NCBI GenBank assembly: GCA_021805735.1
Contig: JAJZEE010000016.1
Location: 1-49,056, forward strand
Source of the DNA: Bacillota bacterium
Lineage (GTDB): Bacteria > Bacillota > Bacilli > Alicyclobacillales > SLC66
DNA length: 49,056 nt
Direction: 5' to 3'
How positions within the stretch are numbered: position 1 is the first letter of the stretch; the number at the start of each line of letters is the position of its first letter. The notes under the pieces were generated by a model, which searched no databases, was not told the origin of the DNA, and saw only the letters and a list, made by a program, of their open reading frames with translations. The translations under genes and the position numbers were made by a program. This document shows positions 1 through 49,056 of this stretch, in pieces.

Positions 1-1
1 C

Positions 2-979
2 CAGACACAAACTATTCCGTACGGTGGAAAAGGAAGCCAGGCCATTCCCGAATGGTACTCTCAGGCTCAAGCAACGACAGGCGTACACTGGAGCCTTCTC
101 GCCGGACTTGACGTGTACGGGGCGTCAACCAAGCCGCCTGTCGGTGTTTCGCGCCCCAAGAGACAGCCCCATCCAGTCGTAGGCTATCGCTTTACGCAAG
201 CGGAATGGCAGGGGCTGTTCAATCCTGTTCAGGACGATATCAATCCTATGCGCATTGGACTGTTTGGCGGTCGTGGCGCCGACGGTGACAAAGACGGAAA
301 AGCCGATCAAAATGATCCCTACGACCGGGCACGGGCTGTGGCCACATGGTTGAGACACGGCGGAGCAAGCGAGGACGAGCAGGTGAACGTCCTGTGGAAT
401 CACTTCGAGAACGAAGTAGCTGTGCAACGCGTGACAGCCTTGGCCCATGTATTTAGACATTTTGGCACGATTCAGTTAAATGAACGGGCCTTTCCCATTC
501 ATAAACGATACAGCTACTCATATCGAGACACCTGGGGCGAGGGAAGAAGTTTTGGCGGACGCAGAATCCACGAAGGAACAGATATCTTTGCCGGTTATGG
601 AGCGCCGGTTCTGAGTACCTGCTTTGGCTATGTAGAACTTATTGGGTGGAATCGGTTGGGGGGCTGGCGGATCGGACTGCGTTCCGCAGACAACACCTAC
701 TTTTATTATGCCCACCTGTCAAGCTACGCCCGATCTGTGCGTCAGGGAGTCATCGTCAGGCCCGGACAGGTGTTGGGCTATGTGGGAAGCAGCGGTTACG
801 GCAAACCCGGCACGTCAGGAAAATTTCCGCCACATTTGCACTTTGGGATATACCGGGACACGGGAACGAGGGAATGGGCATTTGATCCGTACCCTCTGTT
901 ACGGCAGTGGGAACGCAAAGCACAAGTCATCATCTCACCACCCAAAAAGGGTGAAGAGAAGGCGGACCCCCGTATTTAG
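2..979 (+). CDS. M23-family peptidoglycan endopeptidase, 5' end missing
   Basis: Zinc metallopeptidase expected to cleave peptide cross-links of the cell wall outside the membrane. The reading frame is open from base 2 of the window, so the gene starts upstream; an internal GTG at 113 is not the true start because coding-like sequence (ending GVHWSLLAGLDVYGA) precedes it without a stop. The C-terminal half carries the M23 fold: HEGTD supplies the first zinc His/Asp pair, followed by a YYAHLS segment, a V-x-P-G-Q-V-L-G-Y-V-G strand, and the HLHFG motif with the second catalytic/zinc histidines. The N-terminal half is not a domain I recognise; its lead-in resembles proteins with a lysozyme-like or helical module ahead of the peptidase. 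The gene converges on pstB. The family is clear; the substrate bond and any sporulation role (LytH- or SpoIIQ-like) cannot be told from the sequence. Confidence 0.9.
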   Translation, partial: QTQTIPYGGKGSQAIPEWYSQAQATTGVHWSLLAGLDVYGASTKPPVGVSRPKRQPHPVVGYRFTQAEWQGLFNPVQDDINPMRIGLFGGRGADGDKDGKADQNDPYDRARAVATWLRHGGASEDEQVNVLWNHFENEVAVQRVTALAHVFRHFGTIQLNERAFPIHKRYSYSYRDTWGEGRSFGGRRIHEGTDIFAGYGAPVLSTCFGYVELIGWNRLGGWRIGLRSADNTYFYYAHLSSYARSVRQGVIVRPGQVLGYVGSSGYGKPGTSGKFPPHLHFGIYRDTGTREWAFDPYPLLRQWERKAQVIISPPKKGEEKADPRI

Positions 980-1008
980 CATGTCGCTCGAAAGGGGTCC
1001 CCATTTTT
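964..1008. terminator. candidate terminator hairpin between M23 gene and pstB
   Basis: GGACCCC (964-970) pairs with GGGGTCC (994-1000) across a 23-nt loop and is followed on the + strand by a short T run (1003-1008). It overlaps the last codons and stop of the M23 gene and lies just beyond the end of pstB, where a terminator between convergent genes is expected. The loop is long, so strength is uncertain. Confidence 0.45.
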
Positions 1009-1019
1009 GAACAACCTCT

Positions 1020-1772
1020 TTAGCCGAATCTCCCCGTCACGTAGTCTGCTGTGCGTTTGTCTTGCGGCGTTGTAAACAGCGCCGTTGTCGTTCCCTGTTC
1101 GATCATTTCGCCCTCCAGAAAAAATGCGGTCTTATCCGCAACTCGTGCAGCCTGCTGCAAGTTATGGGTAACGATGACGATCGTGTACTGGCGCTTCAAC
1201 TCTTCGATCAACTCTTCAATAACAAGCGTGGACAGCGGATCCAGCGTTGAAGCGGGTTCGTCCATGAGCACCGCAACCGGATCTATCGCGAGCGCCCGGG
1301 CAATGCACAATCGCTGCTGCTGACCTAATGAAAGGGCGCTGCTGTATAAGTGCAACCGATCCTTTACTTCATCCCAGAGCGCCGCCCGCCTCAACGCCTG
1401 TTCTGCAGACTCCGCCAGTTTGGCGCGATTGCGTAAGCCGTGCAACCGTAATCCAGCCGCCACATTGTCAAATATAGACATCGTCGGAAAGGGATTGGGC
1501 CGATGAAAGATCATGGCCACCGAACGTCTCACCTCTGTCGGATCCATATCGTATACACTGTGTCCATCAAGCAGCACCTCTCCGGACATCGTGGCGCCGG
1601 GCGTGGTTTCGTGCAGCCGGTTCAGGCAGCGAATGAACGTCGACTTCCCACACCCGGGCGGCCCGATGATGGCTGTGACCTGATTGACCGGCATGTGAAG
1701 CGTGACTTCCCGCAGAATCACCTGTTCGTTGAACCGTGCTGAAATAGCCCTCGCTTCCAACGCTTTACCCAT
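1020..1772 (-). CDS. pstB: phosphate ABC transporter ATP-binding protein (PstB-like)
   Basis: ATPase of a Pst-type high-affinity phosphate importer, cytoplasmic face of the membrane. Start chosen at ATG 1772 because AGGAGGT (1781-1787) lies 8 nt upstream; the frame is open further upstream but that part overlaps pstA. Walker A is GPPGCGKS, Walker B VLMDEPAST, and the H-loop His is in IVTHN. The PstB hallmark PNPFPTMS follows the Q-loop. Two departures are visible: the usual Q-loop glutamine (VFQ-x-PNPFP) is histidine (IFHRPNPFP), and the signature LSGGQQQR reads LSLGQQQR. Family assignment rests on the pstC-pstA-pstB order as well as PNPFP. It is the last gene of the operon, 13 nt after pstA; no phoU follows. 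Confidence 0.85.
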   Translation of the reverse strand: MGKALEARAISARFNEQVILREVTLHMPVNQVTAIIGPPGCGKSTFIRCLNRLHETTPGATMSGEVLLDGHSVYDMDPTEVRRSVAMIFHRPNPFPTMSIFDNVAAGLRLHGLRNRAKLAESAEQALRRAALWDEVKDRLHLYSSALSLGQQQRLCIARALAIDPVAVLMDEPASTLDPLSTLVIEELIEELKRQYTIVIVTHNLQQAARVADKTAFFLEGEMIEQGTTTALFTTPQDKRTADYVTGRFG

Positions 1773-1785
1773 CGCGCAATACCTC

Positions 1786-2613
1786 CTACCACCTGTCAGG
1801 CCGACCGACCCACCGCGCCAATCCATATATGGTCATAATGGTCACCAGTAATATCAGAGCCTCAACATACGCGATCTGATGAGGAAACGATCCTCCATGT
1901 GTCAGATCGCTGTACAGACGCAACGGCAGGGGCTGGAACCCCAGGCTTCCTTTAGATGCCGTTCCTCCATCGAGGATGATCAGAAGCGGCGCTGCTTCGC
2001 CAGCCATTCGCGCTACAACAAACAGCAGAGCAGTGACAAGACTTTTATGAGCGATAGGGAGAACTGTCGCAAATATGGTCTGTATTCTGGAGGCTCCCAA
2101 AGCCAGTGACCCTTCTATGTAGGCGACAGGAACTGCGACCAGCACTTGATCAGCCGTCCGCACGACAACAGGCAGCATGCATAAAACAAGCGCGAGAACT
2201 CCGGCCACCAGTGAAGAGACACCTGACAGCAGGGCGAACAAAACCATCCCGGCGAGGATGGACGGCACCCCGGACAAAATATCCACAGTGAAGCGAATCG
2301 CGCGCCCCACACGCAACCCTGCATACTGCGAACTGTAGATCGCAGCCGCGACGCCCAGGAACACAGCGATTGCCGACGACGACGCTGTGGTAACAAGCGA
2401 CTGTGCAAATGCATTGACCAGCACTGCGCTCGCGACGCCGCGACTGAGTGGGGCGTCAGACAAACTGATCAGGGCGGCAATCCCGTGAAAGCCAATTGAC
2501 CATAGCAGACTCAACAGAGGCAGCACGGCCAAACTGGTCATGACTGACAGGACGCTGACAAATAACGCATTTTTCAATTTTCGCATGGTTTTGTACGATA
2601 CTCTGGTCACCAT
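1786..2613 (-). CDS. pstA: phosphate ABC transporter permease PstA
   Basis: Inner-membrane permease subunit of the Pst importer; 275 aa, normal for the family. About six hydrophobic segments, the first at residues ~15-42. The permease-ATPase coupling (EAA) loop is visible as a segment with EGSLALGASRIQTIF and the following LPIAHKSL. The sequence VPSILAGMVLFALL matches the conserved PstA/PstC core 'GVPSI' helix. It starts at ATG 2613 inside the end of pstC (7-nt overlap), so the two are translationally coupled, and it ends 13 nt before the pstB start. Works with PstC as the transmembrane pore. Confidence 0.92.
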   Translation of the reverse strand: MVTRVSYKTMRKLKNALFVSVLSVMTSLAVLPLLSLLWSIGFHGIAALISLSDAPLSRGVASAVLVNAFAQSLVTTASSSAIAVFLGVAAAIYSSQYAGLRVGRAIRFTVDILSGVPSILAGMVLFALLSGVSSLVAGVLALVLCMLPVVVRTADQVLVAVPVAYIEGSLALGASRIQTIFATVLPIAHKSLVTALLFVVARMAGEAAPLLIILDGGTASKGSLGFQPLPLRLYSDLTHGGSFPHQIAYVEALILLVTIMTIYGLARWVGRPDRW

Positions 2614-3521
2614 GGCTGAAACCTGGGCGAAATCGCTTCACGTACGATGTAGGAGCGCCCCAGACCGTAAAAGACTGTGGTAATTAAAAACAACAGCAGT
2701 CCAATCTCATATAAAGCCGCCGTTTGCAACGGCGACGCGGATCCTGTCAAGGTATGCGCAAGCATGCTTGCCAATGAGTCGGCCCGCGCGAACAGCGACC
2801 CTCCGATGCGCGGTTGATCGCCGATGACCAAAGATACCGCGACAGCTTCCCCGAACGCCCGCGCCAAGCCCAGATACAGCGATCCAAGAATACCTTTGCG
2901 CACAAACGGCATCACAGCCAGAGCCACCGTTTCCTGTCGCGTCGCCCCGAGCGCTATGGCGGCCTCCGCGATGTCCTTGGGGGCGCTCGCAATCGCTTCT
3001 CGTGTCACGGCGACAACCGTCGGCATCACCATAACTCCCAGCACTACGCCCGCGGCCAACACGCCGAAACCACTCACTGCAAATTCTCCTGAAGGCCCTC
3101 CCGCCTGCCCGGACCATCGCCCGAAAAGCGGCGCCACCACGAGCAGCGCCCAGACGCCGTATACGACGCTTGGAATCACAGCCAGTATCTCAAGCAGAAG
3201 CGAAATCACTGATCTGAGCCATCGAACGCCGATTTGCGTCAAGCTCACTGCCGTCGTTACACCGATCACGCCAGCCAGCAACAGAGCTATGACCGCTGTG
3301 AGAAATGACCCGTAAAAGAGCGGCAGAGCGCCATATTGGCGGCGTGCTGGATCCCACACTGGCGTCCACAAAAACGATAGGCCGAACTGCCTGATGGATG
3401 GAACAGACTCGACAATCAGGGTCGTCACACTGAGGATCCCCGTTCCGATCACGACGAGAACGCAAACTGCGAGGACGCCGGCAAATAGTCCATTCCACCC
3501 TTGCGCACTAACCCGTTTCAT
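2607..3521 (-). CDS. pstC: phosphate ABC transporter permease PstC
   Basis: Second permease subunit of the Pst phosphate importer; 304 aa. N-terminal transmembrane helix at residues ~11-35, a periplasmic-side loop containing FLWTPVWDP (characteristic of PstC), then five more helices. The coupling loop is EAAIALGATRQETV. It is the first gene of pstC-A-B. Normally pstS, encoding the phosphate-binding lipoprotein, precedes pstC; here the upstream neighbour is a small unrelated acidic protein, so the binding protein must be encoded elsewhere. The Shine-Dalgarno site ahead of ATG 3521 is weak (GGAG). A short GTTCCC/GGGAAC hairpin (3561-3578) lies in the leader. Confidence 0.92.
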   Translation of the reverse strand: MKRVSAQGWNGLFAGVLAVCVLVVIGTGILSVTTLIVESVPSIRQFGLSFLWTPVWDPARRQYGALPLFYGSFLTAVIALLLAGVIGVTTAVSLTQIGVRWLRSVISLLLEILAVIPSVVYGVWALLVVAPLFGRWSGQAGGPSGEFAVSGFGVLAAGVVLGVMVMPTVVAVTREAIASAPKDIAEAAIALGATRQETVALAVMPFVRKGILGSLYLGLARAFGEAVAVSLVIGDQPRIGGSLFARADSLASMLAHTLTGSASPLQTAALYEIGLLLFLITTVFYGLGRSYIVREAISPRFQPW

Positions 3522-3670
3522 GCTCCACGGACGTCCTCTCTGTAGATAACAGCGTCAGGGGTTCCCCCTAATGGGAACGAAGTCTTGATGATTGACCACT
3601 TCATTGTAAAAGAGGTTGTCTCTGATAATCAATATGTAAAGGGGATGGGTTACCGCCCCACCCCTCCGTT

Positions 3671-3886
3671 TCAATCGTCAGTCGCTTCCACATCGTGTTG
3701 CGGATGCATAAACCGCTCAGCGACCATGTTGGTCTGGGGCCCTTGCACTGCCTCTTCGGTGACCGCCTGACGGTTCCCCGGATCGCCTTCGTTCACCCAA
3801 TCATCGCCTGCCATGATACTGGGGTCGATATCAGCCGTCCAGTGATCGAGCGGAGTTTCAAGCCAGGGCAATTTCTTCTCGTCCAT
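3671..3886 (-). CDS. small acidic hypothetical protein, 71 aa
   Basis: No family recognised. The start ATG 3886 has a good Shine-Dalgarno site (GGGAGGCG) 6 nt upstream, which is the main reason to call it real. The product is hydrophilic and acidic, begins MDEKKLPWLETPLDHWT, contains a DDWVNEGDPGNRQAVTEEAVQGPQ stretch (interrupted here for length: DDWVNEGDPGN then RQAVTEEAVQGPQ) and ends in HPQHDVEATDD. There is no signal peptide or membrane segment. Low-complexity, Gln/Asn/Asp-rich composition would suit a small spore or stress protein, but that is a guess. It lies about 150 nt upstream of pstC on the same strand; whether they are co-transcribed is unclear. Confidence 0.6.
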   Translation of the reverse strand: MDEKKLPWLETPLDHWTADIDPSIMAGDDWVNEGDPGNRQAVTEEAVQGPQTNMVAERFMHPQHDVEATDD

Positions 3887-4006
3887 ATGATCGCCTCCCT
3901 ACCGATAGGATGTCCGTTGCGCCGTGACATATGTTGACCCCTTGTTCCATATACATGGCACTGAGCTTGGCTTTCGATATTGATTAGGAAGAAGGTGACC
4001 ATACCA

Positions 4007-4411
4007 ATGACGGAAGGTACCACGCCAGCACAGCCGCTGCAGCCTCTGCCAGCCGAGAAAAGTTATGCGCGCGCCACTGGTTGGATCTATTTGATATTAT
4101 CCGGAGCAGGCCTGTTTACCAATAATCTTTGGCACATGATCAATCTTTCTGGAAGCATGACGATGATTCACCTGGCCATCGGCGTCACCGGCCTGACTGT
4201 CGCCCGTCAGGGTGGAGCCCGCGCTCACCGAGTATACAATATTCTCCTCGGTTTTATCCTCACGACATGGGGCGTGACCGGAACATGGGCCCCAACTGCT
4301 TTGGTTCCTTACCCGCTGCCACTGGAAAACGCCCTGCATGTACTGACCGGCATCTGGGGCTTTTATGGGGCTGGGTCTGTTTTATGGAGTCGTGTCTCGC
4401 GTAAATCTTGA
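4007..4411 (+). CDS. small four-helix membrane protein, DUF4383-like
   Basis: 134-aa integral membrane protein with four hydrophobic segments (residues ~22-44, 53-66, 77-95, 106-124). The pattern of a WHMINLSGSMTMIHLAIGVTG segment (histidines at the starts of helices; WHMINL and IHLAIGVTGL) followed by an R-Y/V-N-x-L-L-G-F motif resembles the DUF4383 family, whose function is unknown. Start ATG 4007 chosen for the GAAGGTG site about 11 nt upstream; TTG 3980 and GTG 3995 are upstream in-frame alternatives without better sites. It is followed 47 nt later by the CBS-domain gene on the same strand, possibly in one transcript. Confidence 0.65.
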   Translation: MTEGTTPAQPLQPLPAEKSYARATGWIYLILSGAGLFTNNLWHMINLSGSMTMIHLAIGVTGLTVARQGGARAHRVYNILLGFILTTWGVTGTWAPTALVPYPLPLENALHVLTGIWGFYGAGSVLWSRVSRKS

Positions 4412-4458
4412 GAAACTGGCGCACACTATCCCCGATCCATCAATAAGGGGGTAAAAGG

Positions 4459-4884
4459 ATGAAAATTCGCGATCTCATGACGACAAACGTCGCCACATGT
4501 TCCAGAAACGCGACTGTTGTTGAGGCGGCCCGTCAAATGCAGTCGCAAAATGTCGGTTCGGTGCCCGTGGTAAACGGCGACAGGCTCGCGGGTATTATCA
4601 CGGATCGGGACATCGTTGTCAACTGCGTGGCAAAAGGCGGGGACTGCGCCACAGCGACCGTAGAATCGTGCATGACAACCAATCCGGTAACGGTCACCCC
4701 GGAAACTGACGCTCTCGAAGCCGCGCTGCTGATGGCGTCTGAGCAGATCCGACGCCTTCCAGTGGTCGAGAATGGTAAACTGATCGGAATCTGCTCGCTG
4801 GGCGACCTGGCTGTTGTCGACATTCACGTCAATGAGGCTGGTGAAGCGCTTAGCGGCATCTCCGAGCAGTCGAGAGTTCACTGA
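4459..4884 (+). CDS. CBS-domain pair protein
   Basis: 141-aa cytoplasmic protein consisting of two tandem CBS domains (residues ~1-60 and ~66-125) and little else. The first begins IRDLMTTNVATCSRNATVVEAA and contains the GIITDRDIV motif; the second has MTTNPVTVTPETDALEAA and ends IGICSLGDLAV. (Segments here are abbreviated: IRDLMTTNV, TVVEAARQM, GIITDRDIV.) Stand-alone CBS pairs bind adenine nucleotides or similar ligands and act as energy or stress sensors; the partner here is unknown. A GGGGG-rich site ahead of ATG 4459 gives a plausible Shine-Dalgarno. A strong hairpin follows the gene. Confidence 0.9.
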   Translation: MKIRDLMTTNVATCSRNATVVEAARQMQSQNVGSVPVVNGDRLAGIITDRDIVVNCVAKGGDCATATVESCMTTNPVTVTPETDALEAALLMASEQIRRLPVVENGKLIGICSLGDLAVVDIHVNEAGEALSGISEQSRVH

Positions 4885-4913
4885 CCACAAAAGGAAGCAA
4901 ACACGTACATGCA

Positions 4914-4943
4914 GGGGCGTCGGGTGAACGGCTGACGCCCCCT
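4914..4943 (+). terminator. terminator-like hairpin after the CBS gene
   Basis: Perfect 8-bp stem GGGGCGTC (4914-4921) / GACGCCCC (4934-4941) with a 12-nt loop, 30 nt after the CBS stop codon. The trailing sequence is only CCTTTGG, so it is a weak intrinsic terminator or a transcript-end stabiliser. Confidence 0.5.
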
Positions 4944-4981
4944 TTGGCGTACGTGCAAAGAAATCCTCTGACACAGAAGGC

Positions 4982-5004
4982 GCCCCCGCGATGCGGGGGC
5001 TTTG
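4982..5004. terminator. GC-rich hairpin between convergent CBS and SASP genes
   Basis: GCCCCCGC (4982-4989) pairs with GCGGGGGC (4993-5000) around a 3-nt loop, followed on the + strand by TTTG. It sits 34 nt beyond the end of the SASP gene and could terminate transcription from either side. Confidence 0.55.
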
Positions 5005-5033
5005 TAAACAGGTGATGTGCGATTGTCTGGCGC

Positions 5034-5249
5034 TTACTGACGACCGGCGAGTTGCTGCTCGGCCAACGCGACGAGTTTCCGAGTGATATGACCACCAATC
5101 GTACCCGTGTCGCGCGTAGTCATGGTTCCCCAGTAGCCGTCTTGAGGGGGTTGAATGCCAAGTTCTCCGGCTACTTCGTACTTCAACTGATCCAATGCGC
5201 GGCCTGCGCTTTTAATAAGAAGCGTGTTGGATTTTTGTCCTTGTGCCAC
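5034..5249 (-). CDS. alpha/beta-type small acid-soluble spore protein
   Basis: 71-aa DNA-binding spore protein that coats the forespore chromosome and is degraded at germination. The family core is obvious: a segment ending LDQLKYEVAGELGI, then a DGYWGTMTTRDTGTIGGH region and a C-terminal MTRKLVALAEQ-like helix (here ITRKLVALAEQQ). The GPR protease site is expected at the KYEVAGELG stretch, which matches the family's K(Y/F)E-I/V-A-x-E-x-G motif. GTG 5249 is chosen as start because AAGGAGG (5259-5265) is 9 nt upstream; GTG 5258 would overlap that site. Presence of this gene marks the organism as an endospore former. A -10-like ATACTA upstream would fit forespore sigma-G control. Confidence 0.93.
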   Translation of the reverse strand: MAQGQKSNTLLIKSAGRALDQLKYEVAGELGIQPPQDGYWGTMTTRDTGTIGGHITRKLVALAEQQLAGRQ

Positions 5250-5269
5250 GCTTACCACCTCCTTCGTGC

Positions 5270-5276
5270 TAGTATT
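5270..5276 (-). promoter_or_regulatory. possible sigma-G -10 element for the SASP gene
   Basis: On the minus strand AATACTA matches the ATnnTA core of sigma-G -10 elements and lies about 20 nt ahead of the GTG start. I could not find a good matching -35 element, so this is weak. Confidence 0.25.
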
Positions 5277-5317
5277 TTGCCCGCTTCGAAGGAGAGTACA
5301 CTGTTACTTTCTGGTCC

Positions 5318-6448
5318 TTAGCGATCCGCCAGCGGAATATAGGCGCGCTTCTTTATTCCCACGTACTCAGCGCGCGGTCGGATGAGTCGATTATTGCGAT
5401 ATTGTTCCAGGACGTGGGCAGTCCATCCCGAGACGCGGCTCACCGCAAACACCGGAGTAAAAACGTGAACTGGAATGCCCATCATGTAATACGTGGACGC
5501 CGAGTAAAAATCGACATTCGGATTCAGGTGCTTCCGTTCTTTGACGACTCGTTCTACAATCTGCGACATTTCGTAATAAGAGGTGTCGCCGGCGCGCTCG
5601 CCCATCTCCCTTGACATGCGCCGCAGATGCGTGGCGCGCGGATCCTCGGTATGGTATACGCGATGGCCGAATCCCATGATCCGCCGCTTGTCGGCCAGCG
5701 CTTGTTGAATCCACGCTTCGGCTTTCGCCTTGTCGCCGATTTCCTTGAGCATCAGCATAACCTGTTCGTTGGCGCCCCCATGCAGCGGGCCTTTCAGCGT
5801 TCCGACGGCAGACACGATCGCCGAATAAATATCAGATAATGTCGCCGCAGTCACGCGGGCCGAAAAAGTCGACGCGTTCAATTCGTGATCGGCGTGCAAA
5901 ATGAGGGCGATCTCAAATGCGCGCATCGTATAGTCATCAGGTTCCTTGCCCATCAACATATAGAGGAAATTCCCGGCGTGATTCAGCCTGTCATTTGGCG
6001 CGAGCGGTTCCTGGTCATTTCTGTAACGCTCAATCGCCGCGACCATGGTCGCGACTTGCGCAACCAGACGCGAAGCTTTACGAACGCTGGCATCATATGA
6101 AGTATCCACGTCATCCGGGTCGTATAGCCCCGCTATCGAGACCAGCGTACGCAACATTTCCATTACGTTTCCCGTTTTCGGAAGTTCGTGCAAGGCGCGC
6201 AAGACTTCCGGACTGAGCGCTCGGTCGGCGCGCAGGGCGTGATCAAACGCGGCCAGCTGTTCCTTTCCAGGGAGTTCCCCGTGCCATAAGAGATATACGA
6301 CTTCCTCAAACGTAGATCCGCCTTTGATCAGATCGTGAATATCATACCCGCGATATACGAGGCGTCCTTCTTCACCGTCGATAAAACAAATCTCGGAAGA
6401 TAGCGCAACCACATCCTCCAACCCCTCAACAAACTGGGTATCGGACAT
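5318..6448 (-). CDS. citZ: citrate synthase (or 2-methylcitrate synthase)
   Basis: 376-aa enzyme condensing oxaloacetate with acetyl-CoA (or propionyl-CoA) in the cytoplasm; first step of the TCA cycle. Catalytic residues of the citrate synthase fold are visible: His in LKGPLHGGANE, His in GFGHRVYHTEDPR, and Asp in NPNVDFYSA. The N-terminal ICFIDGEEGRLVYRGYDIHDL region is typical of the short Gram-positive/archaeal type II-like enzymes. The sequence alone cannot exclude a 2-methylcitrate preference; no prpB/prpD or icd/mdh neighbours are present. ATG 6448 has a GGAGGG site 7 nt upstream, and a TATAAT promoter lies about 50 nt further up. Confidence 0.93.
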   Translation of the reverse strand: MSDTQFVEGLEDVVALSSEICFIDGEEGRLVYRGYDIHDLIKGGSTFEEVVYLLWHGELPGKEQLAAFDHALRADRALSPEVLRALHELPKTGNVMEMLRTLVSIAGLYDPDDVDTSYDASVRKASRLVAQVATMVAAIERYRNDQEPLAPNDRLNHAGNFLYMLMGKEPDDYTMRAFEIALILHADHELNASTFSARVTAATLSDIYSAIVSAVGTLKGPLHGGANEQVMLMLKEIGDKAKAEAWIQQALADKRRIMGFGHRVYHTEDPRATHLRRMSREMGERAGDTSYYEMSQIVERVVKERKHLNPNVDFYSASTYYMMGIPVHVFTPVFAVSRVSGWTAHVLEQYRNNRLIRPRAEYVGIKKRAYIPLADR

Positions 6449-6497
6449 ATATTTCCCTCCAAACAGGTCAGTTTAGCAAACCGTTTTTACCCATATC

Positions 6498-6525
6498 ATT
6501 ATACTCCTTCGAGTGAAATGTACAA
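6498..6525 (-). promoter_or_regulatory. sigma-A-type promoter for citZ
   Basis: Minus strand: TTGTAC (6525-6520), 16-nt spacer, perfect TATAAT (6503-6498). The predicted start is near 6491, giving a leader of about 43 nt. Confidence 0.55.
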
Positions 6526-6587
6526 CCAAGTCGACAGGGTCAACCGGATCACTGGACCGACCACTCGAACTGTCTCTGATACACCAT

Positions 6588-7238
6588 CTATGCTTCCTGG
6601 GTCAAGCCGTGTGTGAGCGCATACACGGCTGCCTGCGTGCGATCTGTCACTTCAAGTTTCGCCAGAATGTTGCTGACATGGGTTTTGACTGTCTTCAGAC
6701 CGATAAACAGCTCATCGCCGATCTCCTGATTGGACTTCCCTCTTGCCAGCAACCGCAACACATCCAGTTCCCGTTCGGTTAGCAACGACATGGTCGCGCG
6801 CGCGCGCATGCCCTTGGCCATGGCCTGCATGGCTTCAGCGTCGAACGTCGCGCGCCCGGCGAACACCCCGCGGATGGCCGCCACAATTTCATTCGGATCG
6901 GACGTCTTTAGCAAGTAGCCTGCCGCGCCGGCCTCCATGGCTGGCAGGACGTGAGCCGCGTCGATAAAACTGGTCAGGACGATCACCCGCGCCCGTTCGT
7001 CGTTACGCCTGATGCGCTGGAGCGCCTCCACCCCATCCACGGGAACCATATGTAAATCAAGGAGTGTGACATCCGGTCTCACTCTTGCAAATTCGGCGAT
7101 CGCGCTCTCCCCGTCCTGCGCCTCCCCAACGACCTCAATGTCCGATTCCAGGCTCAGATACGCTCGCAGTCCGCGCCTCACCACCTGATGGTCATCCACA
7201 ATCAGGACACGGATTGTGCTCTGACGATCTCTCTCCAT
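6588..7238 (-). CDS. liaR: LuxR-family response regulator (LiaR-like)
   Basis: 216-aa NarL/FixJ-type regulator. Receiver domain residues ~7-122: acidic pair in VLIVDDHQVV, phospho-acceptor Asp in VTLLDLHM, Thr/Ser in VIVLTSF, Lys in YLLKTSD. C-terminal LuxR helix-turn-helix (~150-210) with LTERELDVLRLLARGKSNQE and the recognition region LKTVKTHVSNIL. Start at ATG 7238 because AAGGAGG lies 9 nt upstream (7248-7254); longer in-frame extension overlaps the kinase gene. It follows the sensor kinase by a 1-nt gap and the LiaF-like gene, which identifies a LiaFSR/VraTSR three-component cell-envelope stress system. Confidence 0.9.
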   Translation of the reverse strand: MERDRQSTIRVLIVDDHQVVRRGLRAYLSLESDIEVVGEAQDGESAIAEFARVRPDVTLLDLHMVPVDGVEALQRIRRNDERARVIVLTSFIDAAHVLPAMEAGAAGYLLKTSDPNEIVAAIRGVFAGRATFDAEAMQAMAKGMRARATMSLLTERELDVLRLLARGKSNQEIGDELFIGLKTVKTHVSNILAKLEVTDRTQAAVYALTHGLTQEA

Positions 7239-7239
7239 G

Positions 7240-8343
7240 TTATGATTCCTCCTTGACTCTGGGAATGATGGCGATAACCTCCGCTCCCTTTGTGGACACA
7301 TTGCGAATGGTACAGGACCCACCGAGCAGCGTGGCTCTCTCCACCATGGAACGAAGTCCCACGGCCGTGATGCTGGCGTCCATGTCCGCAAATCCTTCGC
7401 CGTCGTCGACTACCCGCAACACCACCCGCTCCCGTTCAACATCGAGCGTTACGTCAATGCGCTGAGGATGGGCGTGACGCAGCGCGTTGATCAGCGCTTC
7501 TTGGGCGATCAGAAACAGGGTATCCTCAATGCTGGCCGCAAGCGGTTCCTGCTGCAGATCAACCCTGGCGTCACGAATGGCAAAATGAATCGGCAATCCG
7601 GTGCGGGCCGCCAGTTCCTGCGTGAGGCGTTCAAGCGCGCCTGTCAGCGCCCGTTCACTCAGTTCGACGGGACGCAACTCCAGCAAGAGGGCGCGCATGG
7701 AACCCTGCGTGCGCTTTGCCAACTCCTCAAGTTCCGGAAGTAGAGCCAGCGCCTGTTCGGGTGCGCCGCTGCGCTTTGCTGCTGCCGCAGCGCATAACAT
7801 CGAGAGTCCAAACAGATCCTGACTCACACGGTCGTGCAGTTCGCGACGGACTCGTTCACGCTCCCGCAGCGTGGCCGACAGTTCCGCGTTTCTTTCCCGC
7901 TCTGCCTGCTGTTTCGCCGCTTCCTGCAATGCCGCCACCTGATCCTGTAACCGCTTTGCCATTCTATTAAGTTGAGTGGCAGTTACGGCCAAATCGTCGT
8001 CGCCGGGAATCTCAACTCGATGCGTCAATCTTCCGGCGGCAAATAATGCGCTCGCATCAGCGAGCGCTGACAGCTTCGCACGCAGATCCCGCGTGCCAAG
8101 AAAGCTGACCATCACCGCCAACAGTGTCGCCACGGCAAGTAGCACGACCAGGACAACGCCGACAAGGAGGCCCGCAGCGACCCCAGCAGGCAGCGACAGC
8201 GCATGGCCGATGGCCACATCGACAGTTCCAAGACTTCTGTTCACAGTCAGGTAGACCGTGACGGTCGCTGTGACCACCGCTACAGCCCACGCTGTCAGAA
8301 CGTACGAGCCGAGCAATGTCACGGCTGCATTTCGATCGCGCAT
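7240..8343 (-). CDS. liaS: sensor histidine kinase, HisKA_3 type (LiaS-like)
   Basis: 367-aa membrane kinase partnered with the adjacent LuxR-type regulator. Two membrane helices (residues ~8-30 and ~50-78) enclose a short extracytoplasmic loop, a HAMP-like linker follows (~80-130), then a coiled-coil, and the HisKA_3 dimerisation helix with the phospho-acceptor His in RRELHDRVSQDLFGL. The ATPase domain shows the N box EALINALRHAHPQ, the G1 box VVDDGEGF, and a GLRSMVERATLLGG segment. This is the small-sensor architecture of LiaS/VraS, which detect cell-wall damage within the membrane. ATG 8343 begins 1 nt after the liaF stop; a TTG 33 nt upstream is a possible alternative. Confidence 0.9.
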   Translation of the reverse strand: MRDRNAAVTLLGSYVLTAWAVAVVTATVTVYLTVNRSLGTVDVAIGHALSLPAGVAAGLLVGVVLVVLLAVATLLAVMVSFLGTRDLRAKLSALADASALFAAGRLTHRVEIPGDDDLAVTATQLNRMAKRLQDQVAALQEAAKQQAERERNAELSATLRERERVRRELHDRVSQDLFGLSMLCAAAAAKRSGAPEQALALLPELEELAKRTQGSMRALLLELRPVELSERALTGALERLTQELAARTGLPIHFAIRDARVDLQQEPLAASIEDTLFLIAQEALINALRHAHPQRIDVTLDVERERVVLRVVDDGEGFADMDASITAVGLRSMVERATLLGGSCTIRNVSTKGAEVIAIIPRVKEES

Positions 8344-8344
8344 G

Positions 8345-9178
8345 TCACACCACCCTTGCGACCTGCACTTCTCCAAATTTTAAGTGCACGCGAATGTTGA
8401 CCTTGCGAGCCGCTTCTTCATATCCCGGATCGACGTGTACCAGAGTGGAAAGAGCGACACCGCTGGAACGCTTCTCAAACAGGCGAACCTCGCCGCTGGA
8501 AACGGTGACTTCTACCGCTACGGGCAAATCGGAGGGCACATGAATCCGCACCTCGCCAAACGTACCGGCAACGTCAATAGGGGTCTCGCCATCCGGGATG
8601 GTCGCCGTGCCGAGATTGATTCTTACGGAACCTGCCATGTTATTGATGGCAAGAGGTTGCAGATGCCAGGGTTCGTCTCCATAACGCACTTCTCCTATGT
8701 GGGGAATGCGAGGCGTTTTCCACGCAGTCGATCCAACGCCTGAAGAGCCGCCATTGCCGCTGGAGGGATCCCATCCGTTCGGGAAGTGGAAATTGAAATC
8801 CCAGTTTTTCTTGGCCATTTTGCGCACTCCGTTTTTCACGCGGAAGCGCACGTATGAAAATCCGATCAAACTGGAGAGCCCGATGTAAATGAGAAACACT
8901 GCAAGAATCAGGAGCCCGGGGTCTACAGCCGCGAGCCCTAGCAGCGACAGGTTTCGCAAGAGCAGGAACAGCCCCAGGAGCACGACGAGCAGGGGCGCAA
9001 AGAGTTTCAGCTTGCCCCGGCGCACATCGTGATAGGCCATTTCCATACCCCATGCAATTAAAAGCGCGGGCCAATACTGGCTAACATAAAATCCTACCGC
9101 AACCGGCAGCAATCCGAGCGCCCGCAAAAGCAGCAGAACGCCCAGCGCAAGTATGCCCGCCGCTATCGTTCGTTTCAT
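8345..9178 (-). CDS. liaF: LiaF-like membrane protein, inhibitor of the LiaRS system
   Basis: 277-aa membrane protein. N-terminal half holds four hydrophobic helices in two hairpins (residues ~5-45 and ~60-108, the LiaI-LiaF-like/toast-rack N-terminus); then a Lys/Asn/Gly-rich linker and a C-terminal beta-rich domain (~170-277) with repeated short strands (GSVRINLGTATIPDGETPID, GEVRIHVPSDLPV, GEVRLFEKR, FGEVQVARVV), the DUF2154/toast-rack fold. In Bacillus LiaF holds the LiaS-LiaR pathway off until envelope damage. It is the first gene of the operon and overlaps nothing, being separated from liaS by 1 nt. A -10 element with an overlapping dyad lies about 40 nt upstream. Confidence 0.85.
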   Translation of the reverse strand: MKRTIAAGILALGVLLLLRALGLLPVAVGFYVSQYWPALLIAWGMEMAYHDVRRGKLKLFAPLLVVLLGLFLLLRNLSLLGLAAVDPGLLILAVFLIYIGLSSLIGFSYVRFRVKNGVRKMAKKNWDFNFHFPNGWDPSSGNGGSSGVGSTAWKTPRIPHIGEVRYGDEPWHLQPLAINNMAGSVRINLGTATIPDGETPIDVAGTFGEVRIHVPSDLPVAVEVTVSSGEVRLFEKRSSGVALSTLVHVDPGYEEAARKVNIRVHLKFGEVQVARVV

Positions 9179-9219
9179 AAAAGCATCATCTCACAATCTT
9201 ACCGCTGAAGTGTACCCTC

Positions 9220-9238
9220 ACTATACAGGAAGTCCTGT
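9220..9238 (-). promoter_or_regulatory. liaFSR -10 element with overlapping 6-2-6 dyad
   Basis: Minus-strand TATAGT (9225-9220) is a good -10 with no convincing -35. Immediately upstream, sharing one base, is the perfect dyad ACAGGA-AG-TCCTGT (9225-9238). A dyad in place of the -35/spacer suits an activator-dependent promoter, the likely candidate being LiaR itself. Confidence 0.4.
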
Positions 9239-9294
9239 CTCCGTAATACCATCCCGCGCAGGAACGCGCATCCGTCGCAAGTCTGATTTGGCAA

Positions 9295-9341
9295 GGCTGT
9301 CCGAAACATGTCCGGTCGCCAAGCCACCATGTCGGACAGCC
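9295..9341. repeat. inverted repeat in the liaF-lgt intergenic region
   Basis: GGCTGTCCGA (9295-9304) pairs perfectly with TCGGACAGCC (9332-9341); CATG on each inner side adds a further 4 bp after a two-base bulge. It lies between divergent liaF and lgt, upstream of both promoters. It has no T run. Regulatory site or hairpin of unknown role. Confidence 0.6.
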
Positions 9342-9414
9342 GTTTAAAACGTCCGGCGAGCGATGCACGGAACAATTTGGTACAATATCTGAAAGTAACA
9401 TGAGGAGGTTTCCC

Positions 9415-10209
9415 ATGCACCAATTCTGGTTTTTCGTCGGCGACTTCCCGGTGCGCGCGTACAGCACACTGTTTTTACTTGCATTCCTGCTGGGCCTTGG
9501 GGTTACCCTGTACTTCGCTAAGGTGGAGGGCAAAGGGGAACTTACTGAGCATCTGCTGAATCTTGGACCGCTGCTCTTTGTCGGCGGATTGATCGGATCG
9601 CGAATCTGGCAAGTTTTCTTCTTTGACTGGAGCTATTACAGTTTGCATCCCGCCCAAATCATCGCCATCTGGAACGGTGGTCTGTCAATTCAGGGCGGTG
9701 TCGCAGGCAGCCTTGTGACGGGGTTTATTTATGTACGACGCCATCGCCTACGATTTTGGGAGTTAGCCGATCTGTTTGCGCCCGGCATCATGCTCGGACA
9801 AAGTATAGGCCGTGACGCGAATCTGATGAACGGCGATGCCTTCGGCTCCCCCACCGGCCAGACCTTCGGCCTCCTGTATCCTGAAGGAACGCTGGCGCGC
9901 GCCACATACGGAGACAGCCCCCTATGGCCCGCCGAAGTCTGGGAGGGACAGGGCGACGTGGTGATCTTCGCCCTGTTGCTTCTCCTGAAACTCAGACGCT
10001 GGCCCACCGGCTGGCTGTTTCTTTTTCAAATGATCCTATACAATGTGGAACGTTTCCTGCTGGAAATGCTGCGGGGGGACAGCCCGCGCTTTTTATTCCA
10101 CTGGGACGCCGCCCAGTGGACCAGCGCCCCAGTCATCGCACTCTCTCTGATGCTGCTGCCCGTCCTCGCCCATTTCGAAAGGTTCCGATCGTTGCGCGCA
10201 AACGCGTGA
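9415..10209 (+). CDS. lgt: prolipoprotein diacylglyceryl transferase
   Basis: Membrane enzyme that moves a diacylglyceryl group from phosphatidylglycerol to the lipobox cysteine of prolipoproteins, the first step of lipoprotein maturation. 264 aa with about seven helices. Start ATG 9415 set by AGGAGG at 9403-9408. The family frame is clear (FFVGDFPVRAYSTLFLLAF, GLIGSRIWQVFF, ERFLLEMLRGDSP) but two signature positions diverge: the usual His of the G-G-x-x-x-H-G-G motif is Gln (GGLSIQGGVAG), and the GR-I-GNF-x-NGE motif reads GRDANLMNGDAFG. The essential Arg positions of both conserved motifs remain. It may be a second, divergent Lgt paralogue. Convergent with metY. Confidence 0.88.
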   Translation: MHQFWFFVGDFPVRAYSTLFLLAFLLGLGVTLYFAKVEGKGELTEHLLNLGPLLFVGGLIGSRIWQVFFFDWSYYSLHPAQIIAIWNGGLSIQGGVAGSLVTGFIYVRRHRLRFWELADLFAPGIMLGQSIGRDANLMNGDAFGSPTGQTFGLLYPEGTLARATYGDSPLWPAEVWEGQGDVVIFALLLLLKLRRWPTGWLFLFQMILYNVERFLLEMLRGDSPRFLFHWDAAQWTSAPVIALSLMLLPVLAHFERFRSLRANA

Positions 10210-10247
10210 CGCTTCCGCCTGCCGACGCTGACGGGCGCTCACCTAGA

Positions 10248-10365
10248 GGACATGTGATAAAGTCCGCACAGCAGGCGCTATGATCCCACATATAGTGTTT
10301 GAGGCTTTAATCAAACACTATATGTACCGCAGTGCGCCTGTCAAAATTGGGTTTATCACATGTCC
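10248..10365. repeat. 118-bp nested palindrome between lgt and metY (MITE-like)
   Basis: Three nested inverted repeats. Outer arms: 14 bp, GGACATGTGATAAA (10248-10261) and its exact complement (10352-10365). Middle arms: CAGGCGC (10272-10278) and GCGCCTG (10334-10340). Inner arms: 15 bp perfect (10288-10302 / 10311-10325) with an 8-nt loop. It lies between convergent genes and ends 9 nt before the metY stop. It has no terminal T run and no ORF, so it looks more like a miniature mobile element or a bidirectional RNA stem than a standard terminator. Confidence 0.85.
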
Positions 10366-10373
10366 CCCAGACA

Positions 10374-11717
<1,344 letters not shown>

Positions 11718-11754
11718 TCAGCAGCCCGCCAGCTTTGCATGGAGATCCAACTTC

Positions 11755-11784
11755 AAAAGAAAAAACCCCTTCGAGGAGAAGCGG
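11755..11784 (-). terminator. riboswitch-controlled intrinsic terminator of metY leader
   Basis: Minus strand: a 7-bp stem with one mismatch, formed by CCGCTTC (11784-11778) and GAAGGGG (11772-11766), loop of 5 nt, followed by a T-rich tail (TTTTTTCTTTT). It directly follows the SAM-I aptamer and precedes the metY start by about 90 nt, which is the standard expression-platform arrangement. Confidence 0.85.
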
Positions 11785-11806
11785 CTGACATTTTTTCAGA
11801 CGTTCC

Positions 11807-11918
11807 CTCTCATCTTCCAGACCGCCATCGGTCTGCTGGATTTGGCACCACTACAGCTAACTGCGCTGTCGGTTGCCGGGCTTCGTCGGGCCAGTCCCTC
11901 CGCCACTCTCGATAAGAG
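11807..11918 (-). promoter_or_regulatory. SAM-I (S-box) riboswitch aptamer
   Basis: Minus-strand leader of metY. The diagnostic consensus is present: ATCGAGAGTGGCGGAGGGA, then CTGGCCC-GA-GAAGCCCGGCAACC (in short: ACTGGCCCGACGAAG, CCCGGCAACC), and GTGGTGCCAAATCC. The closing P1 helix is CTCTTATC (11918-11911) with GATGAGAG (11814-11807). With SAM bound the downstream terminator forms. The intergenic stretch 11664-12092 therefore holds, in metY direction: promoter, aptamer, terminator, and about 90 nt of plain leader. Nothing comparable faces the divergent gene. Confidence 0.97.
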
Positions 11919-11945
11919 TTTTCCTATATGAATTTGTGTAATTAG

Positions 11946-11974
11946 AGAATACTTCGCTGTATCTCCACTGTCAA
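11946..11974 (-). promoter_or_regulatory. sigma-A promoter of the metY transcript
   Basis: Minus strand: consensus TTGACA (11974-11969), 17-nt spacer, TATTCT (11951-11946). The predicted start near 11939 is about 20 nt before the riboswitch P1 helix. Confidence 0.85.
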
Positions 11975-12092
11975 GCGCTTATCTATGCGTTCAAGAAAAT
12001 TCGTTCCTGTTTCGAACATGGCTCACAATCCGCTGCCCATTTGCGTCCGTTTAGCGTACACTAGAAAGGGCTTACATCAAGGAGGAGATCAC

Positions 12093-13274
12093 ATGGAAGC
12101 ACGTCTTTCCGGATGGAACACGCGTCTTGCGCAACTGACGAGTTCCAAAAACCCATACGACAGCTTGACACCCCCGTTGGTACAAACATCCACCTTCGTA
12201 TTTCCCGACGCGCAGACGGGCGGCGCGAGGTTCTCCGGGGGAGAGTCCGGTTACGTGTATACAAGGCTCGGCAATCCCACCGTTCAACTGTTTGAAGAGG
12301 CAGTCGCCAACCTCGAAGGGGCTGAAGCCGGTGTGGCTTTCGCCAGTGGCATGGGCGCGATTTCCGGGGTGCTGATGCCGCTTCTCAAATCAGGAGACCA
12401 CCTCCTGTGCTCTGAAGGAGTTTACGGTTCGACATTTGGCCTGCTCGAGTTCCTGGCTGAACGCTTTCAGATCGGTCACACGTTGTCCCCGCTCCAGACC
12501 GAAGAACAGATTGAGGCGGCCATTTTGGACAACACCAGAGCCATGTACATAGAAACGCCGATCAATCCGACGCTCTCGCTGGTCGATATTGGACTGGTCG
12601 CGAAAATTGCTCATCGGCGTGGCCTCATGCTGATCGTTGACAATACATTCATGACTCCATACTGGCAGAATCCAATCGCCCTGGGCGCCGACGTGGTCAT
12701 TCACTCAGCCACGAAGTATCTGGGCGGTCACGGCGATGTGATCGCCGGGATAGCAGTCGGTAAAACGGAGTTCATGCGTACAGTCCGCCTTAGCACCCTA
12801 AAGGATGTCGGCGCCGTGTTGTCCCCGTTTGACGCCTGGCTGTTGCTGCGAGGTATGCGCACTCTGGCTCTACGCATGGAGCAGCATGCAAGAAACGCCC
12901 AACGTGTAGTTGAGTTTCTCGCCAACCAACCGGCCGTTATGTTGTTGCATTATCCCGGTTTATTTGGAGGCGCTCAGCAGTCCATCCTGAAGCGGCAGAT
13001 GCGCAGCCCTGGAGCGATGATCTCCTTTGAACTGCGCGGAGGCATGGAAGCTGGCATAGCATTCATGAACCACCTCAGGCTGATCAAGATCGCTGTCAGT
13101 CTGGGCGATATCCATACCCTGATCCAGCACCCCGCCTCCATGACCCACTGCCTTGTGCCACGCGACGAACGACTTCGCATGGGACTGCCCGATGGCATGG
13201 TGAGGCTCTCTGTCGGTGTCGAAGACGCTGACGATCTGATTGCGGATCTGTCTCAGGCGTTTGAGCAATTGTAG
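12093..13274 (+). CDS. methionine gamma-lyase / trans-sulfuration PLP enzyme
   Basis: 393-aa PLP enzyme of the Cys/Met metabolism family. The PLP lysine is in IHSATKYLGGHGDVIAG; the GHGDVIAG form is typical of methionine gamma-lyases and some cystathionine gamma-lyases/synthases. The methionine gamma-lyase cysteine expected near YG-C-T is serine here (GVYGSTFGLLE), so reaction specificity is open. ATG 12093 has AAGGAGGAG 5-13 nt upstream. It is divergent from metY, but no S-box lies on its side, so it is not obviously under SAM control; this fits a catabolic or reverse trans-sulfuration role better than methionine synthesis. metY and this gene share only about 30% of visible motifs and are not tandem duplicates. 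Confidence 0.85.
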   Translation: MEARLSGWNTRLAQLTSSKNPYDSLTPPLVQTSTFVFPDAQTGGARFSGGESGYVYTRLGNPTVQLFEEAVANLEGAEAGVAFASGMGAISGVLMPLLKSGDHLLCSEGVYGSTFGLLEFLAERFQIGHTLSPLQTEEQIEAAILDNTRAMYIETPINPTLSLVDIGLVAKIAHRRGLMLIVDNTFMTPYWQNPIALGADVVIHSATKYLGGHGDVIAGIAVGKTEFMRTVRLSTLKDVGAVLSPFDAWLLLRGMRTLALRMEQHARNAQRVVEFLANQPAVMLLHYPGLFGGAQQSILKRQMRSPGAMISFELRGGMEAGIAFMNHLRLIKIAVSLGDIHTLIQHPASMTHCLVPRDERLRMGLPDGMVRLSVGVEDADDLIADLSQAFEQL

Positions 13275-13420
13275 GTCAATCAATCCACGATCATATTTCC
13301 TCCCCTTTTCGCAAAAACTAGCCCCCAAGAGGTCATCCTCCAGTGCCGTCTGTTACTACACGGAACTCGGCGGCACGCCTGGACAACCTCTCAAGGGCTC
13401 GGTCAAGGGGAGGTCGCGAT

Positions 13421-14452
13421 TTGTTCATTCGTTTCTTGCGCGAGGATTACGACGATGTGTCGGGTATTTTTACAATCACAGCCATTCCCCTAAGTGTGAA
13501 CGCCAATGAGGAATTCGGCTCTGAACTAGGCGAAAACAGTGAAGACATAGGCGATACGGACGCTCCCGAAGGCATTGTCAACTACATCACGGCAAAACAC
13601 CCGCGAAAAAAGATGAAATGGGTCCATGTCGTGTCAGGCGCCTTGCTGATCATGTCAATCCCTCTCATGGCAGAGGCGGGCCCGGCCATTCCGGTTGCGG
13701 CGCAGACGCTGCCTGTTACGGAACTGTCCGTTCGGCACGACGTATACTTACGCAGCCATCCACGGCTCTGGGGTTTTGATCGACTGGGACTCATAAAAGC
13801 AGGATCTTCGCTGCGGGTGCTGGAACGGGTCAACTCCTCCTGGTTCAAAGTCGTCGCGCCAGACGGGGAGCAGGGGTATGTCGTTTCTCACCCCTACTTT
13901 GTGGAATCCGTATCCAATAGCGCGACCGCCAGTACGGCTCCCCAGGCTTCGTCCGGAGCCCTGCCATCCGGCGCAGGAACCCCCAGCACCGTGACATCGC
14001 AGCCGTCCACGCTGCCCTTCGGTGTCCGTTACGATGACACGATGACTCCGGTCGCCCCTCTGACGGCAAGCAGGGACGCCAAATTCCAGGCGGTGCTCGA
14101 AGTGGCGCAAAGCAAACTGGGCGTTCCCTACATTTGGGGTCACAATGAAGATCGGGGGCAGTACGGATTTGACTGCTCCAATTTTACCGAATATGTATTC
14201 CATCATGCGCTTGGTTACCGGTTCTCCACGACCAGCCGCGTGCAGGCAGAAGCGGTAGGAATCCCCGTGCCGATCGACGAGATGCTGCCGGGAGATTTGC
14301 TGATTTTTAACAATGGCGGGCATGTTGGCATCTATATCGGTGACGGCAAGATGATCGAGGAAGGCGGGGGCCTTGGCAAAGTAGGTTATCTGCGAGTAAC
14401 CCCAGGATCTTACTGGTATAATCACCTGACGGCCGTGAAACGGATGTTTTGA
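13421..14452 (+). CDS. membrane-anchored SH3-NlpC/P60 cell-wall hydrolase
   Basis: 343-aa putative D,L-endopeptidase of peptidoglycan stem peptides. Start TTG 13421 is chosen for AAGGGGAGGT (13405-13414) 6 nt upstream. The first ~63 residues are hydrophilic and acidic; a hydrophobic segment (WVHVVSGALLIMSIPLMAEA, ~65-84) follows, then a bacterial SH3-like domain (~97-150), a Ser/Thr/Ala/Pro-rich linker and the NlpC/P60 domain (~215-343). Catalytic Cys is in FDCSNFTEYV and His in GGHVGIYIGDG. A long cytoplasmic N-terminus before the anchor is unusual; ATG 13610 would give a conventional signal peptide but has no ribosome site. Confidence 0.85.
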   Translation: MFIRFLREDYDDVSGIFTITAIPLSVNANEEFGSELGENSEDIGDTDAPEGIVNYITAKHPRKKMKWVHVVSGALLIMSIPLMAEAGPAIPVAAQTLPVTELSVRHDVYLRSHPRLWGFDRLGLIKAGSSLRVLERVNSSWFKVVAPDGEQGYVVSHPYFVESVSNSATASTAPQASSGALPSGAGTPSTVTSQPSTLPFGVRYDDTMTPVAPLTASRDAKFQAVLEVAQSKLGVPYIWGHNEDRGQYGFDCSNFTEYVFHHALGYRFSTTSRVQAEAVGIPVPIDEMLPGDLLIFNNGGHVGIYIGDGKMIEEGGGLGKVGYLRVTPGSYWYNHLTAVKRMF

Positions 14453-14569
14453 ACTGTATACGCTGGGTCAAGCGCAACGCGGATTGCGTACATCAGTGTA
14501 ATTCGCCATACTGTATATGCTGCCTGAACGGATCAAAGCGAGCAGCGCAACACGGAGGCGGGCAGTGCA

Positions 14570-15547
14570 ATGGAGATCGTCTTTCTGGGCACGGGCGCCG
14601 GCGCCCCTACGTCAAAGCGCAATGTGTCCGCCATCATCCTCAAGTTTGACCAGGGTTCGTCTCTGTGGCTGTTCGACTGCGGTGAAGGCACCCAACAGCA
14701 GTTTGCCCGGGCTAAACTGAGTCTGGCGCGGGTGTCGCACATTTTCATATCCCACCTCCACGGCGATCACCTGTTTGGACTGCCCGGACTGCTCGGCAGT
14801 CGTTCCCTGCAGTGCGCGGCGACGGCAGGACTCACCGTGTTTGGCCCGCAGGGCATCGCCGATTATCTACGTCACTGTTTCGCCGTTACACAGACAAAAC
14901 TCGGTTATCCGATCATGATCAGGGAGTTTGAAGATGACGGCGTCCTGGTTGAAGACGCCGGCGTGACCGTGACCATCGCCTCCCTGTGCCATGGAATCCC
15001 AAGCTATGGATTTGCTATACAGGAGGCTCCTCATCCTGGTCGTTTTTTCGCCGATCTCGCGATGCAGCAGGGAATTCCGCCAGGTCCTCTGTACGGACGC
15101 CTAAAGTCGGGAGAAAACGTGGTGCTGCCCGATGGGCGTCTGGTGATGGCTAGAAGCGTTGTTGCGGATCCGGTGCCAGGAAGAAAGGTGACGATTCTGG
15201 GGGACACCGCCCCGTGTGAGCAAGCGGCGCGCCTGGCGCGAGAGGCTGACGTTCTGATCGGCGAATCGACATTTGCCGAAAATGAGTCGCAGATTGCCGC
15301 GCGCAGCCATCATTCGACCGCGCGGCAGATCGCTGAATTGGCGCGGTCCGCCCACGTTCGCACACTGATTTTAACGCATGTCAGCGCCCGCTATCAGGAC
15401 GTTGAAGATGCGCCCGAGTCGGAGTCGGAGTCTCACCCTTTATTGACAGAAGCTCGCGCCGTGTTCGCCCATACTCTGCTCGCCCACGACTTTTACAGAT
15501 ATCATGTCAATCGGCGTGATCGGCCGAGACCTGATCCATATACTTGA
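14570..15547 (+). CDS. rnz: ribonuclease Z
   Basis: 325-aa metallo-beta-lactamase-fold endonuclease that trims tRNA 3' ends. Motifs in order: N-terminal FLGTGAGAPT, zinc motif SHLHGDHLFGLPGLL, His in SLCHGIPSYGFA, ILGDTAPC, STFAENE, and the C-terminal LTHVSARY. The length is normal for the short bacterial form. ATG 14570 has GGAGGCGGG 8 nt upstream. Its last 41 nt overlap the end of the convergent threonine synthase gene, and the extra C-terminal tail (rich in Arg/Pro/Asp) is encoded within that overlap. Confidence 0.95.
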   Translation: MEIVFLGTGAGAPTSKRNVSAIILKFDQGSSLWLFDCGEGTQQQFARAKLSLARVSHIFISHLHGDHLFGLPGLLGSRSLQCAATAGLTVFGPQGIADYLRHCFAVTQTKLGYPIMIREFEDDGVLVEDAGVTVTIASLCHGIPSYGFAIQEAPHPGRFFADLAMQQGIPPGPLYGRLKSGENVVLPDGRLVMARSVVADPVPGRKVTILGDTAPCEQAARLAREADVLIGESTFAENESQIAARSHHSTARQIAELARSAHVRTLILTHVSARYQDVEDAPESESESHPLLTEARAVFAHTLLAHDFYRYHVNRRDRPRPDPYT

Positions 15548-16697
15548 GTCCGGAACCGGTATTCATGCTGAGAACCGTATCCGTTTCGCGCAACCAGCCC
15601 GCCTCGCGCAGCTTCCTTACTCCGGCGAGAGCCGCTGCGCCTTCCGGGCAAACATGCAGACCGTCCAGCTTCATGACATTCTGGCGTTCTGCGCTGATCT
15701 CTTCATCGTTCACCGCGATCATGGTGCCGCCGGACCGACGCACTATGTCGAGAATTAGAAAGTCGCCAATCGCCTTTGGAACTCTCATGCCAAATGCAAT
15801 GGTGTCAGCATGATCAAAGAATTCCGATTCCTTGGCCCCTTGATCAAAGGCGCGCACCAAAGGTGAACACCCTTGCGCCTGCACGACCACCATGCGGGGC
15901 GTCTTCTCATCGAGCCATCCAAGCTCCCGTAACTCCCGCAATGCCTTGTCGATGCCAATCAGACCAGCTCCCCCTCCGGTCGGATAGACGATCACATCGG
16001 GAACAGACCACGCGAACTGTTCGGCGATCTCAAATCCCATCGTTTTCTTCCCTTCCAGACGATACGGCTCCTTCAGTGTCGACGCGTCGTAGTCGATACC
16101 GCCCGCCCCATGAAGCTGGGAAGCCAGCATTCCGGCATCGGCAATAGTGCCGGCAACAACGCGCACGTCGGCTCCGGCAAGCAGACATTCCTTGCGAGCC
16201 ACCATTGGCGCATCCTCAGGCATCGTCACAATCGCCCGAAGACCAGCCCTCGCCGCATAGGCAGCCCATGCCGATCCTGCATTCCCGTTAGTAGGAATGA
16301 TGAGCGAACGGACGCCGAGTTCCCTTGCTCGCGAGACTCCCACCGCTGCACCGCGCGCTTTGAAAGTACCCGTTGGCAGAATACTTTCATCCTTGACCGC
16401 AAGATGCTGCATCCCCATGGCGCGTCCAGTCGTGACAAGCGGTATGATGGGTGTCATCGATTCCCGAAGGGTCACAATCGCCTGCTCGCTCATCACGGGA
16501 AGCAGTTCGTGATAGCGCCACAGACTCTGCGGACGCTCCTGCAGGTCTCCCTTTGTCAGTTCCCGTCGCAGCAAATCCCAATCATACTCTGCAAACAACG
16601 GCGCGCCGCAATCGCACATTTGAATGAGTTCCCGGGAGTCATAGCAGGCAGAACAACGTGAACAGCGTAACTGGAACAGGCCGCTGAACGCGCGCAT
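15507..16697 (-). CDS. thrC: threonine synthase
   Basis: 396-aa PLP fold-type II enzyme converting O-phosphohomoserine to threonine. N-terminal zinc-ribbon-like segment with paired cysteines (LRCSRCSACYDSRE ... MCDCGAPLF) precedes the catalytic domain; the PLP lysine is in LPTGTFKARGA, and the phosphate-binding glycine loop is PTGGGAGLIG. This N-terminal ribbon is common in the Firmicute/archaeal class of threonine synthases. The start ATG 16697 has GGAGGTGG 5 nt upstream. No hom or thrB neighbour is present. A related activity (cysteate synthase) exists in the same fold, but threonine synthase is the best call. Confidence 0.85.
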   Translation of the reverse strand: MRAFSGLFQLRCSRCSACYDSRELIQMCDCGAPLFAEYDWDLLRRELTKGDLQERPQSLWRYHELLPVMSEQAIVTLRESMTPIIPLVTTGRAMGMQHLAVKDESILPTGTFKARGAAVGVSRARELGVRSLIIPTNGNAGSAWAAYAARAGLRAIVTMPEDAPMVARKECLLAGADVRVVAGTIADAGMLASQLHGAGGIDYDASTLKEPYRLEGKKTMGFEIAEQFAWSVPDVIVYPTGGGAGLIGIDKALRELRELGWLDEKTPRMVVVQAQGCSPLVRAFDQGAKESEFFDHADTIAFGMRVPKAIGDFLILDIVRRSGGTMIAVNDEEISAERQNVMKLDGLHVCPEGAAALAGVRKLREAGWLRETDTVLSMNTGSGLKYMDQVSADHAD

Positions 16698-16869
16698 AAA
16701 GCCACCTCCAAGAGACAGTCACGACGAAAGACGCTCCAGTGGATCTACGGTCAGGTTTCCACGGCGCCTGTTCGTCCGTCATGACCAGTGTATGAACCCC
16801 TCGGTCCTAGCGTGCCAGTCATCCTCCTTCAGACCGTCTCTTATGTTTTGCTTGTAAGCGGCTCATGGG

Positions 16870-18657
16870 TCACACGTCCTGGTCGGTCAGGCGCAAAAAC
16901 TCTTCGGCGTCTTGCAACACGAGTTTTACTGCAGATTCCCAAAATTCATCTTTCGTCAAGTCGACGCCCAAGTGCGCCTCCGCCAGATCTTCCACAGTCA
17001 TCCGACCCGTGTCACGGAGCAGTGCTACGTAGCGATCTGCGAACCCCTGGCCCTCTGACAGCGCAGTTCTGTACACGCCTGCGCTAAAGAGATAGCCAAA
17101 CGTGTAGGGAAAATTGTAAAATGGATTGTGCGTCATGTAGAAATGCATCTTGGATGCCCAATATCGCGGGTGGTATTCATCGAGCACACCGAGAAACGCC
17201 TCTTTCTGCGCTCGTTCCATCATGTCGTTCAACGTTTTCGCGCCGACCAACCCCTCTTTGCGCGTTGCATAGAAGTCAAGTTCAAAGAGAAAGCGCGCGT
17301 GGATATCCATGAAAAACGTAACCGCCCTACGCATCTTTCCATCGAGCAACGCCAAACGCTCTTCTCTAACGCTTGTCTGACGCAGCGCCGCATCGGCGAC
17401 AAGCATCTCAGCGAACGTTGAAGCTGTCTCAGCCACGTTCATCGCGTACTGCCTGGACATCGGCGGAATTCTGTCCATCGCGTGCTGATGATAGGCGTGG
17501 CCGAGTTCATGCGCGAGGGTGGCCACATTGGCAATGGATCCGGAAAATGTCATGAAAATGCGTGACTGATTGGCGACCGGAAAACTCGTGCAAAATCCGC
17601 CTGGCCGTTTCCCCGGGCGATCGAGCGCCTCGATCCAGCGCTCTTTGAAGCACTTGTCCGCAAATGCGGCCATATCCGCGCTAAAGCGGCCAAACTGCTC
17701 AACGATCAGCGCTCTTGCCTGCGCAAATGTCACCTGCTCGCCCCCATTACCGACGGGAGCCGCAACATCGTGCCAAGACAGAGTATCCGTTCCCAGCAGA
17801 CGACCTTTACGCCTCAAGAATGAAGCCAGCGCCTCCTTGCGGCGCTCGACCACTCGCCACATCACAGAGAGTGTCGCTTCTGTCATGCGATTATTTTGCA
17901 GGGGTTCCCGTAAAACTGATTCCCATCCCCGATGCTTATAGACTTGCAGACGAAATCCGGCCAGATGATTCAGGGTGCTGGCAAAGAGTTCCTCTTGCTT
18001 GCCGAATGCCTGCTCCCACTTGCCAAACATCTCTACTCTGATCGCCCTGTCTGCAACCTGCATCTGGTTCGCGGCCTGTCCGACAGACAAATGAATCACG
18101 TCGCCGTGTCTCTCTACCGGAATACTCATGTTCCCAATAACCGCATTGTATATGTCTGACCAAGCGTGGTATCCGTCCACGGACAGGTCCGTGACCAGCA
18201 GTTCCTGATCGATCGGCAATTTTTCCGCGGCCCGGGCGCGCCGTTCGCGCAGCGAAAATGCGATGGGAGCAACCCGTGTTTCTCTTAGCAGCGCTTCCCA
18301 AACACTCTCAGAGAGGTGCAGCCATTGCTGATCGAGCAGAGCAAGAGCAGAGACATTGGCCGCGGTCAACTGACTGATGCGTCCGCTTAGCTGCTTCGCC
18401 TCCTGATCGTGAACATCCTGCGCATTCAGGCAGGTCACAAATGCGCCTGCCTCGCGCATCCGGGTCATCAGGAACTGCGTCTGTTCCAGTATGTACGCAA
18501 AGTGTTCCACTTGCGCCGCGCTCATGGCGGGAACCGGACGGCACACCAACTCCCGGAAAGCAGAAATATCCTCTTGCAATTCCTTCAAGAATCTATCAAA
18601 CGTCTCCGACGAACTTCCGCCTGGAAAGAACACGTCGAGGTCCCACGTCTGTTCCAT
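16870..18657 (-). CDS. pepF: M3-family oligoendopeptidase (PepF-like)
   Basis: 595-aa cytoplasmic zinc oligopeptidase. The active site LAHELGHAYHQHAM carries HExxH, with the downstream glutamate in NVAETASTFAEML. The length and the C-terminal NPFYNFPYTFGYLFSAG segment match the pepF/M3 subfamily. ATG 18657 is preceded by AGGTGATC (18664-18671) at 6 nt and is preferred over GTG 18669. It probably hydrolyses peptides of 7-17 residues, in peptide turnover or signalling; no partner gene is adjacent. A gene-free 172-nt stretch separates its end from thrC; I see no T-box or other leader element there. Confidence 0.93.
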   Translation of the reverse strand: MEQTWDLDVFFPGGSSSETFDRFLKELQEDISAFRELVCRPVPAMSAAQVEHFAYILEQTQFLMTRMREAGAFVTCLNAQDVHDQEAKQLSGRISQLTAANVSALALLDQQWLHLSESVWEALLRETRVAPIAFSLRERRARAAEKLPIDQELLVTDLSVDGYHAWSDIYNAVIGNMSIPVERHGDVIHLSVGQAANQMQVADRAIRVEMFGKWEQAFGKQEELFASTLNHLAGFRLQVYKHRGWESVLREPLQNNRMTEATLSVMWRVVERRKEALASFLRRKGRLLGTDTLSWHDVAAPVGNGGEQVTFAQARALIVEQFGRFSADMAAFADKCFKERWIEALDRPGKRPGGFCTSFPVANQSRIFMTFSGSIANVATLAHELGHAYHQHAMDRIPPMSRQYAMNVAETASTFAEMLVADAALRQTSVREERLALLDGKMRRAVTFFMDIHARFLFELDFYATRKEGLVGAKTLNDMMERAQKEAFLGVLDEYHPRYWASKMHFYMTHNPFYNFPYTFGYLFSAGVYRTALSEGQGFADRYVALLRDTGRMTVEDLAEAHLGVDLTKDEFWESAVKLVLQDAEEFLRLTDQDV

Positions 18658-18770
18658 GCTTTCGATCACCTGGCCTCACCCCTCGCGGCGGATCCTCGAC
18701 ATTCTCATTCCACTATATCAGGATGCCCGACGCCAAAAAAGGGCTATGATCCAGTGACCTCGAATTCTTG

Positions 18771-18799
18771 CTGACAAGACTCTGAATCCATAGTATAGT
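18771..18799 (+). promoter_or_regulatory. sigma-A-type promoter for the 28-codon ORF
   Basis: CTGACA (18771-18776), 17-nt spacer, TATAGT (18794-18799). The start is predicted near 18806, a 27-nt leader to the TTG start. Confidence 0.6.
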
Positions 18800-18832
18800 A
18801 GACGAGAATCGACGGCGGGAGGAGGAACTTTC

Positions 18833-18919
18833 TTGGGTCACCATGTTATTCGGTGGGTTATTCTGGCGGTCGTTATCGTTGCAGTCGCCATTTATTTTGT
18901 GATGCGTCGCAAGAAATAA
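18833..18919 (+). CDS. 28-residue single-span membrane peptide
   Basis: Too short for usual gene callers. TTG start at 18833 with GGGAGGAGGAA (18818-18828) 4-7 nt upstream, stop TAA at 18917-18919. The product begins MGHHVIRW, has one hydrophobic helix (VILAVVIVAVAIYFVM, residues 9-24) and ends RRKK. This is the form of small membrane regulators or type I-toxin-like peptides. It has its own promoter, a strong ribosome site and a correctly placed stop, which argue that it is expressed. No antisense RNA gene is evident. Function unknown; it lies between the divergent oligopeptidase and an MFS transporter. Confidence 0.65.
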   Translation: MGHHVIRWVILAVVIVAVAIYFVMRRKK

Positions 18920-19030
18920 TGATGTGATGGACAAATCAAAACTTGGCTACGGCAAGGGAGGCGCAGGTACGAGTAAGCGTCTTCTTTGTGTATGAACTGG
19001 AACCGTTCCTTCAGACAGCGAGGTTTTGCC

Positions 19031-20212
19031 GTGAACGTACAATTCGAGACCTGGAAGTTGCGGAGCCTATACCTCACGTTTTTTGCCGGTTTAGGCTCGC
19101 TCATTCCCTATCTGCCCGTATTACTGACTCATCGCCACTTCTCGCCGCTCAGCATCGGACTGTTGCTCAGCATCAACCCGATCGTGGGCATCCTTCTGCC
19201 GCCTTTATGGGGCGCCGTCGCTGATCGAACGGGTCGCGCCGTGCCACTGTTGCGCCTGCAGCTATTGGTTCTGCCGATCCTTGTGATCATCTTGTACCAC
19301 TCGTCGACCGTGGTTGCCATCGCGGGCATCCTGACCGGACTCGCAGTGTTTCTCACTTCGTTTCCCCCGCTCGCTGATCACCTTACACTCGACTACGCGC
19401 AACGATACGGGATTGACTACGGACGCGTGCGCGTGTTCGGATCGATTGGGTTTTCACTCGCCAATCTGTCAGTGACGGCCTTCCTCCTTCACGGATCGAT
19501 CGATTTCCTGTGGCTGCTGTACTCCCCCTTCGTGGCGACAGGCTTTCTTGTCTCCTTGACAATCCGGGAGGTAGTCCAGGAAGACAGTCCGTTGCCCAAC
19601 TCCGACCAGGGCGCATCACGCAATGATCCGTCGGTCAATCGCGCCGCGAGTCTCAGACCCCTGCTGCCATTTTACCTGATCGTCCTCGGACTGGCGCTGA
19701 CGATACCCGCGTATAACACATTTTTCCCGTTATACATGTCGAGATTGGAGGGAGGCGCAAAACTGCTGCCGCTCGCTTATGTTCTCTCCTCAGGCAGCGA
19801 GGTATTCACAATGCCGTTTGCCACCAAGCTGTACAATCGCTTGGGTCCGCGATACATGCTCATTTTGTCAGCCGTATCCTATGCCCTGCGCTGGGTGGTT
19901 GTAGCCGTTTCGCCATGGACCGTTATGATCGTGGCTATACAAATTCTGCATGGTGTATCTTTTGGGTTCTTTTATACTTCGTGTGTCATGTATATCAGAA
20001 ATACCCTTCCCAGACGGCTGTTTGCCACTGGACAGGGTATATTTGGCGCCACCACGGCACTCGGCAATGTGTTAGGCAACATCCTTGGCGGCATGCTTTA
20101 CGAAGCGGGATCTCCACGTGAATTCTATCTCACCGCGGCGATGATCTGCCTGATTGCGGCCGTTTTCGCCTGGCGTCGCCGCAAGTTGCAAACGATCAGC
20201 TCTGCGGTCTAG
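19031..20212 (+). CDS. MFS transporter, MFS_1-like / HcaT type
   Basis: 393-aa membrane transporter with twelve predicted helices and a central hydrophilic loop (~residues 193-215). Near the N-terminus it has the loop 2-3 motif GAVADRTGRAVPLL typical of MFS carriers; the overall pattern (short N-terminus, FFAGLGSLIPYLPVLL, DYGRVRVFGSIGFSLANL) resembles the MFS_1-like group that includes 3-phenylpropionate transporter HcaT and nucleoside permeases. Start GTG 19031 has AGCGAGG 7 nt upstream; ATG 18992 lacks a site. Substrate unknown. The stop codon overlaps the stop of the convergent SGNH hydrolase gene in a shared CTAG. Confidence 0.85.
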   Translation: MNVQFETWKLRSLYLTFFAGLGSLIPYLPVLLTHRHFSPLSIGLLLSINPIVGILLPPLWGAVADRTGRAVPLLRLQLLVLPILVIILYHSSTVVAIAGILTGLAVFLTSFPPLADHLTLDYAQRYGIDYGRVRVFGSIGFSLANLSVTAFLLHGSIDFLWLLYSPFVATGFLVSLTIREVVQEDSPLPNSDQGASRNDPSVNRAASLRPLLPFYLIVLGLALTIPAYNTFFPLYMSRLEGGAKLLPLAYVLSSGSEVFTMPFATKLYNRLGPRYMLILSAVSYALRWVVVAVSPWTVMIVAIQILHGVSFGFFYTSCVMYIRNTLPRRLFATGQGIFGATTALGNVLGNILGGMLYEAGSPREFYLTAAMICLIAAVFAWRRRKLQTISSAV

Positions 20213-20982
20213 CCCGTGAAGGCGACAGTTTTGGATCCAAACTCGCGCAGCATGTCCATGTAGAGAATCTGTCCCGCCAGAGCGTGCCCCTTGGCATTCG
20301 GGTGCCAACCGTCGGCCATATACGGTACATAAGTCTGATGATGAGCGACGAGATACGCCTTCATTTGATCGAAGACATCGAACACATAGACGTTTTTGCT
20401 GTTGAAGCTTTTGGCCACATTCATTTCGTTGTCGAGGACAAACGGTTCTTGCGTCGGATATTCCGTATAGGACGCTTTTGTGATTGGCGGCGTGACGATG
20501 AATACTACGGCATGCGCCGCAAGCGCACTCTGAACTTCCCAATGAATTTGCTGCCGAAATATACTGATCGGAGTCTTGTTGTGCAGATTGTCTAGCGCTC
20601 CCCAGGAAATGACAACGATTTGCGGCTTCACCGACTTTAGCCACACAGGGTACTGACTTACAATCTTTCGCACCCCGGCGCCTGGTTGCGCCCGATCATA
20701 CACTTTGTAATAGGCGCCGCCAAGCGCAGTGAACGAGCGGAACGCGCGTGCCAGATATCCCCCGCCAATCGGATCGTCCCAACCACGGGCGACCGACGAA
20801 CCTATGGTCATTACTCTGACTGTCTGATGCTTTGCCGCTGCTGCCTGATGGCGCGCAGTCGTACGCCTGGATAAGGAGCCAGTGTGCAGTGACACCGCAT
20901 CAGCACGGGGCTGTAATCGCACGATGACGATAATCGGTATCGCTAAGAGCACACACAGCAAAAGCAAACGCTTCAACACCAT
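20209..20982 (-). CDS. SGNH/GDSL-family hydrolase, membrane-anchored or secreted
   Basis: 257-aa esterase/lipase-type protein. N-terminal hydrophobic helix (LLLLCVLLAIPIIVIV) is a signal anchor or uncleaved signal; block I Ser is in IGSSVARGW, a block III Asn is in SWGALDN, and block V Asp-His is in DGWHPNAKGH. Substrate unknown; candidates are acylated wall polymers or lipids. The start is ambiguous among ATG 20982, GTG 20979 and TTG 20976 (the last would give MKRLLLLC and the best spacing from GGGGG at 20984-20988). It follows the acyl-CoA synthetase gene directly, so the two are probably one operon. Confidence 0.85.
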   Translation of the reverse strand: MVLKRLLLLCVLLAIPIIVIVRLQPRADAVSLHTGSLSRRTTARHQAAAAKHQTVRVMTIGSSVARGWDDPIGGGYLARAFRSFTALGGAYYKVYDRAQPGAGVRKIVSQYPVWLKSVKPQIVVISWGALDNLHNKTPISIFRQQIHWEVQSALAAHAVVFIVTPPITKASYTEYPTQEPFVLDNEMNVAKSFNSKNVYVFDVFDQMKAYLVAHHQTYVPYMADGWHPNAKGHALAGQILYMDMLREFGSKTVAFTG

Positions 20983-20992
20983 TCCCCCAAAG

Positions 20993-22672
20993 TCAGTTTG
21001 CACAACCGATAGCCATAATCTCCTGTTTCAAACGGTGGCGTTGTATCTTGCCGGTCGGGCCAAGAGGGATTTCCTCAACCAAATGGAACTCCGCGGGACA
21101 TTTGTATGCGGAAACAGTGGCGACGCAGAGGGTTCGCAACTGCTCCTTAAAGGAGGCGTCCTGCCGCCGCGCCGATTCCTCTGGAACCACGTAAGCCACC
21201 ACGCGTTCACCGTACAACTCATCAGGCAATCCGATCACTGCGCAGGCCTTCACTCCAGCGTGTCGACCAATGACTTCCTCCACTTCACGGGGACTGATCT
21301 TCTGACCGGCGCGGTTGATCATTTCCTTGCTCCGTCCGGTAATAAACAGATACCCATCCTCATCAAGATATCCCAGATCTCCAGTGTGAAACCAACCTTC
21401 GCGAAAGCCCGCGCCAGTCTCGTCGCCGTATGCGTAAGCAGCGATCACACTCTCGCCGCGAATCACAATTTCCCCCACGTCGCCGTACGGCAGCACACTG
21501 CCCGCGTCATCCACCACGCGCAGTTCAACTCCATACGGCACACCTGCAGACCCAAATTTATGCTTCCCTGGGGGCAAGGGATTGACACAAACCTGGCTGG
21601 CAGCCTCTGTTAATCCGTAAGATTCTATCACTGGTACGCCAAACTTTGCCTCGAATCTCCGACCCTGCAGGGCCGGAAGCGGCGCAGACGCAGATCGTAC
21701 GAAGCGCAGGGACGCGGCAACCGCGGATGGTTCGGGGCCTTTGACGAGTATCGCAATCACCGTGGGCACCGCGGAAACCCACGTCACGCCATGTTCAATG
21801 ACAGTCGGCCAAAATCGCGATGCGCTGAATTTTTGACCGATGACCAAACGCCCGCCGGTCGTCAGCGTGGATAAAAGAGCGACAACCTGCGCGTTGATGT
21901 GAAACATGGGCAAAAAACAGTAACTCACATCAGTTGCAGTCAAACGGTGAGCATTCGTCACATTTCGCACTGTGGCGAGCACCTGCCCATGGGTGAGCAG
22001 GACTCCTTTGGGAGTGCCAGTGGTTCCGGATGTAAAAAGCAGGACGGCAGGATCGCTTTCCGCAACGCCCGCTATCGCGTCGGCCACATTTTCCAAGGCG
22101 GGCGAGTCTGACGGAGGCATGGCCGCTGCTGTGTACGCGGCAGCGCTATCCCGAAAAATCGCCGCAGGTGTATTTTTCTTCCCGGTTGTTGGTGGCGCGA
22201 AGCGCCATGGAAGTCTATCCGGGATCAGACCATCCGTCCGGACCGCGAACACGGAGAGTTCCAACCTCTTGTCCGCGTTCACAAAGGCGGCGACCACTGT
22301 CCGCAACCGATGCAGCGATTCCGCTGCGCCCAGCGCATCGACAAGCTCCGGTCCAACGAACGCCATGACGGCCTCTGAACGGTTGATCACTCCCGCCAGT
22401 TCAGGAGTAGGCATATTTGGATTAACAGGCACGACCACAGCGCCATAAGTCAGGAGAGAACTATACAGAGCCACAAAAGCGTATGAGTTGATCTGAGCGA
22501 GGACAACGCGGTCGCCGGCTGCAATTCCGAAGGTCCGCAACACATCGTGTACGTATTTCATATCGCGCAGCAATTGTTCGCGAGTGAACCAGTGTTCACT
22601 GTCGTGCGCCACCGCGGACGCGCCCGTCCGCAACCTTGCATATAGAAGCGCGCTTAACTCGGACACCTTCAT
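20993..22672 (-). CDS. AMP-forming acyl-CoA synthetase with an in-frame repeat insertion
   Basis: 559-aa adenylating enzyme activating a carboxylic acid (probably a fatty acid) to its CoA thioester. Motifs: P-loop LLFTSGTTGTPKG (~212-224), ESYGLTEAASQ, hinge GWFHTGDLGYLDEDGYLF, and the C-terminal catalytic lysine in GPTGKIQRHRL. Residues ~148-178, in the variable linker before the P-loop, are encoded by a copy (E1) of a structured repeat that also occurs between genes at 25722-25812. The frame is intact through the insertion, so the enzyme is probably active. ATG 22672 has a GGAG site 4-8 nt upstream. It is followed by the SGNH hydrolase. Confidence 0.9.
   Translation of the reverse strand: MKVSELSALLYARLRTGASAVAHDSEHWFTREQLLRDMKYVHDVLRTFGIAAGDRVVLAQINSYAFVALYSSLLTYGAVVVPVNPNMPTPELAGVINRSEAVMAFVGPELVDALGAAESLHRLRTVVAAFVNADKRLELSVFAVRTDGLIPDRLPWRFAPPTTGKKNTPAAIFRDSAAAYTAAAMPPSDSPALENVADAIAGVAESDPAVLLFTSGTTGTPKGVLLTHGQVLATVRNVTNAHRLTATDVSYCFLPMFHINAQVVALLSTLTTGGRLVIGQKFSASRFWPTVIEHGVTWVSAVPTVIAILVKGPEPSAVAASLRFVRSASAPLPALQGRRFEAKFGVPVIESYGLTEAASQVCVNPLPPGKHKFGSAGVPYGVELRVVDDAGSVLPYGDVGEIVIRGESVIAAYAYGDETGAGFREGWFHTGDLGYLDEDGYLFITGRSKEMINRAGQKISPREVEEVIGRHAGVKACAVIGLPDELYGERVVAYVVPEESARRQDASFKEQLRTLCVATVSAYKCPAEFHLVEEIPLGPTGKIQRHRLKQEIMAIGCAN
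22139..22226 (-). repeat. structured repeat E1, in frame inside the acyl-CoA synthetase
   Basis: On the minus (coding) strand this 78- to 88-nt stretch matches E3 at about 66 of 78 aligned positions by eye, with a 1-nt length difference. It contains hairpin TGGCGC/GCGCCA (22207-22202 with 22198-22193) where E3 has TGCTGC/GCAGCA, two compensatory pair changes. The shared unpaired segment is CCAACAACCGGGAAGAAAA. A second stem closes GAAAAAT with ATTTTTC, against GAAAAT/ATTTTC in E3. It encodes the peptide RLPWRFAPPTTGKKNTPAAI and flanks. Confidence 0.85.
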
Positions 22673-22889
22673 CGCTCCAATCTCCGGAAATCAGATAAGA
22701 TTGACTTCAGTTTGCCTAAACAATCTTAAAATCGCCTTAATGATCAGTTCCTCCCCTCCCCAGCCCGCGGCTGACCAAGGTCTGTATGATCGAGCAAAGC
22801 CGTTCAGACCCGGCAAACCGACGCCTTAAGGTAACTTTAAAACTTCCCATTTACCATCAAGTCCAGAAGGGAGTGTGCGGATCGATACT

Positions 22890-24065
22890 ATGAAAGAGCA
22901 TCTGTACGAAGTGGATCTGATGCGCGCATTTATTATTTTCGGCGTTGTGTGCGTTCATGTGATCTCGTTTTTCAATCTGTTTTCGCCACCGCTGTCAGAA
23001 ACAGGCATCGGGTTCGAAGCTGCCTTGACCGCCCTGCATTTTACCAGGGAATCATTCATGTTTATTACTGGACTGGTTCTGTTCATTACCTACTACAATC
23101 GACCCTTCAAAGCGCGGTCTTTCTGGTCAAAACGCTTCAAACTGATTTTCATTCCGTACGCGGCCTTTACGCTCCTGTACATCCTGTTCTCCGGAACTTA
23201 TCTCAAAGGCTGGCAGTGGACATTGCCCAACGTCCTGGGAACGTACGCCACCTCTTTGCTCGATGGTCATCAGTTCTATCTTTATTATCTGGTCATTTCC
23301 ATGCAACTGTACCTATTTTTTCCGTTCTTCGTCATGTTTATGAAAAAACTGAAAAATTGGCACACTGTTCTTTTCATCAGTAGTTTCGCGCTGCAGATTG
23401 CGCTCATGTGGGTCAATAAAGCGGTGCTTCAAAACATGGACACAGCGCATTTTCCGCAGTGGTTGGCGCTGCTCCTTCATTACCGCGACCGCTACCTGAT
23501 CACGTACCAGTTCTGGTTCATTTCCGGAGCCCTGTTCGCCATTCACTACGAAAAGATCAAAGCGTATGTGCTGGAACACGCAAAGCTCGTGTACGGAGTA
23601 TTGGCGGTGGTATTGCTCGCATTGTGGGCGCACTACGCTCTTGACCGACTGGTGCTGCATCAGGATGAGACCATGTCGGTGCTGGTGCTGCAGCCGATGA
23701 TGATTCCCTTTAGCTTCGCCGTCACCGTGGCCTTGTGGCGAGCCGGCATGAGTTGGTCGAAAGTTCGCCTGGAGCCTGGAGTGCAGTGGTTTTCCCGCTT
23801 CGTAAAAGTCGCGGCGGCAGCTTCATTTGGAGTCTTTCTCGTGCATCCACTGATCCTGCACTTCGTGGAGCTCGCGATCTATCGCATCGATCCCAGCACT
23901 CCCATCCGTTTGCTGCTGCTTCCGGTAACAATCGCCGTGGTTTACGGGGGTGGCATCCTCATCGCGCGACTTATTGGAAACATCCCCTTGCTCAGTTATA
24001 TCGTCGGGCAGAAATCCGCGGCGCCCAAGCACTTTAAAGTGGGGGTGACAAGGGCCTCCCAGTAG
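22890..24065 (+). CDS. acyltransferase-3 family membrane protein
   Basis: 391-aa integral membrane protein with about ten helices. The N-terminus EVDLMRAFIIFGVVCVHV carries the conserved Arg and His of the Acyl_transf_3 family (OatA, WecH, surface-polymer O-acetyltransferases). It probably acylates a cell-envelope glycan or lipid. The start is uncertain: ATG 22890 lacks a well-spaced ribosome site, while GTG 22875 is very close behind AGAAGGGAG. The upstream 217-nt gap to the divergent acyl-CoA synthetase holds AT-rich stretches but no promoter I would defend. Confidence 0.82.
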   Translation: MKEHLYEVDLMRAFIIFGVVCVHVISFFNLFSPPLSETGIGFEAALTALHFTRESFMFITGLVLFITYYNRPFKARSFWSKRFKLIFIPYAAFTLLYILFSGTYLKGWQWTLPNVLGTYATSLLDGHQFYLYYLVISMQLYLFFPFFVMFMKKLKNWHTVLFISSFALQIALMWVNKAVLQNMDTAHFPQWLALLLHYRDRYLITYQFWFISGALFAIHYEKIKAYVLEHAKLVYGVLAVVLLALWAHYALDRLVLHQDETMSVLVLQPMMIPFSFAVTVALWRAGMSWSKVRLEPGVQWFSRFVKVAAAASFGVFLVHPLILHFVELAIYRIDPSTPIRLLLLPVTIAVVYGGGILIARLIGNIPLLSYIVGQKSAAPKHFKVGVTRASQ

Positions 24066-24148
24066 GACCGAAGTGAAACGGCAGGAACGGGCGACCCAAA
24101 GAACGTGGATGGACCAAGTTTCATCACTTTATGAAGGAGGTATGGTCT

Positions 24149-25582
24149 ATGCAACCGGAACTGTACCGGGACGAGAATCTCCTTGCCCGGCTGGATCGCA
24201 TGCCGATGACCCGCACGGCTTTCTGGATCGTCGCGCTCCTCTCTCTTGTCTGGATTGCCGAAGCGTTTGACATCGGCATCGTGGGACCTGTCGTGACGCT
24301 CTTAAATGGCGTCTGGCATCTCTCGAAAGCGCAACAGGGTCTCCTTGGCGTGTCCTCCACAATAGGCATCGTCATCGGACTCATTCCTTCGGGAATCATC
24401 GCTGACAAACTGGGACGGCGCACCGTGGTTCTGGGCGGTATCGCATGCTTTTCCGTATTGACTGTACTCGGCGCATTCGCCGCGAATTTTTGGTTCCTTT
24501 TTATCATTCGCCTTCTGGCCGGAATCGGTGAAGGCGCCATTTTTCCCATGCCTTACCTGTTTCTCGCCGAGTTCGTACGCGCCAAACGACGGGCCGTCAG
24601 TGTGGGATACTCCAACGGTGTATTGACAGCCGCTTATCTGATTCCCAGTCTTTCCGCAGTCTGGGCGATCCACGCCTTCCCAGCGGCTGTCTCCTGGCGA
24701 ATTCCCTTCGTGTTGGGCGGTCTTCCGCTCGTCCTGCTCATTCCACTGGCCCTCTGGTTGCCGGAATCCCCGCGTTTTTTACTCAAGCATGGACGCCGGG
24801 ATGAAGTTCGGCAGTTGGTTGAAAAACTGGAACGGCAGGCGAACCTGCCCCATGATCCGACGTTGATCAATCGTCGCGCCCTGGCGGTTATTCACCAGGG
24901 GGCTGTTCGCAAACCATCGTTACGCTCCCTTTTGCGAGCGCCGTACCTGTCTCGCGGCGTCATTGCAGCTGCTCAACTGACCGGCGCGTTAATCCTGTTT
25001 TACATTTTGCTGGTCTTCGGACCCACGATCCTGATGGAGCGCGGATTTGGATCCGGCAACGCCATTCTCTTCACTGGAGCCATGATGGGCACCGCAGGCG
25101 CTGGCTCGATCGTTCAAGGCTATCTGGCTGATCGCTATGGTCGAAAATGGATCTTGACAGTGTATTTTTTCCTCGCGTCAATCGGTTGTATCATGTTTGG
25201 ACTGTTTACCAACGCCGCCCTGGTCATTGTCGCCGGGCTGCTGACCTCGTTTTTCGGCCTTGGGGTGTTTCCTGTCTCAAAACTCTACCTGGCGGAACAG
25301 TTCCCGACCCGGTTGCGGGGCGGCGGCGTTTATTTCGGAGAAATGACCGCACGCATATTGAGCGGGGTAGTGACCATATATTCCCTGCCGTTTCTGTTGC
25401 AACTGTGGGGCAATCGCGTTATCTTTGAAGCGATCGCGATCGCTCTGCTTGTCCTTGCCCTCCCGGTTGTTCTGTGGGGCAGAGAAACGGCTCGCATCAG
25501 CGTCGAAGAAGCCGGCACCGACATGTCATTCGCAGAACTCGATTCGGAATTCGAATCAGTACCAGGAGCCAAACTGGTATAG
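24149..25582 (+). CDS. MFS transporter, sugar-porter/NiaP-like
   Basis: 477-aa twelve-helix transporter. Typical sugar-porter motifs: GIIADKLGRRTVVLGG between helices 2 and 3, RLLAGIGEGA, WLPESPRFLLKHGRRDE before the central loop, and GYLADRYGRKW between helices 8 and 9. The closest look-alikes are the aromatic-acid/nicotinate (NiaP/YceI) carriers, but the substrate cannot be assigned. ATG 24149 has AAGGAGG (24134-24140) 8 nt upstream. The stop TAG lies in the head of repeat E2 (CTGGTATAG), so the repeat array begins exactly at the end of the gene. Confidence 0.88.
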   Translation: MQPELYRDENLLARLDRMPMTRTAFWIVALLSLVWIAEAFDIGIVGPVVTLLNGVWHLSKAQQGLLGVSSTIGIVIGLIPSGIIADKLGRRTVVLGGIACFSVLTVLGAFAANFWFLFIIRLLAGIGEGAIFPMPYLFLAEFVRAKRRAVSVGYSNGVLTAAYLIPSLSAVWAIHAFPAAVSWRIPFVLGGLPLVLLIPLALWLPESPRFLLKHGRRDEVRQLVEKLERQANLPHDPTLINRRALAVIHQGAVRKPSLRSLLRAPYLSRGVIAAAQLTGALILFYILLVFGPTILMERGFGSGNAILFTGAMMGTAGAGSIVQGYLADRYGRKWILTVYFFLASIGCIMFGLFTNAALVIVAGLLTSFFGLGVFPVSKLYLAEQFPTRLRGGGVYFGEMTARILSGVVTIYSLPFLLQLWGNRVIFEAIAIALLVLALPVVLWGRETARISVEEAGTDMSFAELDSEFESVPGAKLV

Positions 25583-25733
25583 TGCTCTCATGGCGCCTGC
25601 GCGCCGCCAACAGCAGGGATGGAAAACCCGCTCGTCAGGATTCATATGCTGTGCCCGTCGCGAGTTCGGCGCAGCCGTGTCTGAGCAGGGGCACAGCATA
25701 TGAATCCGGTCGGCAGGGTGACGGATTTCCGGC
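25574..25733 (+). repeat. structured repeat E2 (long form)
   Basis: Head motif GGTATAG then CTCTCATGG, a GGCGC/GCGCC hairpin (25592-25605), CCAACAGCAGGGATGGAAAA, then a 19-bp perfect stem GGATTCATATGCTGTGCCC (25638-25656) / its complement (25689-25707). The 32-nt loop carries GCGAGTTCGGC and GTGTCTGAGC with a CGGC/GCCG mini-stem. The tail GGCAGGGTGACGGATTTCCGG ends in the CCGGCATAG boundary shared with E3. The whole 25583-26104 interval (522 nt) is non-coding and consists of E2, E3, a 27-bp hairpin and E4. Confidence 0.9.
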
Positions 25734-25812
25734 ATAGACTTTCATGCTGCTACGCAGCACCAACAACCGGGAAGAAAATGCGCCTGCGGCGATTTTCCGG
25801 CATAGCGCTCTC
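25722..25812 (+). repeat. structured repeat E3 (short form), tandem with E2
   Basis: Bounded by CCGGCATAG at both ends. It carries hairpin TGCTGC-TAC-GCAGCA (25745-25759), the conserved ACCAACAACCGGGAAGAAAA segment, and a closing stem GAAAAT (25774-25779) / ATTTTC (25792-25797). It is the intergenic relative of E1 and carries the compensatory differences described there. Confidence 0.88.
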
Positions 25813-25826
25813 AAGAGGTCGGACCG

Positions 25827-25890
25827 CGCACAACTCATGGACACAGAGGATCCGTCGATGGCCGGATCCTCTGTGTCCATGAGTTGTGCG
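25827..25890. repeat. 27-bp perfect hairpin
   Basis: Left arm 25827-25853 and right arm 25864-25890 are exact complements over 27 bp with a 10-nt loop (core ATGGACACAGAGGATCC). It follows E3 directly and is followed by TTTAG, so it could terminate the MFS transcript, but the stem is far longer than an ordinary terminator and lacks a T run. Confidence 0.85.
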
Positions 25891-25940
25891 TTTAGAGATG
25901 ATTAACGACTCCGTCTTGTGCTATTGTTAGATCAGACCCT

Positions 25941-26085
25941 CATGTGGAATGGAAAAGCCCGCTTGCCAGGACGGATCATGCGCTGCACTGCAGCGAGTTT
26001 TGCGGCCTTTAGGCCGCACCTGTTTGAGCGGCAGTACAGTGCATGATCCGTCCTGGCATGGCAGGGATGACCGTATTTTTTTCGG
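25941..26085 (+). repeat. structured repeat E4 (long form) upstream of a response regulator
   Basis: Leader GGAATGGAAAAGCCCGCT matches E2 and E5. Stem 17 bp perfect, GCCAGGACGGATCATGC (25965-25981) / complement (26041-26057), extended by a further 9 bp with one mismatch. The apex is GCGGCC-TTTA-GGCCGC (26002-26017). Conserved loop words GCGAGTT and TGTTTGAGC flank the apex. The tail GGCAGGGATGACCG is followed by seven T residues (26074-26082 region), ending a few bases before the ribosome site of the regulator gene. Confidence 0.88.
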
Positions 26086-26104
26086 AACAGGAGAATGTTG
26101 CCGC

Positions 26105-26782
26105 ATGCGCGTCCTGATTGTGGAGGATGAAACAAGACTGGCTGAGGCGCTGGTGCGCCTTGTGGCTGGAGAACATATTCAGGCGGACATGGCGACCGAT
26201 GGCGAAGAAGGTCTGCATTTGGCCCTGACTGTGCCTTATGACGCCATCGTGCTGGATCGCATGCTGCCCGGTCTCGACGGCCTGGAAATCGTCAGACAAC
26301 TGCGCAGCCATGACATTACGACTCCAGTGTTGTTTCTGACCGCCCGCGATTCCGTTTCAGACCGGGTATCAGGCCTCAACGCCGGGGCCGACGATTACTT
26401 GGTCAAGCCGTTTGCGACCGAAGAACTGCTGGCGCGAATTCATGCGTTAGCGCGTAGGCCGGTGGAATTCGTCCACAGCAATCACCTGACGTTCGAGTCC
26501 CTTGAGTTTGACCTTCAGACCCGTGAAATTCGCACTTCTGAAGAAAATATGGAACTGTTATCCCCCAAAGAATCGCAAATTCTTGAGATGCTGATCCGGC
26601 ATTCCGGCAAGGTGCTGACCAGACGTCAACTGATGGACAATGTATGGGGATATGAAGCCGATGTTCTAGAGGGAGTTCTTGACACCTATGTGCATCACCT
26701 GCGCAAGCGACTCCTGGCGGTTTCCGGACCTGTCATTCAAACGGTTCGAGGGGTCGGATACACTTTGAAGAAGGCCGACTGA
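26105..26782 (+). CDS. OmpR-family response regulator
   Basis: 225-aa two-component regulator. Receiver: VLIVEDETRLAEAL acidic pair, phospho-acceptor Asp in AIVLDRMLPGLDG, Thr in VLFLTARDS, Lys in YLVKPFATEELLARI. C-terminal winged helix (~125-222) with ELLSPKESQILEML, RRQLMDNVWGY and VQ-T-VRGVGYTLKK. ATG 26105 has AGGAGAA (26089-26095) 9 nt upstream. The frame is also open from ATG 25949 through the whole E4 element, so a 52-residue extension is formally possible. It is followed 23 nt later by its kinase. Confidence 0.93.
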   Translation: MRVLIVEDETRLAEALVRLVAGEHIQADMATDGEEGLHLALTVPYDAIVLDRMLPGLDGLEIVRQLRSHDITTPVLFLTARDSVSDRVSGLNAGADDYLVKPFATEELLARIHALARRPVEFVHSNHLTFESLEFDLQTREIRTSEENMELLSPKESQILEMLIRHSGKVLTRRQLMDNVWGYEADVLEGVLDTYVHHLRKRLLAVSGPVIQTVRGVGYTLKKAD

Positions 26783-26805
26783 CGATTCATGGGAGGGGTT
26801 CTGCA

Positions 26806-28083
26806 TTGTTCTCCAGTTTAAAGAAACGGGACCCTTTTCTATATGTGCGACTAAAACTGTTTGGCATTAACATAGGCGCGCTGCTCACAATATGGGTCAT
26901 CCTTCTGTCGCTAGTGTACAGTCTGATGACCAATGAACTGTACAATGTCCTGGATAATCAGTTACAGGGAGCGGCTGCTCGAATCATTCATGCATACATC
27001 CGCAATCAGGCGAAGCCAGCCAACGGTCAGAATATGACTATTTCGGGAATTGGCTACAGTCTGTGGAGTTTAGTCAATGAGGGGGGAGCAAAGACCAGTT
27101 TTTTTATTGATGGAGATCCATTCGTCGATGTTTGGCATATTTACAGTTTGGCCGTGGCCCATCCAAACGGTTATTATGTCACTGTGCACGACCTGGGCGT
27201 TCCCTATCGATCCTTCTATGCCCTCGTTCACGCACAACGCGGAAATTATTTGATACGCGTCACAACACCCACAGGGCCGACAGACACCACTCTGGGCAAC
27301 CTGCTCTGGACACTGACAGAAGTAGGATTGGCGGCGCTCGCCCTCACCATAGCGGTCGGTATGTGGCTCGCTTCGCGCAGTTTGGCGCCGACCATTGCGT
27401 CCTGGCGCCGCCAGCAGCAGTTCGTGGCCGACGCGTCTCACGAGTTGCGCACGCCACTGGCCATCATCAAGACCAATCTCGAAGTCCTCCTGCAACATCC
27501 GGATCACACCATCGAAAGTGAGATCCGCTATCTGGGCAACGCGTATGAAGAACTGGTGCGCACGGGTTCCCTGATTGAGGATCTGCTGACGCTCGCCCGT
27601 GCTGATTCCCACGAACCCCTGATCGACAAACGCAGTGTAAACTTGACTAAACTCGTCGTGGAGACCGTTGAAGCCATTAACCCGATGGCCTTGGCCCAGG
27701 ACAAATCGGTCACGGCATTGACCCCGCATTTCCCCTGCATGACGCTCGGCGACATGGCAAGATTGCGGCAACTGCTGCTCGTTTTAATAGATAACGCTCT
27801 ACGCTATTCCGACGCGGGGGCGTCAATCACCGTGTCTCTTGAGTGTGATACGCTGCACTCGAAAATCGTAGTCGCCGACACAGGGTTTGGCATTGCTCCT
27901 GCGCTATTGCCAAAGATATTTGACCGTTTTGTCCGGGGTGACGCCAATCGTCAGCGCAATAACCAGGGAAGCGGTCTCGGGTTGTCGATCGCCAAGTGGA
28001 TCGTGGACGCGCACGGAGGCTCCATACAGGTGGAAAGCGCGCTGGGGAAGGGAACGACAGTCACCATTACGTTGAATCCATGA
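26806..28083 (+). CDS. sensor histidine kinase
   Basis: 425-aa membrane kinase, partner of the preceding OmpR-type regulator. First membrane helix ~residues 16-42, an extracytoplasmic domain (~43-165), second helix ~168-190. HisKA: phospho-acceptor His in ADASHELRTPLAIIKTNLEV (SHELRTPLA). HATPase: N box VLIDNALRYS, G1 VADTGFGIA, F box FDRFVRGD, G2 GSGLGLSIAKWIV. TTG 26806 is chosen as start because GGGAGGGG (26791-26798) is 7 nt upstream. The last 17 nt overlap the convergent menH gene. The stimulus is unknown; no target genes are adjacent apart from the repeats. Confidence 0.92.
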   Translation: MFSSLKKRDPFLYVRLKLFGINIGALLTIWVILLSLVYSLMTNELYNVLDNQLQGAAARIIHAYIRNQAKPANGQNMTISGIGYSLWSLVNEGGAKTSFFIDGDPFVDVWHIYSLAVAHPNGYYVTVHDLGVPYRSFYALVHAQRGNYLIRVTTPTGPTDTTLGNLLWTLTEVGLAALALTIAVGMWLASRSLAPTIASWRRQQQFVADASHELRTPLAIIKTNLEVLLQHPDHTIESEIRYLGNAYEELVRTGSLIEDLLTLARADSHEPLIDKRSVNLTKLVVETVEAINPMALAQDKSVTALTPHFPCMTLGDMARLRQLLLVLIDNALRYSDAGASITVSLECDTLHSKIVVADTGFGIAPALLPKIFDRFVRGDANRQRNNQGSGLGLSIAKWIVDAHGGSIQVESALGKGTTVTITLNP

Positions 28084-28951
28084 GCGGGTCTTTCCGGAAC
28101 AAAACTGTTTTCGATGGATCGATGTGACCCTGCGCATCCAAAAACTCAGTCACCAAAGCGGCAAACTCTGCTGGTCGTTCCAGATGAACGTTGTGCCCGG
28201 CGCCCTTGACGACCACATGGGCGCCATGAGGTAAAAGGCGAGTCATGGCGGACCCAATGCGGGTGAACTTGGCGTCGAGTTCCCCCGACACTGCCAGAAC
28301 AGGCGCCGACACCGACGAGAGATGCTCCCACAGCGATGGCTGAGCGCCCGTTCCATGACCGCGCAAACTGCCTCCGAGCCCATGGGGTCGTTGCGCCAGT
28401 CGGACCAGTCTCTGCCGTCTTCTGAGGTCCAGGTCAAGACTCGTCTGCGACGCAAACAGCGGCTGTGATTCCCATAAATCAACGAAGCGTTCCATTCCCT
28501 CCGATTCAATCCATCCCGCCAGAGCATCATCACTGTTGCGCCGCTCAGCGCGTTCGCGTTCTGATGAAAGCCCCGGTGAAGCGCTCTCCAGCACCAATGT
28601 CCGGATCAGACGCGGATAGGCGACCGCCAGCGCAAGGGCGATGCGTCCACCCATCGAATAACCGATCACGTCCGCTTGAAGAACGCCCAGCGCGAGCAGC
28701 ACCGCGCGCAGATCCAGAACCATGCTCGGCATTTCGTACCTGGCGCTGTCTGTCGGAGCGTCAGAACCGCCGTGACCGAGCAGGTCGACGGCCGCTATCG
28801 CCCGCCGGGAAAGCATGGGAAATATATCGGCGAAATCCTCCGCACACCCTGCAAATCCGTGCAAAAAGAGTACGACGTCGTCGCTGGTCCTACGATTCTG
28901 CCATATGCGCAACTCGACTCCGTTAACAGTCAGGGAGCGATAGCCGCTCAC
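28067..28951 (-). CDS. menH: SHCHC synthase MenH (alpha/beta hydrolase)
   Basis: 294-aa alpha/beta-hydrolase, last gene of the men operon; eliminates pyruvate from SEPHCHC to give SHCHC in menaquinone synthesis. Nucleophile elbow DVIGYSMGGRIALAL with catalytic Ser; oxyanion segment VVLFLHGFAG; Asp in AVSGELDAKF; His in KGAGHNVHLERP. The length is slightly above the usual 260-270 aa. GTG 28951 overlaps the menD stop in GTGA, so translation is coupled. Assignment rests strongly on context; the fold alone is generic. Confidence 0.9.
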   Translation of the reverse strand: MSGYRSLTVNGVELRIWQNRRTSDDVVLFLHGFAGCAEDFADIFPMLSRRAIAAVDLLGHGGSDAPTDSARYEMPSMVLDLRAVLLALGVLQADVIGYSMGGRIALALAVAYPRLIRTLVLESASPGLSSERERAERRNSDDALAGWIESEGMERFVDLWESQPLFASQTSLDLDLRRRQRLVRLAQRPHGLGGSLRGHGTGAQPSLWEHLSSVSAPVLAVSGELDAKFTRIGSAMTRLLPHGAHVVVKGAGHNVHLERPAEFAALVTEFLDAQGHIDPSKTVLFRKDPLMDST

Positions 28952-30897
28952 GTTGTCAACACTCCCGAACAGGCGTCAAAGATCCGCTGATGCCACATTG
29001 CGTTGGTCTCCCTGTGGGTGCGAACCTCCAGAACATGGAGTCCCGAGGAACCTAGCGATTGAGCGACGGATTGTCTAAAATGAGCCCAATTGGCAATTCG
29101 TGTATGAGCGCCACCATACATGCGAACGATCGGTTCAAAATCCAGACCATGGGGGGTCGAGAAGTAGGAAAACACATCATCCTGAGTCGACTGCGGCAGA
29201 AACGAGAAAATGCCGCCTCCGTCATTGTGGACCAAAATGATCGTGAGGTCGAGTCCGTACTGACGCGCTGCCAGCAGCCCATTGGCATCATGGTAGAATG
29301 ACACATCCCCGATCACCAGCACCACGCGACGGCCGTGCGCGGCGGCTCCCACCGCCGTTCCGAGCGCCGTCGACACTACGCCGTCAATCCCACTGACGCC
29401 GCGATTGGCCATGATGTGCAAAGAGCGCTCCCCTTTTGGGAAAAAGGAATCCAAATCGCGGACCGGCATACTGTTTCCCGCAAATAAGACGCAGCCTTCC
29501 GGGAGCAGTTGCGCCAGTTCCACAAATATGCGGCCTTCAAACAGTGGTTCCTCCGGTAGATTCGGCGAGCTCTGCGTACCCTGCTCATGACCCGCGCCCT
29601 TCTCGCGCGACGCGCTGGCGGCACTGTTCCTGCCGACCGCAGACGGGAACTCAGGGGGAACGGCCATCGTCTGCCCGAGAAGCGTCGCCGCTACAGACGC
29701 ATTCGATTGCAACCAACCTCGCGCAAAGACGCTCTCTGTCCGATGTTCCACGGCCGCCGCGAGGCGAACTGCGAAATCCACCGCGTCACAGTTGAACACG
29801 TCGGTCGCGCAGAAAAATGGATCCTGCCAGTTTTCCGCGTCATCCACAACGATTTGCCGCACGCCCCTGTAATCCGACAGATAGGCCCCCAGCACTTTCG
29901 ATGTCGGAGTCTGACCAAAACGCAACACTACGTCGGGTCGCAACGTTTCCCAAATATCCGCATGCAGTTTGCGTCTGTCGCGCAACATGACATCGTAGGC
30001 GTCAACGACCATAGACCCTCTACCTTCTGCGGCCCTTGCCTGCGACAAAGGATCCGCCAGCAGAGGATACTGCAAAGCTTCTGCCAACGAGCGCAACGCC
30101 AGGGCGAGACGTGGATCATCCTGTGGACCACAGACAATCAGTCCGCGCGCCATATGGAAAAGGTCATCGGCGAGAGCGTTCAAGTCAGAGTCGTCTAGAC
30201 GTCTGACACCGCGCCGAAAGCGAACAAATGGGCGTCCACCCGGACGTGCGATTGGAGGCGCCGCTGTGCTTGACTGGGTCGCTTGAACCATCGATTCATA
30301 AACGGGCGCGTCAGTCATTTCCGGTTCTCTCGCGGCTAGAGAAGTATTCAAACCATCGGGAGGCAAGAGCGGTTCCCGAAATGGCCAATTGATGTGCACA
30401 GGGCCCGCCGGCTCTGCCGCAGCCTCGGATACGGCCCGAAAGACCGCTGTCCTGGCTTGTTCATCAAGCATGGCGGCGCCATCTGGAGTAGGCATGTCCG
30501 CTTGCCATTTCACATAGGAGCCGTACAGTTTCACTTGATCCACCGTCTGATTGCTGCCCACGCCCCGCAATTCAGGTGGGCGATCCGCCGTCACAATGAG
30601 CAGCGGAACCCGGCTTTGCCTCGCTTCCATCACGGCCGGAAAATAGTTTGCCGCCGCTGTTCCTGACGTACAGATGAGCGCGACAGGTCGCTTCGTCATA
30701 CGAGCCAGTCCGACCGCAAAGAACCCGGCCGAGCGTTCATCCAATAAACTCCAGGTGCGCAGAGCAGGTTCCCGCACACAGGCTGCAGTAAGCGGCGTCG
30801 AACGCGACCCCGGCGAAATGCAGACATGTTCAACCCCGGCATGCCGAAGTTGACTTACAAATGAAACGACCACAGACAGATCCGGATTGACGATCAT
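28948..30897 (-). CDS. menD: SEPHCHC synthase MenD
   Basis: 649-aa ThDP-dependent enzyme joining isochorismate and 2-oxoglutarate in menaquinone synthesis. N-terminal PYR domain contains EHVCISPGSRSTPLT and LICTSGTAAANYFPAV; the C-terminal PP domain contains FAGNSMPVRDLDSF, NRGVSGIDGVVSTALG and the GD-x22-N ThDP motif from LVIGDVSFYHDANGL. The protein is longer than the usual ~560-590 aa; two insertions stand out, a Pro/Arg-rich one (~residues 215-250) and an Ala/Ser/Glu-rich one (~430-465). ATG 30897 overlaps the menF stop in ATGA; an upstream in-frame ATG at 30960 lies inside menF and is less likely. Confidence 0.95.
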   Translation of the reverse strand: MIVNPDLSVVVSFVSQLRHAGVEHVCISPGSRSTPLTAACVREPALRTWSLLDERSAGFFAVGLARMTKRPVALICTSGTAAANYFPAVMEARQSRVPLLIVTADRPPELRGVGSNQTVDQVKLYGSYVKWQADMPTPDGAAMLDEQARTAVFRAVSEAAAEPAGPVHINWPFREPLLPPDGLNTSLAAREPEMTDAPVYESMVQATQSSTAAPPIARPGGRPFVRFRRGVRRLDDSDLNALADDLFHMARGLIVCGPQDDPRLALALRSLAEALQYPLLADPLSQARAAEGRGSMVVDAYDVMLRDRRKLHADIWETLRPDVVLRFGQTPTSKVLGAYLSDYRGVRQIVVDDAENWQDPFFCATDVFNCDAVDFAVRLAAAVEHRTESVFARGWLQSNASVAATLLGQTMAVPPEFPSAVGRNSAASASREKGAGHEQGTQSSPNLPEEPLFEGRIFVELAQLLPEGCVLFAGNSMPVRDLDSFFPKGERSLHIMANRGVSGIDGVVSTALGTAVGAAAHGRRVVLVIGDVSFYHDANGLLAARQYGLDLTIILVHNDGGGIFSFLPQSTQDDVFSYFSTPHGLDFEPIVRMYGGAHTRIANWAHFRQSVAQSLGSSGLHVLEVRTHRETNAMWHQRIFDACSGVLTT

Positions 30898-32402
30898 TTC
30901 ATCAACTCCTGCCCAAGCGCAACCCGCATGGGGCGCATCTTCCACTCGGTTTCCCGCCATTCTGCCAGGGGTTCCGAGCCTGCTACAATACCCGCGCCCG
31001 CAAACAGATTTGCGCCGTTTTCGTCCATGAGCGCCGAGCGCAGTGTCACGACAAACATGCCGTTGCCCTCTCCGTCGATCCAGCCAAGCGGCCCCGCATA
31101 CCAGCCACGGTCCATGCGTTCCCGTTCCCTGATGATCTGCAGCGCGGTCTGCTTGGGCGATCCAGCGACGGCCGGCGTCGGATGAAGTCGCGCCACGACG
31201 TCGAGAATCGACATGCCGGACGATAGCTGACCGCGAACAGGAGTGTACAGGTGCTGCACATTGGCCAGTTTGCGAACAGTGGGTTCCTCCGGAAACTGAA
31301 CCGCTTCTACAGACCCATCAATGTCGCCCAATATTCCTCTTAGCACAAAGGAGTGTTCCTCACGATTCTTGTGACTGGTAAAGAGCATCTCCGCCATGGT
31401 CGCGTCTTCGTCAGGCGTCAAACCTCTGGGAGCGGTGCCTGCCAAGCAATCGATCGATACGGCGCCGTGACCCGTCTGCACAAGCCGCTCTGGAGTCGCT
31501 CCCGCAAACACCTGACCCCCTCGCGCGACAGCAAAAACCACGCCGTCGCCATATCGTGTCTCAAGGTCCTGCAGCGTCTGGGGCAATCGCGCGAACGCCT
31601 GTACAGACACGCGTTCGCGACGCGCCAGGACAACCTTCTCATAAAGGCCCTGACGAATGTCTTCCTCGACGCTCAAAGTGGCGTCCGTCCACACTGCCTG
31701 TGTCGATGACAAGTTCAAAGAGGCGGCGTCCGCTTGCTCCCTGTTCCGGTCTTCCACAGCGGCCGCGAACACCTGCTGATTGTCGCTCGCATTGTCACGC
31801 GTCCATCGATCCGTCCGCGTTGTTTCTGTCCGCGATCGATCCAGCGCTGTGACCAATTCATCCATCAGTCGATCGCGCTGACTCTCCGTCTCCGTATGCG
31901 GTTGCACCTCAACGCATACTGTGACCATGGTCGCAAGCCCCGGCCGCTGCTCAATCACAAACCGCGGAAGCATCAACAGACCATTCGGCCAATTGCGCCA
32001 AAGTTCATCACGGGGGTGTTCCGGATCAAATGCGAACCCTGCCAGCCAGCGCGGAACAGCATCGCCAAAGCATATCACGCGGTTGGTCAGATCCGCCAAC
32101 GCCTGCGCTGCTTCCGAAACGGGTCGAAAACTGTCATACTCTTGTATCGCCGCCGCGCCTAGCGCGCACCACCGCCTATGGGTGTCTCGATCAGACCAGT
32201 ACCAACGAGTCTCATAGGCGTCCGCGACGGCAAACAGCGCACGCAAATCACAGGTAGTCGCGGTGAGCGGCAACGAACAACACGCGATCACAGTGTTTCC
32301 GCACAGCCGCGCCTGCGCCAGGGATTGACGAAGCGCATCAGAAAACGCATCCAAATGTTTCCGGTCAGACAATGACGTATATGTCCCAATGTCTACAGAC
32401 AT
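30894..32402 (-). CDS. menF: isochorismate synthase MenF
   Basis: 502-aa chorismate-binding enzyme converting chorismate to isochorismate, the entry to menaquinone synthesis. The conserved C-terminal domain shows KVVLARRERV, FAGATPERLVQ, CLAGTAPRG, a metal-site KNREEHSFVLRGI, LHPTPAVAGSPKQTA, and GAGIVAGSEPLAEWRETEWK. The N-terminal ~150 residues are the divergent MenF region. It begins 10 nt inside menE (AAGGAA 8 nt before ATG 32402) and ends overlapping menD in ATGA. The chorismate-binding family also includes salicylate and anthranilate synthases; operon context settles it as MenF. Confidence 0.94.
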   Translation of the reverse strand: MSVDIGTYTSLSDRKHLDAFSDALRQSLAQARLCGNTVIACCSLPLTATTCDLRALFAVADAYETRWYWSDRDTHRRWCALGAAAIQEYDSFRPVSEAAQALADLTNRVICFGDAVPRWLAGFAFDPEHPRDELWRNWPNGLLMLPRFVIEQRPGLATMVTVCVEVQPHTETESQRDRLMDELVTALDRSRTETTRTDRWTRDNASDNQQVFAAAVEDRNREQADAASLNLSSTQAVWTDATLSVEEDIRQGLYEKVVLARRERVSVQAFARLPQTLQDLETRYGDGVVFAVARGGQVFAGATPERLVQTGHGAVSIDCLAGTAPRGLTPDEDATMAEMLFTSHKNREEHSFVLRGILGDIDGSVEAVQFPEEPTVRKLANVQHLYTPVRGQLSSGMSILDVVARLHPTPAVAGSPKQTALQIIRERERMDRGWYAGPLGWIDGEGNGMFVVTLRSALMDENGANLFAGAGIVAGSEPLAEWRETEWKMRPMRVALGQELMK

Positions 32403-33898
32403 TTGACAAGTTCCTTTCGCAGCAATTTCCCTGCGGCGTTGCGCGGCAACCCCGCGGCGAAACGGATATCGCGCGGAACCTTATATCCGCCCAATCGTTC
32501 GCGACAAAACTGCCTGATATCCGCGTCCTCAACCAGCGCCCCGGCGCGCAACGCAACGACAGCCAGGACAGCCTGGCCAAACCGCTCATCCGCTACGCCA
32601 GTCACGCCAGCCTCCACGACATCAGGGTGAGCGAGCAGGACCGCCTCCACCTCGGCGGGATAGACATTTTCCCCGCCAGAGACAATCAAGTCGCTGCGCC
32701 TGTCCAGGACAAAGAGGTAGCCTTCATCATCCAGATAGCCCATGTCTCCCGTATAAAACCAGCCGTCGCGAAAGGCGTCAGCGCCAGCTTCCGATTGACT
32801 GTCGTAGCCATGAATGACTGTCGGGCCGCGCAGCGCGATCTCCCCCTCCGACCAAGGCGGCAGCGCCACTTCCCCATCCATGATGCGAACTTCTGTCATA
32901 AGCAGAGGTTGCCCGCTTGATCCCAATTTGCGCATGCTGTCTTCCAGCGACAACGTAGCCACTTGCGAGTTGGCTTCAGTCAGTCCATAGCTTTGGCTGA
33001 CAGGTACAGCGAGAGACCTGCAATCCTCAAGCAGCGGTTGGGGAGCAGGCCCCCCTCCAAGCAGGATGTTGCGCAGCGTGGTCGGATACGGAACCTCCCG
33101 GTTCGCAATCATGCGCGTCAACATGGCGGGCACAACTGAAACGAGACTGACGCCCTGCGTGTCGATCGCGTGATTCACAGCGTCTGGGTCAAACGCGCGA
33201 TGAATCACCGCTGCGGTGCCGTAAATCACGCTCCGCAGCAGCACCGCCTGTCCGCCCACATGAAACAGCGGCAAAGGCGTGAGCCACTTATCGTCCGGAT
33301 GCACACCCAGACGAAATGCCGAACCCGTCGCACCCCACAAATGGTTGCCGTACGTGATCAGCGCTCCCTTTGGCCGACCGGTGGTGCCGGAAGTGAACAT
33401 CACGCACTGAACATCACGCAAATCAAGATGATCGCGACGCACCGGATCCGCTGACGTTGGCCAGTGCTCTCCATCCAATGTCAGGACATCGATTACGCTG
33501 CTTTTTCCGTCAGTGGACATCTGGTCCCTCAACTGCTGCGCCAGATGACTGTGTTCTGCGTCGCAAATTAGCAAGCGCACGCGGCCCGCGTTCACTTGCC
33601 ATACCAGTTCCGGGATCGCGAGACGCGTGTTGAGGGGCACCAGTACCGCGCCCAACTGAATCAGCGCGTGCACAGTCGCCGCAAACACCAGGCCGTGCCG
33701 GGCCAGCAGAGCAACCCGTTCCCCGCTTCTCACTCCGCTTTTTGCAAGTTCCCCCGCCAGACGCCCCGCGCGCTCGTGGAGCTCTGCGTACGTCCACGCC
33801 ACACCTTCACACTCGATCGCCAGCCGCCCCGAGTGACGGCGGCGGCTTAACCAGTCTGGAACGATCGGCGACGCGGACGCAGTTGCGTTGAAGTCCAC
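32393..33898 (-). CDS. menE: o-succinylbenzoate-CoA ligase MenE
   Basis: About 501-aa adenylating ligase that activates o-succinylbenzoate with CoA. P-loop VMFTSGTTGRPKGALITYGN (FTSGTTGRPKG), SQSYGLTEANSQ, hinge GWFYTGDMGYLDDEGYLFVLDRRS (FYTGDMGYLD), and catalytic Lys in RNAAGKLLRKEL. The start is either ATG 33904 (only 2 nt after AGGAGG) or GTG 33898 (8 nt after it); the latter is preferred. It follows menB by about 20 nt and overlaps menF by 10 nt. It is a distant paralogue of the acyl-CoA synthetase at 20993-22672. Confidence 0.93.
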   Translation of the reverse strand: MDFNATASASPIVPDWLSRRRHSGRLAIECEGVAWTYAELHERAGRLAGELAKSGVRSGERVALLARHGLVFAATVHALIQLGAVLVPLNTRLAIPELVWQVNAGRVRLLICDAEHSHLAQQLRDQMSTDGKSSVIDVLTLDGEHWPTSADPVRRDHLDLRDVQCVMFTSGTTGRPKGALITYGNHLWGATGSAFRLGVHPDDKWLTPLPLFHVGGQAVLLRSVIYGTAAVIHRAFDPDAVNHAIDTQGVSLVSVVPAMLTRMIANREVPYPTTLRNILLGGGPAPQPLLEDCRSLAVPVSQSYGLTEANSQVATLSLEDSMRKLGSSGQPLLMTEVRIMDGEVALPPWSEGEIALRGPTVIHGYDSQSEAGADAFRDGWFYTGDMGYLDDEGYLFVLDRRSDLIVSGGENVYPAEVEAVLLAHPDVVEAGVTGVADERFGQAVLAVVALRAGALVEDADIRQFCRERLGGYKVPRDIRFAAGLPRNAAGKLLRKELVKCL

Positions 33899-33918
33899 CT
33901 GCATACCCTCCTGACGTC

Positions 33919-34737
33919 CTACGGTAAGCGCGGAAATTGCGAGAAGTCAGGCGAGCGTTTTTCAAGGAACGCGTTTTTACCTTCCCGCGCTTCTTCTGTC
34001 ATGTAAAACATCATGGTGGCGTCTCCCGCCATCTGCTGAAGCCCTGCCAACCCATCCGTGTCCACATTGAATGACGCCTTTAAAAAGCGAATAGCCATCG
34101 GACTCTTTGACAATATTTCCCGCGCCCAAGCAACGGCCTCATCCTGCAGGCGCTGGACAGGAACAACCGCATTGACCAACCCCATATCAAGCGCCTCCTG
34201 TGCGGAGTACTGTCGACACAGGAACCAGATCTCTTTTGCTTTCTTGACGCCGACAGCCCTGGTCAACAGACCCGTGCCGTAGCCAGCGTCAAAACTCCCT
34301 ACCTTCGGACCCGTTTGACCGAACACCGCGTTTTCGGCCGCGATTGTCAAATCGCACACCAGGTGCAGCACATGGCCGCCGCCAATCGCATATCCCGCCA
34401 CCGCCGCGATCACCGCCTTTGGCAACAACCGAATTTGCCGTTGCAGGTCAAGTACGTTTAACCTTGGAACTTGATCTCCGCCTATGTAGCCGCCGTGTCC
34501 GCGCACCCTCTGATCGCCGCCAGAGCAAAACGCCTGATCACCCTGTCCCGTGAAAATCACAACGCCGACATTAGCGTCATCCCTGACGCGCGCAAACGCG
34601 TCCATGAGTTCACTGACAGTCTCCGGACGAAATGCGTTGCGCACCTCTGGTCTGTTGATCGTAATGCGGGCAATGCCCTCTGCCTGTTCATAAATGATAT
34701 CCTCATAGTCATGCGCTTTACTCCACGCGATCGCCAT
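33919..34737 (-). CDS. menB: 1,4-dihydroxy-2-naphthoyl-CoA synthase MenB
   Basis: 272-aa crotonase-fold enzyme closing the naphthoate ring of menaquinone. Family blocks: [19 protein letters not shown], the oxyanion segment [18 protein letters not shown] ([15 protein letters not shown]), [20 protein letters not shown], and [12 protein letters not shown], all diagnostic of MenB; the C-terminus [19 protein letters not shown] is also typical. ATG 34737 has GGGAGGT upstream; the frame is open further up but that part is the promoter/operator region. First gene of the operon menB-E-F-D-H; menC is absent from the locus. Confidence 0.96.
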
Positions 34738-34772
34738 CGCTGAGACCTCCCGTGCCTGGCATAAGCCGCAAA

Positions 34773-34827
34773 CAGACCAGCCAGTCTGTACTGTCTCCAG
34801 TATAACAGACTGGCTGGTCTGCGCCAA
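34773..34827 (-). promoter_or_regulatory. menB operon promoter with twin dyad operators
   Basis: Minus strand: TTGGCG (34827-34822), 17-nt spacer, TATACT (34804-34799), start predicted near 34792. The spacer (34805-34821) is the exact complement of 34773-34789, a 17-bp inverted repeat, and each arm is itself a dyad CAGAC-N6-GTCTG (centres 33 bp apart). One dyad therefore covers the spacer and the other covers about +4 to +20. This is a classic repressor layout; TetR-family operators often have a similar GAC-N-GTC core. The regulator is not in the window. Confidence 0.75.
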
Positions 34828-34857
34828 CCGTCTCACCGTCTACCGTCTGAGTTCCTC

Positions 34858-34886
34858 TTGTCCAAATGCGAATCATCTGCTATCAT
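34858..34886 (+). promoter_or_regulatory. sigma-A-type promoter for menA
   Basis: TTGTCC (34858-34863), 17-nt spacer, TATCAT (34881-34886). The predicted start is near 34893, about 26 nt ahead of the TTG start. It lies outside the menB palindrome. Confidence 0.6.
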
Positions 34887-34918
34887 CCAGTGAATCCTTC
34901 AATGAGGTGGCAGATCCC

Positions 34919-35812
34919 TTGCATGTCCATTACGTTCGCATCGGGTGGAAGCTTCTGCGACCACCCACCCTGACCGCATCCATCACCCCGGTGCTCGTTG
35001 GCGCGGGGCTGGCGATTCAGCAGCACGCTCTTCGCGTTCCCGTGTTTATCGCCATGCTCGTTGCTGCCATGCTGATCCAGGCCGCGGCCAATATGCTCAA
35101 CGAGTACTACGATTTCCGGCGCGGTCTGGACAACGCCGAGATGGTTGGAATCGCGGGAACCATCGTACGCGACAATGTGTCGCCCCGGAACGTGCTTGTC
35201 ATCGCTCTGTCGACACTTGCCACTTCCCTTCTTCTAGGTGTATACATCTGCGCCAGTTCCTCGTGGTGGGTCGCCGTTGCGGGCGTAGGCAGCATGCTGT
35301 TCATGTATCTGTATTCGGGTGGTCCGTTTCCGATCTCGTACACCCCCTTCGGCGAGATCACGGCAGGCGTCATCATGGGCCCGGTCATCATAGCAATCAC
35401 GTACTTCACCCAGACGCAAACACTCTCCTGGACCCCCGCGCTCGCTTCGCTGCCGATCGGAGTATTGATTGGCGCCATTTTACTCGCCAACAACATTCGC
35501 GATATCGAGCATGATCGCGCCGGCGGACGCAAAACACTGCCGATCGTTGCCGGTCGCAGACGCGCGATTCGCATCCTGGGCGCGGCATTCGCCCTTGCGT
35601 TTCTATGCGTGCCTGTTTTGGTGCTCGCGCAACGCTTGCCTGCCTGGACCTTGCTTACCCTTCTGATGGCTCCGCTCACAGCGCGCGTACCGAGACTGTT
35701 CGCGACGACTCGCACACACCGGGAGCTTCAGGGAGCATTTAAGGCTACATCGCAGACGCTGATCGGGTTTGGCATTCTGCTCTTTGTCGGACTGCTGCTG
35801 GCAAAGGCATAG
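34919..35812 (+). CDS. menA: 1,4-dihydroxy-2-naphthoate polyprenyltransferase MenA
   Basis: 297-aa UbiA-family membrane enzyme attaching the polyprenyl side chain to DHNA. About eight or nine helices. The first aspartate-rich motif is NMLNEYYDFRRGLDNAEMVG (NEYYDFRRGLD), and the second is NNIRDIEHDRAGGRKTLP (NNIRDIEHDRAGGR), both typical of MenA. TTG 34919 is chosen because GAGGTGG (34904-34910) lies 8 nt upstream; GTG 34907 overlaps that site. It is divergent from the menB operon, with a separate promoter in the 181-nt gap. No methyltransferase (menG) follows. Confidence 0.94.
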   Translation: MHVHYVRIGWKLLRPPTLTASITPVLVGAGLAIQQHALRVPVFIAMLVAAMLIQAAANMLNEYYDFRRGLDNAEMVGIAGTIVRDNVSPRNVLVIALSTLATSLLLGVYICASSSWWVAVAGVGSMLFMYLYSGGPFPISYTPFGEITAGVIMGPVIIAITYFTQTQTLSWTPALASLPIGVLIGAILLANNIRDIEHDRAGGRKTLPIVAGRRRAIRILGAAFALAFLCVPVLVLAQRLPAWTLLTLLMAPLTARVPRLFATTRTHRELQGAFKATSQTLIGFGILLFVGLLLAKA

Positions 35813-35912
35813 GCGATTCTCCAGTCTGCCGCTCATACGCACGCTCACACATATGGATACACGGACACGAAAGTGGCGCGCAGGTTTGTGTCAGCCACCT
35901 GCACGCCCTCCT

Positions 35913-36030
35913 GAAAATGCGGTGATCCCTGCCTGCAGGCAGGATTCATATGCCGTGCCCCTGCTCAGACACGGCTGCGCCGAACTCGCGACGGGCACGG
36001 CATATGAATCCTGATGAGCGGGCTTTTCAT
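35913..36030 (-). repeat. structured repeat E5 (long form) between menA and trxB
   Basis: Reverse-orientation copy of E2. Arms 35940-35960 and 35993-36013 are 21 bp and perfectly complementary (core ATTCATATGCCGTGCCC). The loop carries GCGAGTTCGGC and GTGTCTGAGC exactly as in E2. Relative to E2 one stem pair changes from T-A to C-G on both strands. Leader TGAAAAGCCCGCT and tail GGCAGGGATCACCGCATTTTCA can pair at their ends. The 305-nt gap 35813-36117 holds this element and otherwise only short GC-rich palindromic words (GGCGCC near 36044); no gene. Confidence 0.9.
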
Positions 36031-36117
36031 TCCGCTGACGGCGCCGCGGAGCGTTTGGATTTTGTCTCGCAAAACCCATACACGGGAAGTTTGGCGGGTT
36101 GCCTCGTTCTCTGGTGA

Positions 36118-37095
36118 TCAGGGCCGCGCTGGTTCGTGTTCCTTGGCAGACTGCGACCAGTCGTGCGAACTCGAACTCTCAAGATGCTTCTCCACGTCAA
36201 TAGCGGCTTTGCATCCTGATCCGGCCGCCGTAATCGCCTGGCGATAGCGTGAATCCATCACATCCCCGCACGCAAATACGCCTGGCACGCTGGTCGCGGA
36301 GCTAAAGCCATCCGTTTTGATGTAACCGACATCGTCGAGATCGATTTGCCCACGCAAAAACGCGGTGTTGGGAGAATGGCCAATCGCCACAAATACGCCG
36401 TCCGTTTCAATGACGCGATTTTTGCCCGTCTCCGCATCGCGCACCAGAAGACCAGTCACTTTCTTGCCGTCCGACTCGACGGAAACTGGCGTCGCATTCA
36501 GTTCCCACTTGATTTTCGGATTCTGGCGCGCCCGCTCCTGCATGACCTTGGACGCCCGCAACGTGGCGCGACGATGAACAATCGTGACCTCGGACGCGAA
36601 CTTGGTAAGAAATGTCGCTTCCTCCATGGCCGAATCCCCGCCGCCGACGACCAGAATATTTTTCCCGCGAAAGAAGAAGCCGTCGCATGTAGCGCAGGTG
36701 GACACTCCCCGTCCGATGAGGTCGGACTCGCCGTCAATGCCAAGCAGTTTTGCGGAAGCGCCCGTCGAGATAATCAGTGCGTCTGCTTCGTAGGAATCCT
36801 GTTCATTGACGGTTACGCGAAATGGACGGACCGAAAGATCGACGTCGGTCACCCAGCCGATAAGAAACTGCGCTCCGAATCGTTCCGCCTGCCTCCTCAT
36901 CTGTTCCATCAGAGCTGGACCCATAATCCCGTCTTCAAATCCCGGAAAGTTCTCCACTTCCGTGGTCAAAGTCAACTGTCCACCCGGTTCGTTTCCCTCG
37001 ACGACAAGCGGTTGCAAATTCGCCCTTGCCGCATAGATTGCTGCGGTCAAACCCGCAGGTCCCGTTCCCAGAATCATCACCTTGCGCTTATCCAT
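36118..37095 (-). CDS. trxB: thioredoxin reductase
   Basis: 325-aa FAD/NADPH disulfide reductase. FAD-binding GTGPAGLTAAIYAARA, redox-active CATC in GVSTCATCDGFFF, NADPH-binding VGGGDSAMEEA, and the second FAD motif VFACGDVMDSRYRQAITAAG (FACGDVMD). ATG 37095 is preceded by AGAGGTGAC at about 5 nt; a longer open frame upstream is non-coding. Reduces thioredoxin in the cytoplasm; ferredoxin/flavodoxin reductase relatives lack CATC, so TrxB is firm. The C-terminal tail beyond EKHLES is Ser/Lys-rich and longer than usual. Confidence 0.96.
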   Translation of the reverse strand: MDKRKVMILGTGPAGLTAAIYAARANLQPLVVEGNEPGGQLTLTTEVENFPGFEDGIMGPALMEQMRRQAERFGAQFLIGWVTDVDLSVRPFRVTVNEQDSYEADALIISTGASAKLLGIDGESDLIGRGVSTCATCDGFFFRGKNILVVGGGDSAMEEATFLTKFASEVTIVHRRATLRASKVMQERARQNPKIKWELNATPVSVESDGKKVTGLLVRDAETGKNRVIETDGVFVAIGHSPNTAFLRGQIDLDDVGYIKTDGFSSATSVPGVFACGDVMDSRYRQAITAAGSGCKAAIDVEKHLESSSSHDWSQSAKEHEPARP

Positions 37096-37182
37096 AATGT
37101 CACCTCTTGGCTTTCTTCCCTGGCCCGCCGTACAGACAGCTCGAGTGGCCTGTCTCTTGGACGGCGACCGCGTATCTCGTTC

Positions 37183-37212
37183 AGTATACCTCTTTGCGCC
37201 AGGTATGACCAA
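37183..37212 (-). promoter_or_regulatory. sigma-A-type promoter for trxB
   Basis: Minus strand: TTGGTC (37212-37207), 18-nt spacer, TATACT (37188-37183). The leader to ATG 37095 is about 80 nt. Confidence 0.5.
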
Positions 37213-37276
37213 TGGCCGCAACGGAATTGGCATTGCCGACAGTGAACAACTGGATTCGATGCACATGTGCAATTTT

Positions 37277-37285
37277 TGGTATACT
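37277..37285 (+). promoter_or_regulatory. extended -10 promoter for the 37336-43262 cluster
   Basis: TGGTATACT (TG-N-TATACT) with a poor -35 (CGATGC). It lies 50 nt ahead of the TTG start of the first cluster gene. An ACATGT-containing palindrome (GCACATGTGC, 37261-37270) lies just upstream and could bind a regulator. Confidence 0.45.
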
Positions 37286-37335
37286 ACGTCTATGTTCCAT
37301 AAAATCCGGAGCCCCGGACGTAAGGAGGAAGTACT

Positions 37336-38241
37336 TTGCCAAAGCCTGTCCGAGCCCGTTCCATTGACGGTATTCTGGACGATGTATTTAGACAGTATCG
37401 CGACTATTTTGGACCGCTGCTGTTGATCAGTCTGATCTTCATGACACCCGTCGCCATCATGAACGCAATCGCTGGCACTCTGGTCCCTACCATCAACTAT
37501 CAGCTTCTGTTGCACGGTCAGGCGGGGATCTCAGCGCTAGTCCGCCAATTGGGCCAACCGCAATCCTTGGGAGCGAGAACAGCCTTTGCAGGCATGGAGG
37601 TTATTATTGGTCTCGTGGCCATGAATGTCGTGACCCCTCTTCTGCAAGGTACATACTACACCCTGGGAGCGGACACCGTCGCGTACGGTTCCGTCAAATA
37701 CCCGATATGGACTTACTTCCGCCGCGCGGTCAAGCGCTGGGGCGCTTATCTGGCCACCACGTGGTTAATAGTCGGACTCAGCGCAGCGGCTGCAGTCGTC
37801 CTGGGCGGCGCGCTGGTGGCCCTCGTTATTGCCGGTGGAGCGAAGTCCGGTGCATTTTTGGCCGTCTTGTTGATCATATACTTAATTGTCGTGATCCTTG
37901 CGATTTGGTTGAACGTTCGCCTGCTCTTTACCTTCCCTTGCGTGGTTGTGGAGAGTCTGCGCAACTGGCGCGCGCTTCGACGGTCCTGGGCGCTGACGAA
38001 AGGGTCATTCTGGCGGCTCTTTTTCATCTCTCTGATCGCATCCATCGTACTGGGGCTTGCCAGCGCAGGACTGTCGTTTCTGATTGAACTGCTGCCCAGC
38101 AACTCATTGCGGTTGCTCGGCACAGGCCTCATCAGTATCGTACTCGCGCCATTCTATGCCCTATTGATCGCCAATCTGTATATCGACATGCGCATCCGAC
38201 GCGACGGATACGACATAGAACTCATGACGGAAAAGGACTAA
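37336..38241 (+). CDS. multi-span membrane protein, GPDPase-membrane-domain-like
   Basis: 301-aa integral membrane protein with about six helices, Ala/Val/Leu-rich. The N-terminal DGILDDVFRQYRDYFGPLLL and the later ESLRNWRALRRSWALTKGSFWRLFF (LRRSWALTKGSFWR) are typical of the membrane domain found in some glycerophosphodiesterases and in YciC-like proteins of unknown function. No catalytic GDPD domain is present. TTG 37336 has AAGGAGGA 6-7 nt upstream. First gene of a six-gene run with DUF4129, DUF4350, MoxR, DUF58 and RDD genes. Confidence 0.82.
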   Translation: MPKPVRARSIDGILDDVFRQYRDYFGPLLLISLIFMTPVAIMNAIAGTLVPTINYQLLLHGQAGISALVRQLGQPQSLGARTAFAGMEVIIGLVAMNVVTPLLQGTYYTLGADTVAYGSVKYPIWTYFRRAVKRWGAYLATTWLIVGLSAAAAVVLGGALVALVIAGGAKSGAFLAVLLIIYLIVVILAIWLNVRLLFTFPCVVVESLRNWRALRRSWALTKGSFWRLFFISLIASIVLGLASAGLSFLIELLPSNSLRLLGTGLISIVLAPFYALLIANLYIDMRIRRDGYDIELMTEKD

Positions 38242-38247
38242 CCCGGC

Positions 38248-38874
38248 ATGCAAGACTCCCTGTTTTGGCACCGCAGACTACAGGCCATTCTCTCGGAGCC
38301 CTCCTATCATGCGCGAGAGCCAAGTAGTTCATGGCTGCAAACTCTATTCGGTTTGTTGGCGAGACTTGTCCGTCAACTTCATCTTCACATGACCATCGGG
38401 CCGCCGCCGCGCAGTATCGGGTGGATCGTTCTGGCGTTGTCCGCGGTTGGCCTGACACTGCTGCTGAGCCAGTTTCGACGCAATCGCAGCACAAAAGCGG
38501 AGGCGGCGCCGAGTGCCTACCAGCAACCAATCGACGCGGCAGGCTGGTTTCGCCTGGCGGACAAGCATGTTGCGGCGAGCGAGTACCACGAGGCGGCTCG
38601 TTGTTATTTTCTGGCGTCTGTCAACCATCTGCAGAGCGTTCGCGAACTGAACGTCAACCCCAACAAAACAAATGGCGAATACGCCAAGGAATTGCTGCGC
38701 CGCCGATCTCCAGTCAGCGATCCTTTCCTGGCGCTCGCCCGGGCGTGCGACGAACTGCTCTATCAAAACACTGACGGTTCGGGCGAAACGCTGGCGAAAC
38801 TGTCACAGTCACTCGCTGACACTGCGCGCGCGTCCGCTTCCCTGATTATGACGAGGGAGCGTGCCCAACCATGA
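38248..38874 (+). CDS. DUF4129-domain membrane protein
   Basis: 208-aa protein. Hydrophilic N-terminus containing WHRRLQAILSEPSY (a DUF4129 N-flank word), one hydrophobic helix (~residues 57-74), then a cytoplasmic helical domain with EYHEAARCYFLASVNHL and TNGEYAKELLRR, the DUF4129 signature that resembles TPR-like repeats. Function unknown; the family is almost always linked to MoxR/DUF58 genes. It starts 6 nt after the preceding gene and its stop overlaps the next start in ATGA. Confidence 0.85.
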   Translation: MQDSLFWHRRLQAILSEPSYHAREPSSSWLQTLFGLLARLVRQLHLHMTIGPPPRSIGWIVLALSAVGLTLLLSQFRRNRSTKAEAAPSAYQQPIDAAGWFRLADKHVAASEYHEAARCYFLASVNHLQSVRELNVNPNKTNGEYAKELLRRRSPVSDPFLALARACDELLYQNTDGSGETLAKLSQSLADTARASASLIMTRERAQP

Positions 38875-39950
38875 AGCGACGTACACTCTGGGCTCTAATT
38901 GCCTGCGTGCTCATTTTTTATCTGTCGACCGCCACTCTGCTTACGCCGACATCAAACACAGCGCCGCTTCCAGCGGGCACGTCGTACAGTCACCTGCCTG
39001 ATGGGGCATCCGCGCTGTATTCGCTGTTTCACGGATCCCCTGCCGCAGGATCCTGGCGATTGTTGACGGAACCTCAGCTTGGTGTGCCGGCGCATACAAC
39101 AGTGCTCATTGTTCAGCCGCAAACGGACGACACGATCGCAATGGCGCAGGCCTGGATTCAGTATGTCCGTTCCGGCGGACGGGTGGTCGCCCTGCTTGAC
39201 CATTCTTCCGCCCTGGCGACAGCTCTGGGCTTGCGAATCGATCCTGCGCCGGCGACGAACGGCTCTTCGCGTTTGACGCTGCTGCAAGCGAAAAGCTCTC
39301 ACCGCGCCGTCGCGACATTTGGCGTCTCCAGTTTTGGGCTGTATGCGACACTGGGCGGCAACCTTCACGGCGGAGCGCCATGGCTGCTGACCTTGCCCGA
39401 CGGAGCGCGTGAGACAGTGGGTGTCACTGAGCGCATCGGACGAGGCTCTATCACGCTGCTCGGGTTGCCGGGTCTGGCTTTCAATGGGGTCATCGCCAAA
39501 TCCGGCAACCTGGGGGTGCTGTTGACTCTTTTGCTGCCCACCCACACTCAGGTCGCCTTTGTCGAAACAGTGCACGGCTATTCCATCGAACCAGGTCCTA
39601 CGGCCGTGTTTGGCACAGGCGTCAACGTGGCATTTGCGCTCCTGTGCGCAGCGACCGTCATTTGGCTATGGGGTGAAGGCAGACGCTTCGGACGGCCAGC
39701 GGCGCCTGCGCCACCTGCTCAGTCTGCCAGTCTCCAGTTGGCGCAGGCCATGGCGCATCATTACAGGAGAACAGGCAGTTTCAACACTCTGCTTACACAG
39801 TTGACCCGGTTGGCGCACGCGCGTGGTGTTTCCCTATCCTTGCCAAAACACTCCAGGGATCCCCGTTCAAAGGCGTTCATTGCAGAGTGCAATACCTTCA
39901 TTTCGGCCCTGCGAGGTCGGGAGAAGTCCTCGACAACAAAGCGGCGCTAG
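38871..39950 (+). CDS. DUF4350-domain membrane protein
   Basis: 359-aa protein with an N-terminal helix (~residues 5-25), an external DUF4350 domain (~30-235) and a second helix (~246-265) followed by a cytoplasmic tail. The DUF4350 domain (GATase-like fold) shows GASALYSLFHGSPAAGSW, VLIVQPQTDD and a SGGRVVALLDHSS strand-turn, plus RGSITLLGLPGLAFN. Position between DUF4129 and MoxR genes is standard for the family. ATG 38871 is translationally coupled. Role unknown. Confidence 0.85.
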   Translation: MKRRTLWALIACVLIFYLSTATLLTPTSNTAPLPAGTSYSHLPDGASALYSLFHGSPAAGSWRLLTEPQLGVPAHTTVLIVQPQTDDTIAMAQAWIQYVRSGGRVVALLDHSSALATALGLRIDPAPATNGSSRLTLLQAKSSHRAVATFGVSSFGLYATLGGNLHGGAPWLLTLPDGARETVGVTERIGRGSITLLGLPGLAFNGVIAKSGNLGVLLTLLLPTHTQVAFVETVHGYSIEPGPTAVFGTGVNVAFALLCAATVIWLWGEGRRFGRPAAPAPPAQSASLQLAQAMAHHYRRTGSFNTLLTQLTRLAHARGVSLSLPKHSRDPRSKAFIAECNTFISALRGREKSSTTKRR

Positions 39951-40029
39951 CATACAATCGCCACAAACAGGCCACATGAGGCGCATACACGCAAAGCCTG
40001 CACATTGGCAGACCATGGGGAGCGGACAA

Positions 40030-41028
40030 ATGCTAATCAATACGGTACGGCAAACATTAACCGAGACAGTCAAGGGGCAGGAGAACGTCATCGAAGAAAT
40101 TCTGCTGACGCTGTTGGCAGGCGGTCACTCATTGCTTGAAGGAGTTCCGGGAATCGGGAAAACTCTGCTAGCCACAACCTTGGCGGAGTCACTGGGCATG
40201 AGTTTCAAACGAATTCAGTTTACGCCCGATATGCTGCCAAGCGATGTCGTGGGCAGCGTCATGTATGACTTGCGCGAGGGTTCATTTCGAGTCGAACGCG
40301 GGCCGCTCTTTGCCAATATTGTATTGGCCGATGAGATCAACCGCACCCCGCCAAAGACTCAGGCGGCGTTGCTTGAGGCCATGGAAGAGCGTCAAGTGAC
40401 ACTCTATGGCGAGACTCTGAGGTTGCCTCAGCCATTTTTCGTGATCGCCACACAAAACCCGGTCGAGTACGAGGGAACCTATCCTCTGCCTGAAGCACAG
40501 TTGGACCGCTTCTTGATGAAAATTGAAATCCACTACCCGGACAGCGCTGCGCAAGTGGCTGCCCTGCTAGCCCATAGACCTCGCCACCTGGCCCACGCCG
40601 ATGGGCCCACGGACAGTACGCCCGGCGCCGCTCCCGCGGCATGGCCAGGACATACCCTGGACGAGTCACAAAACGAGTCGCGCCAAGTGAGTGCCGCACA
40701 CAGTCTCCTGACTGCACAGCATGCTGTGGCTGCGATCGAAGCGACAGAGGACGTCATTCGGTATATTGTGGAACTTATATCTCGGTCACGCACTCTTGCG
40801 AGCGTCTCTCTTGGAGGGAGTCCTCGCGCGGCTGCGGCGTTGCTCATGGCGAGCAAGGCCTCCGCGTATCTTGAAGAGCGCAGATTTGTCACGCCGGACG
40901 ACGTGAAACGCGTCATCGGTCCCGTGCTTCGTCATCGCCTTATGATCACACCAGCCGCGCAGCTTGAAGGAGCATCCGCCAATGACATCATCGAGGAACT
41001 GGTTCAGCAAGTGGCTGTTCCGCGCTAA
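40030..41028 (+). CDS. MoxR-family AAA+ ATPase
   Basis: 332-aa ATPase thought to act as a chaperone for proteins with von Willebrand A domains. Walker A LLEGVPGIGKT, Walker B IVLADEINRTPPKTQAALLEA (LADEINRTPPKTQ), sensor 1 VIATQNPVEYEGTYPLPEAQ (QNPVEYEGT), sensor 2 region GGSPRAAAAL. ATG 40030 is chosen because GGGGAGCGG (40017-40025) lies just upstream; ATG 40015 is also in frame. An extra Pro/Asp-rich loop of ~30 residues (RPRHLAHADGPTDSTPG onward) is inserted before the C-terminal helices. The gene overlaps DUF58 by 47 nt. Confidence 0.93.
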   Translation: MLINTVRQTLTETVKGQENVIEEILLTLLAGGHSLLEGVPGIGKTLLATTLAESLGMSFKRIQFTPDMLPSDVVGSVMYDLREGSFRVERGPLFANIVLADEINRTPPKTQAALLEAMEERQVTLYGETLRLPQPFFVIATQNPVEYEGTYPLPEAQLDRFLMKIEIHYPDSAAQVAALLAHRPRHLAHADGPTDSTPGAAPAAWPGHTLDESQNESRQVSAAHSLLTAQHAVAAIEATEDVIRYIVELISRSRTLASVSLGGSPRAAAALLMASKASAYLEERRFVTPDDVKRVIGPVLRHRLMITPAAQLEGASANDIIEELVQQVAVPR

Positions 41029-42355
41029 CAGTTGGCTGCCCACTCGCAGACTGGCGTACATTGTGGCTGTCAGCGCAATCCCTGCGCCATTTCTGCATAA
41101 CAGTGAAGTACTGGACTTCTATCTGACGCTCGATATCGCCGTTTTGCTTGGGCTGTGCATGACGGATATCACGAGTTTGCCGAGGCTCACGGCCATATCC
41201 GCAACCAGGTTTGTGCCTCGCTTACAGGTGAGTGAACGGGCGCGGATTTCTCTTTGCGTCACGGTTGACGCTGTCGGTCGCGCTTGGGCGGATGCAACTT
41301 TTCGGCGGGCGCGGATCAGGGATGATCTGCCATCATTGACTCAGGCAGAGACCGATACGCGCGAGGCGCTGCTGGCCATCGGAGATACCACGATTGCCTA
41401 CGATCTGGTGCCTCTGCAAAGGGGGAACGTTTCATTTGGGAACGTCCATATCAGACTGTTTGGCCGACTCGGCCTAATGTGCCGTCAGTATCGCGCTGAA
41501 GCGACAAAGACTGTGACAGTCTGGCCCGATCTGCGGATGACCTCCGAGAGACAGGCGGCTCTGGAACAGGTACTGCTGCGCGAAGGCTCACACCTTCGGC
41601 GCACAGGATCCGGGCAAACCGAGTTTTCCCATATCAGCAACTATGCCGCTGGCGATGACCCGCGTCATATCAACTGGCACGCGACTGCCCGCAAGGGATT
41701 TCCGATGAAAAATGCGTATCAGCCCGAACGCGGACAACACATCATTCTTGCCATTGACTGCGGACGCGGTATGGGCGTGATCCAGCAGAGCGGAAAGACG
41801 CGACTGGATCTGGCGCTTGAGGCCGCGCTGCTGCTGGCAGGAGGGGCGCTCAAAAACGGTGACGAAGTGAGTGCAATCGCTTATTCCGATCGCGTTCACA
41901 CGCATGTGAGCAGAGTTAAGGGTGAAGCGGGCATTCGCGAGCTGGTTTATTCCCTGTCCGACGTGGCGCCTCATCCCGTATACACGGGCGTGCACACCTT
42001 GATCGATATCGTGTTTTCTCATTATAAACGCCGATCACTGCTGCTTCTGTTCTCCGATTTAACCGATCTTGCAGCCAATGATCTATTCTTGCGCAGAATG
42101 GCCATTTTGGAACGACGTCACAGTTGCCTGGTAGCGTCATTTACCGATGAGGCTCTCGAGGGCGCCATGATCACGCCGGTCAGGAATGTCGCAGAGGCAA
42201 CCGCCGTAGGAGCGGCCGCCGGTTTGCTAAATCGGCGACGTGAATATAAAGAGCAGTTAACGGCGCGAGGGATTGACGTGATAGAAACCAGAACGGAGTT
42301 ATTGCCGGACGTGGCAAGAGCATACGCCCGTTTTAAAAACTCTCGTCGGTCCTGA
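40982..42355 (+). CDS. DUF58-domain protein (vWA-like)
   Basis: 457-aa protein, the expected client of the preceding MoxR ATPase. Two N-terminal helices (~residues 24-55), a beta-rich region, then the DUF58 core FSHISNYAAGDDPRHINWHA followed by a vWA-like domain. The metal-ion site expected as D-x-S-x-S reads DCGRG (ILAIDCGRGMG), so classical MIDAS chemistry is doubtful. ATG 40982 has AAGGAG 10 nt upstream, inside moxR. A C-terminal Arg/Tyr-rich helix follows. Function of the family is unknown. Confidence 0.9.
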   Translation: MTSSRNWFSKWLFRANSWLPTRRLAYIVAVSAIPAPFLHNSEVLDFYLTLDIAVLLGLCMTDITSLPRLTAISATRFVPRLQVSERARISLCVTVDAVGRAWADATFRRARIRDDLPSLTQAETDTREALLAIGDTTIAYDLVPLQRGNVSFGNVHIRLFGRLGLMCRQYRAEATKTVTVWPDLRMTSERQAALEQVLLREGSHLRRTGSGQTEFSHISNYAAGDDPRHINWHATARKGFPMKNAYQPERGQHIILAIDCGRGMGVIQQSGKTRLDLALEAALLLAGGALKNGDEVSAIAYSDRVHTHVSRVKGEAGIRELVYSLSDVAPHPVYTGVHTLIDIVFSHYKRRSLLLLFSDLTDLAANDLFLRRMAILERRHSCLVASFTDEALEGAMITPVRNVAEATAVGAAAGLLNRRREYKEQLTARGIDVIETRTELLPDVARAYARFKNSRRS

Positions 42356-42404
42356 CCCACATCTCGAACACTCATCCCTAACAAGGAGGACTCTCTCAGG
42401 AATC

Positions 42405-43262
42405 ATGGAACGGACTCTATCGATTACTACACCGGAACAGGCGACTTTGGAATGGCAGATCGCGGGCATCGGGAGTCGCGCCATCGCCGCGTTGATCGAT
42501 GCAGGTTTTCTGCTTTTGTGCTACGTCCTGCTGCTGCTGGGTCTGTTCGCCGCGAACCGCGCGGGAACAGGACACCCGCTGGCGTTGTCGGGCATGACCA
42601 CGCCCGGCAACTACGAGATCGCTCTCTATATCCTTCTCCTCGTCTTTTTGCCCCTACTCTACTTCGTGCTGTTTGAGGGGCTATGGAACGGTCAGACTCC
42701 AGGCAAGCGGTTGATCAAACTGCGCGTGGTGAGTCAGTCGGGGCAGTCCATCAGCTTTTTTTCCGCGTTAGCGCGCAATATTGTGAGAATTGTCGACTTT
42801 CTTCCGACGGGCTATCTGATCGGGATGATTTGCATTCTCCTGACCAAGAGGGAACAACGACTGGGGGACCTGGCGGCGGGAACCGTCGTCATCATGGACC
42901 GCAGATCGACCTCCCTGTCGTACAGACCCGCCTCTGTGCAATCGGATCTCCATAAGGGCAAATCTCACAATCACGCCATGGCGACGCGGACCGCATCCAT
43001 CCCTGTTCCCCACGAGGCGACACAACTGGCCTTACGCTGTTCGGACCGCACCCGCGAACTGGTGACTGCATTTTTGGCCAGAGAGTCGCGGTTGCAGAAT
43101 AGTCGCCGGATATTCCTCGCGGAACGGCTGGTGCAGCATGTGATCAGGGAAGGGCTGGCGGACGGACTCGGACACCCTCAGGCATTCACTGATTGGGCGT
43201 CGGCGCAGCCTGCACTCGAATTGCTCAAAGAGTTGGACGCCGCCTGGAAACAGTCGCAATAG
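42405..43262 (+). CDS. RDD-family membrane protein with C-terminal extension
   Basis: 285 aa. The RDD domain (~residues 10-165) has three or four helices: IGSRAIAALIDAGFLLL with the first Arg-x-x-x-x-x-D-x motif, GQTPGKRLIKLRVVSQSGQ, and NIVRIVDFLPTGYLIGM with the second Arg/Asp pair, ending GDLAAGTVVI. The last ~110 residues are hydrophilic and helical (TRELVTAFLARESRLQN, FLAERLVQHV) and unlike ordinary RDD proteins. Last gene of the + cluster. A ribosome site (AAGGAGGA, 42383-42390) is 14 nt from ATG 42405, rather far. Confidence 0.88.
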   Translation: MERTLSITTPEQATLEWQIAGIGSRAIAALIDAGFLLLCYVLLLLGLFAANRAGTGHPLALSGMTTPGNYEIALYILLLVFLPLLYFVLFEGLWNGQTPGKRLIKLRVVSQSGQSISFFSALARNIVRIVDFLPTGYLIGMICILLTKREQRLGDLAAGTVVIMDRRSTSLSYRPASVQSDLHKGKSHNHAMATRTASIPVPHEATQLALRCSDRTRELVTAFLARESRLQNSRRIFLAERLVQHVIREGLADGLGHPQAFTDWASAQPALELLKELDAAWKQSQ

Positions 43263-43300
43263 GCCGTTGAAACGCTCTGATCCGCCGAACTCTCCCCTGA

Positions 43301-44998
43301 TCAGTCGAGACTTCCCGATTGCAAAAGCAACACAACCTTCGACCGCCATGCCTCTGTAGTCATTGACCATCCGATGAGCGACGCTATGACAGACAGAAGA
43401 AGTGAGGCGCCAAGACCGAGTGCCACGCGCCCCACCGGACTGCCGCCGATCAGCCAACCGAAAGGCAGCGCTATCGGGAGAAAGGGCAGGCTGGCCACTG
43501 CCGCGGCGACCGACTGTACCAACAGATATGGCAGCAGCGCAAGCAGATAAAATCCGGACGTCCGCGTCACATATACATTTCTCTGACCGACACGGCGCAC
43601 TTTGAACGCAGCGGAGTGTACGGCAAATGGCAGTGTGAGCACGGTTGCGCTTGGCACCAGCCACAGTCCTGTAACCGCCAGTATGCCAACCAACGGGTAC
43701 GGAGCCACTCCCAGAACTCCGAGAAGGATGGCAAGCAGTTCCCACCAGATGAGCGTCGGGAGAGAACTGTAAAGCCACTTTCCTGCAATGATTTGACTGA
43801 CGCTTGCAGGCGACTGCATATATACCCAGATCTGCTCTCCCTCAATGCCAAAACTGGCGATTGGAATGCGCCCCATGGTACTTGTCAGCACGAGTAAAAA
43901 TAGCGGCACAAGCGCGATTATTGGCTGGCTGCCAGCGGAAGGGCGCTGAAAAAGAAAATAGAGCAGATATATGGACGGAAACAGATAGCTCACAAGATCC
44001 CCTGGAGTCCTTTTCAGGCGCAACAGGTCCTTTTTCCCAATGGCGAGAACGGCGGGCGAGAACCCCCGCCGCGGTTGCGCGCCGCCATGGGTCTGATCCA
44101 CGACGGCCTGCGCCGTCGTTGCCGGACCGTGGACGGACGCCGAGCGCCGTTTCCGACGCCGCACATCCTTTTCATCAGTCATGCGCGTCAATCTTTCATG
44201 CAAGGATCGCTGACCAATCCATAAGCTCAACGCAATCGATACGATAGTGATACTTAACGACAGCGCCGCATAAAGGACACTGACAGTCGCGCCTCCGGAC
44301 AACGCAATCAATCCTCGGGCAAACCACAACAGAGGCAATACATAAAAAACAGGCGCTTGCCAAAACTGACCCGACAGTGTAACACCCACATGCCCGGCCG
44401 CCAACAACCGCGGCGCAACAAAGATCGCCGCAGCCAGTACAGAACTGACTACAGCAAGAAAATCTCTGGAAATCCTTCGCCTCAGAATTAACATCAGGAG
44501 CATGACAATAGCCAGGGCCAACGCCGTTACCATGAGACTTTCCAGAACCAGGAACACGACGGCCAGGGGATAGTACACAACTGGAACATGGGATGCCATA
44601 CCGTATGCGATCGCCAGAGGCAGACCCGCCAACGCGTATACCAGGGACAATCGAAAACCGCCTGCCACGCGGGCCATCAGAACAGTTCTTCCGTTGATGG
44701 GCGCTGTCAGCAATAACTCTGAGTTGGTGACCACGATCCTGTTATACATCAGCAGCATCTGTAGATAGAGTAGAAATGCGCCTGCAAACAGTGACAACGT
44801 CAAGAGAAAGTCGCTACGCGCCCCTGCATTCGCAGTGCTCGCAAAGAGAGGAGTGACCGTCGTCACCGCAATGGCGAAAAAAAATATCACGAGGGCCGCC
44901 AGGCCGACTACACGCCTCACTTTCCCAATAGTGAGCGTGCGTTTCGCAACAATCCGTTCCCAGCGAATGATCTGACCTGCACGGCGAACATCGGACAT
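43301..44998 (-). CDS. ABC-2-type transporter permease
   Basis: 565-aa membrane protein with about 14 helices in two halves separated by a basic cytoplasmic linker (~residues 255-300, rich in Arg and Lys). The C-terminal half opens FSPAVLAIGKKDLLRLKRTPG, typical of large fused ABC-2 permeases. ATG 44998 overlaps the ATPase stop in ATGA. It is the membrane part of the exporter with the upstream ATPase; the substrate is unknown. It converges on the RDD gene with 38 nt between stops. Confidence 0.85.
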   Translation of the reverse strand: MSDVRRAGQIIRWERIVAKRTLTIGKVRRVVGLAALVIFFFAIAVTTVTPLFASTANAGARSDFLLTLSLFAGAFLLYLQMLLMYNRIVVTNSELLLTAPINGRTVLMARVAGGFRLSLVYALAGLPLAIAYGMASHVPVVYYPLAVVFLVLESLMVTALALAIVMLLMLILRRRISRDFLAVVSSVLAAAIFVAPRLLAAGHVGVTLSGQFWQAPVFYVLPLLWFARGLIALSGGATVSVLYAALSLSITIVSIALSLWIGQRSLHERLTRMTDEKDVRRRKRRSASVHGPATTAQAVVDQTHGGAQPRRGFSPAVLAIGKKDLLRLKRTPGDLVSYLFPSIYLLYFLFQRPSAGSQPIIALVPLFLLVLTSTMGRIPIASFGIEGEQIWVYMQSPASVSQIIAGKWLYSSLPTLIWWELLAILLGVLGVAPYPLVGILAVTGLWLVPSATVLTLPFAVHSAAFKVRRVGQRNVYVTRTSGFYLLALLPYLLVQSVAAAVASLPFLPIALPFGWLIGGSPVGRVALGLGASLLLSVIASLIGWSMTTEAWRSKVVLLLQSGSLD

Positions 44999-45741
44999 CA
45001 GGTCCAATCTGGCGCATCCCCTTTTTCGCCGTCTGTCAACCGTAAGAACAGATCTTCCAACCCCGCGTCCGTCTGATACGCACTCTGCAGTTCGGAGATC
45101 GTTCCCTGCGCGATCAGTCTTCCCTTGTCCATGATGCCCACACGGTCGCACATCATCTCCGCCACGGGCAGCAGGTGCGTCGATATCAGAATCGTCAGAC
45201 CCTCATCGCAAAACCGCCGCAAGGCGTTTCGCAGTGTTCTTGCTCCTTTTGGATCCAGCCCGACTGTAGGCTCGTCGAGTAACAACACCTTAGGACGATG
45301 AACGAGTTGACCGATCAAAGAGATCTTCTGTTTCATCCCGTGTGAATAGGTGGAGATCAGACTATCCGCCGCATCCCGTAAATCAAAGTCGGCAAACCAC
45401 TTGTCCGCGATCGCCTCCGCCCCCTTCGGCAACTCATACAACTCTGCCATAAAACGGACAAATTCCCGACCTGTGAGTTTTTCGTACACCAGCGGTCGAT
45501 CGGGAACATACCCGAGCAGCCGTTTGGCCTGAATTGGATTGCGCTGCAAGTCCTCGTCGCCAATCCAGACCCGCCCACTGCTTGGCGTGAGCAGTCCCGC
45601 CATCAGTCGGATGGTTGTGGTTTTCCCCGCCCCGTTTGGACCCAAAAACCCGAACAGTTCACCCTCTCGCAACGACAGCGTCACGTCGTCGACCGCTATG
45701 TTTGAACCAAATTCTTTGTGCAAATGTTCTGCCCTAAGCAC
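44998..45741 (-). CDS. ABC transporter ATP-binding protein (ABC-2 exporter)
   Basis: 247-aa ATPase. Walker A GPNGAGKTTTIRLMAGLL (GPNGAGKTTT), Q-loop GYVPDRP, signature YSHGMKQKISLIG (SHGMKQK), Walker B VLLLDEPTVGLDP, H-loop ISTHLLP. GTG 45741 is preferred as start because GAGGAGG lies 6 nt upstream; the upstream TTG 45756 overlaps that site. Followed by its permease with ATGA overlap, preceded by the SpoIIM-family gene. Confidence 0.92.
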   Translation of the reverse strand: MLRAEHLHKEFGSNIAVDDVTLSLREGELFGFLGPNGAGKTTTIRLMAGLLTPSSGRVWIGDEDLQRNPIQAKRLLGYVPDRPLVYEKLTGREFVRFMAELYELPKGAEAIADKWFADFDLRDAADSLISTYSHGMKQKISLIGQLVHRPKVLLLDEPTVGLDPKGARTLRNALRRFCDEGLTILISTHLLPVAEMMCDRVGIMDKGRLIAQGTISELQSAYQTDAGLEDLFLRLTDGEKGDAPDWT

Positions 45742-45801
45742 AGGCGCCCTCCTCAAGGAAACGTTGGATCTGCCAGACGAGAACTCTGCTCATCGATTCG
45801 T

Positions 45802-46773
45802 TCACCCTGCTGAATGTGAGCGGCGAAATGAGCCGCGCCTTCCGGCAAAAGCAAAATAGAGTACCAGCAAAACTGCCGTACAGGCGGCAAATGCGTATTT
45901 GAAACTGATGGACAGCGTGGACGGCGTCAAAAATCCCTCGATGGTGCCCGCGATGACAAGCATGACCATGGTGCCCGCAAGCAAGCGTGCGCCGGTCAGG
46001 GCCGCCATCCGAAAACTCTCGCGCCGGGTCAATCGACCTGGAACAAGCCAGCGATAGGCGAGAAGCAGGCCTGCCGTTCCAGCAATGGAAATGGCCGTAA
46101 GTTCAATGAATCCGTGTGGCAAAATGAGAGACCAAAACATGAGTGAGCGATGGTCGCGTGAAAAGAGAGCGGCAAGGGCGCCGAGCAGCAGGCCGTTGAA
46201 GTACAGTTCATAGACTGTGAACAGACCGAGCGTAAAAGCGCCGAGAAACGACAGGACAGTCACTTCGATGTTGTGTGACATGATTGAGCTAGCCATGAGA
46301 GGCGCATTCACAACGTGCGGTCCGGCCTCAGAGGGATGAAACAGATGGACGAAACTGGCGGGCAAAAATGCGTACAGCGAGTTTCGCGACAGCAAAACCG
46401 CGATAAACCCGACGGCCATTCCACTCAACATGATTAGCCATGACAGGGCAAAAAAGGCGCCGCAGGAACGAACCGCGGCAGGAAAGTCGGCGGCAAAGAA
46501 GTGACCTGCGTTTCGCCATTGCCCTCCCTGTTTTCCGTACAGAACCAAATGCGCTCGCGCAGCCAGCGCATTGAGATAGACCGTCGCGTCGTGATCGGGA
46601 AAGTAGGCGCGCGCGTACGACAAATGGCTCGTCACTTCCTGATACAGACGCGTCAGTTCCCCGATGCGATCTCCCTGCAACATGGCTCCACGTCCACGCA
46701 TCCTGCCTCTCAGCAGATCTTCCAATGCCCTCCACTCGCCTTCATAACGGCGCCGAAAGGACAAGACATCCAC
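45802..46773 (-). CDS. SpoIIM/DUF95-family membrane protein
   Basis: 323-aa membrane protein. Hydrophilic N-terminus (FRRRYEGEWRALEDLLRG, typical opening of the larger SpoIIM-like proteins), then about six helices from residue ~95, with FTVYELYFNGLLLGAL and LILPHGFIELTAI as the conserved DUF95 core. Classical SpoIIM (~200 aa) works in forespore engulfment, but this long form is the one found beside MoxR/RDD/ABC-2 genes and its role is unknown. GTG 46773 (AAGGGGG, 9 nt upstream) is preferred; TTG 46821 is an alternative. Confidence 0.88.
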   Translation of the reverse strand: MDVLSFRRRYEGEWRALEDLLRGRMRGRGAMLQGDRIGELTRLYQEVTSHLSYARAYFPDHDATVYLNALAARAHLVLYGKQGGQWRNAGHFFAADFPAAVRSCGAFFALSWLIMLSGMAVGFIAVLLSRNSLYAFLPASFVHLFHPSEAGPHVVNAPLMASSIMSHNIEVTVLSFLGAFTLGLFTVYELYFNGLLLGALAALFSRDHRSLMFWSLILPHGFIELTAISIAGTAGLLLAYRWLVPGRLTRRESFRMAALTGARLLAGTMVMLVIAGTIEGFLTPSTLSISFKYAFAACTAVLLVLYFAFAGRRGSFRRSHSAG

Positions 46774-46833
46774 GCTGATCGACCCCCTTCCCGTTTCGAA
46801 TTGAATTGCGTCAACGCTCAAGGAGCCCCTTGC

Positions 46834-47940
46834 TTAGTCAATGCTCTCCATAATGACTGTGGCGTGCGTCCGCGTAATCGTAAGGTTCAGCTGCTGGCAG
46901 AGATCCACTTCCTCCGGTTCCACAGGTTCTCCATCAGGCCCTTTCACAATGAGCACGACGGGTCGCGATGGCACATTTTCATGAATTCGCACGACAAGCG
47001 CGGCGGTTCCATCACTGAGTTGTACGGTGGATCCGAGCGGATACATGGCCACTTTCTGGCTAAAGAGTGAAACGAGATCAAGATCATACTCCGTGGCTGC
47101 TCGGGAAAACAGATACTCCATCACGTCGGCGGGCGGGAAGCCTGCCCGATAGGGCCTGTGCATCACCATTGCGTCGTAGACGTCGACAACCGCGAGAATC
47201 TTTCCGAACTGGTGCATCTCATCTCCCGTCAGTCCACGCGGATACCCGCTGCCATTCAGACGCTCATGGTGTTGGTAAGCGCAGTGGGCCACAAGATAGG
47301 ACAACTCTGTCTGTTTAGCCAGCACATGGTGACCCCACTCTGCGTGGCGTTGCATCACCGCCATCTCGGGAGCAGTCAGCGGCCCCTGTTTATTGATGAC
47401 TTCGGCGGGCACCCACAATTTACCGATGTCGTGCAGCATCGCCCCTACGCCAAGGTCGATGAGCAGAGATTCGGGTAGTTGCAGTGCATGACCGAGCATC
47501 ATTGCGTATATGGCTACGTTCATGGAGTGAACGTACGTGCCATTGTCAAATGACGCAAGCGTTGAGAGATCTTCCCGGATCACCGTCGTATGCGATACTA
47601 TCTGCAGCAGTGTTTTCATCTGCTCTCTCAGCCCGCGGGCAAAACCCGGTTGCAGCGTCAAGCGTTCAAACGAAGCATGCTGCCCCCAGTGTTCCCACTG
47701 GCGAGACAGGGTTTCCTGCATGGCCAAACGGATCTCCACGGGCACTGTTTCTACCAGATCGATCCCTGCCGACAACTCGTCCTCAATATAAATCGACGCA
47801 AACATATTTCTAATTTTCTTTATGTACTGCTCCCGAATCACCATGCCTCTTTGCAGCAGCACGCGCCCCTGCGCATCGTACAGCGTGCGCCCAAGAATCA
47901 TGTCCGGTCTCAGAAGAACCGTCGACATCTGTCTTGCCAA
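46834..47940 (-). CDS. HD-GYP-domain phosphodiesterase
   Basis: 368-aa cytoplasmic protein, presumably a cyclic-di-GMP (or related dinucleotide) phosphodiesterase. N-terminal ~115 residues are the DUF3391-like/unknown sensor found in Firmicute HD-GYP proteins; the HD-GYP domain spans ~125-290 with MLHDIGKLWVP (HD), HAEWGHHVLAKQ, and HHERLNGSGYPRGL (GYP). A short beta-rich C-terminus follows (PLGSTVQLSDGTAALVV). TTG 47940 has AAGGAGG 7 nt upstream. Separate from the SpoIIM gene by 12-60 nt depending on the latter's start. Confidence 0.92.
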   Translation of the reverse strand: MARQMSTVLLRPDMILGRTLYDAQGRVLLQRGMVIREQYIKKIRNMFASIYIEDELSAGIDLVETVPVEIRLAMQETLSRQWEHWGQHASFERLTLQPGFARGLREQMKTLLQIVSHTTVIREDLSTLASFDNGTYVHSMNVAIYAMMLGHALQLPESLLIDLGVGAMLHDIGKLWVPAEVINKQGPLTAPEMAVMQRHAEWGHHVLAKQTELSYLVAHCAYQHHERLNGSGYPRGLTGDEMHQFGKILAVVDVYDAMVMHRPYRAGFPPADVMEYLFSRAATEYDLDLVSLFSQKVAMYPLGSTVQLSDGTAALVVRIHENVPSRPVVLIVKGPDGEPVEPEEVDLCQQLNLTITRTHATVIMESID

Positions 47941-48029
47941 CCGCTAACCTCCTTCAAGTTCTGAAAAAGTCATGGGCGCTGCAATGACTCCAACTCCAGT
48001 CTTGGCGACTGAGATCTCCATGTGTTACC

Positions 48030-48038
48030 ATCATATCA
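48030..48038 (-). promoter_or_regulatory. possible extended -10 for the HD-GYP gene
   Basis: Minus strand: TGATATGAT (TG-N-TATGAT) with no -35. It would give a leader of about 85 nt. Confidence 0.3.
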
Positions 48039-48082
48039 CGAAAAAAGTGAAATCGCAGGAGGAATTCAGGACGAGCACAACA

Positions 48083-48120
48083 GCGGGAGGGCGAATGGAT
48101 ACATCCATTCGCCCTCCCGC
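48083..48120. terminator. 17-bp hairpin after fixX
   Basis: GCGGGAGGGCGAATGGA (48083-48099) pairs exactly with 48104-48120 around a 4-nt loop, 14 nt beyond the fixX stop. Position fits a terminator of the fix operon, but no T run follows on either strand. Confidence 0.6.
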
Positions 48121-48133
48121 GCGTTCACTCACA

Positions 48134-48415
48134 TCAACCGAACTTATACGTAATCCCATGCCCGCCCTTTGGGTACACCCACTCAATGTTATACGCGGGG
48201 CAGCCAATCCTGCATGTACCGCATTCGATGCAATTTTCAAAGGCGACGCTCGTCATTTTTTCCTTTTCAACCCAGTGGTACACCTCGGCAGGACAGAAGT
48301 CCTGGCACTCCTTGGTTTGGCACTTAAGGCACGTCTCCTGATCTTTAATAATCAGATGAGACTGTTCATCGACTTTGTAGCGAATCGTGTAGAGTTTTTC
48401 GGCTACTGAGCTCAT
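48134..48415 (-). CDS. fixX: FixX-like ferredoxin
   Basis: 93-aa 4Fe-4S protein of the electron-transfer flavoprotein Fix complex. Cysteine sets CLKCQTKECQDFCP and CIECGTCRIGCP match FixX. The Fix system couples electron transfer from NADH to ferredoxin/quinone by electron bifurcation, or feeds electrons from acyl-CoA dehydrogenation to quinone. ATG 48415 overlaps the fixC stop in ATGA. Last gene of the operon; fixA and fixB would lie beyond the window. Confidence 0.95.
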   Translation of the reverse strand: MSSVAEKLYTIRYKVDEQSHLIIKDQETCLKCQTKECQDFCPAEVYHWVEKEKMTSVAFENCIECGTCRIGCPAYNIEWVYPKGGHGITYKFG

Positions 48416-49056
48416 CCGTTAATCGCCCTCCATCCCTTAATCCCGAGTTTAACCAAATTCATGGTTCCCCCCGCGACGCCCGTAAGACCGCGAATCGCCA
48501 TACGCTGTTTTTCCGCCTTCGACACCCCGTCGACCAGCAACATCTGATAGGCTGCCTCATTGACCGCGCGAGGCAATTTGTCAAACAGCAAACCGGGATC
48601 GACATCGCGCATCATCGCATGCATACCGCGATATTTCTTCAAATCCTTGTGGACAAATGACCCCTGGACGCGCCGATCATATCCCATCAGTCCCGCTCGA
48701 CTGAAATTGCCCGCGGCATGCGCCTCAATGATCGCTTCCGCCGCGAAGCGACCCGATGTCATAGCCAGGTTGGTTCCTTCCCTGTGGACGAAGTTTACGA
48801 GTTGGGCCGCGTCGCCGCAGATCAGCCAACCGTCCCCCGAGAGCGGTGGAATGGAGTGGTATCCGCCCTCCGGAATGAGATGTGCGGAGTATTCCTTGGT
48901 CTCCCCACCCTGAAGAACCCGCTTTAGCATCGGATGCTGTTTGACGCTCTCCAGCAATTCATACGGTTTAACATGTGTGCGCTTCAGATCGCTGACCATG
49001 ACGCCCACACCAAAAGACAACGTGTCCTGATTGGTGTACAGGAAGCCCAATCCTGC
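48412..49056 (-). CDS. fixC: FixC flavoprotein dehydrogenase, 5' part beyond the window
   Basis: C-terminal ~215 residues of FixC (ETF-quinone oxidoreductase family, normally ~430 aa). The reading frame continues off the window (AGLGFLYTNQ...), so the leucine codon at 49050 is not the start. Visible are the third FAD motif LICGDAAQLVNFVHREGTN (GDAAQLVNF) and the LAMTSGRFAAEAIIEA helix. It carries electrons from the FixAB flavoprotein toward FixX or the quinone pool; the menaquinone genes in this window supply such a pool. Confidence 0.95.
   Translation of the reverse strand, partial: AGLGFLYTNQDTLSFGVGVMVSDLKRTHVKPYELLESVKQHPMLKRVLQGGETKEYSAHLIPEGGYHSIPPLSGDGWLICGDAAQLVNFVHREGTNLAMTSGRFAAEAIIEAHAAGNFSRAGLMGYDRRVQGSFVHKDLKKYRGMHAMMRDVDPGLLFDKLPRAVNEAAYQMLLVDGVSKAEKQRMAIRGLTGVAGGTMNLVKLGIKGWRAING

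What the first reader, a model, noticed from the sequence alone, without database searches (positions are those of the whole stretch)
22139..22226. A structured repeat is inserted in frame inside an acyl-CoA synthetase
Seen directly: 22139-22226 (minus strand) matches the intergenic E3 copy at 25722-25812 at about 66 of 78 positions by eye, with one indel. The surrounding gene is an uninterrupted 559-codon adenylating enzyme with all its motifs. The insertion lies just before the P-loop, in a linker that varies in the family, and codes for RLPWRFAPPTTGKKNTPAAI with flanks. Known precedent: Rickettsia palindromic elements sit in frame in protein genes. I know of no such element in this group of Firmicutes. 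The protein thus carries a segment that is mobile DNA in origin.
Basis: partly seen in the sequence, partly recalled or inferred. Interest (0 to 1): 0.85.

Follow-up and report, generated by a model that had tools for sequence, protein, structure and literature searches.

The report
Mobile hairpin DNA inside working proteins
A tiny repeated piece of hairpin-forming mobile DNA has inserted, without breaking the reading frame, into an acyl-CoA synthetase gene and at least nine other genes of three related uncultured bacteria, adding about 23 extra amino acids to proteins that mostly still look constrained to work.

Summary
Window 22148-22216 (minus) is a 69-nt insertion in an intact 559-codon acyl-CoA synthetase. 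The closest orthologue (G001, 96% identical protein) has the empty site, with one CGGAT where the window has CGGAT and GGGAT. None of 32 aligned relatives (that one included) or 11 orthologues from related genomes carries the peptide. The insert belongs to a family of 68/69-nt, two-hairpin elements with roughly 190 matches, fragments included, in three genomes of one genus. Sixteen filled/empty pairs show insertion at mostly GGAT-like sites with a short (about 3-4 nt) target duplication. I found 17 copies inside 10 conserved genes, recognised by open frames: three sense frames and one antisense; QueG and a hydrogenase-like subunit carry tandem pairs in one species. Insert lengths are multiples of three in 7 of 7 coding pairs against 2 of 9 others. 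dN/dS is 0.12-0.31 in the nine host genes computed. AlphaFold2 gives the acyl-CoA synthetase insert low confidence, as for a loop. It works like Rickettsia palindromic elements but is a different family. I found no description of it in the papers searched. The mobilising enzyme is not identified.

The parts
20993..22672 (-). Host gene: AMP-binding acyl-CoA synthetase, 559 codons, intact
   Evidence: PF00501, PF13193; nearest solved relatives: oxalyl-CoA synthetases
22148..22216 (-). 69-nt in-frame insertion: one mobile hairpin element plus one copy of the target repeat; adds residues 152-174
   Evidence: orthologue L031/G001 lacks exactly 69 nt; empty site CGGATAGCTC
22217..22221 (-). Target repeat CGGAT at the 5' side of the element
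   Evidence: the single copy of the empty site
22148..22152 (-). Target repeat GGGAT at the 3' side of the element
   Evidence: duplication tested over the family
22193..22207 (-). Hairpin 1 (TGGCGC-TTC-GCGCCA)
   Evidence: compensatory changes (C-G 37, G-C 18, A-U 2, U-G 1, unpaired 4 of 62 sequences at one pair)
22153..22178 (-). Hairpin 2, A/T-rich outer stem and G/C inner stem; the A5/T5 form makes the element 69 nt, the A4/T4 form 68
25731..25803 (+).

Best explanation
The insert is one copy of a short, apparently non-autonomous mobile element, 68 or 69 nt long with two hairpins. It begins AGAC and ends TTTTC (plus one or two bases), and it inserts at mostly GGAT|AG-like sites, leaving a short direct repeat of the target on each side. 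When a 69-nt copy (or another multiple of three without a stop) lands in a tolerant linker of a protein gene, the protein gains about 23 residues, keeps working, and the copy persists. Shown: insertion at sites that are empty in relatives, in-frame coding copies, absence of the acyl-CoA synthetase insert from relatives, and low dN/dS in host genes. Inferred: that copies with other lengths or positions in genes were removed by selection, that the added peptide is merely tolerated, that the protein is made with it, and that an unidentified enzyme acting in trans moves the element.
For: Empty/filled pairs: 9 outside recognised coding sequence and 7 inside. Target duplication: of 20 copies whose left flank is not GAT, 8 have the same 3 nt on the right (0.6 expected from shuffles) and 5 the same 4 nt (0.3 expected), a shift of one base allowed in both. 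Coding copies in 10 genes, named except the methyltransferase, which I named from its sequence: acyl-CoA synthetase, EamA transporter, M20 allantoate-amidohydrolase-like enzyme, NAD epimerase, APH-family kinase, M23 peptidase, PucR-type regulator, QueG (two in tandem), hydrogenase/complex-I-like 30/49-kDa protein (one or two), RlmI-like methyltransferase. Lengths divisible by three in 7 of 7 coding pairs against 2 of 9 others, Fisher p = 0.003. dN/dS 0.12-0.31 in nine of the ten genes; PucR-type not computed. AlphaFold2: residues 148-182 under pLDDT 50, mean 82.5 overall.
Against: No transposase with matching ends was found; only one group of three resident IS200-type loci had its ends examined, and those differ. 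Left and right flanks covary clearly only at the last three positions; positions -4 and -5 do not. Orthologous copies shared by two genomes were counted separately in that test. The test that the insert evolves neutrally depends on the gene pairs chosen (p = 0.0003, 0.08 or 0.15). The M23 pair has only 9 changes. Coding copies were recognised by open frames, so 'all in frame' is partly circular. There are no expression data, and all three genomes are fragmented assemblies.
Confidence: 0.8

Rival explanations
1. Ancestral segment lost in relatives: the 23 residues are old and G001 lost them by recombination between the short direct repeats.
For: The repeats flank the segment, so precise loss is possible in principle.
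Against: None of 32 aligned relatives or 11 orthologues from related genomes carries the peptide; the same element has many copies elsewhere; other coding copies are missing from two or more genomes (QueG, PucR-type, methyltransferase).
Confidence: 0.03
2. Intron-like or translationally bypassed element that is removed before or during translation, so the protein is not changed.
For: Hairpin 1 is kept by compensatory changes among copies.
Against: Coding copies have lengths divisible by three in 7 of 7 pairs against 2 of 9 elsewhere and no stop in the host frame; that constraint is not expected if the segment is removed. Two copies folded alone are not notably more stable than shuffles.
Confidence: 0.04
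3. The inserted peptide is useful: it was kept because it adds a function, such as a binding or regulatory loop.
For: The M20 and hydrogenase-like copies are present in all three species.
Against: Four reading frames and thus unrelated peptides are used; in the pairs first chosen the insert shows 12 replacement and 2 synonymous changes, although other pairs give 6 and 3 or 4 and 1; predicted loop of low confidence.
Confidence: 0.1
4. The repeats are not duplicated targets: the element carries its own GGGAT at the 3' end and inserts after GGAT, as IS200/IS605 derivatives insert after a fixed short sequence.
For: The right-hand GG is conserved even where the left flank differs, and positions -4 and -5 do not covary. 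The genomes hold IS200-type transposases.
Against: Where the left flank departs from GAT the right one often departs in the same way (8 of 20 against 0.6 expected). The ends of the one IS200-type group examined (three loci) differ from this element.
Confidence: 0.25

Closest known systems
Rickettsia palindromic elements (RPE)
   Same: Short palindromic repeats, many copies, inserted in frame in unrelated protein genes (review PMC10969869, passages read; PMC3733652, passages and section 15)
   Different: RPEs are about 150 bp and each encodes a conserved peptide. Here the unit is 68/69 nt, four reading frames and both orientations are used, and the host is a Bacillota lineage. Sequence was not compared with RPEs.
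Intragenic GTAG/CGTC REPs
   Same: Small palindromes, singly or as dimers, inside ORFs, some encoding 20-30 residues (PMC3733652)
   Different: Those are 20-40 bp with a GTAG or CGTC tag at one end (listing and passages). This element has two hairpins, no such tag seen at its ends, and leaves a target repeat.
bcr1-type repeats of the Bacillus cereus group
   Same: Short repeats of a Bacillota group; their mobility is tied to repeats of a short motif, TTTAT (PMC6542083, passages)
   Different: 100-400 bp, with another motif, and called intergenic repeats (PMC3446304, passages); no in-frame coding copies mentioned in the passages read.
Bacterial MITEs
   Same: Short, high copy, no coding gene of their own, short target duplication
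   Different: No terminal inverted repeats recognised by eye at the outer ends of this element, and no partner transposase found.

Membership tests
Rickettsia palindromic elements | In-frame insertion in unrelated protein genes | tested here: met
   10 genes, 17 copies
Rickettsia palindromic elements | Conserved encoded peptide | tested here: not met
   Three sense frames and one antisense frame are used
Rickettsia palindromic elements | Sequence similarity to a known RPE family | not tested
   No RPE sequence was fetched; Rfam gave no match at its curated cut-offs
GTAG/CGTC REP | 20-40 bp hairpin with a GTAG or CGTC tag | tested here: not met
   68/69-nt unit with two hairpins, starting AGAC
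GTAG/CGTC REP | Associated RAYT transposase | tested here: inconclusive
   27 Y1_Tnp places in three genomes; 1 of the 12 fetched loci has element copies nearby
MITE | Mobile, without its own transposase gene, with target duplication | tested here: met
   Empty/filled pairs and duplication test; the unit is too short to hold a gene
MITE | Terminal inverted repeats shared with an autonomous partner | tested here: inconclusive
   None recognised by eye in 62 aligned copies; no partner found in the loci looked at
IS200/IS605 derivatives | Ends matching a resident IS200-type element | tested here: inconclusive
   Only one group of three loci was examined; its ends, read by eye, differ

The most novel reading that the evidence does not exclude
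The element family has itself adapted to live in coding DNA. A one-base-pair change in the hairpin 2 stem switches between the 68-nt and the coding-compatible 69-nt form, and the sequence is stop-poor in several frames. It therefore spreads as a natural linker-insertion mutagen that lengthens proteins at tolerant loops, singly or in tandem.
Probability: 0.15. Interest if true: 0.8.

Novelty: new variant of a known kind. Interest (0 to 1): 0.62.

Why it matters
In the papers seen, in-frame mobile palindromes in proteins are described from Rickettsia and from some REP-bearing bacteria. Here an apparently independent family does the same in an uncultured Bacillota genus. The near-identical empty sites and copies shared between species let the target duplication, age, frame constraint and selection be measured directly. 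That makes the open question of how such insertions are tolerated testable, gene by gene, against a natural version of the same protein without the insert.

Tried and rejected
Rfam: four hits in window 20900-36500, all eukaryotic microRNA families far below their cut-offs. Viral contigs: 0 exact matches to one pattern. Plasmids: no match. Resident IS200-type elements as the mobiliser: one group of three loci examined, ends differ. Search for a longer autonomous version through left halves without right halves: found only more copies and mosaics with the larger E1 hairpin. Frame-shifted coding copies: removing the element in a script from the copies scoring 45 bits or more gave no convincing interrupted gene; the judgement is by eye, the 39 later matches were not tested, and the best candidate (L018) seems to have its deacetylase start after the element (gene name recalled). 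Neutral evolution of the insert: suggestive only. The large hairpin E1 was scanned for coding copies in 30 fetched loci with none recognised; the scan looked at the middle of each locus, so loci cut by contig ends were not properly tested.

Mistakes and repairs: one search timed out and one search failed on a bad search expression; one search replaced them. In one search the third sequence was a one-codon dummy; only the pairwise identity was taken from that alignment. In one search the epimerase row used wrong coordinates and the M23 row covered only part of the gene; both were redone. Of the 150 matches, 42 were dropped before the end statistics because an end could not be placed (24 left, 18 right) and 11 more. 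One search was given 62 of the 95 distinct copies listed.

Full report
What is there. The window (contig C128 of genome G000; 3.76 Mb, 170 contigs) holds an intact 559-codon acyl-CoA synthetase on the minus strand at 20993-22672. Inside it lies a near copy of an intergenic repeat found 3.5 kb away. The intergenic copy matches at least 45 places in the genome; 40 of 80 first-look candidates were scored.

Empty site. Its site reads CGGAT followed by AGCTC; the window has CGGAT, the element, then GGGAT and AGCGC. The peptide is missing from all 32 relatives of alignment A2, L031 among them. Among 11 orthologues from related genomes (G001 again among them), 9 have no residue aligned to it; two have 2 and 9 residues in otherwise unrelated linkers.

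The family. A profile of the element found 150 distinct matches in fetched stretches of three genomes of the genus (47 in G000, 44 in G001, 59 in G002). Further loci reached with a pattern search gave 39 more, some of them fragments or mosaics. The pattern read backwards gave none. Of 58 other relatives searched, two had a match at E up to 0.001: G010 with 1 and G031 with 3. The element starts AGAC, ends TTTTC or TTTTTC plus a base or two, and carries two hairpins. In 62 copies, 98.3% of pair cells are standard (93.7% in shuffles) and hairpin 1 shows compensatory changes at two pairs. Not all measures stand out: the number of pairs changed on both sides was reached by 35 of 500 shuffles and the number of pair types by 244 of 500. 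Two copies folded alone have z-scores of -1.5 and -0.4. Copies are mostly 68 (53) or 69 nt (37) of 108 measured, the hairpin 2 stem having A4/T4 or A5/T5.

Insertion mechanism. Of the 11 G000 loci sent whole, eight have an empty site in a relative (L008, L010, L022, L023, L025, L028, L162 in G001; L166 in G002), L005 is filled in G001, L171 is filled in G002, and L019 gave no partner. L028 is filled, with a longer mosaic, in G002. L017 has an empty site in G001. These make 9 pairs outside recognised coding sequence; L022 lies at the very end of an ORF. Inside coding sequence there are 7: acyl-CoA synthetase, epimerase, APH-family, M23, PucR-type, QueG, methyltransferase. Empty sites mostly read GGAT or similar, often followed by AG; departures include GGTT, GAAT, AGATT, CAGG and GGAAC. 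The left and right repeats covary. Among 97 copies with clean ends, 64 share 4 nt (50.7 expected from shuffles, 0 of 500 as high). Among the 20 with a left flank other than GAT, 8 share 3 nt and 5 share 4 nt (0.6 and 0.3 expected); a shift of one base was allowed in data and shuffles. Without the shift, positions -3, -2 and -1 covary and -4 and -5 do not. I read this as a target duplication of about 3-4 nt. The mobilising enzyme is unknown.

Coding copies. Ten conserved genes carry in-frame copies. G000: acyl-CoA synthetase, EamA, M20, hydrogenase-like (4 copies). G001: epimerase, APH-family, M23, M20, hydrogenase-like (5). G002: EamA, M20, hydrogenase-like (2), PucR-type, QueG (2), methyltransferase (8). 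(family names; the methyltransferase name is recalled from its sequence, no family search was run on it.) The QueG copy of G002 and the M20 copy of G002 lie in ORFs cut by a contig end. For the PucR-type regulator the insert lies near the N-terminus and the start codon is uncertain. The EamA, M20 and hydrogenase-like sites have no empty counterpart in the three genomes. For M20, several family models stop at the insert.

Frame. Filled minus empty length is a multiple of three in 7 of 7 coding pairs and 2 of 9 others, Fisher p = 0.003 (G001 partners used where two existed). Some circularity remains: coding copies were recognised by open frames. By the frame at the element's start, three sense frames (acyl-CoA synthetase, M20, PucR-type and M23; EamA and APH-family; QueG) and one antisense frame (epimerase, hydrogenase-like, methyltransferase) occur, with unrelated peptides. 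Ninety copies are open in 3.94 of 6 frames on average, against 3.15 in shuffles.

Selection. dN/dS (pairwise counts with Jukes-Cantor correction, own script) is 0.14 for the acyl-CoA synthetase pair and 0.12-0.31 for eight other genes; PucR-type was not computed and M23 rests on 9 changes. Genes sharing the insert between species (M20, EamA, hydrogenase-like) have 0.16-0.25 overall, so they stayed constrained while carrying it. Inside the insert, 12 replacement and 2 synonymous changes against 67 and 122 elsewhere give p = 0.0003, but other choices of pairs give 0.08 and 0.15. The acyl-CoA synthetase test cannot separate change before and after insertion.

Structure. The AlphaFold2 model (33 sequences) has mean pLDDT 82.5; residues 148-182 are under 50, as are 216-218 and 557-559. 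The fold matches oxalyl-CoA synthetase and relatives. I infer a flexible linker.

Literature. RPEs and REPs inside ORFs are in print (PMC10969869 and PMC3733652: passages read, one section of the latter). bcr1-type repeats of Bacillota: passages only. Searches for in-frame palindromes, RPE, Wolbachia elements, REP in Firmicutes, bcr1 and MITEs in Alicyclobacillus listed no title or abstract describing this family; the library holds open-licence papers only.

Verdict. A real mobile element family, with the same outcome as RPEs and a different build: a new variant of a known kind.

Noticed in passing
window 25595-25722 and 35932-36051: A second, larger hairpin family (E1), with at least 50 matches in G000 (40 of 118 candidates scored). 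It often forms mosaics with the left half of the 68/69-nt element and many copies have similar GGAT-like ends.
   Followed up: partly
window 25945-26070: A related long hairpin (E2) with GGAAT-like ends next to a response-regulator-like gene start (the gene name is recalled from its sequence).
   Followed up: no
window 25827-25890: Perfect 28-nt inverted repeat with an 8-nt loop.
   Followed up: no
L022 1503-1570: The insertion junction reads GGT TAG in the frame of an upstream ORF (carboxypeptidase-like by recall), so the element seems to supply its stop codon; G001 has no element there.
   Followed up: partly
L143, L147 (G031): Element copies in a relative of the same order carry an extra hairpin (TGAGTTTTGCGAAGCAAAATCTCA) also seen in mosaics of the genus.
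   Followed up: partly
L282 1367-1497: The hydrogenase-like gene has two tandem in-frame copies in G002 but one in G000 and G001.
   Followed up: yes
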